From Rhodothermus bifroesti (GTDB taxonomy: Bacteria; Bacteroidota; Rhodothermia; Rhodothermales; Rhodothermaceae): 64,000 nucleotides of DNA. The stretch spans positions 62,001-126,000 of the forward strand of contig NZ_JAGKTL010000005.1 of assembly GCF_017908595.1 (NCBI RefSeq), written 5' to 3'. This document shows positions 1-64,000 of this stretch, piece after piece (the first letter of the stretch is position 1; each line of letters starts with the position of its first letter). The notes below the pieces were generated by a model. That model had not been told where the DNA came from and ran no database searches. It saw nothing but the letters and a program-made list of their open reading frames with translations. Position numbers and translations under genes: made by a program.

Positions 1-1
1 G

Positions 2-988
2 TTGGGTTTCCAAGTGCACATGGAAACGCACCCTGTGGGCGGTGCTGCTATTGAGGCCTTCGGCGACCCTTTGCCCGAACCGGTGCTGGCCGCGTGCCTC
101 AAGGCTGATGCTGTGTTGCTGGGGGCTGTAGGTGGACCCCAGTGGGACAATCTGGATCGCTCACAGCGACCAGAAGCCGGACTGCTGCGGCTACGTAAGG
201 CGTTAGAAGCATATGCCAACCTGCGCCCGGTTGAGGTTCCTGAAGCGCTGGCCAACGCTTCTCCCCTGCGCCCTGAGCTTGTGGCCGGCACGAACCTGCT
301 CATTGTGCGTGAGCTGACCGGAGGTATCTATTTTGGCGAGCCGCGCGGTCGCAATGGCCAAATGGCCTGGAATACGATGCGCTACACGCGCGAGGAGATC
401 GAACGCATTGCCCGCGTAGCCTTTCAGTGGGCTGCTCGCCGCCGTGGCCGCGTCACCTCGGTCGACAAGGCCAACGTGCTTGAGGTCTCTCAGCTCTGGC
501 GTGAGGTGGTCAGCCGCGTGCATCGGGAAGAATTTCCAGAGCTAGAGCTAGAGCACCTGTATGTGGATAACGCCGCCATGCAACTGGTGCGCAATCCACG
601 TCACTTTGATGTGGTGGTGACGGGCAACCTGTTTGGGGACATTCTCTCGGATTTGGCCGCTACGCTTCCAGGATCGCTGGGACTGTTGCCTTCGGCTAGC
701 TTGGGTGGGCGTGTGGGATTGTTTGAGCCGGTGCACGGCAGTGCTCCTGACCTTGCAGGGCAGGGCAAGGCGAATCCTATGGCGGCTATCCTGAGCGTAG
801 CCATGCTGCTGGAAGCACTGGGACAGGATGTGGCTGCCCGCCTTGTCCGGCGAGCCGTTGATGCTGCACTGGCCGAAGGCGTCAAGACAGCCGACCTATG
901 CCGTGCCGGCGAAACACCACTATCAACAGAGGCTGTAGGACGCTACGTGGCCAACTTTGTACGACAGCAGGCTACGGTCTTTACCTAA
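2..988 (+). CDS. leuB: 3-isopropylmalate dehydrogenase, 5' end cut by window edge
   Basis: Oxidatively decarboxylates 3-isopropylmalate to 2-oxoisocaproate in leucine synthesis (cytosolic, NAD-dependent). The frame is open to the window edge and 328 residues are visible. The family is usually about 355-360 residues, and the N-terminal nucleotide-binding start is missing, so the true start lies outside. Visible family blocks are the ELTGGIYFG segment, the metal-binding DILSDLAA segment and the [10 protein letters not shown] segment near the C-terminus. It heads the visible part of a leu operon and lies 190 bp before leuA. The TTG at position 2 should not be taken as the start. Confidence 0.95.
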
Positions 989-1178
989 AACCATGACGAA
1001 AGTCACCATGGACGACGGAGTCGTACCGGTAAGTTTGCGCTGGGTAAGAGGTCGACTTAGCTGGCGCCCGGCCTTTCAGGTCTGATCACCTATCGGCTTG
1101 CCGCAGCTCGATGGGTTGGCCGGGCGCAATGGCTTTTGCGGCGAGTGCTCACGGTATTGATCCAAACCTTGCCCAGCC

Positions 1179-2792
1179 ATGAACGATCGTATTATTATCT
1201 TCGACACCACTTTGCGCGACGGCGAGCAAGCGCCGGGTGCCTCGATGACCATCGACGAAAAACTGCGCATTGCGCATCAGCTAGCGCGTCTTAACGTCGA
1301 TGTCATCGAAGCAGGCTTCCCGATCTCTTCTCCTGCCCAGTTTGAAGCCGTGCGCCGTATTGCCGAGGAAGTGCAAGGGCCGGTCATCTGTGCGCTGGCT
1401 CGGGCGCGTGAAGAGGACATTCGGGCTGCGGCCGAAGCCCTCGCTCCTGGCAAGCGGGTGCGCATCCATACCTTTATCGCTACCAGCGACATCCACATCG
1501 ACGCTAAGTTTGGGGACGTGCGCTTTGGGCGCACGCTGGCCGAGAAGCGACAAACCATATTGCGCCTGACCGAAGAAGCTGTACGTCTGGCACGTACCTT
1601 TACCGACGATGTAGAGTTCAGCGCCGAGGATGCCGGTCGCACCGATGTAGGCTACCTGGCCGAGGTTGTGCACACGGCCATTGCAGCAGGAGCCACCACG
1701 ATTAACTTGCCGGATACGACCGGCTACTGCGTGCCGGATGAATACGCGGCGATGTTTCGGAGCGTCATCGAGCGGGTGCAGCCGCCGCCGCACATTATCT
1801 TCTCGGCGCACTGCCACGACGACCTGGGGCTGGCAGTGGCCAACTCGCTGGCCGCCGTACGGGCAGGTGTGCGCCAGATTGAGTGCACGATCAATGGCAT
1901 TGGCGAGCGGGCTGGCAACGCTGCCCTCGAAGAAGTGGTCATGGCGCTCAAGGTCCGCAACGAGCGCTTTGGCGGGCTCAAGGTGGGTATTGTGACGCAG
2001 CACCTGACAGAAACCAGCCGTATGGTGTCGCTGGCTACAGGCTTCCCTGTGCCCCCCAATAAGGCTATTGTCGGACGTAACGCCTTTAGCCACGAAGCAG
2101 GTATCCATCAGCACGGCGTGCTGCGACGGCGCGACACCTACGAAATTATGCGTGCCGAAGACGTAGGCCAGCAGCCCGAGCAAATCCGGTTGGGACGCCA
2201 CTCGGGCCGTCACGGACTCTTCAGCCGGCTAGAGAAACTCGGTATCCACGTGCCTGAGGACCGCCGTGAAGAGATCTACCGGCGCTTTTTGGCCCTAGCC
2301 GATCTAAAAAAGGAAATCTACGACGAAGACCTGCGCCGGCTCGTAGAGGCCAAAACAGACGGCAACCCTACAGCGCCTTACCAGCTGATGGAAATGCACG
2401 TGGCTACAGGCACGCATCGTGCCCCGGAGGCCGAAGTGCAGCTCTATCATCGGAGCACGCATACGCTGCGTGTAGAGCGGGCGAGCGGCGATGGACCCGT
2501 CGATGCCATCTATAAGGCCATCGATCGTGCTGTTGGTAGAACGCATGAGCTGGTAAGCTACGCACTGCGTTCGGTTACTGAAGGCGCCGACGCGGTGGGT
2601 GAAGTGACCGTATTGCTCAACTTTAACGGAGCCTGCTTCCGGGGAGTAGCGCAGCATACCGACGTGCTGCGTGCTTCGGCTGAGGCTTACCTTGAAGCAA
2701 TTAACCACTTGGAACAGTTTCGCACAGACCACGAAAATCTCTCGTTTGTACGCGACGGCATCCTGCAGTCGTTCGATGGAGCTACCGCGTGA
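1179..2792 (+). CDS. leuA: 2-isopropylmalate synthase
   Basis: Condenses acetyl-CoA with 2-oxoisovalerate, the committed step to leucine. The 537-residue protein opens with the DRE-TIM signature FDTTLRDGEQAPG (about residues 8-20). It carries the metal-binding HCHDDLG block and the NGIGERAGNA block, then a C-terminal LeuA regulatory domain (about 390-530) expected to bind leucine. The start at 1179 gives the canonical N-terminus. It is followed by leuC after a 7-bp gap, which indicates co-transcription. Length and motifs are typical of the long bacterial LeuA class with the allosteric domain. Confidence 0.96.
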   Translation: MNDRIIIFDTTLRDGEQAPGASMTIDEKLRIAHQLARLNVDVIEAGFPISSPAQFEAVRRIAEEVQGPVICALARAREEDIRAAAEALAPGKRVRIHTFIATSDIHIDAKFGDVRFGRTLAEKRQTILRLTEEAVRLARTFTDDVEFSAEDAGRTDVGYLAEVVHTAIAAGATTINLPDTTGYCVPDEYAAMFRSVIERVQPPPHIIFSAHCHDDLGLAVANSLAAVRAGVRQIECTINGIGERAGNAALEEVVMALKVRNERFGGLKVGIVTQHLTETSRMVSLATGFPVPPNKAIVGRNAFSHEAGIHQHGVLRRRDTYEIMRAEDVGQQPEQIRLGRHSGRHGLFSRLEKLGIHVPEDRREEIYRRFLALADLKKEIYDEDLRRLVEAKTDGNPTAPYQLMEMHVATGTHRAPEAEVQLYHRSTHTLRVERASGDGPVDAIYKAIDRAVGRTHELVSYALRSVTEGADAVGEVTVLLNFNGACFRGVAQHTDVLRASAEAYLEAINHLEQFRTDHENLSFVRDGILQSFDGATA

Positions 2793-2799
2793 ACGTTAA

Positions 2800-4113
2800 A
2801 TGCAAACATCGCCTATGGGCATGACCATCACCGAAAAGATTCTGGCCCGCCATGCCGGGCGCGACCGGGTCTCTCCGGGCGAAAACATTTGGGTAAACGT
2901 GGACATCCTTATGACGCACGACGTGTGCGGGCCGCCAACCATAGAGATTTTTAAGCGGGAGTTTGGTCCGCAGGCGCGCGTTTGGGATCGGGAAAAGGTC
3001 GTGATTTTGCCCGACCACTACATTTTTACGGCCGATCCGCATGCGCGACGCAACGTTGAAATCCTGCGCGCCTTTGCCCAAGAGCAGGACTTGCCTTATT
3101 ACTACGACGTCGGCACGGCCCGCTACAAAGGCGTCTGTCACGTAGCACTGGCCGAAGAAGGTTTTAATCGCCCCGGCATTGTGCTTGTAGGCACCGACAG
3201 TCATACGTGCACTTCGGGCGCCTTTGGGCTCTTCTCCACAGGCGTAGGCAACACAGACGCGGCCTTCATCATGGGCACGGGCAAGATCTGGCTTAAGGTG
3301 CCCGAAACCATGCGCTTTATCTTTGAAGGACGCCTTCCGCCATACCTTATGGCCAAGGACCTGATTTTGGCCATTATTGGCGACATTGGGGTCGATGGGG
3401 CAACCTATCGTGCTATGGAGTTCGACGGAGAGGCTGTCTACGATCTGTCAATTGAGGAGCGCATGACGCTCACGAACATGGCCATTGAAGCCGGCGGCAA
3501 GAATGGCATCATTGCCGCCGACGAAAAGACCCTGGCCTATGTACGCGAACGCACCAGCGCTCCTTTTGAGCTCTTTTACAGCGATCCTGATGCCCGCTAC
3601 TACGCTGAGTACGTCTACGACGTCTCGAAGCTGGAACCCGTGGTGGCCAAGCCGCACCGACCTGACAATCGGGCAACGGTCACGGAAGTGGCAGGCACAA
3701 AGCTCGACCGTGCCTACATTGGCAGTTGTACGGGTGGCAAGCTAGAGGACTTTATCGCGGCTGCGCGCATCCTCAAAGGCCAAGAGGTGCGCATCGATAC
3801 GTTTGTGGTGCCTGCCTCTACATATGTAGAGCAGCAGCTGCATACGTACACGATCGATGGTCAATCGCTCTACGACATCTTTGTCAATGCCGGTTGTAAA
3901 ATCGGCCACGCCAGCTGCGGCGCTTGCCTGGGTGGACCACCCGACACATTTGGCCGCACGCATGGCACCGAGGTGGTAATTTCGACCACCAACCGCAACT
4001 TTCCAGGCCGCATGGGCTCTAAGCAGGCCTCCATTTATCTGGCTTCGCCACTGACCGTAGCGGCTTCGGCCTTAACAGGCGTAATTACTGACCCTCGCGA
4101 GGTTCTCGTGTAA
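2800..4113 (+). CDS. leuC: 3-isopropylmalate dehydratase large subunit
   Basis: Large subunit of the [4Fe-4S] isomerase that converts 2- to 3-isopropylmalate. Cluster-ligand cysteines are seen in IGSCTGGKLEDF and in the pair GHASCGACLGGP. At 437 residues and in sequence style it belongs to the shorter, homoaconitase-like LeuC class rather than the roughly 465-residue enterobacterial class. A second in-frame ATG at 2815 gives the N-terminus MGMTITEKIL and is an equally good start. Because cimA lies in the same operon, the LeuCD enzyme may also isomerise citramalate; this is inference. Confidence 0.95.
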   Translation: MQTSPMGMTITEKILARHAGRDRVSPGENIWVNVDILMTHDVCGPPTIEIFKREFGPQARVWDREKVVILPDHYIFTADPHARRNVEILRAFAQEQDLPYYYDVGTARYKGVCHVALAEEGFNRPGIVLVGTDSHTCTSGAFGLFSTGVGNTDAAFIMGTGKIWLKVPETMRFIFEGRLPPYLMAKDLILAIIGDIGVDGATYRAMEFDGEAVYDLSIEERMTLTNMAIEAGGKNGIIAADEKTLAYVRERTSAPFELFYSDPDARYYAEYVYDVSKLEPVVAKPHRPDNRATVTEVAGTKLDRAYIGSCTGGKLEDFIAAARILKGQEVRIDTFVVPASTYVEQQLHTYTIDGQSLYDIFVNAGCKIGHASCGACLGGPPDTFGRTHGTEVVISTTNRNFPGRMGSKQASIYLASPLTVAASALTGVITDPREVLV

Positions 4114-4121
4114 GGCGCAAT

Positions 4122-4151
4122 CTGGGGTCGGCTGCCCGCAGCCGACCCCAG
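4122..4151 (+). promoter_or_regulatory. Strong intercistronic hairpin between leuC and leuD
   Basis: A perfect 14-bp inverted repeat (arms CTGGGGTCGGCTGC and GCAGCCGACCCCAG) with a 2-base gap fills most of the leuC-leuD spacer. No T-run follows, so it does not look like a full intrinsic terminator. It could act as an RNA-stability or processing element that sets the LeuC:LeuD ratio, or as a weak attenuator. Confidence 0.6.
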
Positions 4152-4170
4152 CCTTAATCCGTAAGCGATT

Positions 4171-4740
4171 ATGAAAGAGATTATTCGTGGATTGGCCTAC
4201 GTGGTAGGTGATGCGATCGACACCGACCAGATTATTCCAGCCCAACACCTGGTCTACAGCTTAACGCGGCCCGAAGAGCGCCGTCTTTATGGCCGCTATG
4301 CGCTTAGTGGCCTACCCGCCGAAGGCCAGGGATTGCCCTATGGCAACATCCCTTTTACTGAGCCAGATGCCTACAAGAGCCGTTTTAAAATCGTTGTCGC
4401 CGGTACAAACTTTGGCTGCGGTTCTTCGCGGGAGCATGCCCCGTTTGCTTTGCAAGAAGCTGGATGCGAGGCTGTTGTAGCCGAAAGCTATGCCCGCATT
4501 TTTTACCGCAATGCGGTCGATGGAGGTTTTCTCGTGCCGTTTGAGACGCCTGTTCGCTTGATCGATAAAATCCGTACCGGTGATGAGCTCGAGATCGACA
4601 CGCGTCTGGCGAAGCTCACCAACCTGACAACTGGTGAGGAATTTTTGCTGCATCCCCTAGGGGACGTGGCCGACATTCTGCGGGCAGGTAACCTGTTTGA
4701 ATATGCCCGCCGAGCTGGTCTCATCTCTACAACTGCTTGA
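4171..4740 (+). CDS. leuD: 3-isopropylmalate dehydratase small subunit
   Basis: Swivelling-domain partner of LeuC; together they form isopropylmalate isomerase. The 189-residue protein contains the diagnostic GCGSSREHAPFAL block (about residues 84-96) and the AESYARIFYRNA block. It begins 57 bp after leuC, past the hairpin, and its stop lies 7 bp before the likely cimA start, so it is inside the operon. Nothing is missing from the family core. Confidence 0.95.
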   Translation: MKEIIRGLAYVVGDAIDTDQIIPAQHLVYSLTRPEERRLYGRYALSGLPAEGQGLPYGNIPFTEPDAYKSRFKIVVAGTNFGCGSSREHAPFALQEAGCEAVVAESYARIFYRNAVDGGFLVPFETPVRLIDKIRTGDELEIDTRLAKLTNLTTGEEFLLHPLGDVADILRAGNLFEYARRAGLISTTA

Positions 4741-4747
4741 GGAAGCC

Positions 4748-6358
4748 ATGAAAATCGAACTCTTCGACACGACGTTGCGTGACGGAACCCAGGGCGAGCA
4801 CGTTACGCTAACCGCGGATGACAAACTGCGCATTGCCCAGCGCCTGGATGCTTTCGGCATCGACGTGATCGAAGGGGGCTGGCCTGGTTCTAATCCAAAA
4901 GACAAAGCTTTTTTTGAGCGCGCGCGGGACGTCGCGTGGCAGCATGCGCAAATCTGTGCCTTTGGCTCTACGCGCCGTGCTGGCTTGGCACCCGAAGACG
5001 ACCCAAATCTGCAGGCGCTGCTCGAGGCCCAAACGCCGGTGGTGTCGATCTTTGGCAAAAGCTGGACGCTCCATGCCCGCGTGGCGCTTGGCGTGTCGCT
5101 CGAAGAAAACCTAGAACTGATCGCCTCTTCGGTGGCCTACCTGAAGGCCCATGGCCGACGCGTCATCTACGATGCCGAGCACTTCTTCGATGGTTATCAA
5201 GACGATCCTGTCTATGCGCTAGAGACGCTGCGGGCAGCCGCCGAGGCAGGCGCCGATGTGCTGGTGCTCTGCGATACCAATGGCGGCACGTTGCCCAGCG
5301 AGGTGTACCGGATTGTAGGGGAGGTGCGGCGGCAATTCGACGTGCCTCTTGGTATCCACACGCATAACGATGCTGGTTGTGCTGTAGCCAACACGATCAT
5401 GGCTGTGGCTGCAGGTGTCCGCCACGTGCAGGGTACCATTAACGGCATCGGAGAACGCTGCGGTAATGCCGACCTATGCGCTGTAATTCCTAATTTGCAG
5501 CTCAAGATGGGCTTTTACTGTGTGTCCGAAGAACAACTGGCACAGCTGACCGATCTATCGCGTTTTGTCAATGAAGTGGCCAACCTGGCGCCCATCGACC
5601 GCGCACCCTACGTAGGGCGCAGTGCTTTTGCGCACAAGGGGGGCGTGCACGTATCGGCTGTGCTGAAAGACCCCAGGGCCTACGAGCATATTCTGCCCGA
5701 AAAGGTCGGCAACCGCCGCCGCGTGTTGGTTTCAGACCTTGCGGGCAAAAGTAACATCCACTACAAAGCTGCCGAATTGGGCATTGAGCTCACAGAAAAC
5801 GACGAAGCCCGCCAGGCCGTGCAGCGTATCAAGGAGCTGGAGCATCTGGGGTATGAATTCCAAGGCGCTGAGGCTTCCTTTGAGCTGTTGTTGCGTACGA
5901 TTAAAGGCGAAGATACGCGCTTTTTCACCCTAGAGCGGCTGCGCGTGCGCACCGAAATCGATAAAGAAGGGGGCTTTTGCTACGCAGAAGCTACCCTGGC
6001 GCTGCGCGTAGGCACCGAGCGTGAACTCGTTGTGGCCGAAGGCAACGGCCCGGTCGATGCGCTTTCAAATGCCCTTCGCAAAGCGCTGCGCCGCTTTTAT
6101 CCCGACTTCGACCAGGTGCACCTGAGCGACTACAAGGTGCGCGTGCTCAACTCTGACGACGGCACAGCGGCTGCCGTGCGCGTGCTCATCGAGCATCGAG
6201 ATGGCGAGCATCGCTGGCACACCGTAGGCGTATCGACCAACATTCTGGAAGCAAGCTGGCAAGCACTGGCGGACGGCATCCGCTACTACCTGTTGCGGCG
6301 CCGAGGGCCGCTCGCATCGGCACCGGACGAGGCAGCGCTGGCTGCTCAACGCACGTAA
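4748..6358 (+). CDS. cimA: (R)-citramalate synthase
   Basis: Condenses pyruvate and acetyl-CoA to citramalate, giving 2-oxobutyrate for isoleucine without threonine deaminase. The 536-residue protein starts at ATG 4748, preceded by TTGAGGAAGCC; the open frame continues upstream to 4697 but only inside leuD. The N-terminus has LFDTTLRDGTQGEHVTL and then GGWPGSNPKD, typical of the long citramalate synthase family rather than LeuA. A LeuA-type regulatory domain occupies roughly residues 390-525. It sits last in the leu operon, so LeuCD and LeuB can process its product. It ends 13 bp inside the convergent subtilase gene. Confidence 0.9.
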   Translation: MKIELFDTTLRDGTQGEHVTLTADDKLRIAQRLDAFGIDVIEGGWPGSNPKDKAFFERARDVAWQHAQICAFGSTRRAGLAPEDDPNLQALLEAQTPVVSIFGKSWTLHARVALGVSLEENLELIASSVAYLKAHGRRVIYDAEHFFDGYQDDPVYALETLRAAAEAGADVLVLCDTNGGTLPSEVYRIVGEVRRQFDVPLGIHTHNDAGCAVANTIMAVAAGVRHVQGTINGIGERCGNADLCAVIPNLQLKMGFYCVSEEQLAQLTDLSRFVNEVANLAPIDRAPYVGRSAFAHKGGVHVSAVLKDPRAYEHILPEKVGNRRRVLVSDLAGKSNIHYKAAELGIELTENDEARQAVQRIKELEHLGYEFQGAEASFELLLRTIKGEDTRFFTLERLRVRTEIDKEGGFCYAEATLALRVGTERELVVAEGNGPVDALSNALRKALRRFYPDFDQVHLSDYKVRVLNSDDGTAAAVRVLIEHRDGEHRWHTVGVSTNILEASWQALADGIRYYLLRRRGPLASAPDEAALAAQRT

Positions 6359-9300
6359 ATAAGCGGACGGGTTACGCTGCGGCCATCCATCTCCAGCCGT
6401 AGAAAGTAAAGCCCAGAGGCCACCTCTGTGCCCCCATCGCTGCGGCCATCCCAGAACAGGCGGTGGCGCCCAATGCCCGGCGTGCCGTCTACCAGGCGGC
6501 GCACAGGTCTTCCCATAAGATCGAAAAGCGTCAGGCGTATAGGCCGCGCTTCGGGGATATCGTAGCGCAACGTGATCGGCGCTCGTCCTGGACTGGGGTA
6601 TACTTCAAGCTGTAAAGCAGCGGCAACCACCTCAATGGTGATGCGGGGGCTTTCAACGCGGAAGGTGTCGGCATGCAGTGCTACTACCAAGCTAAAACGC
6701 CCAGGCGTAGTGGCCGTGTAGGTGAAAAGGCCTGTTAGGGGATCTAGCTGTGCCCCTTCGGGGCCTTCAACGAGCTCGAAGGTAATGGCACTTTCGGTAT
6801 TGTTTGCTTGAAAGTGAAACGAGAGCGTTTGGCCTACGAGAATCGTTGTGTCGGGCAATAGCGTAAGAAAAGCGGGCAGTTTTTCCACAATGAGCGTAAC
6901 TCGGGCCGTGTCAGCTGCTAGGCCATCGGTCACAATGGCCTCTATAGGGTAGTTCCCAGGCGTAAGAGATGCTACAATGGTAAGCCTCCCCTCCAGTGGA
7001 TCAAGCGTCACGCTGGGCGGGGCTTGCAAAAGCCGATAGCTTAAGCTTGCACACTCGTCTGGGTCGGTCGCTGCCAAAGTAACCGTATGCCGGCTGCCTG
7101 GCAAAAGACGTAGGGTATCGGGAACGTTAACCCATACCGGTGGGCGGTTGGGTATGCTTGGGGCAATGCGCTCGTTCCAGAATCGCTGCGCCGCATCAGC
7201 GGCCTGGAGCAGTGCAGCTTCGCTATCAGCCGCCAGCAGGGCAAACGCGGCCGGCACGTGGCAGCCTGGACTAATCCGAAACGGTCCAATCGCCATCAGC
7301 TGTGAAACGTCGACACGGTCGAGCGTTTGGCGTTGCACCCCCCCGCTAAGCCATGCCCATTTTTCTGTTTCCGTAAAACCGTCGTAGATTTCTGTTTCGT
7401 TATTGATGGCATGGTAGGAAAACGGCGCTGGCGTGAGCAAGCGAATGGCTGCGAGCGTATCGGGGCGCGTGTTGCGATTTTGGACGATGCCCATCTGACG
7501 GGCAGCATCGAAGCGGGCAAAGTCCTGCGCATCTAGGTTCAAATCCCAGTCTAGAAACAAGCCGCCGTAGAACGGGGCAATCGGGGTAGTGCCGGTATTC
7601 ACAAACGCATACCGAAAGAGCACGAAAAGCTGGTTTTCTGCGGCAGAGTCGGCATAGGTTTCCTGAATAACACGAATGGGCAGCGGACGTGCGGCTCGAC
7701 GATCGAGGAGCTCTACCGAGCCCTGCTGGTAGGCAAATGCCCCTGGAACAGTAACCTCCAGGCCACTTCCAGGGGCCGGTTCAAAGTCTCGTTGTTGCGT
7801 CACGCCGTCACCTCCGCGGACAGCATCCGAAACTGAGACGATCGAAGTTCCTGTCACCAGTCCGCCTTCGAAGAGGAGGTTTCGGCCATCGAGCCTAAAG
7901 CCGACGCCCTGTGATTCGTCGGCGAAGCCAGTCCAACCAATGTTGCCTGTCGTTGTGATGGCGGTTTCGACACGACCCGTTGTGAGCTGGGCCACTTGCT
8001 CTGGATTGAGCGTGAGGCGAACCAGGTCGGCATCGCTATAGCTGCCATCGGCCAAAATGCGGGCTTGAAGCAGCGCTAGGTAGTTGTTGGGAGCATCTGT
8101 GGCGACCGAAAGCGAAAAAGTTGCTGTAGCTGTATCTCCTGGGTTGAGCGTGCCCAGCAGTTGGCTAGCCTGCACCAGGTTGAGGTAAGGGTCGTTAGTG
8201 CGCAGCTCGACGCGCACGCCTGTAGCTGGTGCCAAAAAATTGGCAAAATCAGCCGTCAGCTGAAGGGTTTCGCCACTTTCAATGTAGCCGTCCCCATCTT
8301 CGTCGGCTACCTCAAGCCGTACTAGGCGAATGGCTGGGAAGCCGGTTTCGGTGACGGCTCGGAAAGCATTGATGCGGCCACGTCCCAAAAGGCCCGCAAA
8401 GCCGGGGTTGACGGCGTCGATAGGGTCAGCGGTTTGGCGCAGTTGTTCGCGTGCTTGCTCGGGAGTGTAGTTCGGGAAACGGGTACGTACCAAGGCTGCA
8501 ATGCCGGCTACCAGTGGTGTGGCAAATGAAGTGCCGTTGGCCGATCCCGTATAGCGGTTGCCAGGCAGCGTGGTATTTAGGCCTACACCTGGAGCAAAGA
8601 CGTCCACGCTAAGTCCATAGTTTGAAAAGCTGGCTTTTAAGTCGTTGTTTTTTTGCGTGGCTCCAACCGAAAGCACGCGCGGGTGGCTAGCCGGCCCAAA
8701 AGGCACGCGGTCGTTATTGGTTCCATCGTTGCCGGCAGCCGCTACGATGAGTGCGCCCATATCGGTGACAGCTTCGACGACGTCGTTTTCCAGGCGTGAA
8801 AGGCCGCGTCCACCCCAGCTCACGTTAATCACCTGGGCACCATTTTCGGCTGCGTAGACGATGCCTGTATACCCAAAGCAAATAGAACGATCGGCATCAG
8901 GGCAGCTGGCGTTGATGGGCATAAAACGTGCATTCCAGCTACTTCCAGCTACGCCACGGCTATTGTGGGTGACGGCGGCCGCTACGCCAGCCACCTGGGT
9001 GCCATGCGCTGCATTGATCGGTGTGGCTGAAAGTCCCGTTGGATCGGGCGTGTTGTTCGCAAAGTTCCAACCGTGCACGTCATCGACAAAGCCGTTGCCG
9101 TCATCGTCGATACCATTGTCGGGAATCTCGCCAGGATTGGTCCAAACGTTGTTCACCAGGTCTACATGGCGCCAGTCTGTACCGCCGTCCACAATGGCAA
9201 TAACGATATCTCCATCTTCGCCCTTGACCACATCCCAGGCTTGAGGGGCCATGATCTGGGCCAGGTGCGTCATTTGGCTATAGAGGGAATCGTTGGGGGT

Positions 9301-9678
9301 GGCGATAATTTCGCGGCGGAAGAGCGGTTCAGCGTAGACCACCTCAGGCAAGCGCTCCAGCTCAGCTGCCAGCCGCCAGGGAGAAATGGGGCGTTCGTAG
9401 TAGACCAAGTAAATCGAGCGAAGGCGCTCTAGAGCTGGGCTTGGTCGTTTGCGTGCTGCAGGTTCTAAAAATGGAAAGGCGGGTACAATAGCGGTGACGC
9501 CTACTTGCCCCAAATGGGTGTCTAAGGTAGCTAGGCCCGTTTTCCCAGCCTGAACCGTGATGGGAGCATGCAGTTTGATGACCACAACGCCGGGGTAAAC
9601 TTCCGGGCGAGGCCCAATGTCGGCCCAAGCCGGAAACGTAGTGAACCAAAGGAGTCCCCACAGGTACCAGTAGCGCAC
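6346..9678 (-). CDS. Secreted subtilisin-family serine protease with C-terminal sorting domain
   Basis: Predicted exported S8 peptidase of 1,110 residues. A signal peptide (residues 1-19, ending PAWA) is followed by a propeptide-like segment. The catalytic domain spans about 140-440, with Asp164 (AIVDGGTDW), His225 (NAAHGTQVAG), the oxyanion Asn317 (AAAGN) and Ser384 (NGTSFATPLVAG). Asp-rich stretches near 186-200 suggest calcium sites. Beyond about 450 lie beta-rich modules, including two putative Ig-like repeats near 850-1030. A final roughly 75-residue domain (YPSPGRAPITLRYDIP to the end) resembles Bacteroidota type IX secretion sorting domains. Its substrate is unknown. It is convergent with cimA. 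Confidence 0.9.
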   Translation of the reverse strand: MRYWYLWGLLWFTTFPAWADIGPRPEVYPGVVVIKLHAPITVQAGKTGLATLDTHLGQVGVTAIVPAFPFLEPAARKRPSPALERLRSIYLVYYERPISPWRLAAELERLPEVVYAEPLFRREIIATPNDSLYSQMTHLAQIMAPQAWDVVKGEDGDIVIAIVDGGTDWRHVDLVNNVWTNPGEIPDNGIDDDGNGFVDDVHGWNFANNTPDPTGLSATPINAAHGTQVAGVAAAVTHNSRGVAGSSWNARFMPINASCPDADRSICFGYTGIVYAAENGAQVINVSWGGRGLSRLENDVVEAVTDMGALIVAAAGNDGTNNDRVPFGPASHPRVLSVGATQKNNDLKASFSNYGLSVDVFAPGVGLNTTLPGNRYTGSANGTSFATPLVAGIAALVRTRFPNYTPEQAREQLRQTADPIDAVNPGFAGLLGRGRINAFRAVTETGFPAIRLVRLEVADEDGDGYIESGETLQLTADFANFLAPATGVRVELRTNDPYLNLVQASQLLGTLNPGDTATATFSLSVATDAPNNYLALLQARILADGSYSDADLVRLTLNPEQVAQLTTGRVETAITTTGNIGWTGFADESQGVGFRLDGRNLLFEGGLVTGTSIVSVSDAVRGGDGVTQQRDFEPAPGSGLEVTVPGAFAYQQGSVELLDRRAARPLPIRVIQETYADSAAENQLFVLFRYAFVNTGTTPIAPFYGGLFLDWDLNLDAQDFARFDAARQMGIVQNRNTRPDTLAAIRLLTPAPFSYHAINNETEIYDGFTETEKWAWLSGGVQRQTLDRVDVSQLMAIGPFRISPGCHVPAAFALLAADSEAALLQAADAAQRFWNERIAPSIPNRPPVWVNVPDTLRLLPGSRHTVTLAATDPDECASLSYRLLQAPPSVTLDPLEGRLTIVASLTPGNYPIEAIVTDGLAADTARVTLIVEKLPAFLTLLPDTTILVGQTLSFHFQANNTESAITFELVEGPEGAQLDPLTGLFTYTATTPGRFSLVVALHADTFRVESPRITIEVVAAALQLEVYPSPGRAPITLRYDIPEARPIRLTLFDLMGRPVRRLVDGTPGIGRHRLFWDGRSDGGTEVASGLYFLRLEMDGRSVTRPLIYVR

Positions 9679-9751
9679 AGCTATAGCTTCTGCTGGTGAA
9701 ACGTGTAGACAAAATACGCGTGAAGCCCGCTTGCTGTCCAGCTTATGGGAT

Positions 9752-10582
9752 TTAGCGCTCAGGGTCGGTTTCTTTGGCCTTGGCTTCGTTCCAGTAGCGG
9801 TCCATTTCTTCTAGATCGGCTTCGGCCAGCGTGCGACCCTGCGCGCTCAGGCGCGCTTCGATGTGCTGAAAACGCTGAATAAACTTATTATTGGTGCGCT
9901 GCAGGGCATTTTCGGGATTGATCCCTGCCAGACGGGCATAGTTTACCAGTGCAAAGAGCACGTCGCCGAATTCTGCCTCGCGATCGGCTTCGGGCATGCC
10001 TTCTTGGACCAGGCGGTGAAACTCTGCCAGCTCTTCTTCCACTTTGGCCCAAGCCTGCTCTTGCTCAGGAAAGTCAAACCCTACAGCAGCCGCTTTTTCC
10101 TGGATGCGGTAGGCCCGGAGCAAAGCAGGTAGGTGGCGCGGCACGCCTGCTAAAACAGAAGCGTGTTGCTTTTCCTGAAGCTTAATTTGCTCCCAATTGG
10201 CCAGTACTTGCTGCACGCTGTCTACCTGCACTTCGCCAAAGACGTGGGGATGGCGGCGGATCAGCTTTTCGGTTTCGCTTAGGATCACTTCTTTAAGTGT
10301 AAAGCGACCCGCTTGCTCAGCCATCACGCTGTGAAACACGACGTGCAAGAGCAAGTCGCCTAACTCACGCTTGAGCGCTTCCCAGTCGGCTTCTTCGATG
10401 GCCGAAACGACCTCGTAGGCTTCTTCAATGAGCAAATGCTTTACAGAAGCGTGCGTCTGCTCACGGTCCCAGGGGCAGTCGCGTCGGAGTTGGCGTACGA
10501 TGGCCACAAAGTCGGCGTAGGCCTCCAGCCGATCTTCAGACTCACGAAACGAGGGATCGTACGGTTTGGAACGCACATTCAT
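9752..10582 (-). CDS. mazG: Nucleoside triphosphate pyrophosphohydrolase
   Basis: Cytosolic NTP pyrophosphatase thought to clean non-canonical or excess nucleotides. The 276-residue length fits the full two-domain MazG. The N-terminal domain starts with the CPWDREQTHAS signature and carries the metal-binding EEAYEV and ELGDLLLHVVFHS helices (about residues 50-80). A second MazG repeat has EELAEF and EFGDVLFALVNYAR. It is divergent from ssb across a 247-bp regulatory spacer. Confidence 0.95.
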   Translation of the reverse strand: MNVRSKPYDPSFRESEDRLEAYADFVAIVRQLRRDCPWDREQTHASVKHLLIEEAYEVVSAIEEADWEALKRELGDLLLHVVFHSVMAEQAGRFTLKEVILSETEKLIRRHPHVFGEVQVDSVQQVLANWEQIKLQEKQHASVLAGVPRHLPALLRAYRIQEKAAAVGFDFPEQEQAWAKVEEELAEFHRLVQEGMPEADREAEFGDVLFALVNYARLAGINPENALQRTNNKFIQRFQHIEARLSAQGRTLAEADLEEMDRYWNEAKAKETDPER

Positions 10583-10671
10583 GATGCCGTAAAAAGCTGG
10601 TTATCGGTGGCAGCTGAACCCGCACTGGAGCGCGTTTGTTTTGTAAAAAAGTTTTTTTGTTAAGCTTGGCG

Positions 10672-10800
10672 ATGTCATACAGATGACATAGCTTAAGCTA
10701 TAGCCTACCTAGGCATCTCCTGGCGGGCTCATGTGCACGCGTTGGGGGATGGCCGGCCGCTAGCCGGTGGACTCATGTGCCAACCGCCAGGACTCATGTG
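10672..10800. promoter_or_regulatory. mazG-ssb divergent spacer with dyads and triple CTCATGTG
   Basis: The spacer holds an inverted repeat ATGTCAT-ACAG-ATGACAT (10672-10689), an adjoining 12-bp perfect palindrome TAGCTTAAGCTA (10689-10700), and three direct copies of CTCATGTG at 10728, 10772 and 10793. The combination upstream of ssb suggests an operator region, possibly for a damage or growth-rate regulator. The regulator cannot be named from the sequence. Confidence 0.5.
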
Positions 10801-10829
10801 TAACGATCAAACAAACCAGGAGGTGCGCC

Positions 10830-11339
10830 ATGGCACGAAGCATTAACAAAGTCATTTTGGTTGGGAATTTGGGGCAGGACCCCGAGGTGCGTTATACGCC
10901 TAGTGGCACTGCGGTGTGCAACATGCGGTTAGCCACAAACGAAGCCTACCGGGATCCAGAAGGTAACCTGGTTGAACGTACCGAATGGCATAACTTGGTT
11001 GCTTGGGGGCGACTGGCTGAAATCTGTAGCCAATACTTGCGTAAAGGTTCTAAGATCTACGTTGAAGGTTCGTTGCAGACGCGTTCTTGGGAAGATCGGG
11101 AGGGTAACACGCGCTACACGACCGAAATCAAAATTCGGGAGATGGTGATGCTCGATGGTCGGGGTGAGGCGATACCGGATGTCGATGTGGCGACAGAAGG
11201 GCCTATAGGTAAAGCAGAAGCCAAAGCCTCAGCTCGTCCTGCAACCTCCACAGCCCGGCGCCAGCAACGGCCTGAGCCCGAGCCAGAGGCGTTTGAAGAC
11301 GACTACACGTTTGGTCCCGACGACGACCTGCCTTTTTAA
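10830..11339 (+). CDS. ssb: Single-stranded DNA-binding protein
   Basis: Coats ssDNA in replication and repair. The start is ATG 10830, with the strong ribosome-binding sequence CAGGAGGTGCGCC upstream; an in-frame upstream extension to 10767 lacks family similarity. The protein is 169 residues: an OB-fold (about 1-110, opening [20 protein letters not shown]), a Pro/Ala/Gln-rich linker, and an acidic tail ending DDDLPF that is the standard docking tip for repair proteins. It is convergent with a lipoprotein gene across a hairpin terminator. Confidence 0.96.
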
Positions 11340-11346
11340 GCTGCTT

Positions 11347-11382
11347 CAACGCCTCTGGGGTGAGCATGCCCCAGAGGCGTTG
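11347..11382 (+). terminator. Hairpin terminator between ssb and convergent lipoprotein gene
   Basis: Perfect 14-bp arms (CAACGCCTCTGGGG and CCCCAGAGGCGTTG) enclose an 8-base loop, 7 bp after the ssb stop. Its symmetry and place between convergent genes suggest it can serve both directions. No long T-run is present. Confidence 0.7.
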
Positions 11383-11400
11383 GTCTGCTTAGGGTTGAGG

Positions 11401-11928
11401 CTACGGGGGAGTGGTGCTAGAGGTATCCGTTTCGGGTAGACGGACGCGATAGGTGACGGGGATGCCGTAGAGATAACCTACCAGTCCGCCTAGCACCAAG
11501 CCAGCACCTACGGTCACGCCAGAAAGCATAACAACGCCAGCTACGGCGATGCCACATCCGAGGCCGTCGTTGCACCCTTTTTCAAGGATGGCGCCCAAAA
11601 GTGCGATAGGAGGAGCCAGGCCTATCAGGCCTCCTTCGGCTGCTCCGTGCAGTAAGCCGCTTGTTCCTCGGCGCCGCAATCGAATCCATTCCAACGCTCG
11701 AAGTGCATAGCCTCCTTCGGGCGTGTAAAGCGAGTCTGGGGTTAGGCGCAGGTTGCGCGCTTTTAGCGTGTGCCCATCCCGAAAGCGCAACTGGACCGCG
11801 CGGCGTGTGCTTATGGTTTCGATTTGGTGATGGGCTTGGGTTAGGCTGCCAGGTACCAAGGTGTAGGTGTGGGTGCAACCCGTGAAGAGGAGACTGAGCA
11901 GGCTTATCCCATAAGTCATCTTGCCCAT
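11401..11928 (-). CDS. Small lipoprotein of unknown function
   Basis: A 175-residue protein with a lipoprotein signal peptide: a hydrophobic N-terminus then the lipobox LFTGC (Cys18), predicting a lipid-anchored envelope protein. The middle has a short beta-rich stretch (RAVQLRFRDGHTLKARNLRL) like small domains that follow lipid anchors in Bacteroidota. The C-terminal half is glycine-rich and hydrophobic (about 95-155) and may insert in a membrane. I do not recognise a family. It lies 16 bp downstream of ppc and could be co-transcribed with it. Confidence 0.7.
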   Translation of the reverse strand: MGKMTYGISLLSLLFTGCTHTYTLVPGSLTQAHHQIETISTRRAVQLRFRDGHTLKARNLRLTPDSLYTPEGGYALRALEWIRLRRRGTSGLLHGAAEGGLIGLAPPIALLGAILEKGCNDGLGCGIAVAGVVMLSGVTVGAGLVLGGLVGYLYGIPVTYRVRLPETDTSSTTPP

Positions 11929-11943
11929 GGTGACTTTCGTGGT

Positions 11944-14739
11944 TTAGCCTGTACTTTGCATAGCAGCAGCCAATCCGTTGATGCTCAAAAAAAGTGCCCG
12001 TCGTAGCGGTTCGCGGTCTGACTCTGGGGCCTGGCGGTAGCGCAGCATGAGCTCTACTTGCAGCAGGTTGAGCACATCGGTGTACGGGTTGCGGAGCATG
12101 ACAGATTTGCGGATTATCGGATCATGGTCCAGCAGTTCTTCTTGGTCGGTTAGGCGCAAGATGGCTTGGCGTGCACGCTGGAAGTCCTCTTCGATTTGAT
12201 GGTGGAAAGGTGTCGGGCCGTCGCCTAGTAGCCGGTCGTAGTAGGCGGCAATTTCCAGCCGGGCGCGTACCATTTCGCGCTGGGCATTTTGCAGCACGGT
12301 GCGGAAGAACGGCCAACTGCGGTACCAGGTGCGCAGCGTTTCGGCCACTGGTGGTGATGCGCTCAGTAGTTCATGCAGGGCTTGCCCGATGCCGAACCAG
12401 CCTGGAATCAGATAGCGGACCTGGGTCCAAGCAAACACCCAAGGAATGGCCCGGAGGTTTTCGAAGTCGACTTCGCGGGCGCTGCGGCGTGAGACAGGCC
12501 GCGAAGCGATTGGCAGGCGGCTGATCTGTTCGATGGGTGTAATACGGGTATACCAGTCCCAGAAGCCTGGGGCTTCGATGAGTTGGCGATAAGCCTGCAT
12601 AGAGCGTATAGCGAGGGTTTCCATAATTTGGCGGCGCTGCGCTACGTCGGTGTCATCGTCAGGAGGTGTGGTGGGCAGGCCGCAGGCACGCAGCATAGCA
12701 TTGACGATTTGCTCCAGATGGCGATGGGCAATCTCCGGTAGCGCGTATCGAAATGAGATCACCTCGCCCTGTTCGGTAAAACGGATGCGGCCATTGTGCA
12801 CGACAGCGGGCATCGCCAGAATAGCCTGATTGGCGCGGCCGCCACCGCGTCCGACGGTGCCACCCCGGCCGTGAAACAACCGAAAGTCCACGCCGTGCCG
12901 ACGGCACACTTCGGCCAGTTGCTCTTGAGCCTGGTGAAGAGCCCAGTTGGCCATCCAGTAGCCGCCATCTTTGGTGCTATCGGAGTAGCCCAGCATGATT
13001 TCTTGAAAGCCGCCTCGGGCAGCTACTTGCATGCGATAGATGGGATGGGTCAGAATGGCTTCCAGCCGAGCAGCAGCAGCCTCCAGGTCGTCGATCGTCT
13101 CAAACAGGGGTACAAAGTCGATGGGACAGCGCGCGCGATCCCGCTCGTAATGCCACAGGCCTACCTCTTTGGCCAGCAGCATAGGTTCTAGCAGGTCGCT
13201 TACGGTATGCGTCATGCTTACGATGTAGCTGCCCACGCTGCGCGGGTCAAGCGCCACTAAGTCGCGGATGACGGCAAAAGTGTCGAGTACTTGGCGGGTG
13301 TGCTCGGAAAGCGGAGCAGCCGGGGGCAAAAGCGGTCGGGGATTGCTCAGCTCAGCGGCCAGCAACTCTTGGCGTCGGGATTCGGGTAAAGCGCGGTAGT
13401 CGTCGGCCACGCCGGCCAGGCGCAGCAGCTCGGCTACGGCTTCTTCGTGCACGCTGCTATGCTGGCGCACGTCAAGCGTCAGCAAGTGAAATCCAAACGT
13501 TTGGGCTAGCACCAGAAGCCGCGTGAGCTGGCCGTGGCGGGCAATGTGGGCAAAGCCGCAGGTTTCCAGGCAGCGCTGCAAAAGGCGCAGGTCTTCGATA
13601 AATGCCTCGGCATTGTAAGCAGGGGGTGGGCTTTCGGGACGATCCAAGGCGGTCAGTAGGTTGTGCAAGCGGCCCATCATGTAGGAAATCTTGAGCCGAA
13701 ACGACTCGTGCCGAAACTGACGCAGCACTTGGGGTGGCAGCTCAACTTCTTGGGCATCGCGTGCCAGCGAGCGGCGCAGCGCTTCTGGAGGTGCCACATA
13801 CCGGTCCGATAAGCTCAGCCGACGTCGCAGTTGCCGCAGCTCTTCTAGGTAGCGTTGCAGCACCAGTCGGCGTTGCGTGAGTGCTGTCCAACGCGTGATT
13901 TCGGGCGTGACGTAAGGGTTCCCATCACGGTCGCTGCCGATCCAGGAGCGGTAGCGCAAAAACGGCCGAAAGTCGACATCCGCCCCATAGTATCGCCGCA
14001 ATGCTCGGCGCACATCTTCGTAGATGCGGGGCACTGCTTCCCAAATGGTGCTTTGTACAAAGTACAGCCCTTGTTCCACTTCGTCGTGCACCGTAGGTCG
14101 CTCTTCCCGCACCTCGGCCGTTGCCAAAAGCAACGCGATCTCGTTGCGCAGTTCAACCAGGAGTGCGGCTTCTTCCTCGGGAGTGAGTTCGCAGCGGCGC
14201 TGCTGCGCCAGGAGGTGGGCAATGTGCTGTTGCTTGTAGAGGATGCTTCGACGGCGGGCTTCGGTGGGGTGTGCTGTGAGCGTAGGCTGGATGTCGAGCT
14301 TTTCCAGTAGGGCAAGCACCTCGTCTAGGGTGCGTCCCTGCTGCTTGAGCATCAGGACGGCCTCGTCGATCGATTCCGGACGTGGATGCTCTGCAGTGCT
14401 TTGCCGCGCCCGGAGTCGGTTAATACGAATGATTTCCTGTTGCTCAGCCTGGTTAACCAGATGGAAAAATGCGGTGTAGGCGCGCAGCAGCCACAGGATG
14501 GCGTCGTTGGTGGCGCTGTGGATGCGTGCGAAGGCCTGTTCTCGCAATTCCGGGCGGTTTTCCTGAGCGGCCTGCTTGCACAGCTGCCGGAGGGTTTCGA
14601 CCAGCTCCAGCATCTCAGCCCCGGCTTCTTCCTGAATTACCTGTCCCAGAAGGCTGCCAAGCAGGTTGACCTGCTCACTAAGCGGCCGGGAGATGCCTGT
14701 TCCTTCGACCTCGATTTGTAGGGTAGGGATAAGGCTCAT
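11944..14739 (-). CDS. ppc: Phosphoenolpyruvate carboxylase
   Basis: Adds bicarbonate to PEP to give oxaloacetate, the precursor of aspartate. The 931-residue protein contains both PROSITE-type catalytic blocks: TAHPTEARRRS (about residues 155-165) and the glycine-rich FHGRGGTVGRGGG loop (about 600). Near the C-terminus is RNPYTDVLNLLQVELM, where effectors usually bind. It overlaps dapD by 4 bp (ATGA) as the last biosynthetic gene of the lysine block, so carbon entry to aspartate is apparently co-expressed with lysine synthesis. Confidence 0.96.
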   Translation of the reverse strand: MSLIPTLQIEVEGTGISRPLSEQVNLLGSLLGQVIQEEAGAEMLELVETLRQLCKQAAQENRPELREQAFARIHSATNDAILWLLRAYTAFFHLVNQAEQQEIIRINRLRARQSTAEHPRPESIDEAVLMLKQQGRTLDEVLALLEKLDIQPTLTAHPTEARRRSILYKQQHIAHLLAQQRRCELTPEEEAALLVELRNEIALLLATAEVREERPTVHDEVEQGLYFVQSTIWEAVPRIYEDVRRALRRYYGADVDFRPFLRYRSWIGSDRDGNPYVTPEITRWTALTQRRLVLQRYLEELRQLRRRLSLSDRYVAPPEALRRSLARDAQEVELPPQVLRQFRHESFRLKISYMMGRLHNLLTALDRPESPPPAYNAEAFIEDLRLLQRCLETCGFAHIARHGQLTRLLVLAQTFGFHLLTLDVRQHSSVHEEAVAELLRLAGVADDYRALPESRRQELLAAELSNPRPLLPPAAPLSEHTRQVLDTFAVIRDLVALDPRSVGSYIVSMTHTVSDLLEPMLLAKEVGLWHYERDRARCPIDFVPLFETIDDLEAAAARLEAILTHPIYRMQVAARGGFQEIMLGYSDSTKDGGYWMANWALHQAQEQLAEVCRRHGVDFRLFHGRGGTVGRGGGRANQAILAMPAVVHNGRIRFTEQGEVISFRYALPEIAHRHLEQIVNAMLRACGLPTTPPDDDTDVAQRRQIMETLAIRSMQAYRQLIEAPGFWDWYTRITPIEQISRLPIASRPVSRRSAREVDFENLRAIPWVFAWTQVRYLIPGWFGIGQALHELLSASPPVAETLRTWYRSWPFFRTVLQNAQREMVRARLEIAAYYDRLLGDGPTPFHHQIEEDFQRARQAILRLTDQEELLDHDPIIRKSVMLRNPYTDVLNLLQVELMLRYRQAPESDREPLRRALFLSINGLAAAMQSTG

Positions 14740-15587
14740 CGCAGACTGTTTTCTAAGGCTGTAGCAGCATTGGTGCGGGCATCACGATACTTGACAATGA
14801 TCGGAGTGTAGAGCGAAAGCCCATGGTGCTGGCCAAAACTGGACGATACGGCACGTGCTCCAGGTACCACCACCGCATAGGGGGGTACCTCGAGCGGCTC
14901 GCCTGGTGCAGGTGCAATCAGGCATTCGTGCACCAGATCGTAGAGTTTGGTTGATCCCGTTAGGATCACCCCTGGTGCCAGTACGGCTCCTTGACGCACT
15001 AGGCATCCTTCGTAGATGCCGCAGCCTCCGCCGACAAACACATCGTCTTCGATGATTACTGGGCGTGCACCTACGGGCTCCAGCACGCCGCCAATTTGTA
15101 CTCCTGCCGAAAGGTGCACACGTTTCCCGATTTGGGCGCAACTGCCCACGAGCACGTGGGAATCGATCATGGAGCCTTCGTCTACATATGCGCCTACGTT
15201 GACGTACATAGGCGGCATGCAAACCACACCCGGAGCCAGGTAGGCGCCTGTGCGAATCGCTGAGCCTCCAGGCACCACACGTACCCGATCGGCCAGGGTT
15301 AGGGGCTTGAGGGGATAGGTGTCTTTGTCAAAAAACGGAAAGCGCTCGGTCGAATAGTCGACCAGTTGGCCCAATCGAAAGCCCAGTAAAATGCCTTGTT
15401 TGACCCAGCTATGCGTTATCCACTGACCGTCATTGGTTGGTGTAGCTGCCCGGATGGTACCTCGGTTGAGCCCGTCGAGCAGTTCATCTAGGGCTGCACG
15501 TGCCTCGTCGCGATTTAGCGCTTCCAAGGGCTGGCAGGCCAGCGCCTCAATACGTTGGCGTAGCGTAGCGTAAGTTTCCAAAAGCAT
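14736..15587 (-). CDS. dapD: 2,3,4,5-tetrahydropyridine-2,6-dicarboxylate N-succinyltransferase
   Basis: Third committed step of the succinylase branch to diaminopimelate and lysine. The 283-residue protein has a helical N-terminus, then a left-handed beta-helix of hexapeptide repeats (about residues 100-230, e.g. GAYLAPGVVCMPP, GAYVDEGSMIDSH, GGGCGIYEG). Length and the ERFPFFDKDTYPLKP region fit the long DapD class. A 234-bp spacer separates it from dapA, while its stop overlaps the ppc start. Confidence 0.94.
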   Translation of the reverse strand: MLLETYATLRQRIEALACQPLEALNRDEARAALDELLDGLNRGTIRAATPTNDGQWITHSWVKQGILLGFRLGQLVDYSTERFPFFDKDTYPLKPLTLADRVRVVPGGSAIRTGAYLAPGVVCMPPMYVNVGAYVDEGSMIDSHVLVGSCAQIGKRVHLSAGVQIGGVLEPVGARPVIIEDDVFVGGGCGIYEGCLVRQGAVLAPGVILTGSTKLYDLVHECLIAPAPGEPLEVPPYAVVVPGARAVSSSFGQHHGLSLYTPIIVKYRDARTNAATALENSLR

Positions 15588-15821
15588 AGCTGAGCGTGGG
15601 GTTTGCGTTTTGCGCTAGGTTACCCTCCGTCGAGGAAAGGGTTGCTGCCAGATCTCCGACAGGGAAGGATGGGGTGCGTTAGCGCAGCGTTTACACCAGT
15701 TCCGACTGGGCTGCTGCAGACGCACTTTTCAATGCAATGCAGCTCCTCTTGAGCAGCCTTATAGCCCGCAGGGTTTGAGGGCACTTTGGGCTGCTTATGT
15801 GTTGGGCTGCAGCGCTTGGTT
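15588..15821. other. 234-bp spacer inside the lysine block
   Basis: The spacer separates dapA from dapD, which read on the minus strand. No gene is seen on either strand. TGGGCTGC occurs three times (15707, 15787, 15803). I could not fit a lysine riboswitch or T-box to it. It may hold a secondary promoter for dapD-ppc. Confidence 0.4.
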
Positions 15822-16718
15822 TCAGGCTGGCGTTAAAAAAGCTTCGAAGGCTTCAAGCACGCGTCGCCGGGTGGCTTCGTCGAGCGGTACCAGCGGTAGC
15901 CGGACCGTTTCTTCTATTAGGCCCATGGCATGGAGCACAGCCTTAATGGGGATTGGGTTGGTGTCGTAGAAGCAGGCGCGCATAGCGGCCAGCAGTTCAA
16001 AGTGGATCCGGCGTGCCTGTTCAAAGTCGCCCTTGAGGCCAGCCCGCACCAGTGCACTAAAGCGCTCGGGCAGCGCGTTGCACACCACCGAAATCACGCC
16101 GTCGGCACCCAAGGCCAGAAGTGGGAGCGTCATTTCGTCGTCGCCAGCGTAGACGGCCAGCTTTGGGGGGCGGTGGGCCAGAATGTCGCTGATCTGGGCT
16201 AAATTTCCCGACGCCTCCTTGATCCCCACTACGGTGGGGATCTCTTCGGCCAGGCGCAGCACCGTCTCGGCCGTCATGTTGAAGCCTGTGCGGCCAGGGA
16301 CGTTATAGAGAATGATGGGCGTGTCGACCGCTTCGGCAATGGCCGCAACGTGTGCCCGAAAGCCCGCCTGTGGGGGTTTGTTGTAGTAGGGTCCGACGAT
16401 AAGCAGGCCGTTGGCTCCAGAACGGGCGGCTTCACGCGAAAAGACCAGGCTTTCGCTGGTCGAGTTGTTGCCCGTGCCGATAATGACGGGCACGCGGCCG
16501 TTGACATGCTCTAAGGTGAGGTCTACAATGCGCCGGCGCTCATCAGGCCAGATTGTGGCATTTTCGCCGGTTGTGCCCAGCACCACCAAGGCGTCGACGC
16601 CACCTTCGATTTGGCGGTCGATGAGCCGTAGCAGTGCCGCTTCGTCGACCTTGCCATCGGTCGTAAACGGCGTTACTAAGGCCGGCGCCGTTCCGCGGAA
16701 TAAGGGTTGTGTAGCCAT
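15822..16718 (-). CDS. dapA: 4-hydroxy-tetrahydrodipicolinate synthase
   Basis: Condenses pyruvate with aspartate semialdehyde to enter the lysine branch. This 298-residue class I aldolase barrel shows the TTGEN substrate loop, the catalytic tyrosine in YNVPGRTGFNM and the Schiff-base lysine in GIKEASG (about residue 165). The start gives a standard N-terminus. It lies 4 bp downstream of dapB in the same transcription unit. Confidence 0.96.
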   Translation of the reverse strand: MATQPLFRGTAPALVTPFTTDGKVDEAALLRLIDRQIEGGVDALVVLGTTGENATIWPDERRRIVDLTLEHVNGRVPVIIGTGNNSTSESLVFSREAARSGANGLLIVGPYYNKPPQAGFRAHVAAIAEAVDTPIILYNVPGRTGFNMTAETVLRLAEEIPTVVGIKEASGNLAQISDILAHRPPKLAVYAGDDEMTLPLLALGADGVISVVCNALPERFSALVRAGLKGDFEQARRIHFELLAAMRACFYDTNPIPIKAVLHAMGLIEETVRLPLVPLDEATRRRVLEAFEAFLTPA

Positions 16719-16722
16719 GGCA

Positions 16723-17493
16723 TCAGGAAGGGTTGGTTGCAGGGGATAACGTGTGCTTTAGCCAGTCGTGCAGCATATCATCCAGCGAAAAGAACCCGCG
16801 TCGTCCCACAAGCCAGCGTGCAGCCTGCAGGGCTCCTGCGGCAAAACCTTCGCGGCTTGCGGCGCGGTGTTCAAAAATCAGCTCGTCAAATGGACCACAG
16901 ATGCCTACCGTGTGGCGGCCGAAGACCCGTCCAGCACGCGTTGAGGTCACATGCAGTGCTTCAGAGGCAATGCGCCCATGGACTGTTTCAGGTTCAATGC
17001 GCTTTTTGCGCGAAAGTCCTTCGATCACCCGCTGGGCCAGCATCAAGGCAGTGCCGCTAGGGCTGTCGGCCTTCTGCGTGTGGTGTACTTCGTGAATATA
17101 CACGTCGTAGTCGGGCAAGCGCTCCAGCAAGGGCAGTATGCTTTGGAGCGCATGCTTCAGGAGCGCTACCCCTAAAGAAAAGTTGGGTGCATAGAGCACA
17201 GCGGCACCGTGGGTTTCTACCTGTTGCCGGACGGCTTCGAGCTGGTCGTACCAGCCGGTAGTGCCAATTACCGCTGGGATGCGCCAGCGGCAGTAGGCGT
17301 CGATGTGCGCCCGCACCACGTGGGGCAACGTAAAATCCAACACTACGTCTGCCCCATGGAGCACAGAGACCTCAGCATCGACAGGCAGCGGAGAGGCTTC
17401 ATTAAAACGGGCCACGATTTCGTCGCCTTGCCGCTGTGCCAGGGCTTCGATGGCTTGCCCCATGTTGCCGGTGCCAACTAAGGCTAGTTTCAT
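16723..17493 (-). CDS. dapB: 4-hydroxy-tetrahydrodipicolinate reductase
   Basis: Reduces the DapA product with NAD(P)H. The 256-residue protein has an N-terminal nucleotide-binding fold starting KLALVGTGNMGQAI (GxGxMG), the FTLPH and GTTGWY segments, and the substrate-binding EVHHTQKADSPSGTAL block (about residues 140-155), which holds the usual catalytic His pair and Lys. Its start overlaps the lysCA stop by 4 bp, indicating translational coupling. Confidence 0.95.
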   Translation of the reverse strand: MKLALVGTGNMGQAIEALAQRQGDEIVARFNEASPLPVDAEVSVLHGADVVLDFTLPHVVRAHIDAYCRWRIPAVIGTTGWYDQLEAVRQQVETHGAAVLYAPNFSLGVALLKHALQSILPLLERLPDYDVYIHEVHHTQKADSPSGTALMLAQRVIEGLSRKKRIEPETVHGRIASEALHVTSTRAGRVFGRHTVGICGPFDELIFEHRAASREGFAAGALQAARWLVGRRGFFSLDDMLHDWLKHTLSPATNPS

Positions 17494-20123
17494 GACGCAA
17501 CCGTGGTTTGCGTGAAGGTGGGCGTGCTTGGTGCAGCTGTAGCCGAAAGAAAAATTTCACGTGCGGGTTGCCGCCGGTTGTAGTGGGACTGCATCACCGC
17601 CCCATAGGCTCCTGCTTGCGCAATCAGTAGCACATCCCCTGGCTGGGTGTCAGGCAAACGGCGGCTGTAGCCCAGCACATCACCGGTTTCGCAAATCGGC
17701 CCCACAACGTCTACGGTCTGGGTAGCTGGAGCATCTAAGCGGCTTAGATTCACAATTTCGTGGTAAGCACCGTAGAGTGTGGGACGTATGAGGGAATTCA
17801 TACCGGTTTCAAGACCGATATAGCGGGCTCCGTTTTTGGTTTTAATCTGCGTGACGCGGGCCAAGAGTACCCCGGCATCGGCAACCAGGAAGCGTCCGGG
17901 TTCTAGCCAGAGTTCGTAACGTGGATGCGCTGCTTTAAAGCGCTCGAGATGGCTTTCGACAGCTTCGAGATCTAAACCGGGCACGCCAGTCCGGTCGGCT
18001 ACCCCAAGGCCGCCCCCTACATCCAAGTAGCGGACCTCCGGAAAGTAGGCCTCGGCCAGCTCAGCCAGAAAAAGGGCAGTTTCAGCCCAGGTTTCCGGCT
18101 GCAGGATGCCACTGCCTACATGCGCATGCAGTCCAATGATATGCAGCTGGAGCTGGTTGGCCAGCGTGCATAAACGCTCCGCATCGGCCGGTGCAATGCC
18201 AAACTTTGACTGGGCGCCAGCCGTGCGCACGTAGCGATGATGGCCCGCACCTCGGCCTGGATCGAACCGGACCAGCACGGAACGTCCCCGAAACAGCTCG
18301 GGCCAGGCTTCTAGGGCCTGCAGGTTGTCGAGCGTCACAAAGATACCCTGTGCAAACGCTTCTTGGTATTCTTCAGCAGCTGCGAAATTGGGCGTAAAGA
18401 GCACGCGTTCGGGCGCAAGCGTTGGAAAAAGCTGGCGTAGGTGCTTTAGCTCACCGGGCGAGACGCACTCAAAACCCAGCCCAGCTTCGTAGAAAACGCG
18501 CAGCACCTCGGGGTGGTCGTTGGCTTTTAGGGCATAAAACACGCGATCGATGGCCCTTACGGTGCGTAATGCTTCAAGCTGTGCGCTAAGCGTGCCTTCG
18601 TCGTACACGTAGCAGGGCGCATGCTGGCGAGCTACTTCGAGGAGTTCCTTTTGACGCCGATGCCACCAGGGTTGCGCAGGGGTGACCGGCGGCTTTGGCG
18701 CGAATAGCTCACGCCAGGTAGGACCAAAGAGCGCGTCGGCTTCAAGGCGCCCGAACAGCTCCGCATGCAGGCGACGTACCAGGCGCTCGGCTTGGTCTTC
18801 GTCGACCACAAAGCTAAAGTTGAGGTCGCTGGCAGCCTGGGAAATCAAGTAGATGCGATGTTCTCCGAAGACCTCAAAGGCGGGCGCCAATTCGTCGAGC
18901 AGCGCTCGGATGTGGCGTCCAACCAAGCTGACCACAGCACAGGGACCGATGGCTCGGGCCTGGCAGTAAGCGCTAAGCGCTTCAAGCAGCGCTTCAAGTT
19001 GCGCCGGACCAAGGGCGTTTGCCTGAGGGTCGAGCGATACGGTGACGTTGGTTTCGCTGGTGGCCACCAGGTCGATCGAAAGCCCGTGCCGCTTAAAGAC
19101 AGCAAACACGTCGGCCAAAAAGCCCACCTGTTGCCACATGCCTACGGTGTCCATAGACACCAGGGTAATGCCTGTCTTGCACGAGATGGCTTTGACGCGA
19201 GGGCCAACATCGGGTGCTTCAGCCGATACAATGGTACCTTCAAGCTCGGGATGGTCGGTGCTTTTAACATGCAGCGGAATGCGATAGGCCCGCACGGGCT
19301 CTAGACAACGAGGATGGAGTACTTTGGCGCCCGTAGTGGCCAGTTCCTGGGCTTCGTCGTAGTCCAAGTGACGCAGCAGCCGGGCCGAAGGAATCTGACG
19401 GGGATTGGCCGTAAACATGCCCGGCACATCGGTCCAAATTTCCAGCCGTTGCGCTTGCAGTTTGGCCGCCAGGTAAGCTGCCGAGGTGTCCGAACCGCCA
19501 CGGCCCAAAAGCACGGTTTCTCCCCGCCGATTACGCGCAATGAAGCCCTGCGTGAGGATGACGTCAGAAGGCTCTGCCGCCATCCGTTCTTGCAAGGAAG
19601 GATCTGGCCCATAGGCACATGTGGCCGAGAGGTAACGGCGGGCTTCGTTGGCGTGCGTTTCCTCAACAGTTTCAAGCAGCTCCCGCACGTCCCACCACCG
19701 CGTGCGGAGGCCCATACGATTCAGATAGGCTGCACCCAACGTAGTGGCCATAAGCTCGCCCATGGCCATCACGCGCGCTTGCAGTCGCGGCGTTGCCTCA
19801 CCTAGCAGCGAGGCGCCCAGTGCAATGCGCTCTAGCTCTTCAAAGTAAGGCTGCAGCAAGGCTTCCGCGTCCAATGCCATGGCTTGGCCCAGTGCCAAAT
19901 GGGGTTGCCGGATGCTGGCCAACACTTCCGCACCGCGACCGGCTATGGCTTCGCGCAACAACCGCTCCAAGGCATTCGAAATCCCCGAAAGTGCAGAGCA
20001 GACCACGACAGGACGCAACCCTTCCGCTAGACGATCCTGAATAATTCGCGCTATGGTTTCCCAGCGCGTGAGCGTCGAAACGCTCGTACCACCAAACTTC
20101 AAAACAACCCAACGAGGTGTCAT
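17490..20123 (-). CDS. lysC-lysA: Bifunctional aspartate kinase / diaminopimelate decarboxylase
   Basis: A fusion of the first and last enzymes of lysine synthesis, 877 residues from ATG 20123; a longer frame to 20177 has no family similarity. Residues 1-300 are the aspartokinase (VVLKFGGTSV at 6-15, RGGSDTSA near 208-215). About 310-460 are paired ACT domains expected to sense lysine. About 480-870 are a PLP barrel decarboxylase with PLP-lysine K533 (YALKANDHPE), HAHVGSGI and CETGDVLG. Bifunctional LysC-LysA enzymes are known in other bacteria, such as xanthomonads. It heads the lysCA-dapB-dapA-dapD-ppc block. Confidence 0.93.
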   Translation of the reverse strand: MTPRWVVLKFGGTSVSTLTRWETIARIIQDRLAEGLRPVVVCSALSGISNALERLLREAIAGRGAEVLASIRQPHLALGQAMALDAEALLQPYFEELERIALGASLLGEATPRLQARVMAMGELMATTLGAAYLNRMGLRTRWWDVRELLETVEETHANEARRYLSATCAYGPDPSLQERMAAEPSDVILTQGFIARNRRGETVLLGRGGSDTSAAYLAAKLQAQRLEIWTDVPGMFTANPRQIPSARLLRHLDYDEAQELATTGAKVLHPRCLEPVRAYRIPLHVKSTDHPELEGTIVSAEAPDVGPRVKAISCKTGITLVSMDTVGMWQQVGFLADVFAVFKRHGLSIDLVATSETNVTVSLDPQANALGPAQLEALLEALSAYCQARAIGPCAVVSLVGRHIRALLDELAPAFEVFGEHRIYLISQAASDLNFSFVVDEDQAERLVRRLHAELFGRLEADALFGPTWRELFAPKPPVTPAQPWWHRRQKELLEVARQHAPCYVYDEGTLSAQLEALRTVRAIDRVFYALKANDHPEVLRVFYEAGLGFECVSPGELKHLRQLFPTLAPERVLFTPNFAAAEEYQEAFAQGIFVTLDNLQALEAWPELFRGRSVLVRFDPGRGAGHHRYVRTAGAQSKFGIAPADAERLCTLANQLQLHIIGLHAHVGSGILQPETWAETALFLAELAEAYFPEVRYLDVGGGLGVADRTGVPGLDLEAVESHLERFKAAHPRYELWLEPGRFLVADAGVLLARVTQIKTKNGARYIGLETGMNSLIRPTLYGAYHEIVNLSRLDAPATQTVDVVGPICETGDVLGYSRRLPDTQPGDVLLIAQAGAYGAVMQSHYNRRQPAREIFLSATAAPSTPTFTQTTVAS

Positions 20124-20220
20124 AGATGCTGTGTGCCATTCTTGCCAGTAGGAACCAGCACGTAGCATAATGCACAACGCTTGGGGAGAAAAAGTTTTTT
20201 GAAGAAAAAAATCACTCTAC

Positions 20221-20256
20221 AACAAAATTTGTTATATTTAAAACAAAATGAGTTTG
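20221..20256. promoter_or_regulatory. Divergent lysCA / ACT-gene promoter with palindromic operator candidates
   Basis: An odd palindrome AACAAA-A-TTTGTT (20221-20233) is followed by a second, looser ACAAA/TTTGT dyad (about 20243-20257). On the plus strand, TTTG at 20228 and TGAGTTTG at 20249, 17 bp apart, resemble the -33 and -7 boxes of Bacteroidota-type promoters. On the minus strand, AAATTTTG overlaps the palindrome. A regulator bound here could control both genes; the ACT-domain neighbour is the obvious candidate. Confidence 0.5.
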
Positions 20257-20269
20257 TCGCTCAGGACCC

Positions 20270-20926
20270 ATGCGTAAAGTTTCCGAGGCGGTTCAGGCGA
20301 TTATTGAGGCCAATCCGGCGTTACAGTTTGGGTTGCATCACCGGCTGCTGAATCTGAGCCAGGTAGCACGTTTTATTTGTCCTTTGGTTGAGGCGCGCGT
20401 GCACAAGTCGGTGCAGCCTTCGGCGGTGTTGATGAGTTTGTCGCGTTTGCAGCGGCGCTGGGAAAACCAGCAGCCGGCGTTGCAGCGGCGCTTTCGGGTA
20501 GACCGGATCAACGTGCAGGGCGGATTGTGTGCGCTAACGCTGCCCAAGCAGCTGGCCACGTTGCGTGAGCTGGCCGAGCTTTTTGGCCGGGTGCAACAAG
20601 AAGGGGGGTATCTAACGCTTACCGAGGGGGTAAGCGAGGTGACCGTCATTCTAGAACAGCGGCACATGGCCTTGATTCCCCAAGTATTGCACGTGATTCC
20701 CCGAAGGGTGTATCGCAATTTGGCTGGATTGGGCGTGAAGTTTCAGGAAAGGTATCTAGAGACGCCTGGTTTGCTTTACCAGCTTTTGCAGCAGCTCGCC
20801 CTGCAAAACATTAACGTTGTGGAAGTGGCCTCGACGACGACAGAGTTCAACATTTACCTGGATGACCGCGACGTGCAGCTAGCGTTTGATTCAATTTACA
20901 ACCGATTTGTTCGCGAGGTCTCATGA
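20270..20926 (+). CDS. ACT-domain protein, candidate amino-acid-responsive regulator
   Basis: A 218-residue protein. Residues 1-75 are predicted helical and basic (RKVSEAVQAIIEANPAL, then VLMSLSRLQRRW), possibly DNA-binding. The C-terminal half (about 85-215) looks like two ACT-type repeats; the last one (LETPGLLYQLLQQLALQNINVVEVASTTTEFNIYLDD) resembles the ligand-binding ACT repeat of aspartokinases. It is divergent from lysCA and overlaps the DUF99 gene start by 4 bp. A role as lysine or aspartate-family sensor is inferred only from position and the ACT fold. Confidence 0.65.
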   Translation: MRKVSEAVQAIIEANPALQFGLHHRLLNLSQVARFICPLVEARVHKSVQPSAVLMSLSRLQRRWENQQPALQRRFRVDRINVQGGLCALTLPKQLATLRELAELFGRVQQEGGYLTLTEGVSEVTVILEQRHMALIPQVLHVIPRRVYRNLAGLGVKFQERYLETPGLLYQLLQQLALQNINVVEVASTTTEFNIYLDDRDVQLAFDSIYNRFVREVS

Positions 20927-21489
20927 CCGCCAGGCGACCTCATGTGCTAGGCATTGATGATGCCCCCTTTCAACGGGGGGAGGATGTAGACGTACCGGTG
21001 GTGGGTGTGATGATGGAGGGCGCTACCCTGGTCGAGGGGGTAGCTATTACGCGTTTTCCGATCGATGGGGCTGAGGTAACCACATTTTTAGCGGAATGGA
21101 TTCAGACACTGCGTTGGCGGCCTTCGCTGCAGGCAGTGGTGCTAGGTGGTATCACGCTGGCCGGGTTGGCCGTAGTGGATTTAGCTGGGCTAGCAGGGCA
21201 GCTTGGGTTGCCCGTGCTGGCGGTTACGCGCCACGATACGGCCAATAGTGAGTTGGCGGATGCGCTTCGCGTAGCGGGGCTGCATGACCGCTTGGCCATC
21301 CTGGAGCGAACGCCACCGGCGGCCCTCATGGCCCGCGGCTTGTATGTGGCTTGGGCAGGAGCCGATGCGTTTGAAGCCCGTCAGCTTATCCAGTCAACGC
21401 TGCACAAGTCCCGGCTTCCCGAGCCGCTGCGCCTTGCGCACCTGATTGGCGCTGCTTTAGTTCGTGGTCAATCTCGGGGAAGGGTATAA
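20923..21489 (+). CDS. DUF99 family protein (endonuclease V-like fold)
   Basis: A 188-residue protein. LGIDDAPF near the N-terminus, VVGVMMEG, VLGGITLAGLAVVDL and LPVLAVTRHD are the recognisable DUF99 blocks. The family is known to share the RNase H-like fold of endonuclease V, with a conserved aspartate pair here in GIDDAPF; its reaction is not established. DUF99 is best known from archaea, so its presence here may reflect ancient transfer. It overlaps the upstream ACT-domain gene by 4 bp and ends 22 bp inside the convergent sirtuin gene. Confidence 0.8.
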   Translation: MTARRPHVLGIDDAPFQRGEDVDVPVVGVMMEGATLVEGVAITRFPIDGAEVTTFLAEWIQTLRWRPSLQAVVLGGITLAGLAVVDLAGLAGQLGLPVLAVTRHDTANSELADALRVAGLHDRLAILERTPPAALMARGLYVAWAGADAFEARQLIQSTLHKSRLPEPLRLAHLIGAALVRGQSRGRV

Positions 21490-22310
21490 GTTAGCCTTTG
21501 AGCTAGGCGGGGAAGGAGTTCGCCTGTGCGTCCTTGAAGGCGTAGGCTGGCTAGGGCATCGCCGCGCGTAGGGCCCAAGTTCACGATTGCAATGGGTTTA
21601 TTTTGGCGAGCTGCTTCCAGCAGAAACCGATAGCCTGAGTAGACCATTAATGAAGAACCTGCTACCAAGAGCATATTGGCTTCGGTTAGCCACTGCTGGG
21701 CGATTTCGACGCGCTCGCGCGGTACATGCTCTCCGAAGAACACCACGTCTGGCTTTAGGATGCCACCACAGCGGGGGCAGTTGGGAACCCGAAACGTGTG
21801 CGTGAGCGCTTCGGGCAGCTCGGCGTCTCCATCAGGCGCCAATGCCGTTGCCCAGACACTCCAAGTGGGATTCAGGCTTAAGAGTTCTTGCTGAAAAAGC
21901 TCGCGATCGATCGTGTAAGCACATGAAAGGCACCTTACCCGTGCCAGGTTGCCATGCAGCTCGAGTACGCGCTGGCTTCCAGCCTTTTGGTGTAAACCAT
22001 CGACGTTTTGTGTGATCAGCCCGACGAGCAAGCCGCTTTGTTCCAATTGCGCTAAGGCATAGTGGCCGGCATTGGGTTGCGCCTGTGCAAAGCGGCGCCA
22101 GCCTACCATGCTTCGCGCCCAATAGCGTGCCCGCGCAGCTGGGTCGGTCACAAACGCTCGGTACTGAATTGGATTGCGGCTGCGACGGCGCGTGCCTTCG
22201 CCTCGATAGTCGGGAAGGCCCGATTCGGTACTGCATCCAGCTCCGGTGAGCACAACAATGCGCCCTTTGCTAAGCAGGTCAGCAAGTGCTTGCAGCGTCG
22301 CTTCGGGCAT
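21468..22310 (-). CDS. cobB: NAD-dependent protein deacylase (sirtuin)
   Basis: Removes acyl groups from lysines using NAD. The 280-residue SIR2 protein has the NAD-binding GAGCSTESGLPDYRG (about residues 22-36), TQNVDGLHQKAGS, the catalytic histidine in ELHGN, and a zinc ribbon with two Cys-x2-Cys pairs (CLSC and CPRC). The GSSLMVY block near the C-terminus is standard. Substrate preference cannot be read from the sequence. It is convergent with DUF99 and divergent from pdxA. Confidence 0.93.
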   Translation of the reverse strand: MPEATLQALADLLSKGRIVVLTGAGCSTESGLPDYRGEGTRRRSRNPIQYRAFVTDPAARARYWARSMVGWRRFAQAQPNAGHYALAQLEQSGLLVGLITQNVDGLHQKAGSQRVLELHGNLARVRCLSCAYTIDRELFQQELLSLNPTWSVWATALAPDGDAELPEALTHTFRVPNCPRCGGILKPDVVFFGEHVPRERVEIAQQWLTEANMLLVAGSSLMVYSGYRFLLEAARQNKPIAIVNLGPTRGDALASLRLQGRTGELLPRLAQRLTYTLPRD

Positions 22311-22383
22311 TGCGGGATCTCTGGGCAGTCGGTAACCGTTTTGTGTGCGTTAAAATATACATGTGCTAACGGGAGTGCTCCTT

Positions 22384-23436
22384 ATGGGGATAGATACAGG
22401 GCGTACACGTTTGCGCATTGCCATCACGCTGGGTGATCCAAACGGCATTGGTCCTGAAATCGTTCTCAAATGCCTGGCCGACACGCGGCTGGTTAAGTTT
22501 TTTGATCCCCTGGTAGTAGGCTCGGCCGCTGTGCTTGAAGCCCATGCCCAGGCGATGGATTTGCCGCTGCCGTCGCTGTTGGTTGTGGAGCGCGTACCTG
22601 ACCTGTGGCCCGAGGGGCAGCTTGTGCTGCTCAATGTTGATGCAGCCTCGTCGCCTAAGGTGCAGTTTGGCAAGGTGACCCCCGAAGGTGGACGGTTGGC
22701 CATGAAGGCTGTCGAGCAGGCGGTGCGGCTTTGCCTAGAGGGCCAAGCCGATGCGCTGGTGACGGCACCCATCTCCAAAGAAGCGATCGCTCTGGCGGGC
22801 TATACAGACCCCGGCCATACCGAATTTATTGCACGTTTGACCAAGAGCGTGCGCTTCACCATGATGATGGTGGCCGATGGATTGCGTATTGGGTTGGTTA
22901 CCGGCCACATGCCGCTGGGAGAAGTGCCCAAGCACGTTACGCAGGCGGCGATTTTAGAGAAGGTAGAGATCCTGCATCAAAGCTTGGTTCAAGACTTTGG
23001 CATTGATCGGCCTAAAATTGCTGTTCTTGGGCTAAATCCGCATGCAGGGGATGGAGGCGTGCTCGGGCGTGAAGAAACGGAGATCCTCTTACCAGCCATT
23101 GCGGCAGCTTGTCGGCAAGGCTATCTGGTGTTTGGACCGTTCCCGGCCGACAGCTTTTTTGGCATTGGGGCCTACCGGCGCTACGATGCTGTACTGGCCA
23201 TGTACCATGATCAGGGGTTGGTGCCCTTTAAAACGCTGGCTTTCGAAAGCGGCGTCAACTATACAGCTGGACTGCCGATTGTGCGCACCTCGCCTGACCA
23301 TGGCACAGCCTACAACATTGCCGGCCAAGGCAAGGCCTCACCCGAAAGCATGCGCAGCGCCTTGTATCTTGCCTGGGATATTGCTCGGCGACGCAAGGAG
23401 CGCCTTGCGGCTTCGTTTACGACAGCTGCGTCATGA
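22384..23436 (+). CDS. pdxA: 4-hydroxythreonine-4-phosphate dehydrogenase
   Basis: NAD-dependent, metal-binding enzyme of the DXP-dependent pyridoxal phosphate pathway. The 350-residue protein from ATG 22384 has TLGDPNGIGPEI, the metal-ligand histidines in GHTEFIARL and HDQGLVPFKTLAF, and GTAYNIAGQGKASPESM at the C-terminus. An alternative in-frame ATG at 22363 adds seven residues. It overlaps the methyltransferase gene by 4 bp. Confidence 0.93.
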   Translation: MGIDTGRTRLRIAITLGDPNGIGPEIVLKCLADTRLVKFFDPLVVGSAAVLEAHAQAMDLPLPSLLVVERVPDLWPEGQLVLLNVDAASSPKVQFGKVTPEGGRLAMKAVEQAVRLCLEGQADALVTAPISKEAIALAGYTDPGHTEFIARLTKSVRFTMMMVADGLRIGLVTGHMPLGEVPKHVTQAAILEKVEILHQSLVQDFGIDRPKIAVLGLNPHAGDGGVLGREETEILLPAIAAACRQGYLVFGPFPADSFFGIGAYRRYDAVLAMYHDQGLVPFKTLAFESGVNYTAGLPIVRTSPDHGTAYNIAGQGKASPESMRSALYLAWDIARRRKERLAASFTTAAS

Positions 23437-24197
23437 GCAAGACAGTACGCGTGCAAGAAGTGGTCCCCTACAGCTTGCTTGCACGGGGATACGATCGCGT
23501 CATGGCCTACGTAGACTACAGCGCTTGGGCCTGCTATGTGCACCGGCTTATCCAACGCTTTTTGCCAGGGGCCTCTAGTCTGCTGGAGCTTGGATGTGGA
23601 ACGGGCTCGTTGGCACTGGCGCTGCAGCCTATGGGACCGTACCGCTACCATGCTACAGATCGCTCCGCAGCCATGCTTGCTGTAGCCCGCGAAAAGGCTG
23701 CCTGCAGCAATAGCCCTGTGGTTTTCACAGAGGCGGATTTTACAAACTACCGCGTAGCTGAGCCGGTCGACGTCGTGCTTTTGCTTTTTGATGGTCTCAA
23801 CTATGTACTCGAACCTGAGGGGATCTGCGCGCTGCTGCGCTCAACGCATGCCGCACTGCGGCCGGGGGGCTTGTTTATCTTTGACCAAAGCACGCCGGCC
23901 AATTCGCTGGGTCGGGAGGCCGACTTCGAAGATGCCGGTGAAACCGAAGCCTTTCGGTACGTGCGACGGAGTCGCTATGACCCCGTGCGCCGCCTGCACA
24001 CCACCCTTTTCGAGCTGGAGATCGGTGGCCAGCGCTATCGCGAGCGTCACGTGCAGCGCGCCTACACGCAGAGGGAAATCGAAGCCTTGCTCAAAACGCA
24101 GGCTTTTCAGATTGAAGCCGCTTATGATAACTTCTCTTACCGTCCGGCTACCGAAACCTCTGAACGGATTCACTGGGTAGTGCGCCGAATATCCTAA
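23433..24197 (+). CDS. Class I SAM-dependent methyltransferase
   Basis: A 254-residue Rossmann-fold methyltransferase. Motif I LLELGCGTGSLALAL (about residues 50-64) binds SAM, an acidic motif II follows (YHATDRSAAML), and VDVVLLLFDGLNYVL marks motif IV. The C-terminal half resembles the beta-rich substrate lid of small-molecule methyltransferases. Its substrate is unknown. It overlaps pdxA by 4 bp, so it may be expressed with it. Confidence 0.85.
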   Translation: MSKTVRVQEVVPYSLLARGYDRVMAYVDYSAWACYVHRLIQRFLPGASSLLELGCGTGSLALALQPMGPYRYHATDRSAAMLAVAREKAACSNSPVVFTEADFTNYRVAEPVDVVLLLFDGLNYVLEPEGICALLRSTHAALRPGGLFIFDQSTPANSLGREADFEDAGETEAFRYVRRSRYDPVRRLHTTLFELEIGGQRYRERHVQRAYTQREIEALLKTQAFQIEAAYDNFSYRPATETSERIHWVVRRIS

Positions 24198-24212
24198 ACG
24201 AAACAGAATGCC

Positions 24213-24896
24213 GTGATTGTCTTTCGTAATGTGAGCGTCTCGTATCCGCTACCGGACGGTCAGCGCCGCCCGGTTTTTGAACAGCTTTCCTTTGAGATTC
24301 GCCGCGGGGAGCACGCCTACTTGATCGGTCCTACAGGCAGCGGCAAAACGACGCTCATGCGGCTGATTTACATGGACCTATTGCCCGAGACCGGTGTCTG
24401 CCAAGTAGGGGATTATCGCTCAGACCGCATTAAGCCAGCGGAAATTCCCTACTTGCGCCGCACTTTGGGTGTGGTGTTTCAGGATTTTCAGCTTCTGCCC
24501 GATCGCGACGTCTATGAGAACGTTGCTTTTGCACTTTATGTGACGGGAAAGCGGGGCAGTGAAGTCAAAGCGCGCGTGATGCAAGCCTTGGCCCTGGTCG
24601 GGCTAGCCCATAAGCGCCGGCGCTATCCGCATGAGCTTTCCGGTGGGGAGCAGCAACGCGTGGTGATTGCACGAGCCATTGTCAACGACCCTTGGATTTT
24701 GCTGGCCGATGAGCCGACAGGCAACCTAGATCCACGCGTCTCGGATGAAATCATGGAGCTCTTGCTCAACCTGCACCGGCAGGGTATGACGCTGCTGATG
24801 GCTACGCACGACTACCGGCTGGTCAAAAAATACCCTGCCCGCACGCTAGCCATCTTGAACGGCCAACTTGTCGAGGTTGACCCCCAAACCCTCTAA
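24213..24896 (+). CDS. ftsE: FtsE-like ABC transporter ATPase
   Basis: A 227-residue ABC ATPase starting at GTG 24213. It has Walker A GPTGSGKTT (about 38-46), a Q-loop in GVVFQDFQLLPDRDV, the LSGGEQQRV signature and Walker B ILLADEPTGNLDP. This pattern matches FtsE, which works with the membrane protein FtsX to control peptidoglycan hydrolases at division. No ftsX is adjacent here; the next gene is an unrelated symporter. A LolD-type lipoprotein exporter ATPase is the main alternative. Confidence 0.8.
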   Translation: MIVFRNVSVSYPLPDGQRRPVFEQLSFEIRRGEHAYLIGPTGSGKTTLMRLIYMDLLPETGVCQVGDYRSDRIKPAEIPYLRRTLGVVFQDFQLLPDRDVYENVAFALYVTGKRGSEVKARVMQALALVGLAHKRRRYPHELSGGEQQRVVIARAIVNDPWILLADEPTGNLDPRVSDEIMELLLNLHRQGMTLLMATHDYRLVKKYPARTLAILNGQLVEVDPQTL

Positions 24897-24937
24897 AAGC
24901 CCTTCCTTTAACTTCGGAGGGTGTTATATTAGGCCGA

Positions 24938-24945
24938 TATTTTTG
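24938..24945 (+). promoter_or_regulatory. Candidate -7 box upstream of the AGCS symporter gene
   Basis: TATTTTTG matches the Bacteroidota -7 consensus TAnnTTTG, 26 bp before the start at 24972. The -33 side shows only TTTA near 24907. It would give the symporter its own promoter. Confidence 0.4.
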
Positions 24946-24971
24946 CTTGCGACCATAAAAGAAAAGAACCC

Positions 24972-26699
24972 ATGGAGGTTTTGAGCCAAATCATTAGCCA
25001 GCTGAACAGCTTTTTGGCGCCGGTTCTAGTTGTGGGGTTGTTAGGCGCTGGGTTGTTTCTGACGTTGCGGTTGCGGTTTATCCAGATTCGCAAGCTGGGC
25101 CATGGCTTTGCGGTCACTTCGGGGAAGTACGACGACCCTAATGAGCCTGGGGATGTGCCCCATTTCCAAGCGCTTACAACAGCGCTTTCGGCTACCGTGG
25201 GTGTAGGCAACATTGCTGGGGTGGCCATCGCCATTCATGTCGGGGGTCCAGGCGCGCTTTTTTGGATGTGGGTGACCGCCTTTCTAGGGATGGCTACCAA
25301 GTACAGCGAGGTGACGCTGGCGCAGCATTTCCGGGTGCCTGTTACGTCGGACGGAAAGGTTTGGGCTGGTTCAGTGGCCGGCGGCCCTATGTATTACATC
25401 GAACGTGGACTAGGATGGAAGCCGGTGGCCGTCTTTTTCGCCTTCATGCTCATGCTGACGTCTTTCATGACGGGCAATGCGGTGCAGGCCAATACGATTG
25501 CTACCCAGTTTCGCGATACGCTGGGTATCGAAACGTGGATCACGGGGTTGATTACCGCCACGTTGGTTGGCTTGGTTATTATCGGTGGCATTCGGCGCAT
25601 TGGGGCTGTTACAGGAGTGCTGGCGCCGCTCATGGCCGGGATCTATGTGACGGCCGCATTGGTGATCCTGGTTATTAACTGGGACCAACTGCTGCCTGCT
25701 TTTGCGACCATCTTTCGCGAGGCGTTCAATCCTACAGCAGGCGTAGCTGGCACGGGCATGGGGGCGCTGTTGACAACGCTCACCTATGGCGTGCAGCGTG
25801 GGCTTTTTTCGAACGAAGCCGGCCAAGGTTCAGCGCCGATTGCGCACTCAGCAGCCAAGACAGATGAGCCTGTCTCGGAAGGTGTAGTGGCCTTGCTAGA
25901 GCCGTTCATCGACACGATCGTGATCTGCACGATGACAGGGCTGGTGATCGTCATCACGGGCGTATGGAACGATCGGGTGCCTTCGGCACTGCCGCTGCGT
26001 GACGTAAACATCTCGTATGTGGTAGGCGACGACGTGCAGGGCTATCGGCGCGTGGCTACCCCCGAAGCGATCCGTTATGTCGACGGTCGCCCACTTGAAG
26101 GCCAGCCCCAACTGGCCTACTTTAGCGTGGGTGTGCCGCGTTTGTTTGTCGACCGAGCCCAAACGCAGCCTTTTACAGGTACGCTCTATCCCCTGCGTGC
26201 ACAAGCCCAGGGCGACAACGGTCAGCTCTACACCACGCTCTATGGGGACGCGGTCCGTAGCAGCGCACCCCTGACAACCTTGGGCTTTGAGCGTGGACTA
26301 GCCGACATTGGGCTTAGCGGCCTTGCCCAGTACATTGTGCTGCTCAGCGTGTTCTTGTTTGCGATTTCTACGTCGATCTCCTGGAGCTATTATGGGGATC
26401 GCTGCGCGTACTATCTCTTTGGAACCCGGGGGATTGTACCTTACAAAGTGGTTTATCTCATCATGCATTTTCTGGGAGCAGTTGTCGCGGTAACCACCAT
26501 TTGGGGCATAGGCGATGTGGCACTGGCGCTAGTAACGCTGCCGAACGTGATCTCGCTGGTAATGCTCTCTGGATTGCTGAAAAAGCTCACCGACAGCTAC
26601 TTTGAACGTCAGCCCTGGCGCGAAAACTACGAGGTGCACCGGCGGCTGGTCGAAGAGCAGCGCCGCAAAAAGCTCGAAACGCAAGCGCGCAAGCCATGA
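24972..26699 (+). CDS. AGCS family alanine/glycine:cation symporter
   Basis: Inner-membrane sodium-coupled uptake of alanine or glycine. The 575-residue protein contains the AGCS blocks VGVGNIAGVAIAIHVGGPGALFWMW, AGSVAGGPMYYIERGLG, and GLFSNEAGQGSAPIAHSAAKTDEP, with about ten membrane segments. Between the VIVITGVW and FAISTSISWSYYGD membrane helices lies an extra hydrophilic insert (about residues 330-440) that makes it longer than the usual 450-500 residues. Its stop overlaps the upp start by 4 bp. Confidence 0.93.
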   Translation: MEVLSQIISQLNSFLAPVLVVGLLGAGLFLTLRLRFIQIRKLGHGFAVTSGKYDDPNEPGDVPHFQALTTALSATVGVGNIAGVAIAIHVGGPGALFWMWVTAFLGMATKYSEVTLAQHFRVPVTSDGKVWAGSVAGGPMYYIERGLGWKPVAVFFAFMLMLTSFMTGNAVQANTIATQFRDTLGIETWITGLITATLVGLVIIGGIRRIGAVTGVLAPLMAGIYVTAALVILVINWDQLLPAFATIFREAFNPTAGVAGTGMGALLTTLTYGVQRGLFSNEAGQGSAPIAHSAAKTDEPVSEGVVALLEPFIDTIVICTMTGLVIVITGVWNDRVPSALPLRDVNISYVVGDDVQGYRRVATPEAIRYVDGRPLEGQPQLAYFSVGVPRLFVDRAQTQPFTGTLYPLRAQAQGDNGQLYTTLYGDAVRSSAPLTTLGFERGLADIGLSGLAQYIVLLSVFLFAISTSISWSYYGDRCAYYLFGTRGIVPYKVVYLIMHFLGAVVAVTTIWGIGDVALALVTLPNVISLVMLSGLLKKLTDSYFERQPWRENYEVHRRLVEEQRRKKLETQARKP

Positions 26700-27334
26700 G
26701 TTCGCTTACAATTGTGGATCACCCGCTGCTGCGTCGTGACCTCACGCTTTTGCGCCAGCGCGAGACGCCGCATGGTCAATTTCGCCAGCTCGTTGCGAAT
26801 GCTGCTGCTATTTTAGCTTATGAGGCGCTGCGCGACCTTGCCACCGAGCCGATCCCCATCGAAACGCCCCTAGAGCCCACCACAGGCTACCGGCTGGCCG
26901 AGGAGATCGTGGTGGTCCCCATTTTGCGGGCGGGATTGGGCATGGTAGACGGCTTTGTACGTTTTGTACCGGAAGCGCGTATTGGCCACCTGGGGATGCA
27001 GCGCGATGAACGGACAAAGCTGCCGATCGATTATTACCGAAGCATCCCTGGCGGTATCGAAACGGCCCGCGTCTTTGTCGTGGATCCTATGCTAGCCACC
27101 GGTGGAAGCGCCATCCAAGCCATCCACCATCTCAAAGCCCAAGGGGCGCGGCGATTCACGTTTGTCTGCCTGATTGCTGCACCAGAGGGCATCCGGGCAC
27201 TTCAGGAAGTGCACCCCGAGGTACGGATCGTGACGGCTGCTGTTGACCGGGGCCTCGACGCCAACGCGTTTATTCGCCCAGGCCTAGGGGATGCAGGCGA
27301 CCGCATTTTTGGCACAGGAAGCGAAGCCTTTTAG
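26696..27334 (+). CDS. upp: Uracil phosphoribosyltransferase
   Basis: Salvages uracil to UMP with PRPP. The 212-residue protein has the VVPILRAGLGMVDG segment, the PRPP-binding loop VVDPMLATGGSAIQAI (about residues 125-140) and the uracil-recognition tail ending in PGLGDAGDRIFGT. It overlaps the AGCS gene by 4 bp and lies 2 bp before the NhaC gene, so the three are likely one transcript. Confidence 0.96.
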   Translation: MSSLTIVDHPLLRRDLTLLRQRETPHGQFRQLVANAAAILAYEALRDLATEPIPIETPLEPTTGYRLAEEIVVVPILRAGLGMVDGFVRFVPEARIGHLGMQRDERTKLPIDYYRSIPGGIETARVFVVDPMLATGGSAIQAIHHLKAQGARRFTFVCLIAAPEGIRALQEVHPEVRIVTAAVDRGLDANAFIRPGLGDAGDRIFGTGSEAF

Positions 27335-27336
27335 GT

Positions 27337-29244
27337 ATGAAAAATACGCGTTTACTGCTGCTTGCCGCTGGAGTTTTTTGCGCTACCCGCGCCTTTGGGC
27401 AAGTGCACGTGCACGCCCCGAATCCCGTGCTGCAAGGCCTACCCTTCCAGGTTTGGATTGAAGGTGCTGCGCCCGACAGCACGTATTTCCTGCGCGTTGC
27501 CGAGCACGCTTACCCCCTGTCTTGGCAAGAGGGCCGTCTTGAGGCCGACAGCGTGCGTGTGTCGCAAAGCGGCCGGGTACCGATTACGGTTTACCAAGGC
27601 GATCGGCTGCTGGCGCAGACCGAAGTGCGCGTCTTGCCGGGATGGACTTCGGTGCTGCCCCCGCTTTTGGCCATTCTAATTGCATTGCTTTTCCGACAGG
27701 TAATCCCTGCGCTGTTTTTGGGCATCTGGCTGGGCGCTTGGCTAGCCGTTGAACTATCGCTCTACGGACTCTGGCGTGGGCTTTTGGATGCCTTCGACGT
27801 CTACGTGCGTCAGGCCTTAGCCAATCCCGACCACGCTGCCATTGTGCTGTTTTCCTTGATGATTGGTGGCCTTGTGGGCATCATTTCCAAAAATGGGGGC
27901 ATGCGCGGTGTGGTGCAACATTTGGTTCGTTGGGCTAGCAATCCTCGCCGTGGTCAACTGGCCACGTTTTTCCTAGGTCTTTTGATCTTCTTTGACGACT
28001 ATGCCAACACGCTTGTGGTAGGCAACACGATGCGGCCAGTAACCGACCGGCTCCGCATTTCTCGAGAAAAACTGGCCTATCTGGTTGATACCACAGCGGC
28101 GCCGGTAGCCTGCCTGGCCTTTGTAACCACGTGGATCGGCTATGAAGTCGGACTGGTCGGTGCAGCGGTTGCCCAGATTCCAGACTATGATGAAGGGGCG
28201 TATTCGATTTTTTTGAACTCGATCCCCTACAGCTTTTATCCCTGGCTAGCGCTCTTGTTTGCCTTAGCGGTTTCTTGGACAGGGCGTGATTTTGGTCCCA
28301 TGTACCGGGCGGAGCTTCGCGCCCGCACCACAGGTGCCGTTTTGGGTCCTGGTGCCCGCATTGATGAGGCTGCCGCTGAGAGCAAAGATACAGCTCCCAA
28401 CCCCGATAAGCCTCATCGCGCGCTTAATGCGTTGCTGCCCGTGCTGGTGCTGGTGCTTTCGGTCTTGGGGGGGCTTTACGCAACTGGCGAGGGCACGTCG
28501 CTGCGCGAAATCATCGGGAGCGCCGATGCCTACCGCGCCCTTATGTGGGGCTCGCTGCTGAGCGTACTCGTTGCTGCAGCTTTGTCGATCGGCCAGCGTA
28601 TCCTCTCGCTTACCGAAACGATCGACGCTTGGTACGCAGGCGTAAAGTCGATGCTGTTTGCCATTGTGGTATTGCTTTTGGCTTGGGCGCTATCGGCCAC
28701 GACCGAAGTGCTGCATACTGCCCAATACCTGGCTTCAGCCTTGAGCACAGCACTTGAGCCTGGTGTAGTGCCGGCATTGGTGTTTGTGCTCGCCGCGGCC
28801 ACTTCATTTGCTACTGGAACCAGCTGGGGTACGATGGGCATATTGCTGCCTTTGGTAGTACCGCTAGCTTGGCACGTTTTGGCTGCCGATGGCCTGCATA
28901 CCCAGGCAGAGTACCATCACATTATCTACTCGACGGTATCGGCGGTCTTAGCCGGAGCCGTGTGGGGAGACCACTGCTCGCCCATTTCCGACACCACGAT
29001 TCTCTCGTCGATGGCTTCCGGCTGCGATCACATTGAGCATGTGCGCACGCAGCTTCCCTATGCGTTTTTTGTCGGGATAGTAGCTGTGCTGCTGGGCACG
29101 TTGCCCGCGGGTTTAGGCCTTCCCTGGTGGGCTGCTATGCTGCTGTGCGCACCTGTCACGCTTTTAGGCTTGCGTCTTTTCGGTAAAAAAGTGCCCGATG
29201 TTGCAGAGCCGATTGAAGTTTCTGAAACACGTTCTGCTACGTAA
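27337..29244 (+). CDS. NhaC-family Na+/H+ antiporter with N-terminal periplasmic domain
   Basis: A 635-residue membrane protein. A cleavable-looking signal peptide (about 1-22, ending AFGQ) leads an unusual roughly 85-residue beta-rich extracytoplasmic domain before the first transporter helix near 108. The core has the NhaC-type segments GGLVGIISKNGGMRG, FFDDYANTLVVGNTMRPVTD, ATSFATGTSWGTMGILLPL and GAVWGDHCSPISDTTILSS. Substrate could be sodium or a small organic ion, since related carriers also move malate or tyramine. It follows upp by 2 bp. Confidence 0.88.
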   Translation: MKNTRLLLLAAGVFCATRAFGQVHVHAPNPVLQGLPFQVWIEGAAPDSTYFLRVAEHAYPLSWQEGRLEADSVRVSQSGRVPITVYQGDRLLAQTEVRVLPGWTSVLPPLLAILIALLFRQVIPALFLGIWLGAWLAVELSLYGLWRGLLDAFDVYVRQALANPDHAAIVLFSLMIGGLVGIISKNGGMRGVVQHLVRWASNPRRGQLATFFLGLLIFFDDYANTLVVGNTMRPVTDRLRISREKLAYLVDTTAAPVACLAFVTTWIGYEVGLVGAAVAQIPDYDEGAYSIFLNSIPYSFYPWLALLFALAVSWTGRDFGPMYRAELRARTTGAVLGPGARIDEAAAESKDTAPNPDKPHRALNALLPVLVLVLSVLGGLYATGEGTSLREIIGSADAYRALMWGSLLSVLVAAALSIGQRILSLTETIDAWYAGVKSMLFAIVVLLLAWALSATTEVLHTAQYLASALSTALEPGVVPALVFVLAAATSFATGTSWGTMGILLPLVVPLAWHVLAADGLHTQAEYHHIIYSTVSAVLAGAVWGDHCSPISDTTILSSMASGCDHIEHVRTQLPYAFFVGIVAVLLGTLPAGLGLPWWAAMLLCAPVTLLGLRLFGKKVPDVAEPIEVSETRSAT

Positions 29245-29253
29245 ATCCTAGGG

Positions 29254-29321
29254 CCTAAGCCCCATGAAACGGTGGGGTTGCCTCGGATGGCCGCGTTGCT
29301 CATGGTTAAGGCAACCTTAGG
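29254..29321 (+). terminator. Branched stem structure downstream of the NhaC gene
   Basis: CCTAA (29254-29258) plus GGTTGCC (29276-29282) together complement the continuous segment GGCAACCTTAGG (29310-29321). A short CCCC/GGGG hairpin can form in the interruption. The result is a three-way-junction-like fold just after the stop codon. It may be a terminator or a small structured RNA; no T-run follows. Confidence 0.4.
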
Positions 29322-29708
29322 ATAGTCGATTGTCCCGTCACGCTTTAGGAAGAGCTGTTGCCCTTTCGCTCTAGGAAAAAAATTGTCCTTTGAGGTTATA
29401 CAACAATACCTGTGGGTGTCTTTAGGTGACAGAGAGCGGTCGACCGGGGGACGTCCGCTTTAGGTGCTGCAGATCTGGGAGGTGTAATGGCGGCGTGCTG
29501 GCCGTTGCGCGCTGCCTGCAGTTTGGGGTGTCGCCTCGGACGATAGCCAGCGCTAGGATTACCTGCAAGTTCAACCTTGGCTAAAAGTAGCTAAGGGGTG
29601 CGTAGGGGCCTAACCGGCAGGGCGGCATTGCCTTTCCGGGAGGTGTATTGGGTTGCCGCGTGTATCTTTGCAACAGTTGAGGCTTTCTGCCACAGAAGCG
29701 TGCTAAAC
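29322..29708. other. Intergenic stretch before cas6
   Basis: Noncoding on both strands as far as can be judged. Apart from the stem at its left edge and a candidate -7 box near its right end, no gene, repeat array or tRNA was recognised. It is the boundary between the housekeeping block and the defence region. Confidence 0.5.
29663..29670 (+). promoter_or_regulatory. Candidate -7 box for cas6
   Basis: TATCTTTG matches the Bacteroidota -7 consensus TAnnTTTG, 38 bp before the cas6 ATG at 29709. No well-spaced -33 TTG box accompanies it. Confidence 0.4.
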
Positions 29709-30446
29709 ATGCGACTGCGGTTGTTACTCTCCCCTGCGCTGGAGCCTATTAGCTTTAGGTATCCTTACCGATTGGCTGGTGTACTGCACCGCTGGCTGGG
29801 GCAGAATGCATGGCATGATGGCCTAAGCCTGTACAGCTTTAGTTGGCTTCTGGGCGGCCATATGGAAGGTACGCGGTTAGTTTTTCCCCAAGGTGCGACG
29901 TGGTTGTTGAGCTTTTATGATAGGGTTCAAGCAGAACGGGTGGTGGAGGGCATTTTTGCGCGCCCGTATGTATTGGCGGGCATGAAGGTGATGCAGGTGG
30001 AGGTGGTGGCGTCGCCTAATTGGGGCGAGCGCGCGCGGTTGCAGGTGTTAACCCCCGTAGTGGTGCGGCGAACGCGTCCGGATGGTGGTCGGGAATATCT
30101 CATTTGGGATCATCCCGCTGCCGATGAGGCACTCACGCGGGTTTTTCGGCGCAAATTGGAAGCGGCTGGCCTAGGGCATTTGGCCTCCAGCGCGACGATG
30201 CGCTTCGACCGGCACTACGTGCGCGCGCGAACAAAGCTTGTTTGCATTAAGGGTATCCATCATCGCGGGAGCCTGTGTCCGGTCATTGTTGAGGGTCCCC
30301 CAGAGGCGGTGCACTTTGCCTGGCTGGTTGGTGCAGGTGAGCTCACCGGTTGCGGCTTTGGCGCACTGGGCGATATCGTCTCCTCGAAAGCAAAACGCGC
30401 TGCTGGTATGGGGTCGCCTACCAGACGCGCTAAAAGCCAGACGTAG
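29709..30446 (+). CDS. cas6: CRISPR-associated endoribonuclease Cas6
   Basis: Cuts CRISPR precursor RNA within repeats to give guide RNAs. Starting at ATG 29709 gives 245 residues and the typical N-terminus MRLRLLLSPALEPISF with HRWLG following; the frame extends upstream to 29598 without similarity. The C-terminal glycine-rich loop GAGELTGCGFGALG (208-221) is the hallmark of Cas6. His27 and His36 are candidates for the catalytic histidine. It stands alone, about 15 kb from the remaining cas genes, with a restriction-modification island in between. Confidence 0.9.
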   Translation: MRLRLLLSPALEPISFRYPYRLAGVLHRWLGQNAWHDGLSLYSFSWLLGGHMEGTRLVFPQGATWLLSFYDRVQAERVVEGIFARPYVLAGMKVMQVEVVASPNWGERARLQVLTPVVVRRTRPDGGREYLIWDHPAADEALTRVFRRKLEAAGLGHLASSATMRFDRHYVRARTKLVCIKGIHHRGSLCPVIVEGPPEAVHFAWLVGAGELTGCGFGALGDIVSSKAKRAAGMGSPTRRAKSQT

Positions 30447-30537
30447 GGTACGTGTCGCATAAGCAAGCGATGTAGAAAAATGAGCCGCGTAGATTTGATG
30501 CTTGAAACTGTTACCCCACTTTTTTTAGCAGGGGCTG

Positions 30538-31014
30538 ATTTGCCCGCCTTCTTGTAGAAGCGGCTTGGGCCGGGCGCGAGCTTAGGCTTGACGACCTGCC
30601 CATTCTCAACGCCCTCTGGGGCAGGACCGGCGGTTGACCACTGACGAGGCTATGCGCCTTATCCCAAAATCAGAAACCGAGGTTAGAGCTGTGCTCAATC
30701 GTCTGGTCGAGTTTGGCGTTGTGGAAATTCGCGGCGAACGCAAAGGCCGCACTTGGCATCTCTCCGCGGCGACCTATCGCCGTTTGGGTAAACCTGCCGC
30801 CTATGTACGGCAGCGGGGCTTTGAGCTGCTCCAAAAAGAGCAAATGGTCATGCCATATGTGGAGAGGCATGGTCGGATCACGCGGTGCGAGGCCGCCGAA
30901 CTGCATCAGCTCGGCCCTTTTCAGGCAACACGATTCTTAGACTGTTTAGTTACCCCTGGCAAGTTGGTTTGGTTGGGCACAAATTATGTTATGAACGAAG
31001 GCGCTAAATTATGA
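30538..31014 (+). pseudogene. Degenerate copy of the AlbA_2-type ATPase C-terminus
   Basis: This stretch aligns base for base with 34171-34644, the end of the intact ATPase gene downstream. A 2-base insertion (GGGG here against GG there, near 30618) breaks the frame. After it, 30634-31014 reads on as the winged-helix tail ([21 protein letters not shown], nearly identical to the intact copy). The start of the gene is missing. Together with the hsdS head remnant that follows, it repeats the downstream order ATPase-then-hsdS and marks an older copy of the module. Confidence 0.85.
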
Positions 31015-31135
31015 GCGCGCGCAAATATTTATAGTTGTTTTATAGTTGTCGCGGGACCATGCGTGCGAAGAAAACTGCACTGCGGGGTTACGCTGGTATT
31101 GGTCATAGCCAAAAACCGAAAGGGGCTGGGGTGTG

Positions 31136-31333
31136 GTGGGTGAATGGGTTGAAAGACCAATGGGCGAGATCGCTGACCTTGTTGAGGGAAGTACTCCATC
31201 CACACAAGCCCCCTAGAACTTCGATGGCAACACTCCCTAGCTCACACCAAAGGACCTGGCAAGACCCGCATCCATGCTACATGTGGAAGGGTGACCAGTT
31301 GGTCGTCCATACAATTTGCCGCAGGTAGAATAA
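31136..31333 (+). pseudogene. Remnant of an hsdS N-terminus
   Basis: Reading from GTG 31136 gives [20 protein letters not shown], the standard opening of a type I specificity subunit. After a small frame change the stretch reads NFDGNTP, a TAG where Trp is expected, then LTPKDLARPASM, later a TGA, and GRPYNLPQVE. This is the usual first target-recognition domain layout. It differs from the intact hsdS downstream (GTTPTT version), so it represents an alternative, lost DNA specificity. It ends 27 bp before hsdM. Confidence 0.75.
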
Positions 31334-31360
31334 TTGTAATCTTGCAGTGAGGTAACCCCG

Positions 31361-32959
31361 ATGAAACGAAAGATTCGCAACCACCAGACAAACAGCACCA
31401 CGCTCGGCTATGAGGCCGAGCTGTGGCAGATGGCTGACGAGCTGCGCGGCTCAATGGACGCCGCCGAGTACAAGCATGTCGTCCTCGGCCTCATCTTTTT
31501 GAAGTACATTTCGGACGCCTTCGAGGAGCACCACAAGCGGTTAGAGCAGGAGCCGTACGCGGACCCAGAAGATCCCGATGAGTACCGCGCCCAGAACATC
31601 TTCTGGGTGCCGCCCGAGGCCCGGTGGGAGTACCTCAAGACGCAGGCGCGCCAGCCCAACATCGGTCAGCTCGTGGACGACGCGATGGAGGCCATCGAAC
31701 GCGACAACCAGGCCTTGAAAGGCGTCCTTCCCAAGGACTATGCCCGCCCTGCGCTGGACAAGATGCGCCTCGGCAAGCTCATTGACCTCGTCAGCAACAT
31801 CAGGGTCGGCGATGAGGATGCCCGAGCGAAGGACGTGCTCGGCCGCGTGTACGAATACTTTCTCAAGCAGTTCGCCAGCGCCGAGGGCAAGAAAGGCGGC
31901 GAGTTCTATACGCCCCGCTGCGTAGTTAGGCTGCTGGTCGAGATGCTTGAGCCCTTCAGCGGCCGCGTCTACGATCCATGCTGTGGGTCAGCGGGCATGT
32001 TTGTACAATCGGTGGAGTTCATCGAGGCTCATGCCACCGGTAACGGGAACGGCGGGCGGGCTCGGTCTCAGGTCAGCATCTACGGCCAGGAGCTCAACTA
32101 CACCACGTGGCGCTTGGCCAAGATGAACCTTGCCATCCGCGGCATCGATGGCCAGATCGCCCAGGGTGACACGTTCCACGACGACCGGTTCCCTGACCTC
32201 AAGGCCGACTACATCCTCGCCAATCCCCCTTTCAACATGAAGGAGTGGGGCGGTGAGCATTTGCGGGAGGATAAACGGTGGAAATACGGTATCCCCCCTG
32301 TCGGCAATGCTAACTTTGCCTGGGTGCAACACATCATCCATCATCTTTCGCCCACTGGCTATGCGGGCTTCGTGCTCGCGAACGGCTCCATGTCCTCCAA
32401 CCAGTCGGGCGAGGGCGAAATCCGCAAAAACATCATCGAGGCTGACTTGGTGGATTGCATGGTGGCGCTGCCGGACAAGCTCTTTTATTCTACCCAGATC
32501 CCCGCATGTCTGTGGTTCCTCGCGCGGGACAAGAGCGGCCGACCTCCTGCTGGACAGAAGGAACCCCTTCGGGACCGCCGCGGGGAGGTGCTCTTCATTG
32601 ACGCCCGCAAGATGGGCCGGATGGTGGACCGCACGCACCGCGAGCTGACCGACGAGGAGATTGCTCAGATTGCGCGCACCTACCATGCTTGGCGCGGGCA
32701 AGCGGGTGCCGGCGCGTATCAGGATGTGCCTGGTTTCTGTAAGAGCGCTACGCTGGAGGAGATTCGCAAGCACGGCTACGTGCTCACGCCTGGCCGCTAC
32801 GTCGGCGCTCCACCGCAGGAAGACGACGATGAACCCTTTGCAGAAAAGATGGCGCGGCTGGTGACACAACTGCGCGCGCAGCAGGCGGAAGCTGCGAGGC
32901 TGGATGCGGCGATTGAAGCAAATTTGCAAGAACTCGGATTTTGGAGTCCGAAACCATGA
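31361..32959 (+). CDS. hsdM: Type I restriction-modification system methyltransferase subunit
   Basis: The N6-adenine DNA methylase that, with HsdS, protects host sites. The 532-residue protein has an N-terminal helical HsdM domain (about 15-150), then the SAM-binding motif [10 protein letters not shown] (205-214) and the catalytic NPPF (288-291). A C-terminal coiled segment ([27 protein letters not shown]) likely contacts HsdS. It overlaps the following ATPase gene by 4 bp. The island reads differently in codon style from the AT-richer cas genes nearby, suggesting separate acquisition. Confidence 0.95.
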
Positions 32960-34644
32960 CACCGGAACTGCTGAAAGAGTTGCTTCGACAAGGTGAATCG
33001 CTGGATGTCGAGTTCAAAGGCGAGGAACGCCGTCCTCTTTCCGACGACGAACTTGTCGAAACTGTCGTTTGCTTGGCGAACCGTTCCTCCACCAAGCCGG
33101 CGTGGCTTCTTGTAGGTGTGGAGGACGATGGACGCGTGACCGGTGCGCGTCCCCGCCACGAGTCTGGACGCACGGATCCACAGCGGATCGCTGCCCTCAT
33201 CGCTAACCGCACTCGGCCCTCTTTGAGCGTGCAAGTCTCCCTAATCCCCTGGAAGGGTAAAGAAATTTTGGCTATCGAAGTGCCCCCATCTCACACCCCT
33301 GTTGCTACCACAGGGGGCAAGTATCTGCGGCGGGTAGTAGGTGGCGACGGTAAGCCTGCTTGCTTTCCCATGTTCTTCCACGAGATGCAATCCCTGCAAG
33401 CTGACCGGGGTATCTTAGACTATTCCGCTTTGCCTGTTCCCCAAGCTCGCTGGGAAGATTTAGATCCTTTGGAATTTGAGCGATTTCGACGGAGTATTCG
33501 CGAACGTGGTGGTGATTCTTCGCTGCTGAAACTGGACAACATCGAGTTAGCTAAGGCACTGGGTGCGGTGGAAGCCAACGGCCAAGTCCGCACCATCCGA
33601 GTGTTGGGGCTATTGCTCTTTGGCAAGGAAGAGGCGTTGCGGCGGTTGCTCCCTACCCATGAAGTTGCATTCCAGGTACTAAAAGGGCAAAAAGTAGAGG
33701 TCAATGACTTTTTCCACTGGCCACTCTTGCGGGTTTTAGAAGAGTGCGAGCGACGATTCACCGCCCGTAACCGAGAGGAAGAGGTTTTGGTCGGGCTTTT
33801 CCGGATTGGTGTGCCGGATTATCCCCCTGCAGCCTTTCGGGAGGGGCTGGCAAATGCGCTCGTGCATCGCGACTACACCCAGCTGGGCGCTGTGCATGTC
33901 CAGTGGCACATCGACCGCATTGAAATCACAAACCCGGGCGGCTTCCCTGAAGGCGTGCGTCTGGACAACTTGCTCGTCACGCCGCCGCGCCCACGCAACC
34001 CTTTACTAGCCGACGCCTTCAAGCGTGCAGGCATCGTAGAGCGAACTGCCCGGGGCATTGACACCATCTTTTACGAACAGCTCCGCAACGGCCGCCCCGC
34101 ACCTTCCTACGAGCGCAGCACCGAATCGACAGTTGTGCTTGTCCTGCCTGGCGGTGAAGCCAACCTTGAATTTGTCCGCCTCCTCGTGGAAGAGTCCCGG
34201 GCTGGGCGTGAGCTTAGGTTGGACGACCTGCTCATTCTCAATGCCCTTTGGCAGGACCGACGGTTGACAACCGATGAGGCGATGCGCCTAACCCAAAAAC
34301 CGGAACCCGAGGTCAGGGCTGTGCTCAATCGCTTGGTCGAGTTTGGCCTTGTGGAAGCTCGCGGCGAACGCAAGGGCCGCACCTGGCATCTCTCAGCGGC
34401 GACCTATCGCCGCTTGGGGAGACCCGCCGCCTATGTGCGCCAGCGGGGGTTTGAGCCGCTCCAGCAGGAGCAGATGGTGATGCAATATGTGGCGAAGCAC
34501 GGCCGAATCACACGAAGCGAGGCAGCGGAGCTCTGCCAGTTAGGACCCTTCCAGGCAACGCGACTTTTGAGCCGCTTAGTCCAGTCTGGCTTACTCGTCC
34601 GGTTGGGCACAAAGCGGGGGACATATTATGAGCGAAAGCGCTAA
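32956..34644 (+). CDS. AlbA_2-domain putative ATP-binding / DNA-binding protein
   Basis: A 562-residue protein starting at ATG 32956, overlapping the hsdM stop. Residues about 10-130 form an AlbA_2 (Schlafen-like) nucleic-acid or nucleotide-binding domain ([34 protein letters not shown]). About 290-390 resemble the divergent GHKL-type ATPase region ([35 protein letters not shown]). About 400-560 hold winged-helix repeats ([20 protein letters not shown]). Such proteins are often found inside restriction-modification loci; the role is uncertain. Its last 158 codons are duplicated at 30538-31014. Confidence 0.8.
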
Positions 34645-34828
34645 AATATGAGCGCGCACAAAAAACTTATGAGCGCGCTCATAAGTATGCGCGCCCCTGC
34701 AAATAATTGCTCGCGATCAATTGAAAATCGCTCGCGAGCAATAAATTGCTTGCCTGAGCAAAAAACCACGCGCGTTTATCCAATAACCACGCGCGCAAAT
34801 ATAACCGCGCAGGGGGATTCCCTTTGGG
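34645..34828 (+). repeat. Palindrome-rich spacer between ATPase and hsdS
   Basis: This 184-bp spacer contains a perfect 20-bp palindrome CTTATGAGCGCGCTCATAAG (34666-34685), an inverted repeat ATTGCTCGCGA/TCGCGAGCAAT (34706-34716 and 34732-34742) and direct repeats of ACCACGCGCG. Runs of TATGAGCG recur from the end of the ATPase gene. The elements share a GC-alternating core in AT-rich flanks. They could be operators for a restriction-modification control protein or folding mRNA elements. Confidence 0.6.
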
Positions 34829-34861
34829 TTGCAATTTCCGAAAACTCACAGGAGGTGGGCT

Positions 34862-36181
34862 ATGGGGGGTGAGTGGCGGAAAGCAACTATTGGCGAGGTC
34901 TCGGTTCGTGTCACAAAAGGGACGACGCCAACGACTGTAGGTGGCAAGTTCGTTGATCGAGGAATTAGGTTCGTTAAGGTGGAGTCAATCACCGACGACG
35001 GTCGAATCGATACCAACAAGCTTACGTACATTGATGAGACCACGAACGCACTTCTCTCTCGCTCGGTCCTTGAGCAAGATGACATCCTCTTCACTATTGC
35101 TGGCACAATCGGACGCGTTGCGCTTGTTCCGTCAAGTATTCTACCAGCCAACACAAACCAAGCTGTTGCAATCGTGCGCCCTAACCCCAAGGCCGTGATT
35201 CCTCGGTTCCTCTACTACGTTCTGAGGGACGATAGCCGCGTTCGGCAGGCACACACTCGCGTAGTGCAATCCGTGCAGGCTAACTTCAGTCTTAGTGAGT
35301 TGAGTTCGCTGGAGATTCCTCTGCCACCCCTCCCCGAACAGCGCGCCATCGCCCACATCCTCGGCACGCTGGACGACAAGATCGAGCTGAACCGCCGCAT
35401 GAACGAGACGCTGGAGGCGATGGCGCGGGCGATCTTCAAGGCTTGGTTTGTGGACTTTGAGCCCGTCCGCGCCAAGATGGAAGGCCGCTGGCGCCGCGGC
35501 GAATCCCTCCCCGGTCTCCCCGCCCACCTCTATGACCTCTTCCCCGATCGACTGGTGGAGTCAGAACTGGGGGAGATTCCGGAGGGGTGGGAGGTAAAAG
35601 CCCTCGACGAGATCGCCCGCTTCGTCAACGGCCTGGCATTGCAGAAATACCCTCCAACGGACGATCGATGGCTGCCAGTCATCAAGATCGCGCAACTGCG
35701 CGTCGGCAACACGAAAGGAGCAGACCGCGCGAGCGCCGACCTGGACCCGGACTATGTCGTCCAGGACGGCGACATCCTGTTTTCCTGGTCAGGCTCGCTG
35801 GAGTGCGTGTTCTGGGCCGGCGGGCCCGGCGCGCTGAACCAACACCTGTTCAAGGTTACGTCGGAGCAGTATCCGCGATGGCTCTGCTATCTGGGGATAC
35901 ACCAGCATCTCGACGATTTCCGGCATATCGCAGCGGGCAAAGCGACGACGATGGGTCACATCCAACGCCACCACTTGTCCGCTGCGAAGCTGACTGTGCC
36001 ACCGGAAGCGACGTTGCAAGCGATGAATGCTGTAATCGAGCCAATCATCGAAAACACGTGGCGTCGTGCGGTTCAGTCGCGCACCCTCGCCGCCCTGCGC
36101 GACGCGCTTTTGCCCAAACTCATCTCCGGCGAGTTGCGGGTGAAAGATGCGGAGAAGTTTTTGCAGGAGAGAGGGTTATGA
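34862..36181 (+). CDS. hsdS: Type I restriction-modification specificity subunit
   Basis: Sets the DNA target of the methylase and nuclease. The 439-residue protein starts at ATG 34862 after CAGGAGGTGGGCT. It has two target-recognition domains (about 1-160 and 225-390). The conserved central repeat reads LPPLPEQRAIAHILGTLDDKIELNRRMNETLEAMARAIF and the C-terminal conserved region ends LISGELRVKDAEKFLQERGL. The stop overlaps the next gene by ATGA. Fragments of its tail recur at 37488 and 38456, and a different hsdS head remains at 31136. Confidence 0.93.
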   Translation: MGGEWRKATIGEVSVRVTKGTTPTTVGGKFVDRGIRFVKVESITDDGRIDTNKLTYIDETTNALLSRSVLEQDDILFTIAGTIGRVALVPSSILPANTNQAVAIVRPNPKAVIPRFLYYVLRDDSRVRQAHTRVVQSVQANFSLSELSSLEIPLPPLPEQRAIAHILGTLDDKIELNRRMNETLEAMARAIFKAWFVDFEPVRAKMEGRWRRGESLPGLPAHLYDLFPDRLVESELGEIPEGWEVKALDEIARFVNGLALQKYPPTDDRWLPVIKIAQLRVGNTKGADRASADLDPDYVVQDGDILFSWSGSLECVFWAGGPGALNQHLFKVTSEQYPRWLCYLGIHQHLDDFRHIAAGKATTMGHIQRHHLSAAKLTVPPEATLQAMNAVIEPIIENTWRRAVQSRTLAALRDALLPKLISGELRVKDAEKFLQERGL

Positions 36182-37485
36182 GTCCTCCCACCATGCGTAC
36201 CCTCGAAAACAAAATCAAGCGCAGTGTCAAGGGCGTGCTCACGACCGAAGCGTTCAAGAATTGGTTTCAGGAGCAGAAGGCGCATGACGGCGACCTTGTT
36301 ATCTTGAACAATAGCTTCATTTACCGAAAGCCCGTCATTAAAACCTCTAAGAACGAGCAATACCTCTGCCTTACGGTAAAGGGCGGCCAACCAAGTACAG
36401 ACGAGCTTTCCATCGTGAAGCCAGGCGATATCGATTCAGACTTTAAGTTGTTCAGCTCAAAATCGAAGAACCTGCCTGACCGTATCCCACTTCAGGAAGC
36501 TGTACAGCAGGAGGTGCAGCGGATCGGTTCGTTGGTATTCGTCCTCATTGGCGAGTTGCAGGATGCTGATTGCGAGGTCCCTCTTAACCACAGCTTTCTC
36601 AAGTCGGTGAAGTATGACCCCGCAGCCCAACAAACGCATGTCCAAGACATCGCTGGTGGCAGTAAGGCCGTGGTAGTGAACCAGCTGACAGATCCCGGGG
36701 CAGCGTGGAAAGCTGTCGAGAAAGTCGTGCAAGGTCAAGTGGGCCACGCGCTCGATAGCTTAGAGGTTGCTTTTGCCGACGCTTTCGAGAAGTTGCGGGA
36801 GGAAGCACGTAAGCGCTTAATTCTACCTAAGCCCGGGGCGAAGAAGCGGAAGACTTCTGCAACGTTACTCTCGCGGTTTCGGGCTTCAGCTGAGCAGCAG
36901 CGCAAACTTTATAGCAAAGCGCTGAGTGAGTACTCTAAAGGTGGAAATGGAGCTGATTCATACCTTAGAGATGCCATGCGTGTTGCCTACAACTTCGCAG
37001 ATGATGCGATCAAGGTACTTGAACTGCTAGTGAGCGTCGCAGACCTAAAGGCAGTGCTCTTGTGGTGCACAATCAAAGAACATTTTGAGGTTGCCGAAGC
37101 CTTTAGGAACCTGCCATGGACAAAGAGTCGAAAGAAACCATCCCTAGAACGTTATCGAGAGATAATCAGTGGGGTACGGAACCGGGCGTTTCATAACCTA
37201 CTCGCGCTAGATCGTACAGTTGAAGCCAACCTAGAGGGTATCCAAGTAAGTGCGAAGCGGCTTACATTGTTTCCGCCATATGCGCGTCGAAAAAGCCACG
37301 TCCATTTCGAATATGAGGATCGAGAAATGGTGCAAGTTCTTTCGGAACTGACACGTGCTCCGGAGGCGACAGTGCCGTTGGAGTTCTGGAAGAAGAACAA
37401 GGTGGTCATGGAGCGCTTTGAACAGCTCCTTGAAGCAACAGAAAATGCATTGTGGATACTCAACAAAGTCAAGGGGTCTACATAA
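36178..37485 (+). CDS. HEPN-like protein in hsdS cassette, function unknown
   Basis: A 435-residue protein starting at ATG 36178, overlapping the hsdS stop; a longer open frame upstream to 35587 is only a shadow of hsdS. The N-terminal 160 residues are an unrecognised beta-rich domain. The second half is helical and holds VRNRAFHNL, with Arg334-x4-His339 matching the Rx4-6H signature of HEPN ribonucleases. HEPN proteins in restriction-modification loci commonly act in abortive infection; here that is inferred from motif and neighbourhood. No antitoxin-like partner is seen next to it. Confidence 0.65.
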   Translation: MSPPTMRTLENKIKRSVKGVLTTEAFKNWFQEQKAHDGDLVILNNSFIYRKPVIKTSKNEQYLCLTVKGGQPSTDELSIVKPGDIDSDFKLFSSKSKNLPDRIPLQEAVQQEVQRIGSLVFVLIGELQDADCEVPLNHSFLKSVKYDPAAQQTHVQDIAGGSKAVVVNQLTDPGAAWKAVEKVVQGQVGHALDSLEVAFADAFEKLREEARKRLILPKPGAKKRKTSATLLSRFRASAEQQRKLYSKALSEYSKGGNGADSYLRDAMRVAYNFADDAIKVLELLVSVADLKAVLLWCTIKEHFEVAEAFRNLPWTKSRKKPSLERYREIISGVRNRAFHNLLALDRTVEANLEGIQVSAKRLTLFPPYARRKSHVHFEYEDREMVQVLSELTRAPEATVPLEFWKKNKVVMERFEQLLEATENALWILNKVKGST

Positions 37486-37487
37486 GG

Positions 37488-37619
37488 ATGTTCTTTGAGG
37501 ATCGCTTAGCCAAATTGATGGTCGAATCTGCTGCCATCCGCAACGCGCTGCTTCCCTGGCTGATCTCCAGCGAGCTGCGGGTCAAGGATCCTGAAGGATT
37601 CCTAAAAGAATGGGGGTGA
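37488..37619 (+). pseudogene. hsdS tail mini-ORF 1 (43 codons)
   Basis: An open frame from ATG 37488 whose last part reads AIRNALLPWLISSELRVKDP and on to EGFLKEWG. It is clearly related to the HsdS C-terminus (ALLPKLISGELRVKDAEKF). It starts 2 bp after the HEPN-like gene and stops 4 bp before the next gene, so it may provide translational coupling. It is either debris of a replaced hsdS 3' end or a retained coupling peptide. Confidence 0.75.
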
Positions 37620-37623
37620 ACAG

Positions 37624-38454
37624 ATGAGTAGCTTAACGGATAGCGAAAAGCGATACTTCGAAGCAATTCTAGGCATGAAGAATGGATACGTGCTCAACTA
37701 CACGGATGCTACGTTTGCCGAATTGTTCAGACGCTACAATATCGATATTCACAGTCAAAAATACCAAACATACGGAACATCAAAAGCCAAGAAGATGCGA
37801 GCCTTTTGGGATCAGGAACCTGATTCCGTTGTTGGACCTGTCTTGAAGGAAGTGCTCGACGCTTATGTCCTGCAGTGTGAACTCAGTGGCAGAAAGCCGA
37901 ATGAAGCTATCCTTAAAAAATGTCAAGCGATTGTTTCTAGATTGTCAGGAGGTAAAGCCTCGCCTACATCTGCCGAAACGGGCGATGCGTTCCTACGCCA
38001 GGAATTCGTCATCTCGAACCTGAGCAAACTTCCAGTTGAAGGGCCGGTTACAGACATCATTGCGGCCAGGCTGGACGAGGCAGCTAAAGCTCTTAAAGCA
38101 GGCGCTTATTTTGCTGTTATTGTTCTATGCGGGAGTATCCTCGAAGGCGTGCTTCTTGCGGTAGCTCAACGACATCAGGAGAAATTTAACCGCTCACCAA
38201 TCAGTCCCAAGACAGCCGAAGGCAAGGTCAAGTCCTTCCATGAATGGAGTCTTGCACAATTGATCGACGTGGCCCACGACGTTGGATTGCTTAAGTTGGA
38301 CGTCAAAAAGTTCAGCCACGGTTTGCGAGACTTTCGGAATTTCATCCACCCATACCAACAAATGCGGTCACAATTCACGCCAGATCAGCATACGGCCAAG
38401 GTTTGCTTTCAGGTGTTGAAGGCGGCTCTGGCGGACCTGGCGGGGGAGCGGTAA
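37624..38454 (+). CDS. HEPN/AbiJ-like protein in hsdS cassette
   Basis: A 276-residue protein. The N-terminal 90 residues (GYVLNYTDATFAELFRRYNI, GTSKAKKMRAFW, VVGPVLKEVLDAY) resemble the small N-terminal domain seen fused to abortive-infection (AbiJ-type) and other effector proteins. The C-terminal domain is helical and carries GLRDFRNFIHPYQQ, with Arg235-x6-His242 fitting the HEPN Rx4-6H signature. It is flanked on both sides by hsdS-tail mini-ORFs. A growth-arrest ribonuclease role is inference. Confidence 0.65.
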   Translation: MSSLTDSEKRYFEAILGMKNGYVLNYTDATFAELFRRYNIDIHSQKYQTYGTSKAKKMRAFWDQEPDSVVGPVLKEVLDAYVLQCELSGRKPNEAILKKCQAIVSRLSGGKASPTSAETGDAFLRQEFVISNLSKLPVEGPVTDIIAARLDEAAKALKAGAYFAVIVLCGSILEGVLLAVAQRHQEKFNRSPISPKTAEGKVKSFHEWSLAQLIDVAHDVGLLKLDVKKFSHGLRDFRNFIHPYQQMRSQFTPDQHTAKVCFQVLKAALADLAGER

Positions 38455-38455
38455 G

Positions 38456-38596
38456 ATGAACGGGGGTCCCATTGCCCTGAAACTACTCACCTTGACGCAC
38501 CACCGAGCTCTGAGCGACAACCTGTGTTGCAAACCCATCTCCAGCGAGTTGCGGGTCAAGGATGCTAAACGGTTTTTGAAGGAGCGGAGGCCATGA
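38456..38596 (+). pseudogene. hsdS tail mini-ORF 2 (46 codons)
   Basis: An open frame from ATG 38456, 1 bp after the previous stop. Its last 20 residues, [20 protein letters not shown], match the HsdS C-terminus, while the first 26 residues do not. The stop overlaps the start of the transposase gene as ATGA, just as the true hsdS overlaps its follower. This is the third copy of the hsdS tail in 2.5 kb. Confidence 0.75.
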
Positions 38597-39153
38597 AATA
38601 CGACCCTAAAAAGCATCACCGCCGCAGCATTCGGCTGAAGGGGTATGATTATTCCCGGCCCGGCGCGTATTTCATCACCCTCGTGACCCAGGATCGGGCG
38701 TGCCTATTTGGCGAGGTGGTGGATGGGGAAATGCGGTTGAATGCATGGGGGAAAATTGCGCGGCAATGTTGGTTTGACATCCCGGTGCATTTCCCACATG
38801 CCGCATTAGATGCATTTGTGGTGATGCCCAACCATATCCATGGGGTTATTATCATTGTCGATGGTAGGGGCACGGCATGCCGTGCCCCTACCCTGGAACA
38901 ATTTGGGAAACCCGTGGCCGGTTCCATCCCAACCATTATCCGTTCGTATAAATCCGCCGTTGCCAAACGCATCAACGAACATCGCGGCACACCCGGCGCC
39001 CCCGTCTGGCAACGCAATTATTTCGAACACATCATCCGCAACAGTGATGAATTACACCGCATTCGGGAATACATCACCAACAACCCGTTACAATGGGCCT
39101 TGGATCGGGAAAACCTGGATGTTGTAAGGGCAACGCACGCGTCGCCTCTATAA
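38593..39153 (+). CDS. REP-associated tyrosine transposase (RAYT)
   Basis: A 186-residue Y1/HUH-type transposase. [20 protein letters not shown] is a standard RAYT N-terminus, and MPNHIHGVI carries the metal-binding His-x-His pair (about residues 78-84). FKTM-type helices are replaced by [30 protein letters not shown] is the C-terminal block with candidate catalytic tyrosines. A 30-bp REP palindrome is embedded in frame in its linker. It overlaps mini-ORF 2 and sits between hsdS cassettes and hsdR. RAYTs mobilise or maintain REP sequences and are often domesticated. Confidence 0.9.
38863..38892. repeat. 30-bp perfect REP-like palindrome inside the RAYT gene
   Basis: The two halves GGTAGGGGCACGGCA and TGCCGTGCCCCTACC form a perfect palindrome within coding sequence, read as [10 protein letters not shown]. 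It has the GTAGGGGC head typical of REP elements handled by RAYTs. Confidence 0.85.
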
Positions 39154-39164
39154 AAGAACGAACC

Positions 39165-42100
39165 ATGGTGCACCTGACCGAATCTCATGTCGAGGAAGCC
39201 GCCCTCTCCTGGCTGGAATCTATCGGTTGGGGGACCGCCTACGGGCCGGACGTGGCGCCAGGGACGCTCATGGCCGAGCGCGCTGATTACGGCGAGGTAG
39301 TCCTGGCCCAGCGGCTGCGCGACGCCCTGGCTCGCCTTAACCCCAACTTACCCGCCGAAGCGCTGGAGGATGCCTTCCGCAAGCTCACGCGGCCCGAAGG
39401 GGCGGATCTCCTTCAACGCAACCGCGCGCTGCACCGCATGCTCGTGAATGGCGTGAACGTGGAGTATCGGGCGGCGGACGGCGTCATCCGTGGCGCGCAG
39501 GTGTGGGGGATCGATTTCGACGATCCCAATAACAACGATTGGCTCGCCATCAACCAGTTCACCGTCTCCGAGCAGCGGTCCACCCGCCGGCCGGACATCG
39601 TGCTTTTCGTCAATGGCCTGCCGCTGGCGGTCATTGAGCTGAAGAACGTGGCGGACGAAAAGGCGACCATCTGGACCGCTTACCAACAGTTGCAGACTTA
39701 CCAGGCTGAGATCCCCTCCCTGTTTGCTTTCAACGAGGTGCTGGTGATCTCGGATGGTACCGAGGCGCGCGTCGGTGTACTCGGTGCTGGAGGTGAATGG
39801 TTCAAGCCCTGGCGCACGATCACGGGCGAAACGCTGGCTCCGGAGACGATGACACAGTTGCAAGTGGCAATCGAGGGGCTATTTGAAAAACGCCGCTTCC
39901 TCGACCTGGTGCGTGACTTCATCGTCTTCGAGGACGATGGCAGCGGGCGGCTCGTCAAGAAGATGGCAGGCTACCACCAGTTCCACGCCGTGCAGGTGGC
40001 TGTGGCGGAAACGCTGCGCGCGGCAAAACTCACTCGCGCGGAACAAGTAGCCGAGCGGGGTCCGGGCTACGAGGCAGGACGCAAACCCGGCGGTGCGCCC
40101 GGCGACCGCCGCATAGGCGTGGTCTGGCATACGCAGGGCTCTGGCAAGAGCCTGACGATGGTCTTCTACGCCGGCCGCATCATCCGTGAGCCGGCGATGA
40201 GGAATCCGACGATCGTTGTCCTCACCGATCGCAACGATCTCGACGACCAGCTGTTCGGCACCTTCTCCCGATGCCAGGACCTTCTGCGCCAGCCGCCCGT
40301 GCAGGCGGAAAGCCGCGCGCATCTGCGGGAGCTCCTCTCCGTGCAAGCGGGTGGTGTGGTATTTACCACGATTCAGAAGTTCCTGCCTGAAGAAAAAAGT
40401 GATCGGTACCCCACGCTTTCGGAACGCCACAACATCGTCGTCATCGCCGACGAAGCGCACCGCAGCCAGTACGACTTCATTGACGGCTTCGCCCGTCACA
40501 TGCGCGACGCCCTGCCCAATGCTTCCTTTATCGCCTTTACCGGAACCCCCATCGAGCTGGCCGACCGCAACACGCGTGCCGTTTTTGGCGATTACATCAG
40601 CATTTACGACATCCAGCGAGCGGTTGAGGACGGCGCCACCGTGCCCATTTACTATGAGAGCCGGCTGGCCAAGCTCGACCTTCCCGAAGAGTTAAAGCCG
40701 AAGATCGAGGAAGAATTCGAGGAAGTCACGGAAGGTGAGGAGGTCGAGCGCAAAGAGAAACTCAAGAGCAAGTGGTCGCAGCTGGAGGCCATCGTCGGTG
40801 CTGAGAAGCGCCTCAGGCTGATCGCTCAGGACATCGTCGAGCATTTCGAAAAGCGGCTGGAGGTGCTGGAAGGCAAAGCGATGATCGTGTGCATGAGCCG
40901 GCGCATCTGCGTTGAGCTGTACAATGAGATCGTCAAGCTGAGGCCGGAGTGGCACCACGAAGATGACGATAAAGGCGTCATTAAAGTCGTGATGACCGGG
41001 TCAGCGTCGGACCCCCCAGATTGGCAGCCGCATATCCGAAACAAGGAGAGACGGGAGTTCCTGGCCCGGCGTTTCCGGGACCCCAACGATCCTTTCAAGG
41101 TGGTCATCGTCCGGGACATGTGGCTGACCGGCTTTGATGCCCCGAGCCTGCACACGATGTACCTGGACAAGCCGATGCGCGGCCATGGCCTCATGCAGGC
41201 TATCGCGCGGGTCAACCGCGTGTTTCGTGACAAACCCGGCGGGCTGGTGGTGGACTACCTGGGGCTGGCCCATGAACTCAAGGCGGCGCTGGCGACCTAT
41301 ACGGAAAGTGGGGGTACTGGTCAGGCGGCTATCTCCCAGGAGGAGGCCGTTGCGGTCATGCGCGAGAAGTACGAAATCTGCTGCGATCTCTTCCACGGTT
41401 TCGACTGGTCGGTGTGGAAGACGGGACCCCCCCAGGAAAAGCTGTCGCTCCTGCCTGCTGCGCAGGAGCATATTCTGTTGCAGGAAAACGGCAAGGATCG
41501 GTTGCTACGAGCGGTGCAAGAGTTGTCCAAAGCTTTTGCGTTGGCAGTCCCACACGAGGAAGCGCTGCGTATCCGGGACGATGTAGCCTTCTTTCAGGCG
41601 GTACGGGCGAGCCTGGTCAAGCGGGCACCGGGCGAGTCGAAAACAGAGGAAGAGCTCGACCATGCTATTCGCCAGATCATCTCTCGCGCCGTTGCTCCCG
41701 AGGGCGTCGTGGACATTTTCGCAGCCGCGGGATTGAAAAAGCCCGATATCTCCATCCTGTCCGACGAGTTCCTGGCAGAGGTGCGGGGCATGCCGCAGAA
41801 GCACCTCGCGGTGGAGTTGCTGCAGAAGCTCCTCAAAGGAGAGATCAGCACCTGGCGTCGCAAGAACGTCGTTCAAGCCAGGTCGTTTGCGGAAATGCTG
41901 GAACGGGCGATCCGCCGCTACCAGAACCGGGCCATCGAGGCGGCGCAGGTGATTGAAGAGCTCATTCAGCTGGCCAAGCAGATGCGAGAGGCCGACCGAC
42001 GCGGTGAGGGGCTTGGCCTCACAGAGGAAGAACTCGCTTTCTACGACGCGTTGGCAACCAACGACAGTGCGGTGAAGGTGCTAGGCGATGAGACGTTGCG

Positions 42101-42317
42101 CACCATCGCCCGCGAGCTGGTCAGAACCGTCCGCGCGAATGTAAGCATCGACTGGACCCTGCGCGAGAACGTGCGCGCCAACTTGCGCGTGCTGGTGAAG
42201 CGCATCCTGCGCAAGCACGGATACCCGCCGGACAAACAGGAAAAGGCGACGCAGGTCGTTCTGGAGCAGGCTGAAGTGCTATCGGCCACATGGGCTATAG
42301 CGCCAACAGGTGTTTAG
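39165..42317 (+). CDS. hsdR: Type I restriction endonuclease subunit R
   Basis: ATP-driven translocase and nuclease of the complex. The 1,050-residue protein starts at ATG 39165; a longer frame to 39093 lies inside the RAYT gene. The nuclease site is PD-(D/E)xK-like: Asp144 (RRPDIVLF), Glu158 and Lys160 (VIELKN). Helicase motifs follow: Walker A HTQGSGKS (322-329), DEAH (429-432) and a motif III-like FTGTP. The C-terminal 200 residues are the helical HsdS/HsdM contact region. It is separated from hsdM and hsdS by the cassette genes and has a partial tail copy at 43170. Confidence 0.95.
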
Positions 42318-42370
42318 ACTACCAGAACTTCCAGCCCAGCAAGAAAAAGCAAGATGCATAACCCCTTAAG

Positions 42371-42484
42371 ATAGACGACATCGCCTTTGACGCGTTGGGT
42401 CTAACGCCCAGCGAGCGTGAGGCGGTGTATGAGGCGGTGGTCAATTTGGTACGGGCGCGGTTGGAGAAAGCACGGGGTATGTAG
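42371..42484 (+). pseudogene. C-terminal remnant of a DNA methyltransferase/restriction enzyme
   Basis: The open stretch reads IDDIAFDALGLTPSEREAVY and on to VVNLVRARLEKARGM, then stop. It resembles the extreme C-terminus of Eco57I-like or other fused N6-adenine methylase proteins (FDxLGLTxxEREEVY). Nothing upstream continues the gene. It is a leftover of another restriction system. Confidence 0.55.
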
Positions 42485-42762
42485 CCATGAAATACGACCC
42501 TAAAAAGCATCACCGCCGCAGCATTCGGCTGAAGGGGTATGATTATTCCCGGCCCGGCACGTATTTCATCACCCTTGTGACCCAGGATCGGGCATGCCTA
42601 TTTGGCGAGGTGGTGGATGGGGAGATGCGGTTGAACGAGGCGGGACGGATGATGGAAAAATGGTGGGCCAAATGGCATCACAAATTCCCAAACGTGCAAA
42701 CCAACGCATTCGTCATCATGCCCAACCATTTCCATGGGATTATCGTGATAACGTCCAATCCC

Positions 42763-42789
42763 GTAGGGGCAGACCCGCGTGTCTGCCCC
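42763..42789. repeat. REP-like inverted repeat in RAYT 2
   Basis: GGGGCAGAC (42766-42774) and GTCTGCCCC (42781-42789) flank a 6-base loop and follow a GTA head. A related GGTGCGCCCCTACC half-element lies near 42914-42927. Confidence 0.75.
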
Positions 42790-42810
42790 GATGAAACGGG
42801 TGCACATGCG

Positions 42811-42864
42811 GGAATGGGCGCACACACGGGAATGGGCGCACACACGGGAATGGGCGCACACACT
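42811..42864 (+). repeat. 18-bp tandem repeat, three copies, in RAYT 2
   Basis: GGAATGGGCGCACACACG repeats three times (last base differs in the third copy). Eighteen bases keep the frame and encode GMGAHT. The repeat is part of the expanded linker before the frameshift. Confidence 0.9.
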
Positions 42865-43169
42865 ACGCGTCTGCCCTGATCATATGGGCGCACACACGGG
42901 TGCGCCCCCAACAGGTGCGCCCCTACCGGAAATCGTTCAATGGTTCAAAACGATGACCACCAATGAATATATCCGCGGCGTCAAACAATCCGGATGGCCG
43001 CCATTCCGCGGTCGGTTGTGGCAACGCAATTATTATGAACACATCATCCGCGACGATGCCTTCTTGAACCGCATTCGTCAATACATCGCTGAGAATCCCT
43101 TGCGCTGGCATCTGGACCGGGAAAATCCTCACCGAACTGGAACAGACGGCGATCATATACTAGGCTGAC

Positions 43170-43312
43170 CGTTGCATCGATGGGATATTTCGCGAGAACG
43201 TGCGCGCCAACTTGCGCGTGCTGGTGAAGCGCATCCTACGCAAGCACGAATACCCGCCGGACAAGGAAGGCGTCTCCGACAGTACTGGAGCAGGCTGAAG
43301 CGCTCTGACAAG
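43170..43312 (+). pseudogene. Duplicated fragment of the hsdR 3' end
   Basis: From about 43170 the sequence aligns with hsdR 42139-42285. The segment GAGAACGTGCGCGCCAACTT and the following 65 bases are nearly identical, and the copy then decays with small indels and loses the frame. It lies just after RAYT 2, so RAYT 2 and the methylase remnant are bracketed by two hsdR tails. The remaining 43313-43473 shows no recognisable gene. Confidence 0.8.
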
Positions 43313-43473
43313 CTGTTCCTGCTAGCTGGCAGCTTAGGGTTACGACATCACGGGGAAATGTACGAATACTTCAGCGCAGACCTGAGGTTTTTTCAGGTTT
43401 GGCAATAGTGGTGCGTTGCCCAATGAACTTACAGGCGAATCGGCGCGGCCCGCGAAGAAATCACAAGCACGTC

Positions 43474-44928
43474 TTACGACGCCCGCGAAGCGCCATGCCG
43501 ACGGCCATAGGTGAAGTAAATAAGGAGGCCAAGCGCCATCCAAAGCAGCAGCCGAAGCCAAGTGTCCCACGGCAGGGAAAGCATTTGGAGTAGGCTAATG
43601 CCCGCTCCCAAGATAGGGACCCAAGGGAACAGTGGCGTTTTAAAGGGCCGAGGGATGTCGGGACGGGTGTAGCGCAAGACAATCACGCCAAGGCATACAA
43701 TGGTAAAGGCCAGTAGCGTTCCAATGGAGACAAGTTCTCCCAAAATCCCAATAGGAAACAGCCCCGCAAAGATCGCTGCGATAATGCCTGTGACTATAGT
43801 GGTGATATGCGGGGTGCGAAAGCGCGCATGAACAGCAGCAAAGTATTTGGGCAAAAGGCCATCTCGGGCCATGGAGTAAAAGATCCGGGGTTGACCTAAA
43901 AGCATAACTAGGATCACAGAGCTCAATCCAGCAATAGCTCCAATCTTGATCAAAGGTCGAAGCCAGAATAACTCAGGACCAACGGCATCCACCGCTACGG
44001 CTATAGGATCGGGTACGTTCAGCATCTTATAGCTTACAATACCTGTAAGCACCAGCGCCACAACCACGTAGAGCAGCGTTGAAATGCCTAGCGATCCTAA
44101 AATGCCTATGGGCATGTCTCGCTGAGGATTTCGAGCTTCTTGGGCTGCGGTTGAGACAGCGTCAAAGCCGATATAGGCAAAGAAAATCACCCCAGCCCCC
44201 CGTAAAATGCCACTCCAACCATAAATGCCAAACTTTCCTTCGTTGGGGGGGATAAAAGGCTCCCAGTTGTCCGGGTTGATAAAGAAGATACCGGCACCAA
44301 TAAACAAAAGCAGAACAAAAATCTTGACCATCACAACGAGATTGTTCATCGTTGCCGACTCCCGGATACCGATAACCAGGAGCGTGGTCATGAGAGCGAT
44401 AATGAATACGGCCGGCAGGTTGAGGATCGCTCCTGTGGTAGCCCAAGTGTGGGTTTTAGGGTCAAAAGTAAAAGGCGATTGGGTCCACTCGGAAGGTAGA
44501 ACAATTCCAAAATCCTTAAGAAAGCTGACCACGTACCCCGACCATCCAACAGCGACGGTTGATGCCCCAAATAAATACTCCAGGATCAGATCCCAGCCGA
44601 TAATCCAAGCAAAAAACTGACCTAGCGTCGCATAGGCATAAGTGTAGGCACTTCCAGCTACGGGAATCATCGAGGCCATCTCGGCATAGCAAAGACCAGC
44701 CAAAGCACAGCCAATCCCCGACAGAATAAAAGACAAGACAATAGCCGGTCCGGCATACTGTGCGGCTGCTTGCCCGGTGAGCACAAAAATGCCTGCCCCA
44801 ATGATGGCCCCAATGCCTAGGCTGACCAAATTCCAGGGACCCAAAACGCGCCGAAGACCCTGACCACGGTCTTCGGCCTGCTCAATAAGCTCAGGAATCG
44901 ATTTCTTAATGAACAACCTGCTTGCCAT
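43474..44928 (-). CDS. APC-family amino acid permease
   Basis: A 484-residue inner-membrane transporter with about 12 hydrophobic segments. The N-terminal VSLGIGAIIGAGIFVLTGQAA and the SFILSGIGCALAGLCYAEMASMIPVAGSAYTYAYATLG stretch are typical of the cationic amino acid transporter-like branch of the APC superfamily. GVIFFAYIGFDAVSTAAQEARNP is the conserved helix 6 region. Substrate is not readable. It is transcribed towards the island and is divergent from the cas operon. Confidence 0.9.
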   Translation of the reverse strand: MASRLFIKKSIPELIEQAEDRGQGLRRVLGPWNLVSLGIGAIIGAGIFVLTGQAAAQYAGPAIVLSFILSGIGCALAGLCYAEMASMIPVAGSAYTYAYATLGQFFAWIIGWDLILEYLFGASTVAVGWSGYVVSFLKDFGIVLPSEWTQSPFTFDPKTHTWATTGAILNLPAVFIIALMTTLLVIGIRESATMNNLVVMVKIFVLLLFIGAGIFFINPDNWEPFIPPNEGKFGIYGWSGILRGAGVIFFAYIGFDAVSTAAQEARNPQRDMPIGILGSLGISTLLYVVVALVLTGIVSYKMLNVPDPIAVAVDAVGPELFWLRPLIKIGAIAGLSSVILVMLLGQPRIFYSMARDGLLPKYFAAVHARFRTPHITTIVTGIIAAIFAGLFPIGILGELVSIGTLLAFTIVCLGVIVLRYTRPDIPRPFKTPLFPWVPILGAGISLLQMLSLPWDTWLRLLLWMALGLLIYFTYGRRHGASRAS

Positions 44929-45250
44929 ACTTATAAAGTAAAAAGGCTGGGGTGTTTTTAGAGAAAGCGTAATAACTTAGAATAAGCAGGATTAATAAAC
45001 CAATAAAAATAAGGCCTTGTCCAAAAGAGAAGAATTAAAATATACCCCATATTCAAGCGGGATTGCCAATCCAAGAAGCAAGCAGCCGATTGCAGATATA
45101 TTGGCTCTAAACACAACTCTGCCTAAATGCATCCGCTCTAAAAGCGCTGGATGGCAGCTTTGCCAAAGCCAGAGGGTGTTTGCACTATTCATTGCCAGGT
45201 AAGGTACCTATGTAGGGGTGCTTTTGTCGTAGACAGCTGTAGCGACGCGT
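44929..45250. other. AT-rich intergenic stretch between permease and cas8
   Basis: No gene with family similarity, no repeat-spacer array and no tRNA seen. The region is AT-richer than its neighbours and should hold the permease promoter (reading left) and part of the cas leader. Short open frames here look random. Confidence 0.5.
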
Positions 45251-45300
45251 ATTTGTTACGCTTATTGAGTTAAAATTTTTGAGCAGAAGAGGTAACAAAT
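45251..45300 (+). promoter_or_regulatory. Candidate cas operon promoter framed by an inverted repeat
   Basis: ATTTGTTAC (45251-45259) and GTAACAAAT (45292-45300) are 9-bp inverted arms 32 bp apart. The left arm contains TTTG, followed after 18 bp by AATTTTTG (45274-45281), close to a TTTG / TAnnTTTG promoter. The right arm would fall at the transcription start, 39 bp before cas8. This layout suits repressor binding. Confidence 0.5.
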
Positions 45301-45338
45301 CTGTTGTGAGGGTTTCTTTTTGAAAAAACTAAGACCGT

Positions 45339-46781
45339 ATGTCTTTGGGCTTACGCTGGACGGGGCATGCGCTTATTGATATGGGCGTTGCTGCGGTAGT
45401 GCTGGCTACTGGCAATAAAGATCCGAAGGAAGTTACGCAGGCGCAGTGGGCTCAGTGGATGGATGAGCTAGAACAAGATTATAAGAATGAACATTTAAAG
45501 AAGCCTTGTTCTATTCTTTTTACGTTGAACGCTTTTGATAACCCTTCTTGGCAAAAAAATCCTGCAGAGCGGACGCGCAAGATTGAGGAGACGTTTGCCT
45601 ATGCACGGGGTAAGAAGTCAAGTTTAGCATTTGGAGAGCCCTGTACTTTTTTCCCAGAGCGTCTGGCGGTAGTTCGAGCAGCACGGGATCTGTTTCCGTT
45701 ACTTCAGGGGCAGCGGCAGCTTAATTTTTATCCAACAGGTCGCCCCGAACTTCCCCTTTCAGATTTGGCTTTAGGGTGCGTGCTTTCCTTGCCGCGCGTG
45801 GCGCCTGTTGTGAGTGGCCGTTTGATGATTGTAGGCTCCGAGCGCCTAGAACTTGTGCTGGATTTATGCGATATCTGGAAAGATGAGCTTGACCGAGAGC
45901 TTGCCCTTTTACGGGCTGGCAAGGACTGGCGCGACCGTAAGGCCCCGCGTACCCGTTTGCTTGAAGCACTTGTTGAAGTTTTTCGCATGCCTAAGCGCTA
46001 CCATTTCTCTCTAGGTGGGCAGGAGGCTAGTCTTACGCTCTATCATCTGTCAAACAGCGGAAACGCCCCAGGCATCGACCTATATACGGTACCCCCTGTT
46101 GTGCACCGTTTTCTCGCTCGTGCTGGATCGGCCGCCTACCAAGCGCATTGGAAAGCGCTTGTGCAGGCTTTTTGGTTTAGGAAGGATAAAAAGGATAAGC
46201 AGGAGCAGCCCTTTGAGGAGGCGGATCGTCTACAGGCTTTTAATGAAGTTTATGAGCGCTTGTCAGAGCTGCCCCTAGAGGTTGATGGCTTTATCCGGCG
46301 CATTTTCTTGCGCTATGTCCTAAGTCGCGTTGGTGTACGTCGAAAGTTGCACACCACAGACATTGATCAGTGGCCACTAGTCGAGCTCTTTTTAAAGGAA
46401 ATCATAGGAGATGTTATGCACACCGATCGCATTCAAATGATTCGGCGCCTGGCAGATGAGTTAGCTAGGGAAATCCACGAGCAAAACGACCGTCGGCTTT
46501 ATCGACAGCTGATGGGATTGGCTTCAGGGACAGATGCCTATCGCGCTTTTCGAGCGCTACTGCTGCGCGCGCTGCGCGAGCGACTGCGTCGAGAAAACCA
46601 GCTTTTGTTTACGCTGGAGGACTATCTCCTTTTGTTTGAAGAAGCCGAAGGCTTTCCAAGCAGCGACTGGCGTCTTGTGCGCGATCTCATCCGGATTCGG
46701 GTGCTCGAAGAACTCTATCATCGAGGCTTTTTCCAGCAAGCCCCAGAGCTTTTAGAGGAAGAAATAAACATCGAAGAATAG
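45339..46781 (+). CDS. cas8b: Type I-B Cascade large subunit Cas8 (Cst1/Csx13-like)
   Basis: Putative large subunit that recognises the PAM and recruits Cas3. The 480-residue protein begins MSLGLRWTGHALIDMGVAAV, as in Cst1/Cas8a1-type proteins. Large subunits diverge fast, so the call rests on this N-terminus, size and position as first gene before cas7-cas5-cas3. I do not see the CXXC pairs that give the Cst1 family its other name; only isolated cysteines occur. A charged C-terminal helical region (RALRERLRRENQLLFTLEDYLLLFEEAEGF) could serve as the small-subunit part. Confidence 0.75.
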   Translation: MSLGLRWTGHALIDMGVAAVVLATGNKDPKEVTQAQWAQWMDELEQDYKNEHLKKPCSILFTLNAFDNPSWQKNPAERTRKIEETFAYARGKKSSLAFGEPCTFFPERLAVVRAARDLFPLLQGQRQLNFYPTGRPELPLSDLALGCVLSLPRVAPVVSGRLMIVGSERLELVLDLCDIWKDELDRELALLRAGKDWRDRKAPRTRLLEALVEVFRMPKRYHFSLGGQEASLTLYHLSNSGNAPGIDLYTVPPVVHRFLARAGSAAYQAHWKALVQAFWFRKDKKDKQEQPFEEADRLQAFNEVYERLSELPLEVDGFIRRIFLRYVLSRVGVRRKLHTTDIDQWPLVELFLKEIIGDVMHTDRIQMIRRLADELAREIHEQNDRRLYRQLMGLASGTDAYRAFRALLLRALRERLRRENQLLFTLEDYLLLFEEAEGFPSSDWRLVRDLIRIRVLEELYHRGFFQQAPELLEEEINIEE

Positions 46782-46806
46782 TCGATCTAACAAAAAAGAG
46801 GGTCAT

Positions 46807-47874
46807 ATGGCATTTATTAGTGGAATTCAGGTGCTGCATGCACCAGCTTCGGCGCTTAATAATGCGGGTACGCAACCAGGCCAAGCAGCAGAGAACGCTG
46901 TTATCGTAAAGGCTTTGCGTATAGGTGGGCGTGCCTATCCTTACGTTTCTGCTCAGGCCTATCGATACTGGGTCCGACGTACGCTTGAGACACTGCAGCC
47001 AGAAGGGTGGACGGTAGCGCCGATTTTTCGTGAAGCCAAAGTGGCCTATACGGATGCTAACCCAATCGAATATGCCGATGACGATGTCTTTGGCTACATG
47101 CGTGCCCCCGGAAAAAGTTCTAAAGCAGACGCTAGCCGGCAAGCTTTTGCTGAAAGCACCGAGACAAAAGAAGCGGTCACGCGCGTAGCGCCTTTTCGGG
47201 TTGGGACTTTAGTCGGGTTGAGTGATGGAGTAGTGCAGGATTTTGGCGTGATGAGTCGTCACGAAGGTGATCCAGTACCTTATGAACATCAGTTTTATCG
47301 AACATCACTCAAGGGCATGTTCTCTATAGATTTAGGCCGAATAGGGGTTTTTACTTACGAAAATCGTACGGGCTTTTTGAACCTGGATGAAGAGCGTCGC
47401 CGCTTGGCTGAAGCGCGTGGCCTAATCCACGATGCTGATGCAAAGACCTATCGGTTGGCGTTAACCGAACGACTGAAACGCGTGCAGGCTTTGCTTAAAG
47501 CTTTGCCTTTAGTAGAGGGTGGGGCGAAACAAGCATTACATTACACAGACACCAATCCGGTCGTTGTGGTGATGGCTGTGCTTCGTGGAGGGAATAATCC
47601 TTTCTACTACACCATTGATGGCGACCGGGAGGGGTTAGCCCGTCCAGTCCCAGGGGCTTTTCAGGAGGTGGCTAAGGTATGGGCCGACCAAATCTTGTCG
47701 CCGCTCTACATTGGATGGGTTGAGGGGTATGCTGCTGAAGGGCGTCGGCAGCTTGAAGAAGCACGGGCTACGTTTCAGCAGAGCTATCCTCATGGGGTGA
47801 TTGTTGGACACCCGCGAGAGGTGTTTCGACAGCTTGCTCAAGACCTTTCCCAACATCCAGAATGGCTGGAATAA
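46807..47874 (+). CDS. cas7: Type I-B Cascade backbone Cas7 (Cst2/DevR)
   Basis: Forms the helical filament along the guide RNA. The 355-residue protein starts FISGIQVLHAPASALNNAG and has RIGGRAYPYVSAQAYRYWVRRTL, the recognisable DevR/Cst2 N-terminal blocks of the RRM-type Cas7 fold. HQFYRTSLKGMFSIDL further on is also characteristic. It follows cas8 by 25 bp, and its TAA overlaps the cas5 ATG (TAATG). Confidence 0.9.
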   Translation: MAFISGIQVLHAPASALNNAGTQPGQAAENAVIVKALRIGGRAYPYVSAQAYRYWVRRTLETLQPEGWTVAPIFREAKVAYTDANPIEYADDDVFGYMRAPGKSSKADASRQAFAESTETKEAVTRVAPFRVGTLVGLSDGVVQDFGVMSRHEGDPVPYEHQFYRTSLKGMFSIDLGRIGVFTYENRTGFLNLDEERRRLAEARGLIHDADAKTYRLALTERLKRVQALLKALPLVEGGAKQALHYTDTNPVVVVMAVLRGGNNPFYYTIDGDREGLARPVPGAFQEVAKVWADQILSPLYIGWVEGYAAEGRRQLEEARATFQQSYPHGVIVGHPREVFRQLAQDLSQHPEWLE

Positions 47875-48584
47875 TGGCTGATCGTTTGGAAGCAGTACGT
47901 GTAGAGCTGGAAGGGCCGGTTGCCTCGTTTCGGTACCCACATTTTCTTATCGGCCGGCAGCCAAGCTATCCTATGCCACCGCCTTCGACAATCTATGGAC
48001 TAGTAAGTGCAGCGCTAGGATATTTCCCAGACCCGAAACACCTTGCTTTCGCCTACCGCTTTTACTGTGAGCGCGCACGTGTGGACGACCTGGAGACGAT
48101 CTGGTTCGTTGAGCCCAATACAGCTACGCGGGGGGCAGCATCTCAAAAAAACTTAGAAGCGACAAGCAATGTGCTACCGCGTGAGTGGCTCGTGAGCATT
48201 CGCATGACGCTTTTCTTGGCAGGCAATGAGCTGGACGTGCTTGAAAAGGCTTTTCGCAGCCCGCATTACTTGCTCACGCTGGGTCGTTCCCAAGAGCTGG
48301 TCAGTATCCGACGTGTCGAGCGCGTTGTGCTTCATCCAGCACAGTCCGGACGCTTAGAGCCCGGTCTACTGCCGCTCAGTTTACGGGCACAGCTCCCAAT
48401 GGCAATCGCTGTCTACATGCCGCGCTTTATTCCACCACGACATCGATGGCCTGTGCTTTGGGATTGGTTCCTCGTGCTGGATGTTCCGTTCCCTGTGCAA
48501 GCCACAAACGAAGTTTCATTCTGGACCGAAGACGTTGAGGCGGCAGAGCCCCGAATTTTGACTTTTCATCAGTTTAGGCTGTAG
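47874..48584 (+). CDS. cas5: Type I-B Cascade subunit Cas5
   Basis: Caps the 5' handle of the guide RNA in Cascade. From ATG 47874 the protein is 236 residues. It opens LEAVRVELEGPVASFRYPHF, then SYPMPPPSTIYGLVSAALGY, the conserved Cas5 segment with the glycine-rich turn. An in-frame ATG at 47862 lies within cas7 and is less likely; TAATG coupling favours 47874. The stop is 7 bp before the likely cas3 ATG. Confidence 0.9.
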   Translation: MADRLEAVRVELEGPVASFRYPHFLIGRQPSYPMPPPSTIYGLVSAALGYFPDPKHLAFAYRFYCERARVDDLETIWFVEPNTATRGAASQKNLEATSNVLPREWLVSIRMTLFLAGNELDVLEKAFRSPHYLLTLGRSQELVSIRRVERVVLHPAQSGRLEPGLLPLSLRAQLPMAIAVYMPRFIPPRHRWPVLWDWFLVLDVPFPVQATNEVSFWTEDVEAAEPRILTFHQFRL

Positions 48585-48585
48585 T

Positions 48586-50961
48586 GTGGCTATGAACGCC
48601 GAATCCCTTAAGGCCAAGAGTATCCGTGAGGGAGGCGAGTCATTACCTCAGCATACGCGCCAAGTGATTCGGCGGCTAGGTGAACTTAGGCATCGCATGC
48701 CCGATTTAGAGCAAAAAATTGAACTTCCTGGCTTGTGGAAGGCGCTTTTTGCTGCGGCTTGGATTCATGACTTTGGTAAAGCTGCACGCGGTTTTCAGGC
48801 AATGCTTAACGGTGGCCCAAAATGGAGTTATCGGCACGAAGTGCTTTCTTTAGCTTTTCTACCTTGGGTTTTAAAGCCAGATGATCCTGACTATCCACTT
48901 GCAGCAGCAGCTGTAGCAGCGCATCACCGGGATTATGAGGTACTGGCCCGACAGTATATTGAAGTGTTGCATCCCGAAGATGCCGGAATTGAAGCGCGGT
49001 GGGAAGAAATTGATGAAGAACGACTCAAAGCGCTGGCAGTATGGACAACGCAAGAGTGGCCTCAAACGATCACATCGGAAGGCCTAGATTTGCCACTGCC
49101 CTCAAAATTCGATTTGCTGGCCGACATACCCCGGTTGATTCAAGAAGGTCCAGACCGTATCCGTCAAGGACTGCGGGCTTATCAAGAGTATTATTGTAAA
49201 CAATGGTGCCCCTCAGGCTTAGGACGACGGGCAGACCCTGTGCGTTGCCGCCAAGCCCTTTTTGTGCGTGGTCTTTTGCTGCAGGCCGATCGGCTAGCCA
49301 GCGCGCAGGCGCCTCCTCTGAGAACACCTGTACTGGATGGCTTGCAGCGCGCCATGCCCCAGAACCCCAAGGACTGGTACCCACATCAGCATCAAGCTGC
49401 AAAAACGCGAGGCTCATTGCTGTTGGCTGCGCCCACCGGAAGTGGTAAAACCGAAGCCGCACTTCTGTGGGCACATAGGCAGCTTCAAGAAGGACGTCGG
49501 GGGGTTGTATTTTATCTGCTGCCCTACCAAGCTAGCCTTAATGCAATGTATCAGCGCTTTGTGCAGCGATATGGATTGTGCCGCAACGATGTGGGACTTG
49601 TGCACAGTCGAGCTGTGCAGGCAATCTATCGAGAACTGGCACAGGAAAAATATGAGGCCAGAAAGGCCTATCAGAAAGCTATCTTCCGGAAAAACCTGGG
49701 GCGACTTCATCAGCAACCGGTACTTTTGGCCACCCCTTATCAACTCTTGCGTGCGGCTTTTCGGCTGCCTGGTTATGAAGGTCAGTGGGCCATGCTCCAT
49801 GGGGCGCACTTGGTAGTCGATGAGGTGCATGGCTATGAACCGATACGCCTAGGTTTGTTACTTGGTCTTTTTGAGACGTTGCGTCAAAGGTTTGAGGTAC
49901 GCTTAGCTGTAATGACCGCTACAATGCCTTCATGGCTGCGTACGTTGTTGGAAAAGGTACTTGAAGTACCACTTCTGCAGGCCGACGCTGCGCTTTACCA
50001 TAGGTTCTGCCGCCATCGACTTTTTATCCGGGACGGTCGGCTTAATGATGAAGCCATACTTGCAGAAATCGCGCGACGCGTACGCGCTGGCGAGGCCGTG
50101 CTTGTGGTTACTAACTTGGTTGCTGCTGCGCAAGAAATCGCTGTTCGGCTGGCTGAACAGCTCCGGTTTCACTGGAAAGAGACTTGTGATCCAGAGCACG
50201 ACCCTGTACTGCTGGTGCATAGCCGCTACACTGCCGAAGATCGGCTTCGACGGGAGAGGGCTTTACTGCAGCGTCTAGAAAAGCCGCGTCGAGAGGGCTT
50301 TGTCGTCGTGGCTACCCAGGTCGTCGAGGTTAGCCTGGATGTTGACTTCGATACGCTCTACACGGAACCTGCACCGCTTGAAGCTTTGGTGCAACGCTTC
50401 GGCCGCGTTAACCGCCGACGTCGCGAGCCGGAACGCCCAGTCTTTGTCACGGCTGAGCCTATTGATTGGAAATGGCCCTATCATCAAGAAACGCTCATGC
50501 GGCGCACCGTCGAGCACCTAACCGCATACCATGAAACCTTAATCGATGAAGCTAAGCTGACAAGCTGGCTAGACGAAGTGTATGCGCCCGAAATAAACCG
50601 CCTGTTGCAGGAAGTCAACCGAGGCCGCAGCTCCTTCAATGACGTAGCTGGACCGGAGCGTCTTGTGGCTTTCAAGTCAGATCCAAGCTTAGAGGATGAG
50701 TTCGACGCGCTTTTTGATGGCTATGAAGTGCTGCCCCGTCCACTTCAAGCAGCATTCCTGCAGCGCATCGAAGCTGGAGCCTTAGTTGAGGCCTACAGTC
50801 TTCTGGTCCCTGTGTCACGTGGACGTTTCCACGCTTGGCGTGAGCGCTCCGCACTCACGCGCTTGGAAGAACACCAGGTTTGGGTAGCCCATGCAGCTTA
50901 TGATTCGTGCTGGGGATTAAGACCTGAAGCAGAGGAGGCTGCAGAAGTCTATATGCTCTAG
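48586..50961 (+). CDS. cas3: CRISPR nuclease-helicase Cas3
   Basis: Degrades target DNA after recruitment by Cascade. The 791-residue protein starts at GTG 48586 or ATG 48592. An HD nuclease domain (about 1-245) shows His23, His61-Asp62 (WIHDFGK), His113-His114 and the closing Asp in LLQADRLAS (about 234). The SF2 helicase has Walker A APTGSGKT (282-289), DEVH (412-415), TATMP (444-448) and QRFGRVNRRR (603-612). All metal and ATP residues look intact, so it should be active. It is the usual I-B order after cas5. Confidence 0.94.
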   Translation: MAMNAESLKAKSIREGGESLPQHTRQVIRRLGELRHRMPDLEQKIELPGLWKALFAAAWIHDFGKAARGFQAMLNGGPKWSYRHEVLSLAFLPWVLKPDDPDYPLAAAAVAAHHRDYEVLARQYIEVLHPEDAGIEARWEEIDEERLKALAVWTTQEWPQTITSEGLDLPLPSKFDLLADIPRLIQEGPDRIRQGLRAYQEYYCKQWCPSGLGRRADPVRCRQALFVRGLLLQADRLASAQAPPLRTPVLDGLQRAMPQNPKDWYPHQHQAAKTRGSLLLAAPTGSGKTEAALLWAHRQLQEGRRGVVFYLLPYQASLNAMYQRFVQRYGLCRNDVGLVHSRAVQAIYRELAQEKYEARKAYQKAIFRKNLGRLHQQPVLLATPYQLLRAAFRLPGYEGQWAMLHGAHLVVDEVHGYEPIRLGLLLGLFETLRQRFEVRLAVMTATMPSWLRTLLEKVLEVPLLQADAALYHRFCRHRLFIRDGRLNDEAILAEIARRVRAGEAVLVVTNLVAAAQEIAVRLAEQLRFHWKETCDPEHDPVLLVHSRYTAEDRLRRERALLQRLEKPRREGFVVVATQVVEVSLDVDFDTLYTEPAPLEALVQRFGRVNRRRREPERPVFVTAEPIDWKWPYHQETLMRRTVEHLTAYHETLIDEAKLTSWLDEVYAPEINRLLQEVNRGRSSFNDVAGPERLVAFKSDPSLEDEFDALFDGYEVLPRPLQAAFLQRIEAGALVEAYSLLVPVSRGRFHAWRERSALTRLEEHQVWVAHAAYDSCWGLRPEAEEAAEVYML

Positions 50962-50997
50962 CATATACCTACGAAACTTAACCAAGCAAGACAGACA

Positions 50998-51555
50998 ATG
51001 CTTAGCACCGAAATGCATAAGCTTTGCGTCACCGGTACCCTAGTAAACTACTATGTGCTTTGTCGGCGCAGAGTGTGGCTTGCGGTGCATGGGCTTTGGA
51101 TGGAGCATGAGTCAGAACTTGTGGCTTTGGGTCGGCTGCTTGACGAGACTAGTTATACCGACGAACTGCGCCATGTGAACGTAGAGGCAGAGGGGCCTGA
51201 AGGACTTCGTTTAGCAGGGCGCATTGACTGGGCTGAGCTGCGCGATGGTGTGCTGCACGAAACCAAACATAGCCCTAGGGCCCTGGAAGCCCACCGCTGG
51301 CAGCTCCGGTTTTATCTATGGCTACTCAAACTGCTTGGCGTGACTCGAACCGACGGCCAGCCATTTAGAGGTCAGCTGAACTTTCCCCGTCAGCGGCGCA
51401 CCGAAAACATCATACTTGAACCAGAACACGAGACTCGTTTAAACGAAATCGTACAAGCAATTTACCAGACAGCCACCCAAGCCCTACCGCCGCCCCGTCT
51501 TGTCAACCGTCGCTTTTGCAAAAAATGTGCATACGAAGAGTTATGTTTTGGATGA
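50998..51555 (+). CDS. cas4: CRISPR adaptation exonuclease Cas4
   Basis: Iron-sulfur RecB-like nuclease that trims and orients prespacers. The 185-residue protein has Cys22 and a C-terminal Cys174-x2-Cys177-x5-Cys183 set for the 4Fe-4S cluster. The nuclease core has Asp77 (GRIDWAE), Glu88-x-Lys90 (HETKHS) and Gln102 (RWQLRFYLWLL). An alternative start at 51013 would drop five residues. It is followed by a separate exonuclease gene before cas1. Confidence 0.93.
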   Translation: MLSTEMHKLCVTGTLVNYYVLCRRRVWLAVHGLWMEHESELVALGRLLDETSYTDELRHVNVEAEGPEGLRLAGRIDWAELRDGVLHETKHSPRALEAHRWQLRFYLWLLKLLGVTRTDGQPFRGQLNFPRQRRTENIILEPEHETRLNEIVQAIYQTATQALPPPRLVNRRFCKKCAYEELCFG

Positions 51556-51630
51556 GAGCGGTTTTTGGACCCTTGGGAATCCCCTATGTACAAATAGGAG
51601 CCAGAACGCAGAACTTTTTTGACCGCTAGC

Positions 51631-52314
51631 ATGCACTACATTGCTTTAGATATAGAGACATGTCCGCTGCCTCTAGAGGGTTATTCAGCACAGCAGCAAG
51701 CCCGCCTAGCGCGGGAAATGCAATTTAGACGACAGCGCGAACCTGATATGCCTGAAGATATGCTCGCCCACTGGGCAGCCAGCTTGCACCCCCTTTTGAG
51801 CCGTATCGTCTGCATTTCTGTGCAGCGTGCTGAAAATGATCCTTTACAGCCTAACCCACCCCACTCCTACCTGGCTACGGAGCCCGCCGAGGAGCGGCGC
51901 ATACTGCAGCAATTTTGGCAGGATCTGCAGCGCGTTGTGGAACGCGGCGAAAAAATCTGCTGGGTCACGTTCAACGGTAAACGATTCGATGTTCCCTTTT
52001 TACTGGCACGCACGTTACACCACGGCCTAAAACCCATCACTTGCGGCTTACTCGACGATTATCCCTATCGACAATATCCCCACTGCGATCTGTTCAATTT
52101 GTTTTCCGGGATCAACTGGGGATTAGAAGACTTGTGCGCGCTCTTGCACATTCCTAACCCTAAGGCGCATGGCGATGGTAGCCTGATAGCGCAAATCTTA
52201 GAAACGGAAGGGGTCGATGGGGTTCGGCGTTACTGCGAAGCCGATGTCAAGGCAACGCTGGCCTGCTTCGCGAAGCTGCTTCCACTGCTCCCCCCCGAAT
52301 GTCAACCCCACTGA
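51631..52314 (+). CDS. PolB-type 3'-5' exonuclease embedded in CRISPR adaptation genes
   Basis: A 227-residue DEDDy exonuclease starting at ATG 51631; a TTG at 51619 is a weaker option. Exo I is Asp7-x-Glu9 (LDIET), Exo II is in TFNGKRFDVPFLL (Asn115, Asp120), and Exo III is Tyr201-x3-Asp205 (YCEAD). It resembles the free-standing exonucleases related to the proofreading domain of DNA polymerase B. It lies between cas4 and cas1, 6 bp before cas1, so it is very likely co-translated with the adaptation machinery. DnaQ-type exonucleases are known to trim prespacers in other systems; a similar role here is inference. Confidence 0.85.
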   Translation: MHYIALDIETCPLPLEGYSAQQQARLAREMQFRRQREPDMPEDMLAHWAASLHPLLSRIVCISVQRAENDPLQPNPPHSYLATEPAEERRILQQFWQDLQRVVERGEKICWVTFNGKRFDVPFLLARTLHHGLKPITCGLLDDYPYRQYPHCDLFNLFSGINWGLEDLCALLHIPNPKAHGDGSLIAQILETEGVDGVRRYCEADVKATLACFAKLLPLLPPECQPH

Positions 52315-52320
52315 GCAGGG

Positions 52321-53403
52321 ATGAAACGGCCGTATTATTTGTTTTCTAATGGGCGGCTACGCCGACGACAAAATACGCTCTTTTTCGAAAAAACCGCAGG
52401 CGAACGCGTTCCAGACGACCAAGATGAAAGCGGCGCCTCTTCGGGGACGCCTACGGGCGAGCGCATCCCTTTTCCTGTAGAACAGGTGGAAAGCCTCTAT
52501 TTTTTTGGAGAGGTGGACTTAAATTCAAAGCTATTGACGTTTCTAGCACGACACGACATCCCCGCGCATTTCTATGATTACTACGGTAACTATACGGGAA
52601 CCTATATCCCACGCGATTTTCTGCATAGTGGACGACTGCGCATCGAACAAGTATTGCATTACGTGCGGCCTAAAAGGCGCATCTACCTTGCTCGGGCGTT
52701 TGTCGAAGCTGCTACGTACAACTTGCTGCGCGTGCTGCGTTACTACCTGAACCGACTCGAAGGTGAGCGGCAGCAGCACGTCGCACAGGCTATAGAAATT
52801 GTGAAGGCAGAACGTGCAGGACTCCGCGAAACCCAAGAAGTCGCCCAACTTATGGGCATCGAAGGGCGCTGCCGCGATGCCTACTATCAAGCTTGGCCCG
52901 CAATCTTGCAGGATGGACCTGGAGAAGCTTTTACCTTCACGCGACGCGAGCGGCGGCCGCCTACCAATGAACTCAACGCACTAATCAGCTTCGGCAACAG
53001 TTTATGCTATACCACGACCATCCGTCAGATTCATCGCACAGCACTCGACCCGACGATTTCATATTTGCATGAACCTGGATTCCGACGGTTTTCGCTGGCT
53101 TTGGATTTATCGGAGATTTTTAAGCCGCTTCTGGTAGACCGAACAATTTTCCGACTGGTTAAAACTGGACAGATTACGCGAAAACATTTTGAGCCGCATC
53201 TGGGAGGAATATACATGAATGAGGAAGGACGCAAGATTTTTGTGCAGCAATGGGATGAACGCCTGCGACAAACGGTGTACCACCGCCAGCTCGAACGACA
53301 TGTAAGCTATGAGCGCTTAATCCGTCTGGAATGCTACAAGCTTATCCGACACCTGCTCGATCCTAAGCAAGAGCCTTATCGCGGATGGCATATGTGGTGG
53401 TAA
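52321..53403 (+). CDS. cas1: CRISPR integrase Cas1 (type I-B)
   Basis: Integrates new spacers with Cas2. The 360-residue protein opens YYLFSNGRLRRRQNTLFFE. Residues about 27-50 are a hydrophilic insert (polar, DDQDESGASSGT) between strands of the N-terminal domain. Catalytic metal ligands are Glu181 (GIEGRCRDAYY), His250 (YLHEPG) and Glu265 (LDLSEIFKP). All are present, so it should be active. It is followed by a hairpin and the convergent cas2. Confidence 0.95.
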   Translation: MKRPYYLFSNGRLRRRQNTLFFEKTAGERVPDDQDESGASSGTPTGERIPFPVEQVESLYFFGEVDLNSKLLTFLARHDIPAHFYDYYGNYTGTYIPRDFLHSGRLRIEQVLHYVRPKRRIYLARAFVEAATYNLLRVLRYYLNRLEGERQQHVAQAIEIVKAERAGLRETQEVAQLMGIEGRCRDAYYQAWPAILQDGPGEAFTFTRRERRPPTNELNALISFGNSLCYTTTIRQIHRTALDPTISYLHEPGFRRFSLALDLSEIFKPLLVDRTIFRLVKTGQITRKHFEPHLGGIYMNEEGRKIFVQQWDERLRQTVYHRQLERHVSYERLIRLECYKLIRHLLDPKQEPYRGWHMWW

Positions 53404-53410
53404 GGCAAAA

Positions 53411-53434
53411 CCACGCCCTTTTGCAAGGACGTGG
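53411..53434. terminator. Hairpin between convergent cas1 and cas2
   Basis: CCACG-C-CCTT and AAGG-A-CGTGG pair around a TTGC loop with one mismatch, 8 bp after the cas1 stop. Its place between convergent genes suits a two-way terminator. Confidence 0.6.
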
Positions 53435-53503
53435 CACCTCGGCTGACAGCATGACACGAAGTGCACTTGAGCTTGGCACCCGGATGTTTGCCCTAAACAA
53501 ACC

Positions 53504-53770
53504 TTAAAGCAGCCGATTGAGGTGGCCTTGCTCTGTACCTAGGACAACGCGTTGGCTATAGCGGGCGTCACGGAGTTCGTAAAAAATGACCACGTCTTCA
53601 TCAGGGTTGATAAGCTTTTGCACCTCGTATCGAAGACGATGGAATTGGGCCTCAGTAAGCTCCCCTTCAAAAACAGAGCGCTGAACCCAGGTCAAATAGC
53701 GCCGAAAGAGTTTCAGCACTTTGGCCACCCGGCGAACATTGGCATCGTAAACAGCAATGTAATACGGCAT
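53504..53770 (-). CDS. cas2: CRISPR adaptation protein Cas2
   Basis: Dimer scaffold for Cas1 in spacer integration. The 88-residue protein has the ferredoxin-like start YYIAVYDANVRRVAKVLKLFRRYL, with the conserved Asp8, then WVQRSVFEGELTEAQF and the VVIFYELRD strand. It is complete but lies on the minus strand, convergent to cas1, which is unusual because cas1 and cas2 normally run together. It therefore needs its own promoter, from the spacer 53771-53944. Confidence 0.9.
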   Translation of the reverse strand: MPYYIAVYDANVRRVAKVLKLFRRYLTWVQRSVFEGELTEAQFHRLRYEVQKLINPDEDVVIFYELRDARYSQRVVLGTEQGHLNRLL

Positions 53771-53944
53771 AGCAATCAGGCTTCTTCAAGAGCTGTTTTA
53801 ATCGCACTTGCTAGAGCTTTAAAAAGCACACGTGCTGCAATCAAAAAATTTTTGCACCAACAAGGCCACTTCTCCTATCCCTGAAGCGTTCACAAAAATA
53901 AAGCCGATAAACGATTCCCGATAAATCCAAAACCATGGGTTGTG

Positions 53945-54304
53945 ATGAACTACGTACTTGTTCTCTTGATTGGCGTTGCCGCAGGATTGCTTTCTGGCAT
54001 GTTTGGCATCGGCGGCGGAATCGTCATTGTACCTATGCTGATGTACCTGCTTCACTGCTCTTCGCACGAAGCCGTCGGGACTTCTCTAGCAGCTTTGCTG
54101 TTACCCGTCGGCCTTTTAGGCGCAATCCAGTATTACCGTAGCGGCTATATCATCATCCCCTTCGCTGCGCTCATTGCCCTGGGCCTTTTCCTGGGTGCCT
54201 ACCTAGGCGCAAAATTTTCCATCTCGCTACAAGACACCGTGCTCGAGCGCCTCTTCGGCGGATTGCTCATTGCCGTAGGCCTGTGGATTGTGTTTCATAA
54301 ATAA
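53945..54304 (+). CDS. Half-size TauE/SafE (TSUP) membrane transporter
   Basis: A 119-residue membrane protein with four hydrophobic segments. LLIGVAAGLLSGMFGIGGGIVIVP is the TSUP signature with the glycine-rich first repeat, and HEAVGTSLAALLLP is the second half of that repeat. Family members of about 250 residues contain two such repeats; this one has a single repeat and probably works as a dimer. Substrate may be sulfite or another small organosulfur anion. Confidence 0.85.
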   Translation: MNYVLVLLIGVAAGLLSGMFGIGGGIVIVPMLMYLLHCSSHEAVGTSLAALLLPVGLLGAIQYYRSGYIIIPFAALIALGLFLGAYLGAKFSISLQDTVLERLFGGLLIAVGLWIVFHK

Positions 54305-54430
54305 CACCGTCTTTGGGGCTTGATTTGCTACCATAAGGGGTGTTTGATGCCTGAGATTTGAATCGGTTTTTGTATGACAAAAACGTATATTCCATAAGTC
54401 TTGTTTTTAAAACTTTTCAAGGGTTGCGCT

Positions 54431-57118
54431 ATGAGGTTAGCCGGCATGTTGGGTGTTGCTTTGGGGCTGCACCTTACGATAGGGGTTGGGGCTCAACCCT
54501 CAACGCTGCGTGAACAGGTGCTTTTTAACGAAGGCTGGCGCTTTTTTAAGTACCCTTCCATCCAAGAAGCGGATGGTTTGGTTTACGATGTGCTTCCAGC
54601 CTACCGCACGGGCGAGGACAAAAGCATCCCGCAGCGGCCGCTCACCATCCTGAAGCCCTGGATTTTGCCTACGGGGAACGCTTTTGTGCGCAATGCTGCC
54701 CGCCACTATGTACGCCCTCCAGGCGATCCGGGCAGTGATTTCCCCTTCGTGCAGCTCGATTTTGACGACAGTGCTTGGGAGCCTGTAACGCTACCCCACG
54801 ATTGGGCCATTAAGGGTCCTTTCTTTACCGGACCCAACCCAGAGGTTGGGGGCGGCATGGGCCGGCTGCCTAGCCCAGGCGTTGGCTGGTATCGGAAGCG
54901 ATTTTACCTGCCTGCTTCCGATAGTGGGAAGGTGATTTTTCTCCAAATAGACGGCGCTATGGCCTATGCGGTCGTCTGGCTTAACGGCCACCTGGTAGGA
55001 GGCTGGCCTTACGGCTACGCCTCCTGGCAACTCGACCTAACTCCACATGTCCGATGGGGTGCTGAAAACCTGCTCGCCATCCGCTTAGATAACCCCCCGC
55101 ATTCCTCACGATGGTACCCAGGGGGCGGACTGTACCGCAACGTTTGGCTCTTAAAAGTACATCCCGTACATGTGGCCCAATGGGGCACCTTCATTACAAC
55201 ACCTCAGGTCTCCAAAGACTCGGCTACTGTAGTGCTGCGCGTTCATATCCGCAACCAAAGCAACCAGGTAGCAGACCTTACGGTAACGACGCAGCTCTTT
55301 ATGCTCGATAGGGAAGGCCATCGAATCGAACCTGCAGTGGCTACGTTTGCTCCCATACGCACGCGCGTGCCGGCCAAAGGGAGCACGGAGGTCGAAGCCC
55401 AGCTTACACTGGCCCATCCCAAACTCTGGGGACCACCTCCTAGGCAAACCCCTAACCGATACGTGGCGGTTACAACGCTCTGGCAAGGCCAGCAAGCCCT
55501 TGATCAGTATGAGACGCGCTTTGGCATTCGTGCACTCCGCTTTGATCCGGACGCTGGGCTTTATGTTAACGGCGAGCGCATCGAAATTAAAGGGGTTAAC
55601 CTGCACCACGACCTAGGTGCGCTTGGTGCGGCCTTTAACGTGCGCGCTGCTGAACGCCAGCTTGAGCTGCTCCGAGAAATGGGCGCTAATGCCATTCGTA
55701 CCGCCCACAATCCCCCAGCCCCAGAGCTCCTTGAGCTCACCGACCGTATGGGCTTTCTGGTGCTTAATGAAATTTTTGACGTTTGGGAAATGAAAAAGAT
55801 GCCTTTTGACTTTCATCTCATCTTTCCGGATTGGCACGAGCAAGACTTGCGGGCTTTTATCCGGCGCGACCGCAATCACCCCTCGGTCATCCTTTGGAGC
55901 GTCGGCAATGAAGTGGGCGAGCAAGGGTCTGGAGACGAAGGTGCTGCGCTTGCCCGACGGCTTTATCAGATCGCTAAGGAAGAAGATCCTACGCGACCCG
56001 TGACGGCTGCCCTGAATGCAGCACGCCCGAATACACCCATTGCAGCCGTATGGGACGTGATCTGCTTGAACTATCAGGGGGAAGGCATTCGCGATCTGCC
56101 CCCTTATGCTGGCCTCCAAGGCATCACCACGCCGCCACTCTACGCCGCCTTCCGCATACGCTTCCCCGATAAAATGGTGCTGAGCTGCGAAAACGCCGCT
56201 GCCGTAAGTAGCCGGGGTACCTATCTTTTTCCAGTCACAGATGCCCTGAGCGCACCGGTTAAAGATGGCCTGGGCGGAGATCCAGAAAAGGGCTATGTCA
56301 GCGCCTATGAGCTCTACACCGCAGATTTTGGTGCCTCGGTCGATAAGGTATTCGCCGTGCGCGACCTGCATCCTTTTGTAGCAGGGGGATTTGTGTGGAG
56401 CGGCTGGGATTACCTTGGCGAGCCTACACCTTACTACAGCGCACGCAGCTCCTATTTCGGCATCATCGATCTAGCTGGGTTCAAAAAGGATCGGTTTTAT
56501 TTGTATCAGAGCCGCTGGCGGTCGGAGCTTCCTATGGTGCATATTTTGCCCCATTGGAACTGGCCGGAGCGCATTGGCCAAGTAACGCCCGTGCATGTGT
56601 TCACCTCAGGCGATGAAGTCGAGCTGTTCCTCAATGGCCGTTCGCTGGGACGCAAACGCAAAGAACCTTACACCTACCGCTTGCGCTGGGATGAGGTACG
56701 CTACGAGCCTGGTGAGCTGCGAGCTGTGGCCTACCGACAGGGTAAAAAATGGGCAGAAAGCGTTGTAAAAACAACGGGTGCGCCGCTGCGCCTTGAAGCT
56801 TCGGTCGATCGGTCACGTATTCGTGCTGATGGGAAGGACCTGGCTTTTGTCACTGTGCGGATTGTAGATGCTGAAGGGCTGACCGTGCCGCGCGCTGATC
56901 ACGCGGTGCGCTTTAGCCTTGAAGGCCCCGGCGAGATCGTCGCCACAGATAACGGAGACCCAACGGATTTTACACCTTTTCCTGCACGAGAGCGCAAGGC
57001 GTTTCATGGCTTGCTACTTGCCATAGTGCGTGCTCAGGCACCCGGTCGCTTAACCCTGCGTGCTACAGCACCTGGCCTTCAGGCAGCGGAACTTACGATC
57101 GTTGCCGAAGGAGACTAA
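54431..57118 (+). CDS. Secreted glycoside hydrolase family 2 beta-galactosidase-like enzyme
   Basis: An 895-residue exported enzyme. A signal peptide (about 1-22) precedes the sugar-binding jelly roll (VTLPHDWAIKGPF, GGMGRLPSPGVGWYRKRF), an Ig-like domain, and the TIM barrel with acid/base Glu494 (WSVGNEVG) and nucleophile Glu587 (LSCENAA). After the barrel comes a DUF4982-type strand domain (VHVFTSGDEVELFLNGRSLGRK) and a C-terminal invasin/Ig-like domain (DLAFVTVRIVDAEG). Beta-galactosidase is likeliest, but other GH2 activities are possible. It starts from ATG 54431; the frame extends to 54401. Confidence 0.9.
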   Translation: MRLAGMLGVALGLHLTIGVGAQPSTLREQVLFNEGWRFFKYPSIQEADGLVYDVLPAYRTGEDKSIPQRPLTILKPWILPTGNAFVRNAARHYVRPPGDPGSDFPFVQLDFDDSAWEPVTLPHDWAIKGPFFTGPNPEVGGGMGRLPSPGVGWYRKRFYLPASDSGKVIFLQIDGAMAYAVVWLNGHLVGGWPYGYASWQLDLTPHVRWGAENLLAIRLDNPPHSSRWYPGGGLYRNVWLLKVHPVHVAQWGTFITTPQVSKDSATVVLRVHIRNQSNQVADLTVTTQLFMLDREGHRIEPAVATFAPIRTRVPAKGSTEVEAQLTLAHPKLWGPPPRQTPNRYVAVTTLWQGQQALDQYETRFGIRALRFDPDAGLYVNGERIEIKGVNLHHDLGALGAAFNVRAAERQLELLREMGANAIRTAHNPPAPELLELTDRMGFLVLNEIFDVWEMKKMPFDFHLIFPDWHEQDLRAFIRRDRNHPSVILWSVGNEVGEQGSGDEGAALARRLYQIAKEEDPTRPVTAALNAARPNTPIAAVWDVICLNYQGEGIRDLPPYAGLQGITTPPLYAAFRIRFPDKMVLSCENAAAVSSRGTYLFPVTDALSAPVKDGLGGDPEKGYVSAYELYTADFGASVDKVFAVRDLHPFVAGGFVWSGWDYLGEPTPYYSARSSYFGIIDLAGFKKDRFYLYQSRWRSELPMVHILPHWNWPERIGQVTPVHVFTSGDEVELFLNGRSLGRKRKEPYTYRLRWDEVRYEPGELRAVAYRQGKKWAESVVKTTGAPLRLEASVDRSRIRADGKDLAFVTVRIVDAEGLTVPRADHAVRFSLEGPGEIVATDNGDPTDFTPFPARERKAFHGLLLAIVRAQAPGRLTLRATAPGLQAAELTIVAEGD

Positions 57119-59298
57119 AGCACGAAGCGATAGCCGAGCTGCAGCCGGTTGAAGGAGAAAAAGTTCATGCTTACATATTCGACAAAGAGAATCCCTGGTC
57201 CGTAGGCACGTTCAGCCCCCAGAATCAAGTTCCATGTGGTTTGGATACCCGCTACGTCGCGTGGCGGGTTGCTAAAAGCCAGCAAGCCTAGCCCCAAGCC
57301 AAGGTACGGATCGGCCTCAGGCGCCAGTCCACCTAAAACAGGCAGCGCGGGCAATGCCGGAAGGAGAGTGGTCGCGTTCACGTTCAGGTTATAGCCGCTG
57401 GTACCGCCGGCAAAACTGAGCACAGCTTCAGGCCAGAGGCGAAGGCGGCCGCCAAGCAATGCGCCGTAGTCGCCACGCACACCGATCAAAAATTGTTGTG
57501 GTGCGCCTAGGGCGTTAACGCCTGCAACGAAGCCGATCCCCTGCCAGCCCAGTTGACGCGTGGCGGTGCTTGGCTGCGCACGTAAGGTAACCGTGGTGTC
57601 GGTGCGCAGCTGAATCGTACTTGGACGGCTTTGCGTTAGGAGAGCTTCCAGGCGTGCTAGGCGCTGTTCTAGACGGATGAGCTCCTGACGGTCGCGTTCC
57701 AGGGCATCTAAGCGAGCCATGAGCCGCTGCTCTAAAAGGGCTAGTTCAGATGAGCTTGGGCTCGGGGCTGGCTGCGCGGCGCCACCCGCAAGGGTGAGTG
57801 CCGAAGTCCCCGGGCCGTAGCGAACGTACAGTTCGCCTTGCTCAGGTGCTGGAAGTGTGATCATTGGGCGAGCAGGCGTCTGCACGGCGGGCGCACTTGC
57901 CGTGAGCATTTGCGCCCGCAACTGCTCACGTTCTAAGCGCAATCGGCTGGCCAGAAGCGAATCGCCTGCAGCTTCAGCACGGGCAATCTCCGTGGTCAGG
58001 GCAGCTTCGCGTAGGGCAAGCAAGCGCAGCTGAGCTTGCTGCTCGGGCGTTTCAGAGGGAGCAGGTATGGTGCCTTCTGCCCGTAGCGGGATTGGTTCTT
58101 GACGGGGCGTGCGCGATTGCAAGAACGCGAGCCTTCCTGGCCGGAAGCGAAAACCTACGGTGTAAAGCGTGCTGCCATAGACCCGTGACGGTGCCGTGCG
58201 GTTGTCGATGCCGTCGTGGGTCATAAACAGACTGCTGACGCCTGCCTGAAGCTCGAGCGCTTCGATCAGCCAAACCTGAACACCAATGCCAGCAGTGGCA
58301 AACACCTGATCGTCGGGTCTGCTGCCGCCTCGCCCGCGATAGCCCTGAAGCACGTTGAGATATCCGCCCCCAAAGGACAAATAAGGCGAAAGCACAGCGT
58401 CCGTCAACGATAAATGAAGGTCAGCACCATAGGCTTCAAGAGGTTCGATGCCCGTAAGACGATCGGAATCCAGCGCACGCCAGTAAAACCCCCGCACATT
58501 CACGGTTGGCCCCAGCGCCAACCCAATGTACACCCCGCCTATACGTTGCGTGCTAGGAAAGTCAAATGCTTGGTTAAAGCGCAGTTGGCCGATAAAAGGA
58601 TCGATCACCGGCCGCCAGTTTGCAGGATGCGAAGAGAAGAGTCCTTGCGCAACGTCTGAGGTAGTCCCGCCCATATAGAGGCGCACTCCAGCGCGGCCCA
58701 TCCAGTTCGTTACCAGCACTTGGCGGAAGTTGGCCGGTTGCAGTCCAGCTTGATTTAAGTCCTCTCCTCGTAGAAACGTAGCGCCTGGATTGTAGCGGTA
58801 AGCTAAGTTTTCAATTTGTGCGAAAATGGCATAGCGCGAGGCTGCGCTAAACATCAATCCACCACCGCCCGTCAAATATAGACTTTCGCTGGTGCGCAAC
58901 CCCCCTTCTGGTCGAAAACGTAGCAGTCCAGCTCCTCCCGTAAGGTAAGGGACAACAGGCCCTGGCAGTAGATTAACCTGTAGGGCCATCCCCAAGCGTT
59001 CTGTGCGGATGGAGCGCTGAGGCAATTGCTGCAAGCGTGGCGCCAGGGATGCGCTGGCCCCACCCAAGCGATCCCAGCGGCTTTCGTAGGTGCCTAGCAG
59101 TCCCAGCAGCTTGAGCTCAACGTAGCGTCCTAGGCCAAGCCCTACGGTTCCCCCCAGCGCATAATGATCCCGCAGTCCGGCATTAGGCGCAAAGCGACTG
59201 TACTCTACGGAAGGAGATAGCGTAAAACTCAAACTACCCACCTGGGCATAGCCGGAAACAGCTTGCGAAAGACACAAAAAGAGAACGATTCTTTTCAT
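57115..59298 (-). CDS. Outer-membrane beta-barrel protein with central coiled coil
   Basis: A 727-residue protein with a signal peptide (about 1-19, ending GYAQ). Residues about 20-390 alternate glycine- and aromatic-rich strands, as in Bacteroidota outer-membrane barrels. About 405-450 and 520-560 are strongly helical (LLALREAALTTEIARAEAAGD, SELALLEQRLMARLDALE), predicted coiled coil. From about 585 to the end a second set of barrel strands ends YRFVL, a typical barrel C-terminus. A two-barrel layout joined by a periplasmic coiled coil is unusual. Function unknown. It overlaps the GH2 stop by 4 bp. Confidence 0.7.
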   Translation of the reverse strand: MKRIVLFLCLSQAVSGYAQVGSLSFTLSPSVEYSRFAPNAGLRDHYALGGTVGLGLGRYVELKLLGLLGTYESRWDRLGGASASLAPRLQQLPQRSIRTERLGMALQVNLLPGPVVPYLTGGAGLLRFRPEGGLRTSESLYLTGGGGLMFSAASRYAIFAQIENLAYRYNPGATFLRGEDLNQAGLQPANFRQVLVTNWMGRAGVRLYMGGTTSDVAQGLFSSHPANWRPVIDPFIGQLRFNQAFDFPSTQRIGGVYIGLALGPTVNVRGFYWRALDSDRLTGIEPLEAYGADLHLSLTDAVLSPYLSFGGGYLNVLQGYRGRGGSRPDDQVFATAGIGVQVWLIEALELQAGVSSLFMTHDGIDNRTAPSRVYGSTLYTVGFRFRPGRLAFLQSRTPRQEPIPLRAEGTIPAPSETPEQQAQLRLLALREAALTTEIARAEAAGDSLLASRLRLEREQLRAQMLTASAPAVQTPARPMITLPAPEQGELYVRYGPGTSALTLAGGAAQPAPSPSSSELALLEQRLMARLDALERDRQELIRLEQRLARLEALLTQSRPSTIQLRTDTTVTLRAQPSTATRQLGWQGIGFVAGVNALGAPQQFLIGVRGDYGALLGGRLRLWPEAVLSFAGGTSGYNLNVNATTLLPALPALPVLGGLAPEADPYLGLGLGLLAFSNPPRDVAGIQTTWNLILGAERAYGPGILFVEYVSMNFFSFNRLQLGYRFVL

Positions 59299-59325
59299 AA
59301 GGCAACGTGCATGCGTGACTTTCTT

Positions 59326-59850
59326 TTATGGCGTAGTAAGACGCTGCACTAGGCGCAGCTGCAGGGTGCCTTGAACAGGAGGAACGCCGCGATAACGATG
59401 AGAAAAAGCAGCAAGGTCTACGGTCTTGCGGATGCGGGCTTCTAGCACACCTTCGACCTCAGTACGATTGAGCGTCAGTGGTGAATCGAGCAAAAGGGAG
59501 GTAAGCTGGGCCTCTGAGCCTGCATAGGCCTTTAGCGTAATGCGGCGTTGGGTGACCTCAAACGTGCCAGCGATCAGCGACTCTGTCCCTCGGCGAAACT
59601 GATAACTCAGCACGAACTGTCCGCTGGCGGTCAAGCGCAGGTTGGTGTTTTCTGTAATGAGCGTATCGAGCACGTTGGCCGGGGCAATAGCCGCTGCATC
59701 GGGAATAAAAATGAACGTGGTAAAGTCATACGTGCCGGCTACATCCGAAGGGAGTACTGCAACGGGATTGTCTTTCTGGCAACTGGACAATAACCAAAAG
59801 GTACTCAGCGACAAAATAAGCGTACGGCATGTGTAAGTCAGGTATTGCAT
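59326..59850 (-). CDS. Lipoprotein of unknown function
   Basis: A 174-residue protein with a lipoprotein signal and lipobox LLSSC (Cys24). The rest is beta-rich (GTYDFTTFIFIP, LRLTASGQFVLSYQFRRG), like the lipocalin-like small lipoproteins common in Bacteroidota. It lies 27 bp upstream of the barrel gene on the same strand, so the two are probably co-transcribed as an envelope pair. Confidence 0.75.
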   Translation of the reverse strand: MQYLTYTCRTLILSLSTFWLLSSCQKDNPVAVLPSDVAGTYDFTTFIFIPDAAAIAPANVLDTLITENTNLRLTASGQFVLSYQFRRGTESLIAGTFEVTQRRITLKAYAGSEAQLTSLLLDSPLTLNRTEVEGVLEARIRKTVDLAAFSHRYRGVPPVQGTLQLRLVQRLTTP

Positions 59851-59944
59851 AGGTCACTTGGGGTTTAGGTGTAGGACAAGATACGATTTAATGGAAACTG
59901 CTAGATCAGGAAATAGCCTGCAGCTTTGTTACGGTATAGTTATT

Positions 59945-60973
59945 CTAGAAGGTTTGGAGGACGCTCCGGGCAATCGTGCGGGCTAGCTCGGGCGCATTGC
60001 CCCAGGCTCGGTTATTTGCAATAACGTTTACGATGGCACCTTCTTTAGCCGCTGCCTGGACTAGAAAAGTCACATCGCGGACCATAGCTTCTGCCTGAGG
60101 GGTTTCGGCAAGCTCGGCTACAGGACGGTTGAAGGGATAGGCAAGGGCGTAGGCCTCGGCGTACGTCATGCGTAGGGGTGTAAGCAGCCGCACCACGGCA
60201 TTTCGGTCGGCTGCTGTAAAGTGCTCGCCGCAGAGCTTCCACTGCCGATGCAAAGGTGGCAGCCACGTCCAGTGGCTGAAGACAAAGCCTAAGCCGCGTT
60301 CGGCCAGCCAATGGAAGTAGGCTGGCGTCCAGAGGTGTGGCGAACGCAACTCCAGGTGCGCTTGCACCTTAGGGTGCAAGGCATCAAAAAAAGCGTCTAA
60401 GGCAGCCAGGTGGGCTTGCGGTTTGGGGCTTTCCGAAACGCGTCGGTATTCTTGTTCAAAGATGACTCCTAGTAGCCGGCTGCCCAGCACTTCGCATGCG
60501 GGTTCAAGAAATTGGCGGGAGCAAGCCTGGGCATCGAGGTAATGGGGATTGGGTTCGTAGCGAATACGTCCGCTGCGGTTGCGGCGCAGCGTGGCGGCAA
60601 AGAATTGTTGGGGAGCCTTCAGTAGGAAACGGGCTTCGGCAGGGGCGTGCGTGGCGTACTGGTTCAGCGTAAACAGGGAAGCTGTCGGTCTGCCATCGGG
60701 TTCGCGCAACGGTCGGTAGAAGGTGAAATCCAGTTCAAGCACGTCGAAGTGGGCGAAGTAGTCACGTACCGAGGCTACTGGTAGCACGCGTTCTTCAAAA
60801 CGATCATCTTCGAGCTGTCGCGTGCGGGCTTTGACCTCACGGGCGTAATGCTCAGGATAAATCTGGCCGATCCAGCCCGCGTAGCGGTCGCTAGCTGTCC
60901 CCAAGCGCAGGTTTGGGTGCACGTTGCGCAGGTCAAACGCTGCCAAACGTGCTTCCAAGGCAGTAGCGTTCAT
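59945..60973 (-). CDS. DUF72 family protein
   Basis: A 342-residue protein starting at ATG 60973, which overlaps the preceding flippase-like gene by ATGA; the frame runs further upstream to 61057 without similarity. LRLGTASDRYAGWIGQIYP opens a TIM-barrel DUF72 domain, with FDVLELDFTFYRPL and the conserved AVVRLLTPLRMTYAEAYALAYPFNRP region. DUF72 enzymes have no settled activity. Confidence 0.85.
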   Translation of the reverse strand: MNATALEARLAAFDLRNVHPNLRLGTASDRYAGWIGQIYPEHYAREVKARTRQLEDDRFEERVLPVASVRDYFAHFDVLELDFTFYRPLREPDGRPTASLFTLNQYATHAPAEARFLLKAPQQFFAATLRRNRSGRIRYEPNPHYLDAQACSRQFLEPACEVLGSRLLGVIFEQEYRRVSESPKPQAHLAALDAFFDALHPKVQAHLELRSPHLWTPAYFHWLAERGLGFVFSHWTWLPPLHRQWKLCGEHFTAADRNAVVRLLTPLRMTYAEAYALAYPFNRPVAELAETPQAEAMVRDVTFLVQAAAKEGAIVNVIANNRAWGNAPELARTIARSVLQTF

Positions 60974-62055
60974 GGGTGTTCTGCAGTTTCTGGCATCTGC
61001 ATGCGGTGGGCGCGGCGTTGCCGCAGGCTGCGTTGCATGTGTCGACCGGTAAGCCACAGGCCTAAGGCAATAAACAGGTAGTAGCTCATCAGGCGCCAGA
61101 GCAGCAGCGTTGGGGCTACAAGGTGCTGGGGAATGAGGGGGCCGATAAACAGCACATATAGGGCTTCAATGCCACCTGCACCTCCTGGTGTAGGTAGTAA
61201 GACGCCGCCTAAGGTCATTGCCAGCGTGCGCAGAAAGACCAAGGTGGCATTGACTTCCGGATGTACGGCCCATACCAAAAAAAGAAGCAGCAGGTGGCGG
61301 CTAACCCAGGCGGCCAGCGTTAGCGTAAATCCTTTGAGGAAGAAGCTGAGGGGTTGCGTACGAATTTGGCGTGTGCGCGCCTGCAGGCTGAGCAGTTCTT
61401 CAACGACACGTTCCCGAAAGCGTCGTAGCCGTTGAAAGCGCAGCAGACCGCGCATCAGGCGGCTAAGCAGCTCAGGACGGAAGAACGTGGTGTAGGCAAA
61501 AAAGGCAATCCATACCAGAATCAGCGCTAAGTAGAGGACGAAAGAGCCTTGGCCTACTTTACCGAGAGCTGCAGGTAGCACAGGCCAAAAAGGCAAGGCC
61601 AAAAGCACAATGACAACGGTTAGGGCGAAAAAGAGCTGGTCAAGCAGAATGGAAAATAGCAAAATTGCGGTTGCTTCACCCAGGGGCAAGCGCTGGTCGC
61701 GCGCGACAAACAGGGCAGCAAAAGGACCTCCGCCAATAGCCGATGGTGTTACGTTGGAAGAAAAATCCCATACCAGCTGGCAGCGTGCTGCAGCACGCAG
61801 GCTTAAGTGTTGGTGTGAGACGTAATGCAATCGCCAGGCCCCAAACAGAATGCGCAGGCCCAGCATGGCGATGCCCAGGGTAAGCAGCCAAGGATTAATT
61901 TCCCGAAGCGCCTCAAGGAACGCATTCCACTCAAATGTAAAATAGCCCACTACCCCCAATACCAACAGGCTGAGCAGCATTGAACCTAGCAAGCGGGATT
62001 GCCAGGATGTTTTGGGGTGGCTGTTGGGGGTGACCGGTGGGCGCGCGTAGGGCAT
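60970..62055 (-). CDS. Lysylphosphatidylglycerol synthase-like membrane protein (flippase-like)
   Basis: A 361-residue integral membrane protein with about eight hydrophobic segments. SNVTPSAIGGGPFAALFVARDQRLPLGEATAILLFSILLDQL and MTLGGVLLPTPGGAGGIEALYVLFIGPLIP are the two conserved re-entrant blocks of the UPF0104/AglD/MprF-N flippase-like family. It probably translocates or senses a lipid. It ends by overlapping the DUF72 gene. Confidence 0.88.
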   Translation of the reverse strand: MPYARPPVTPNSHPKTSWQSRLLGSMLLSLLVLGVVGYFTFEWNAFLEALREINPWLLTLGIAMLGLRILFGAWRLHYVSHQHLSLRAAARCQLVWDFSSNVTPSAIGGGPFAALFVARDQRLPLGEATAILLFSILLDQLFFALTVVIVLLALPFWPVLPAALGKVGQGSFVLYLALILVWIAFFAYTTFFRPELLSRLMRGLLRFQRLRRFRERVVEELLSLQARTRQIRTQPLSFFLKGFTLTLAAWVSRHLLLLFLVWAVHPEVNATLVFLRTLAMTLGGVLLPTPGGAGGIEALYVLFIGPLIPQHLVAPTLLLWRLMSYYLFIALGLWLTGRHMQRSLRQRRAHRMQMPETAEHP

Positions 62056-62066
62056 GTTGGGCAGGG

Positions 62067-62600
62067 TTAGGGCGCAGGGGAAGTGTGATCGCTAACTTCA
62101 AGTGCAGCGATGGCCGCTCGCAGCTTACGGTACGTATCGCGTAAAGCTTCGGGGATAACCTTCGTTTCGGCTATTGTTGGCATAAAATTCGTGTCTCCTT
62201 CCCATCGAGGTACAATATGCAGATGCACGTGGTCGGGGATACCAGCACCTGCTACTTTTCCAAGGTTCATCCCTACGTTGAATCCATCAGGTTTGAGGGC
62301 ATACTTGAGCCAGCGTAGGCATCGGGCTATGGTTTGGGCCAACTCGCACTGTTCTTCGGCGGTCAGCGCTTCATAATCGGCTACCTGCCGATAGGGTACG
62401 ATCATCAGGTGGCCGTTGTTATAGGGGTAGAGGTTCATGATGACGAAAACGTGCTTGCCGCGCCAGAGGATCAGGTTGTCTTCGTCTTGCTGCGCAGCAG
62501 CCAAGCGAGCAAAAAGGGACGGCTCTCCCGCTCGGCTCAGCGGCTCCTGCACCACGCGCTCAATATGCTGCGAGCGCCAAGGGCTCCATAGCTGCTTCAT
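62067..62600 (-). CDS. HIT family hydrolase
   Basis: A 177-residue protein of the histidine triad family, nucleotide-cleaving. HVHLHIVPRW holds the HxHxH motif with the nucleophilic histidine (about residues 126-134). The N-terminus MKQLWSPWRSQHIERV is characteristic of a bacterial HIT subgroup close to Ap4A/ADP phosphorylases. NLYPYNNGHLMIVPYRQV is the preceding strand pair. It is divergent from the PHP gene. Confidence 0.92.
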   Translation of the reverse strand: MKQLWSPWRSQHIERVVQEPLSRAGEPSLFARLAAAQQDEDNLILWRGKHVFVIMNLYPYNNGHLMIVPYRQVADYEALTAEEQCELAQTIARCLRWLKYALKPDGFNVGMNLGKVAGAGIPDHVHLHIVPRWEGDTNFMPTIAETKVIPEALRDTYRKLRAAIAALEVSDHTSPAP

Positions 62601-62691
62601 GAGCCTATGCAGATCGGGTTTGGTTTAAGGCCAGTTCCTAAAACTAAAAGGGAATTGGCACGTTGCAAAGAGGTACTTATAGAAAACAGAT

Positions 62692-63525
62692 ATGTTTGAT
62701 CTGCGTCGTGCCGATTTGCACCTGCACACGTCCTGCTCAGACGGGCGCCTTGCGCCAGGTCTGCTAGTGCAGAAAGCTCGGGGGGCTGGATTGTTTGCGC
62801 TTGCGATTACCGATCACGATACGATTGAGGGGATTGCGCTGGCTGAGCAGGCTGCTCGGAGGTGGGGCATGGAAATCGTTCCAGGTGTGGAGCTGAGTGC
62901 TACGGTTGAGGGCGACGAAGTGCATCTGCTGGGCTACTTCTTCGATCCCGTGCATCCGGCCTTGCACGCAGCGCTTGCCGCTTACCGGCAGGCCCGCCTA
63001 GAGCGTTTGCAGATGATGCTCGACCGCTTGCGTGCCGAAGGCGTCAGGCTCACGCCTGAGCAGGTTGTAGCAGCTGCTGGAGATGGGGTGCCGGGACGTC
63101 CGCATGTGGCGCGAGCTTTGGTCGCTGCCGGCTATGCCGCAAATTACACCGAAGCTTTTCAGCGCTACCTACTGCCGAACGCACCGGGCTACGTACCCAA
63201 GCCTGCTTGGGAGGCAGCCGAAGCTATTGCCGTATTGCACGAAGCCGGTGGGATCGCCGTGCTGGCCCATCCCGGTGAGCGGTTGCGCGACCGGGTGTTT
63301 CGCCAGTTGCTTGAAGCCGGAATCGACGGCATCGAAGTCATCCATCCGATGCACGGCCCGCACCTGGTGCAGCACTACCGGCAAGTAGCACGCGACTTTG
63401 GATTGCTGGAAACTGGTGGATCGGATTATCACGGGCACCGGCCCGAAGACGATGCCTTGCTGGGCACTTATAGCATCCCTTACCCGCGGCTGCTTGAGCT
63501 GCGTCGGTGCGCAGCTCAAAGGTAA
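62692..63525 (+). CDS. PHP-domain phosphoesterase
   Basis: A 277-residue metal-dependent phosphoesterase. ADLHLHTSCSDGRLAP (about 6-21), AITDHDTIEG, PGVELSA, LAHPGERL and GGSDYHGHRP supply the PHP metal ligands in order. This layout matches the YciV/TrpH group, known as 3',5'-nucleoside bisphosphate phosphatases or 5'-3' exonucleases acting on short RNA. It precedes ribH by 50 bp. Confidence 0.9.
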   Translation: MFDLRRADLHLHTSCSDGRLAPGLLVQKARGAGLFALAITDHDTIEGIALAEQAARRWGMEIVPGVELSATVEGDEVHLLGYFFDPVHPALHAALAAYRQARLERLQMMLDRLRAEGVRLTPEQVVAAAGDGVPGRPHVARALVAAGYAANYTEAFQRYLLPNAPGYVPKPAWEAAEAIAVLHEAGGIAVLAHPGERLRDRVFRQLLEAGIDGIEVIHPMHGPHLVQHYRQVARDFGLLETGGSDYHGHRPEDDALLGTYSIPYPRLLELRRCAAQR

Positions 63526-63575
63526 GTTCGTTTTTGTATTTTGGAGCATTCCATAGAGCGTCAACTGCTTAACCT

Positions 63576-64000
63576 ATGCCGGTTTTTGTTGAAGGAAGTT
63601 ATCGCCCCGACGCAGTCCGACTGGCCATTGTGGTCAGTCGCTTTAACCACTTTATTACCGAACGCCTACTGGAAGGGGCGTTGGATATGCTGGCCCGTCA
63701 GGGTGTAGATACCGATCAGGTAACCGTCGTGCGCTGCCCCGGCGCCTTTGAAATGCCCTTGGTTGCGCAAAAGCTTGCACGTTCGGGTCGCTACGACGCA
63801 ATCATTTGCCTGGGTGCAGTTATTCGAGGGGAAACCAGCCACTTTGAGTATGTGGCGGGCAATGCAGCTCAGGGCATTGCCCGGGCTATGCTGGAAACAG
63901 AGGTGCCTGTAGTTTTTGGCGTGCTCACTACGGATACCATCGAGCAAGCTATTGAGCGCGCAGGAACGAAGGCAGGAAACAAAGGGGCTGAGGCGGCGCT
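63576..64000 (+). CDS. ribH: 6,7-dimethyl-8-ribityllumazine synthase, 3' end cut by window edge
   Basis: Penultimate enzyme of riboflavin synthesis. The visible 141 codons start at ATG 63576 and include [17 protein letters not shown], the CPGAFEMPL strand, and the [16 protein letters not shown] active-site block with its catalytic histidine. [24 protein letters not shown] is also present, so only the last helix is missing from the window. Full-length family members are about 155 residues. Confidence 0.95.

Follow-up and report, generated by a model that had tools for sequence, protein, structure and literature searches.

A PolB-type exonuclease gene coupled to cas1 in Rhodothermus CRISPR loci, and its possible role in the adaptation unit

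The type I-B locus and its exonuclease gene

The window, a stretch of 64,000 nucleotides from Rhodothermus bifroesti, encompasses a CRISPR-Cas cluster that is type I-B by its Cas1 and Cas7, both of which score above cut-off. On the forward strand, cas8 (45339–46781; Cas8b1/Cst1-like, at 17.1 bits just under the curated cut-off of 19.4, and syntenic with a 68% identical homologue in G030, a genome of a different family) is followed by cas7 (46807–47874; Cst2/DevR, type I-B, above the curated cut-off), cas5 (47862–48584; Cas5t-like, at 92.1 bits just under the cut-off of 96.7), the HD-helicase gene cas3 (48586–50961, from a profile search), cas4 (50998–51555; PF01930 at E=3e-40, with TIGR00372 above cut-off), the exonuclease gene, and cas1 (52321–53403; type I-B, TIGR03641, 405.8 bits against a cut-off of 304.1). 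Convergent with cas1 on the reverse strand lies cas2 (53504–53770), placed by profile search and locus comparison. All cas reading frames in the window are open. The cas6 gene (about 29709–30398, forward strand, 68% identical to cas6 of G030) sits 15 kb upstream of cas8 and not beside it, split off by an insert of ~15 kb (30446–45339). This insert, in which type I restriction-modification genes (hsdM- and hsdR-like) lie together with a pair of REP-type transposase genes and a permease gene, starts at a probable N-terminal stub of Cmr1 (LMLETVTPLFLAGAD; 30495–30539, forward strand; E=0.01, 87% over 15 amino acids). Near-identical tandem 18-bp units (GGGAATGGGCGCACACAC) occur at 42795–42863 within a transposase-like reading frame.

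The gene between cas4 and cas1 (51631–52314, forward strand) was identified by Pfam profile, alignment, AlphaFold2 and Foldseek as that of a DEDDy (PolB-type) 3′-5′ exonuclease. Its product is 227 residues long from the ATG start, or 231 from an in-frame TTG at 51619, and its stop codon (52312–52314) is separated from the cas1 ATG at 52321 by 6 bp. The protein matches Pfam PF10108 (DNA_pol_B_exo2) with E=1.8e-15 and 57.7 bits (cut-off 24); Pfam describes this family as predicted 3′-5′ exonucleases akin to the PolB exonuclease domain. The catalytic residues D7 and E9 (in LDIET), D120 (in FNGKRFD), and Y201 and D205 (in YCEAD) are invariant across relatives in an alignment of 21 sequences. The AlphaFold2 model (pLDDT 92.7, pTM 0.90) finds its top Foldseek matches in the PDB among family B and Pol epsilon DNA polymerases (E ~1e-5 to 1e-6); a close homologue with a solved structure was sought and rejected, as the Pol epsilon matches are weak. 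Judged by sequence and model, the gene encodes an intact exonuclease of the PolB proofreading fold, with predicted 3′-5′ activity on DNA. Together with the Cas4 and Cas1 profiles, these data bear out the original prediction of a PolB-like DEDDy exonuclease between cas4 and cas1, with its three motifs intact and 6 bp from the latter gene. Purifying selection acts on the Rhodothermus exonucleases: dN/dS is 0.05–0.17 in pairwise comparisons with unsaturated dS.

Coupling to cas1 and the exchangeable type III module

Seven Rhodothermus genomes were compared, five of which carry the exonuclease, and in all five the chromosomal gene lies directly 5′ of cas1 with cas2 convergent beyond it, a placement of cas2 that recurs in G030. 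The exonuclease stop and the cas1 start overlap as ATGA in four (L003/G297, G050, and the R. marinus genomes G003 and G008, the latter being strain DSM 4252 according to its plasmid record). Rhodothermus G058 is without both the exonuclease and the linked type of cas1, and G296 is without the exonuclease. The five-of-five adjacency rules out a chance insertion confined to the window genome. Coupling of the exonuclease to cas1 is conserved in the genus and, as far as gene arrangement can indicate, fits a role in adaptation.

The other four Rhodothermus loci differ from the window in that cas4 and the exonuclease lie 7–9 kb apart, with a complete type III module in the space. In L003 the insert consists of cmr1-6 and a gene for a CARF-HEPN-Csx3 protein, and G050 has the identical order; G003 combines cmr1-6 with another CARF protein, and G008 carries a III-A set resembling cas10-csm2-5 (assigned from a weak match to Cas10 together with the order and sizes of the genes) with a CARF protein. 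The cas4-exonuclease junction (L003, L054, L055, L057; 51555–51631 in the window) is a site of module exchange among close relatives, where the states are III-B with Csx1-Crn3, III-B with a different CARF protein, III-A, and nothing. Comparison of G003 with G008 gives a view of one such exchange. From a point ~215 nt into cas1 to the end of cas2 their DNA is identical; identity is ~91% in the exonuclease and the first part of cas1, and the upstream modules are wholly different. Since the exonuclease has this older divergence in common with the initial ~215 nt of cas1, the module exchange probably carried the exonuclease along.

The window locus itself has lost the type III module, the leader and the array. 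The 76-bp gap between cas4 and the exonuclease holds no remnants of type III genes, and no match to Cas10 was found in the window genome. The match to the start of Cmr1 behind cas6 (15 residues, E=0.01) suggests that a III-B module was probably present in the window earlier. Beyond cas2, where relatives carry both leader and array, the window has neither, only an isolated repeat-like remnant (53795–53808, forward strand) that matches the start of the genus CRISPR repeat at 13 of 14 positions. A search of the rest of the window genome for clusters of the genus repeat, allowing up to 2 mismatches, found none, and neither did a direct scan of ~0.3 Mb. An assembly gap elsewhere in this genome could possibly account for a missing array, though the locus is contiguous here. 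With array and leader gone, the step proposed below for the exonuclease may be disused in the window genome.

The locus copy in G030 has naturally lost most of the exonuclease. Because the cas4 genes of G030 and G003 are 97% identical (dS 0.10), the locus was probably acquired horizontally. A deletion scar (L053:9827–9925; G030:C1 about 2681826–2681924) fuses the cas4 stop to about codon 194 of the exonuclease, which is reduced to 32 residues, and the type III module is absent. The array has 58 spacers, and none common to G030 and its close relatives was found when such spacers were sought to date the loss.

The usual type III insertion after cas4 does not show in the window sequence and provides a strong competitor to an adaptation role, namely that the enzyme is an ancillary nuclease of Cmr/Csm effectors engaged in crRNA 3′ trimming, target degradation or, in the manner of the CorA-linked DEDD phosphodiesterases, removal of signalling nucleotides. 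The exonuclease directly follows a type III module and CARF gene in four of the five intact loci, where it also terminates the type III operon, which counts against adaptation; in G030 the module and most of the exonuclease are missing jointly, as from one deletion; and in the R. marinus pair the two were probably exchanged together. There is precedent as well, since type III crRNAs are matured by 3′-5′ exonucleases (PMC9762709) and DEDD phosphodiesterases have been published in type III-B loci (PMC10600005). The latter resemble the present enzyme in being DEDD nucleases in or near a Cmr locus; however, they are RNase T/oligoribonuclease-like and occur with CorA (PMC10600005), whereas the predicted fold of the Rhodothermus enzyme is that of a PolB DNA proofreading domain and no CorA is found among its neighbours. 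L003, moreover, encodes its own Csx3/Crn3 ring-nuclease domain. A single orthologue serves both III-A and III-B loci, the exonuclease is intact in the window genome despite the missing Cas10 match, and the stop/start overlap is with cas1. On balance we regard a dedicated type III function as unlikely, though it is the main rival and a live one. What supports the adaptation role is that the exonuclease stays by cas1 whether its other neighbour is III-B with Csx1-Crn3, III-B with another CARF protein, III-A or none, and that the window genome retains it alongside intact cas4, cas1 and cas2.

Relatives outside Rhodothermus

The PF10108-type exonuclease family is common in the phylum (296 genomes), and its members in Bacteroidota are predicted exonucleases that have family, fold and catalytic residues in common with the window enzyme at 25–33% identity. 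Unlike the CRISPR clade, the family in general lies away from cas1 in every sampled genome: among the matches listed for the 296 phylum genomes, compared by eye, the only exonuclease-cas1 adjacency outside Rhodothermus is the stub in G030. A survey of 245 genomes of the class returned 17 matches at E below 1e-14 in 15 genomes; five are beside cas1, all in Rhodothermus, one is on the plasmid pRMAR01, and the rest are in unrelated contexts. No cas1 was seen near the non-Rhodothermus exonuclease loci in flanks of up to 10 kb. A widespread association of PF10108 with cas1 is thus rejected for the samples searched in the two surveys. The original prediction had proposed conserved adjacency as a check, and the outcome is divided, with the gene beside cas1 in every exonuclease-bearing Rhodothermus genome and intact homologues outside the genus never in that position in the samples searched.

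In the tree, the CRISPR exonucleases and the pRMAR01 copy form one clade (support 100/98), which is adjoined by thiL-linked copies of family f12 (96/93); a thiL-like gene neighbours an exonuclease relative in two genomes. Class relatives are otherwise scattered over plasmids, the surroundings of recombinase, restriction or ParA-like reading frames, and viral contigs, and the plasmid relatives are named 'ribonuclease H-like domain-containing protein' by NCBI. The copy on pRMAR01 (L096:10711–13891) is a second exonuclease gene that adjoins a TnpB gene, and a small array of a different repeat lies between it and a RecQ/DpdF-like helicase gene. In genomes of family f6, homologues whose reading frame is broken by a stop or a frame shift (L216:1501–2148 and L222:1262–1827) are decaying copies outside CRISPR loci. 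A phage origin was considered and rejected. Relatives from phages and viral contigs are mostly 20–32% identical over the domain, with one at 39%, which leaves no close donor among them.

Given how mobile the family is, the gene may be a passenger, a mobile nuclease gene that entered an ancestral locus at the cas4-cas1 junction, has no CRISPR role, and would persist through its operon with cas1 and its use as a recombination arm for module exchange. The scatter of class relatives across plasmids, viral contigs and TnpB, thiL-like, recombinase, restriction and ParA-like neighbourhoods is what such a history would leave, and 13 related loci with no gene or only a stub have arrays without visible defect. 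Against it, the active site is intact, dN/dS is low over a large synonymous divergence, and the position and the cas1 stop/start overlap are constant while the neighbouring module repeatedly changes. We consider it improbable, though a live alternative, that the gene is a bystander. Members of the same order, Rhodothermales, with Cas1 proteins 60–63% identical carry cas4 and cas1 without the exonuclease, and because these close relatives manage without it, the exonuclease is at most optional.

Spacer length and a possible function in adaptation

The original prediction assigned the enzyme the setting of the 3′ end on the non-PAM side of the prespacer. An exonuclease that sets this end is expected to give more uniform spacers in loci carrying the gene. 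The repeat period has a standard deviation of 0.54–1.06 (pooled 0.90, n=664) in 12 I-B loci with related Cas1 and without the exonuclease, and of 0.40–1.12 (pooled 1.16, n=131) in four loci with it, so that no tightening of spacer length is seen in exonuclease-bearing arrays relative to the 12 loci. The modal period in G030 is 66, the mode of its relatives, and its spread is slightly wider than theirs, a difference that is not significant (Levene's test, p=0.07). Since loci without the gene are equally or more uniform, the exonuclease is not needed as a ruler of spacer length. Exonuclease-bearing arrays are few, and arrays from one lineage do not count as independent; the comparison accordingly argues against length-setting and not against trimming. 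Of the proposed role, then, the placement in adaptation agrees with the cas1 coupling, while the setting of spacer length is not supported.

The earlier argument that a second nuclease beside Cas4 would be surplus is weakened by published work on Cas4, which processes the PAM end, so that a different nuclease is needed at the non-PAM end; proposals for that step name host exonucleases or Cas1 itself (PMC10504553). A PolB-type exonuclease co-translated with cas1 would fit this vacancy. The closest known parallels are the DnaQ-like DEDDh exonucleases of adaptation, comprising a Cas2-DEDDh fusion that acts as trimmer and integrase and the host enzymes DnaQ and ExoT, which are likewise RNase H-fold 3′-5′ exonucleases linked to Cas1-Cas2. 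They trim prespacer 3′ ends up to the footprint protected by Cas1-Cas2 (PMC10284694); trimming by the window enzyme is putative. Unlike them, the window enzyme is of the DEDDy PolB type and is encoded by a separate gene in a locus with Cas4; the DnaQ-like DEDDh active site is absent, its place taken by a DEDDy site with Y201 and a PolB fold. Despite this difference, the exonuclease could possibly still work as the DEDDh trimmers do. A further likeness is to the adaptation-linked 'RNaseH' associations UAS-3 and UAS-45 in the large FLSHclust survey, whose main text places RNaseH-type genes by adaptation modules but gives no detail (PMC10910872); going by that description, the Rhodothermus gene may already be listed there. 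Our literature search found no work tying PF10108 specifically to CRISPR, and only a general survey of the RNase H superfamily.

We tentatively propose that the exonuclease is a recruited, optional DNA 3′-end trimmer of the adaptation unit, acting most plausibly at the non-PAM prespacer end; this is a reasonable possibility and short of a settled conclusion. A stand-alone family B-type proofreading exonuclease, without a polymerase, would have been recruited into a type I-B locus, probably once, in or near Rhodothermus, from a mobile or chromosomal family of the Rhodothermia, and would there serve the cas1 adaptation unit as an optional accessory, co-translated with cas1. Its substrate would be the single-stranded 3′ DNA overhangs on captured prespacers, which it would remove mainly at the non-PAM end, and trimming would halt at the footprint protected by Cas1-Cas2, with Cas4 holding and cutting the PAM end. 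Cas1-Cas2 would thus be the length ruler, and the exonuclease would add speed or efficiency rather than length. Besides the type III operons and the module exchange, what counts against this proposal is that spacer length shows no effect, that close Cas1 relatives do without the gene, that cas1 adjacency is not found elsewhere in the genomes surveyed, and that the window locus is without array and leader. A more general activity, in which the enzyme processes DNA ends at Cas3 or type III cuts, feeding adaptation or repairing self-damage, and does not act on a prespacer held by Cas1-Cas2, would also accord with the PolB-type proofreading fold and with the operon shared with cas3, cas4 and cas1. 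Nothing specific favours it, and the exonuclease adjoins cas1 and not cas3; we consider it very unlikely.

If the trimmer proposal is correct, Rhodothermus would provide what is presumably a thermostable enzyme for this step. Loci with and without the gene, the latter in G030 and other Rhodothermales, would then constitute a natural plus/minus pair.
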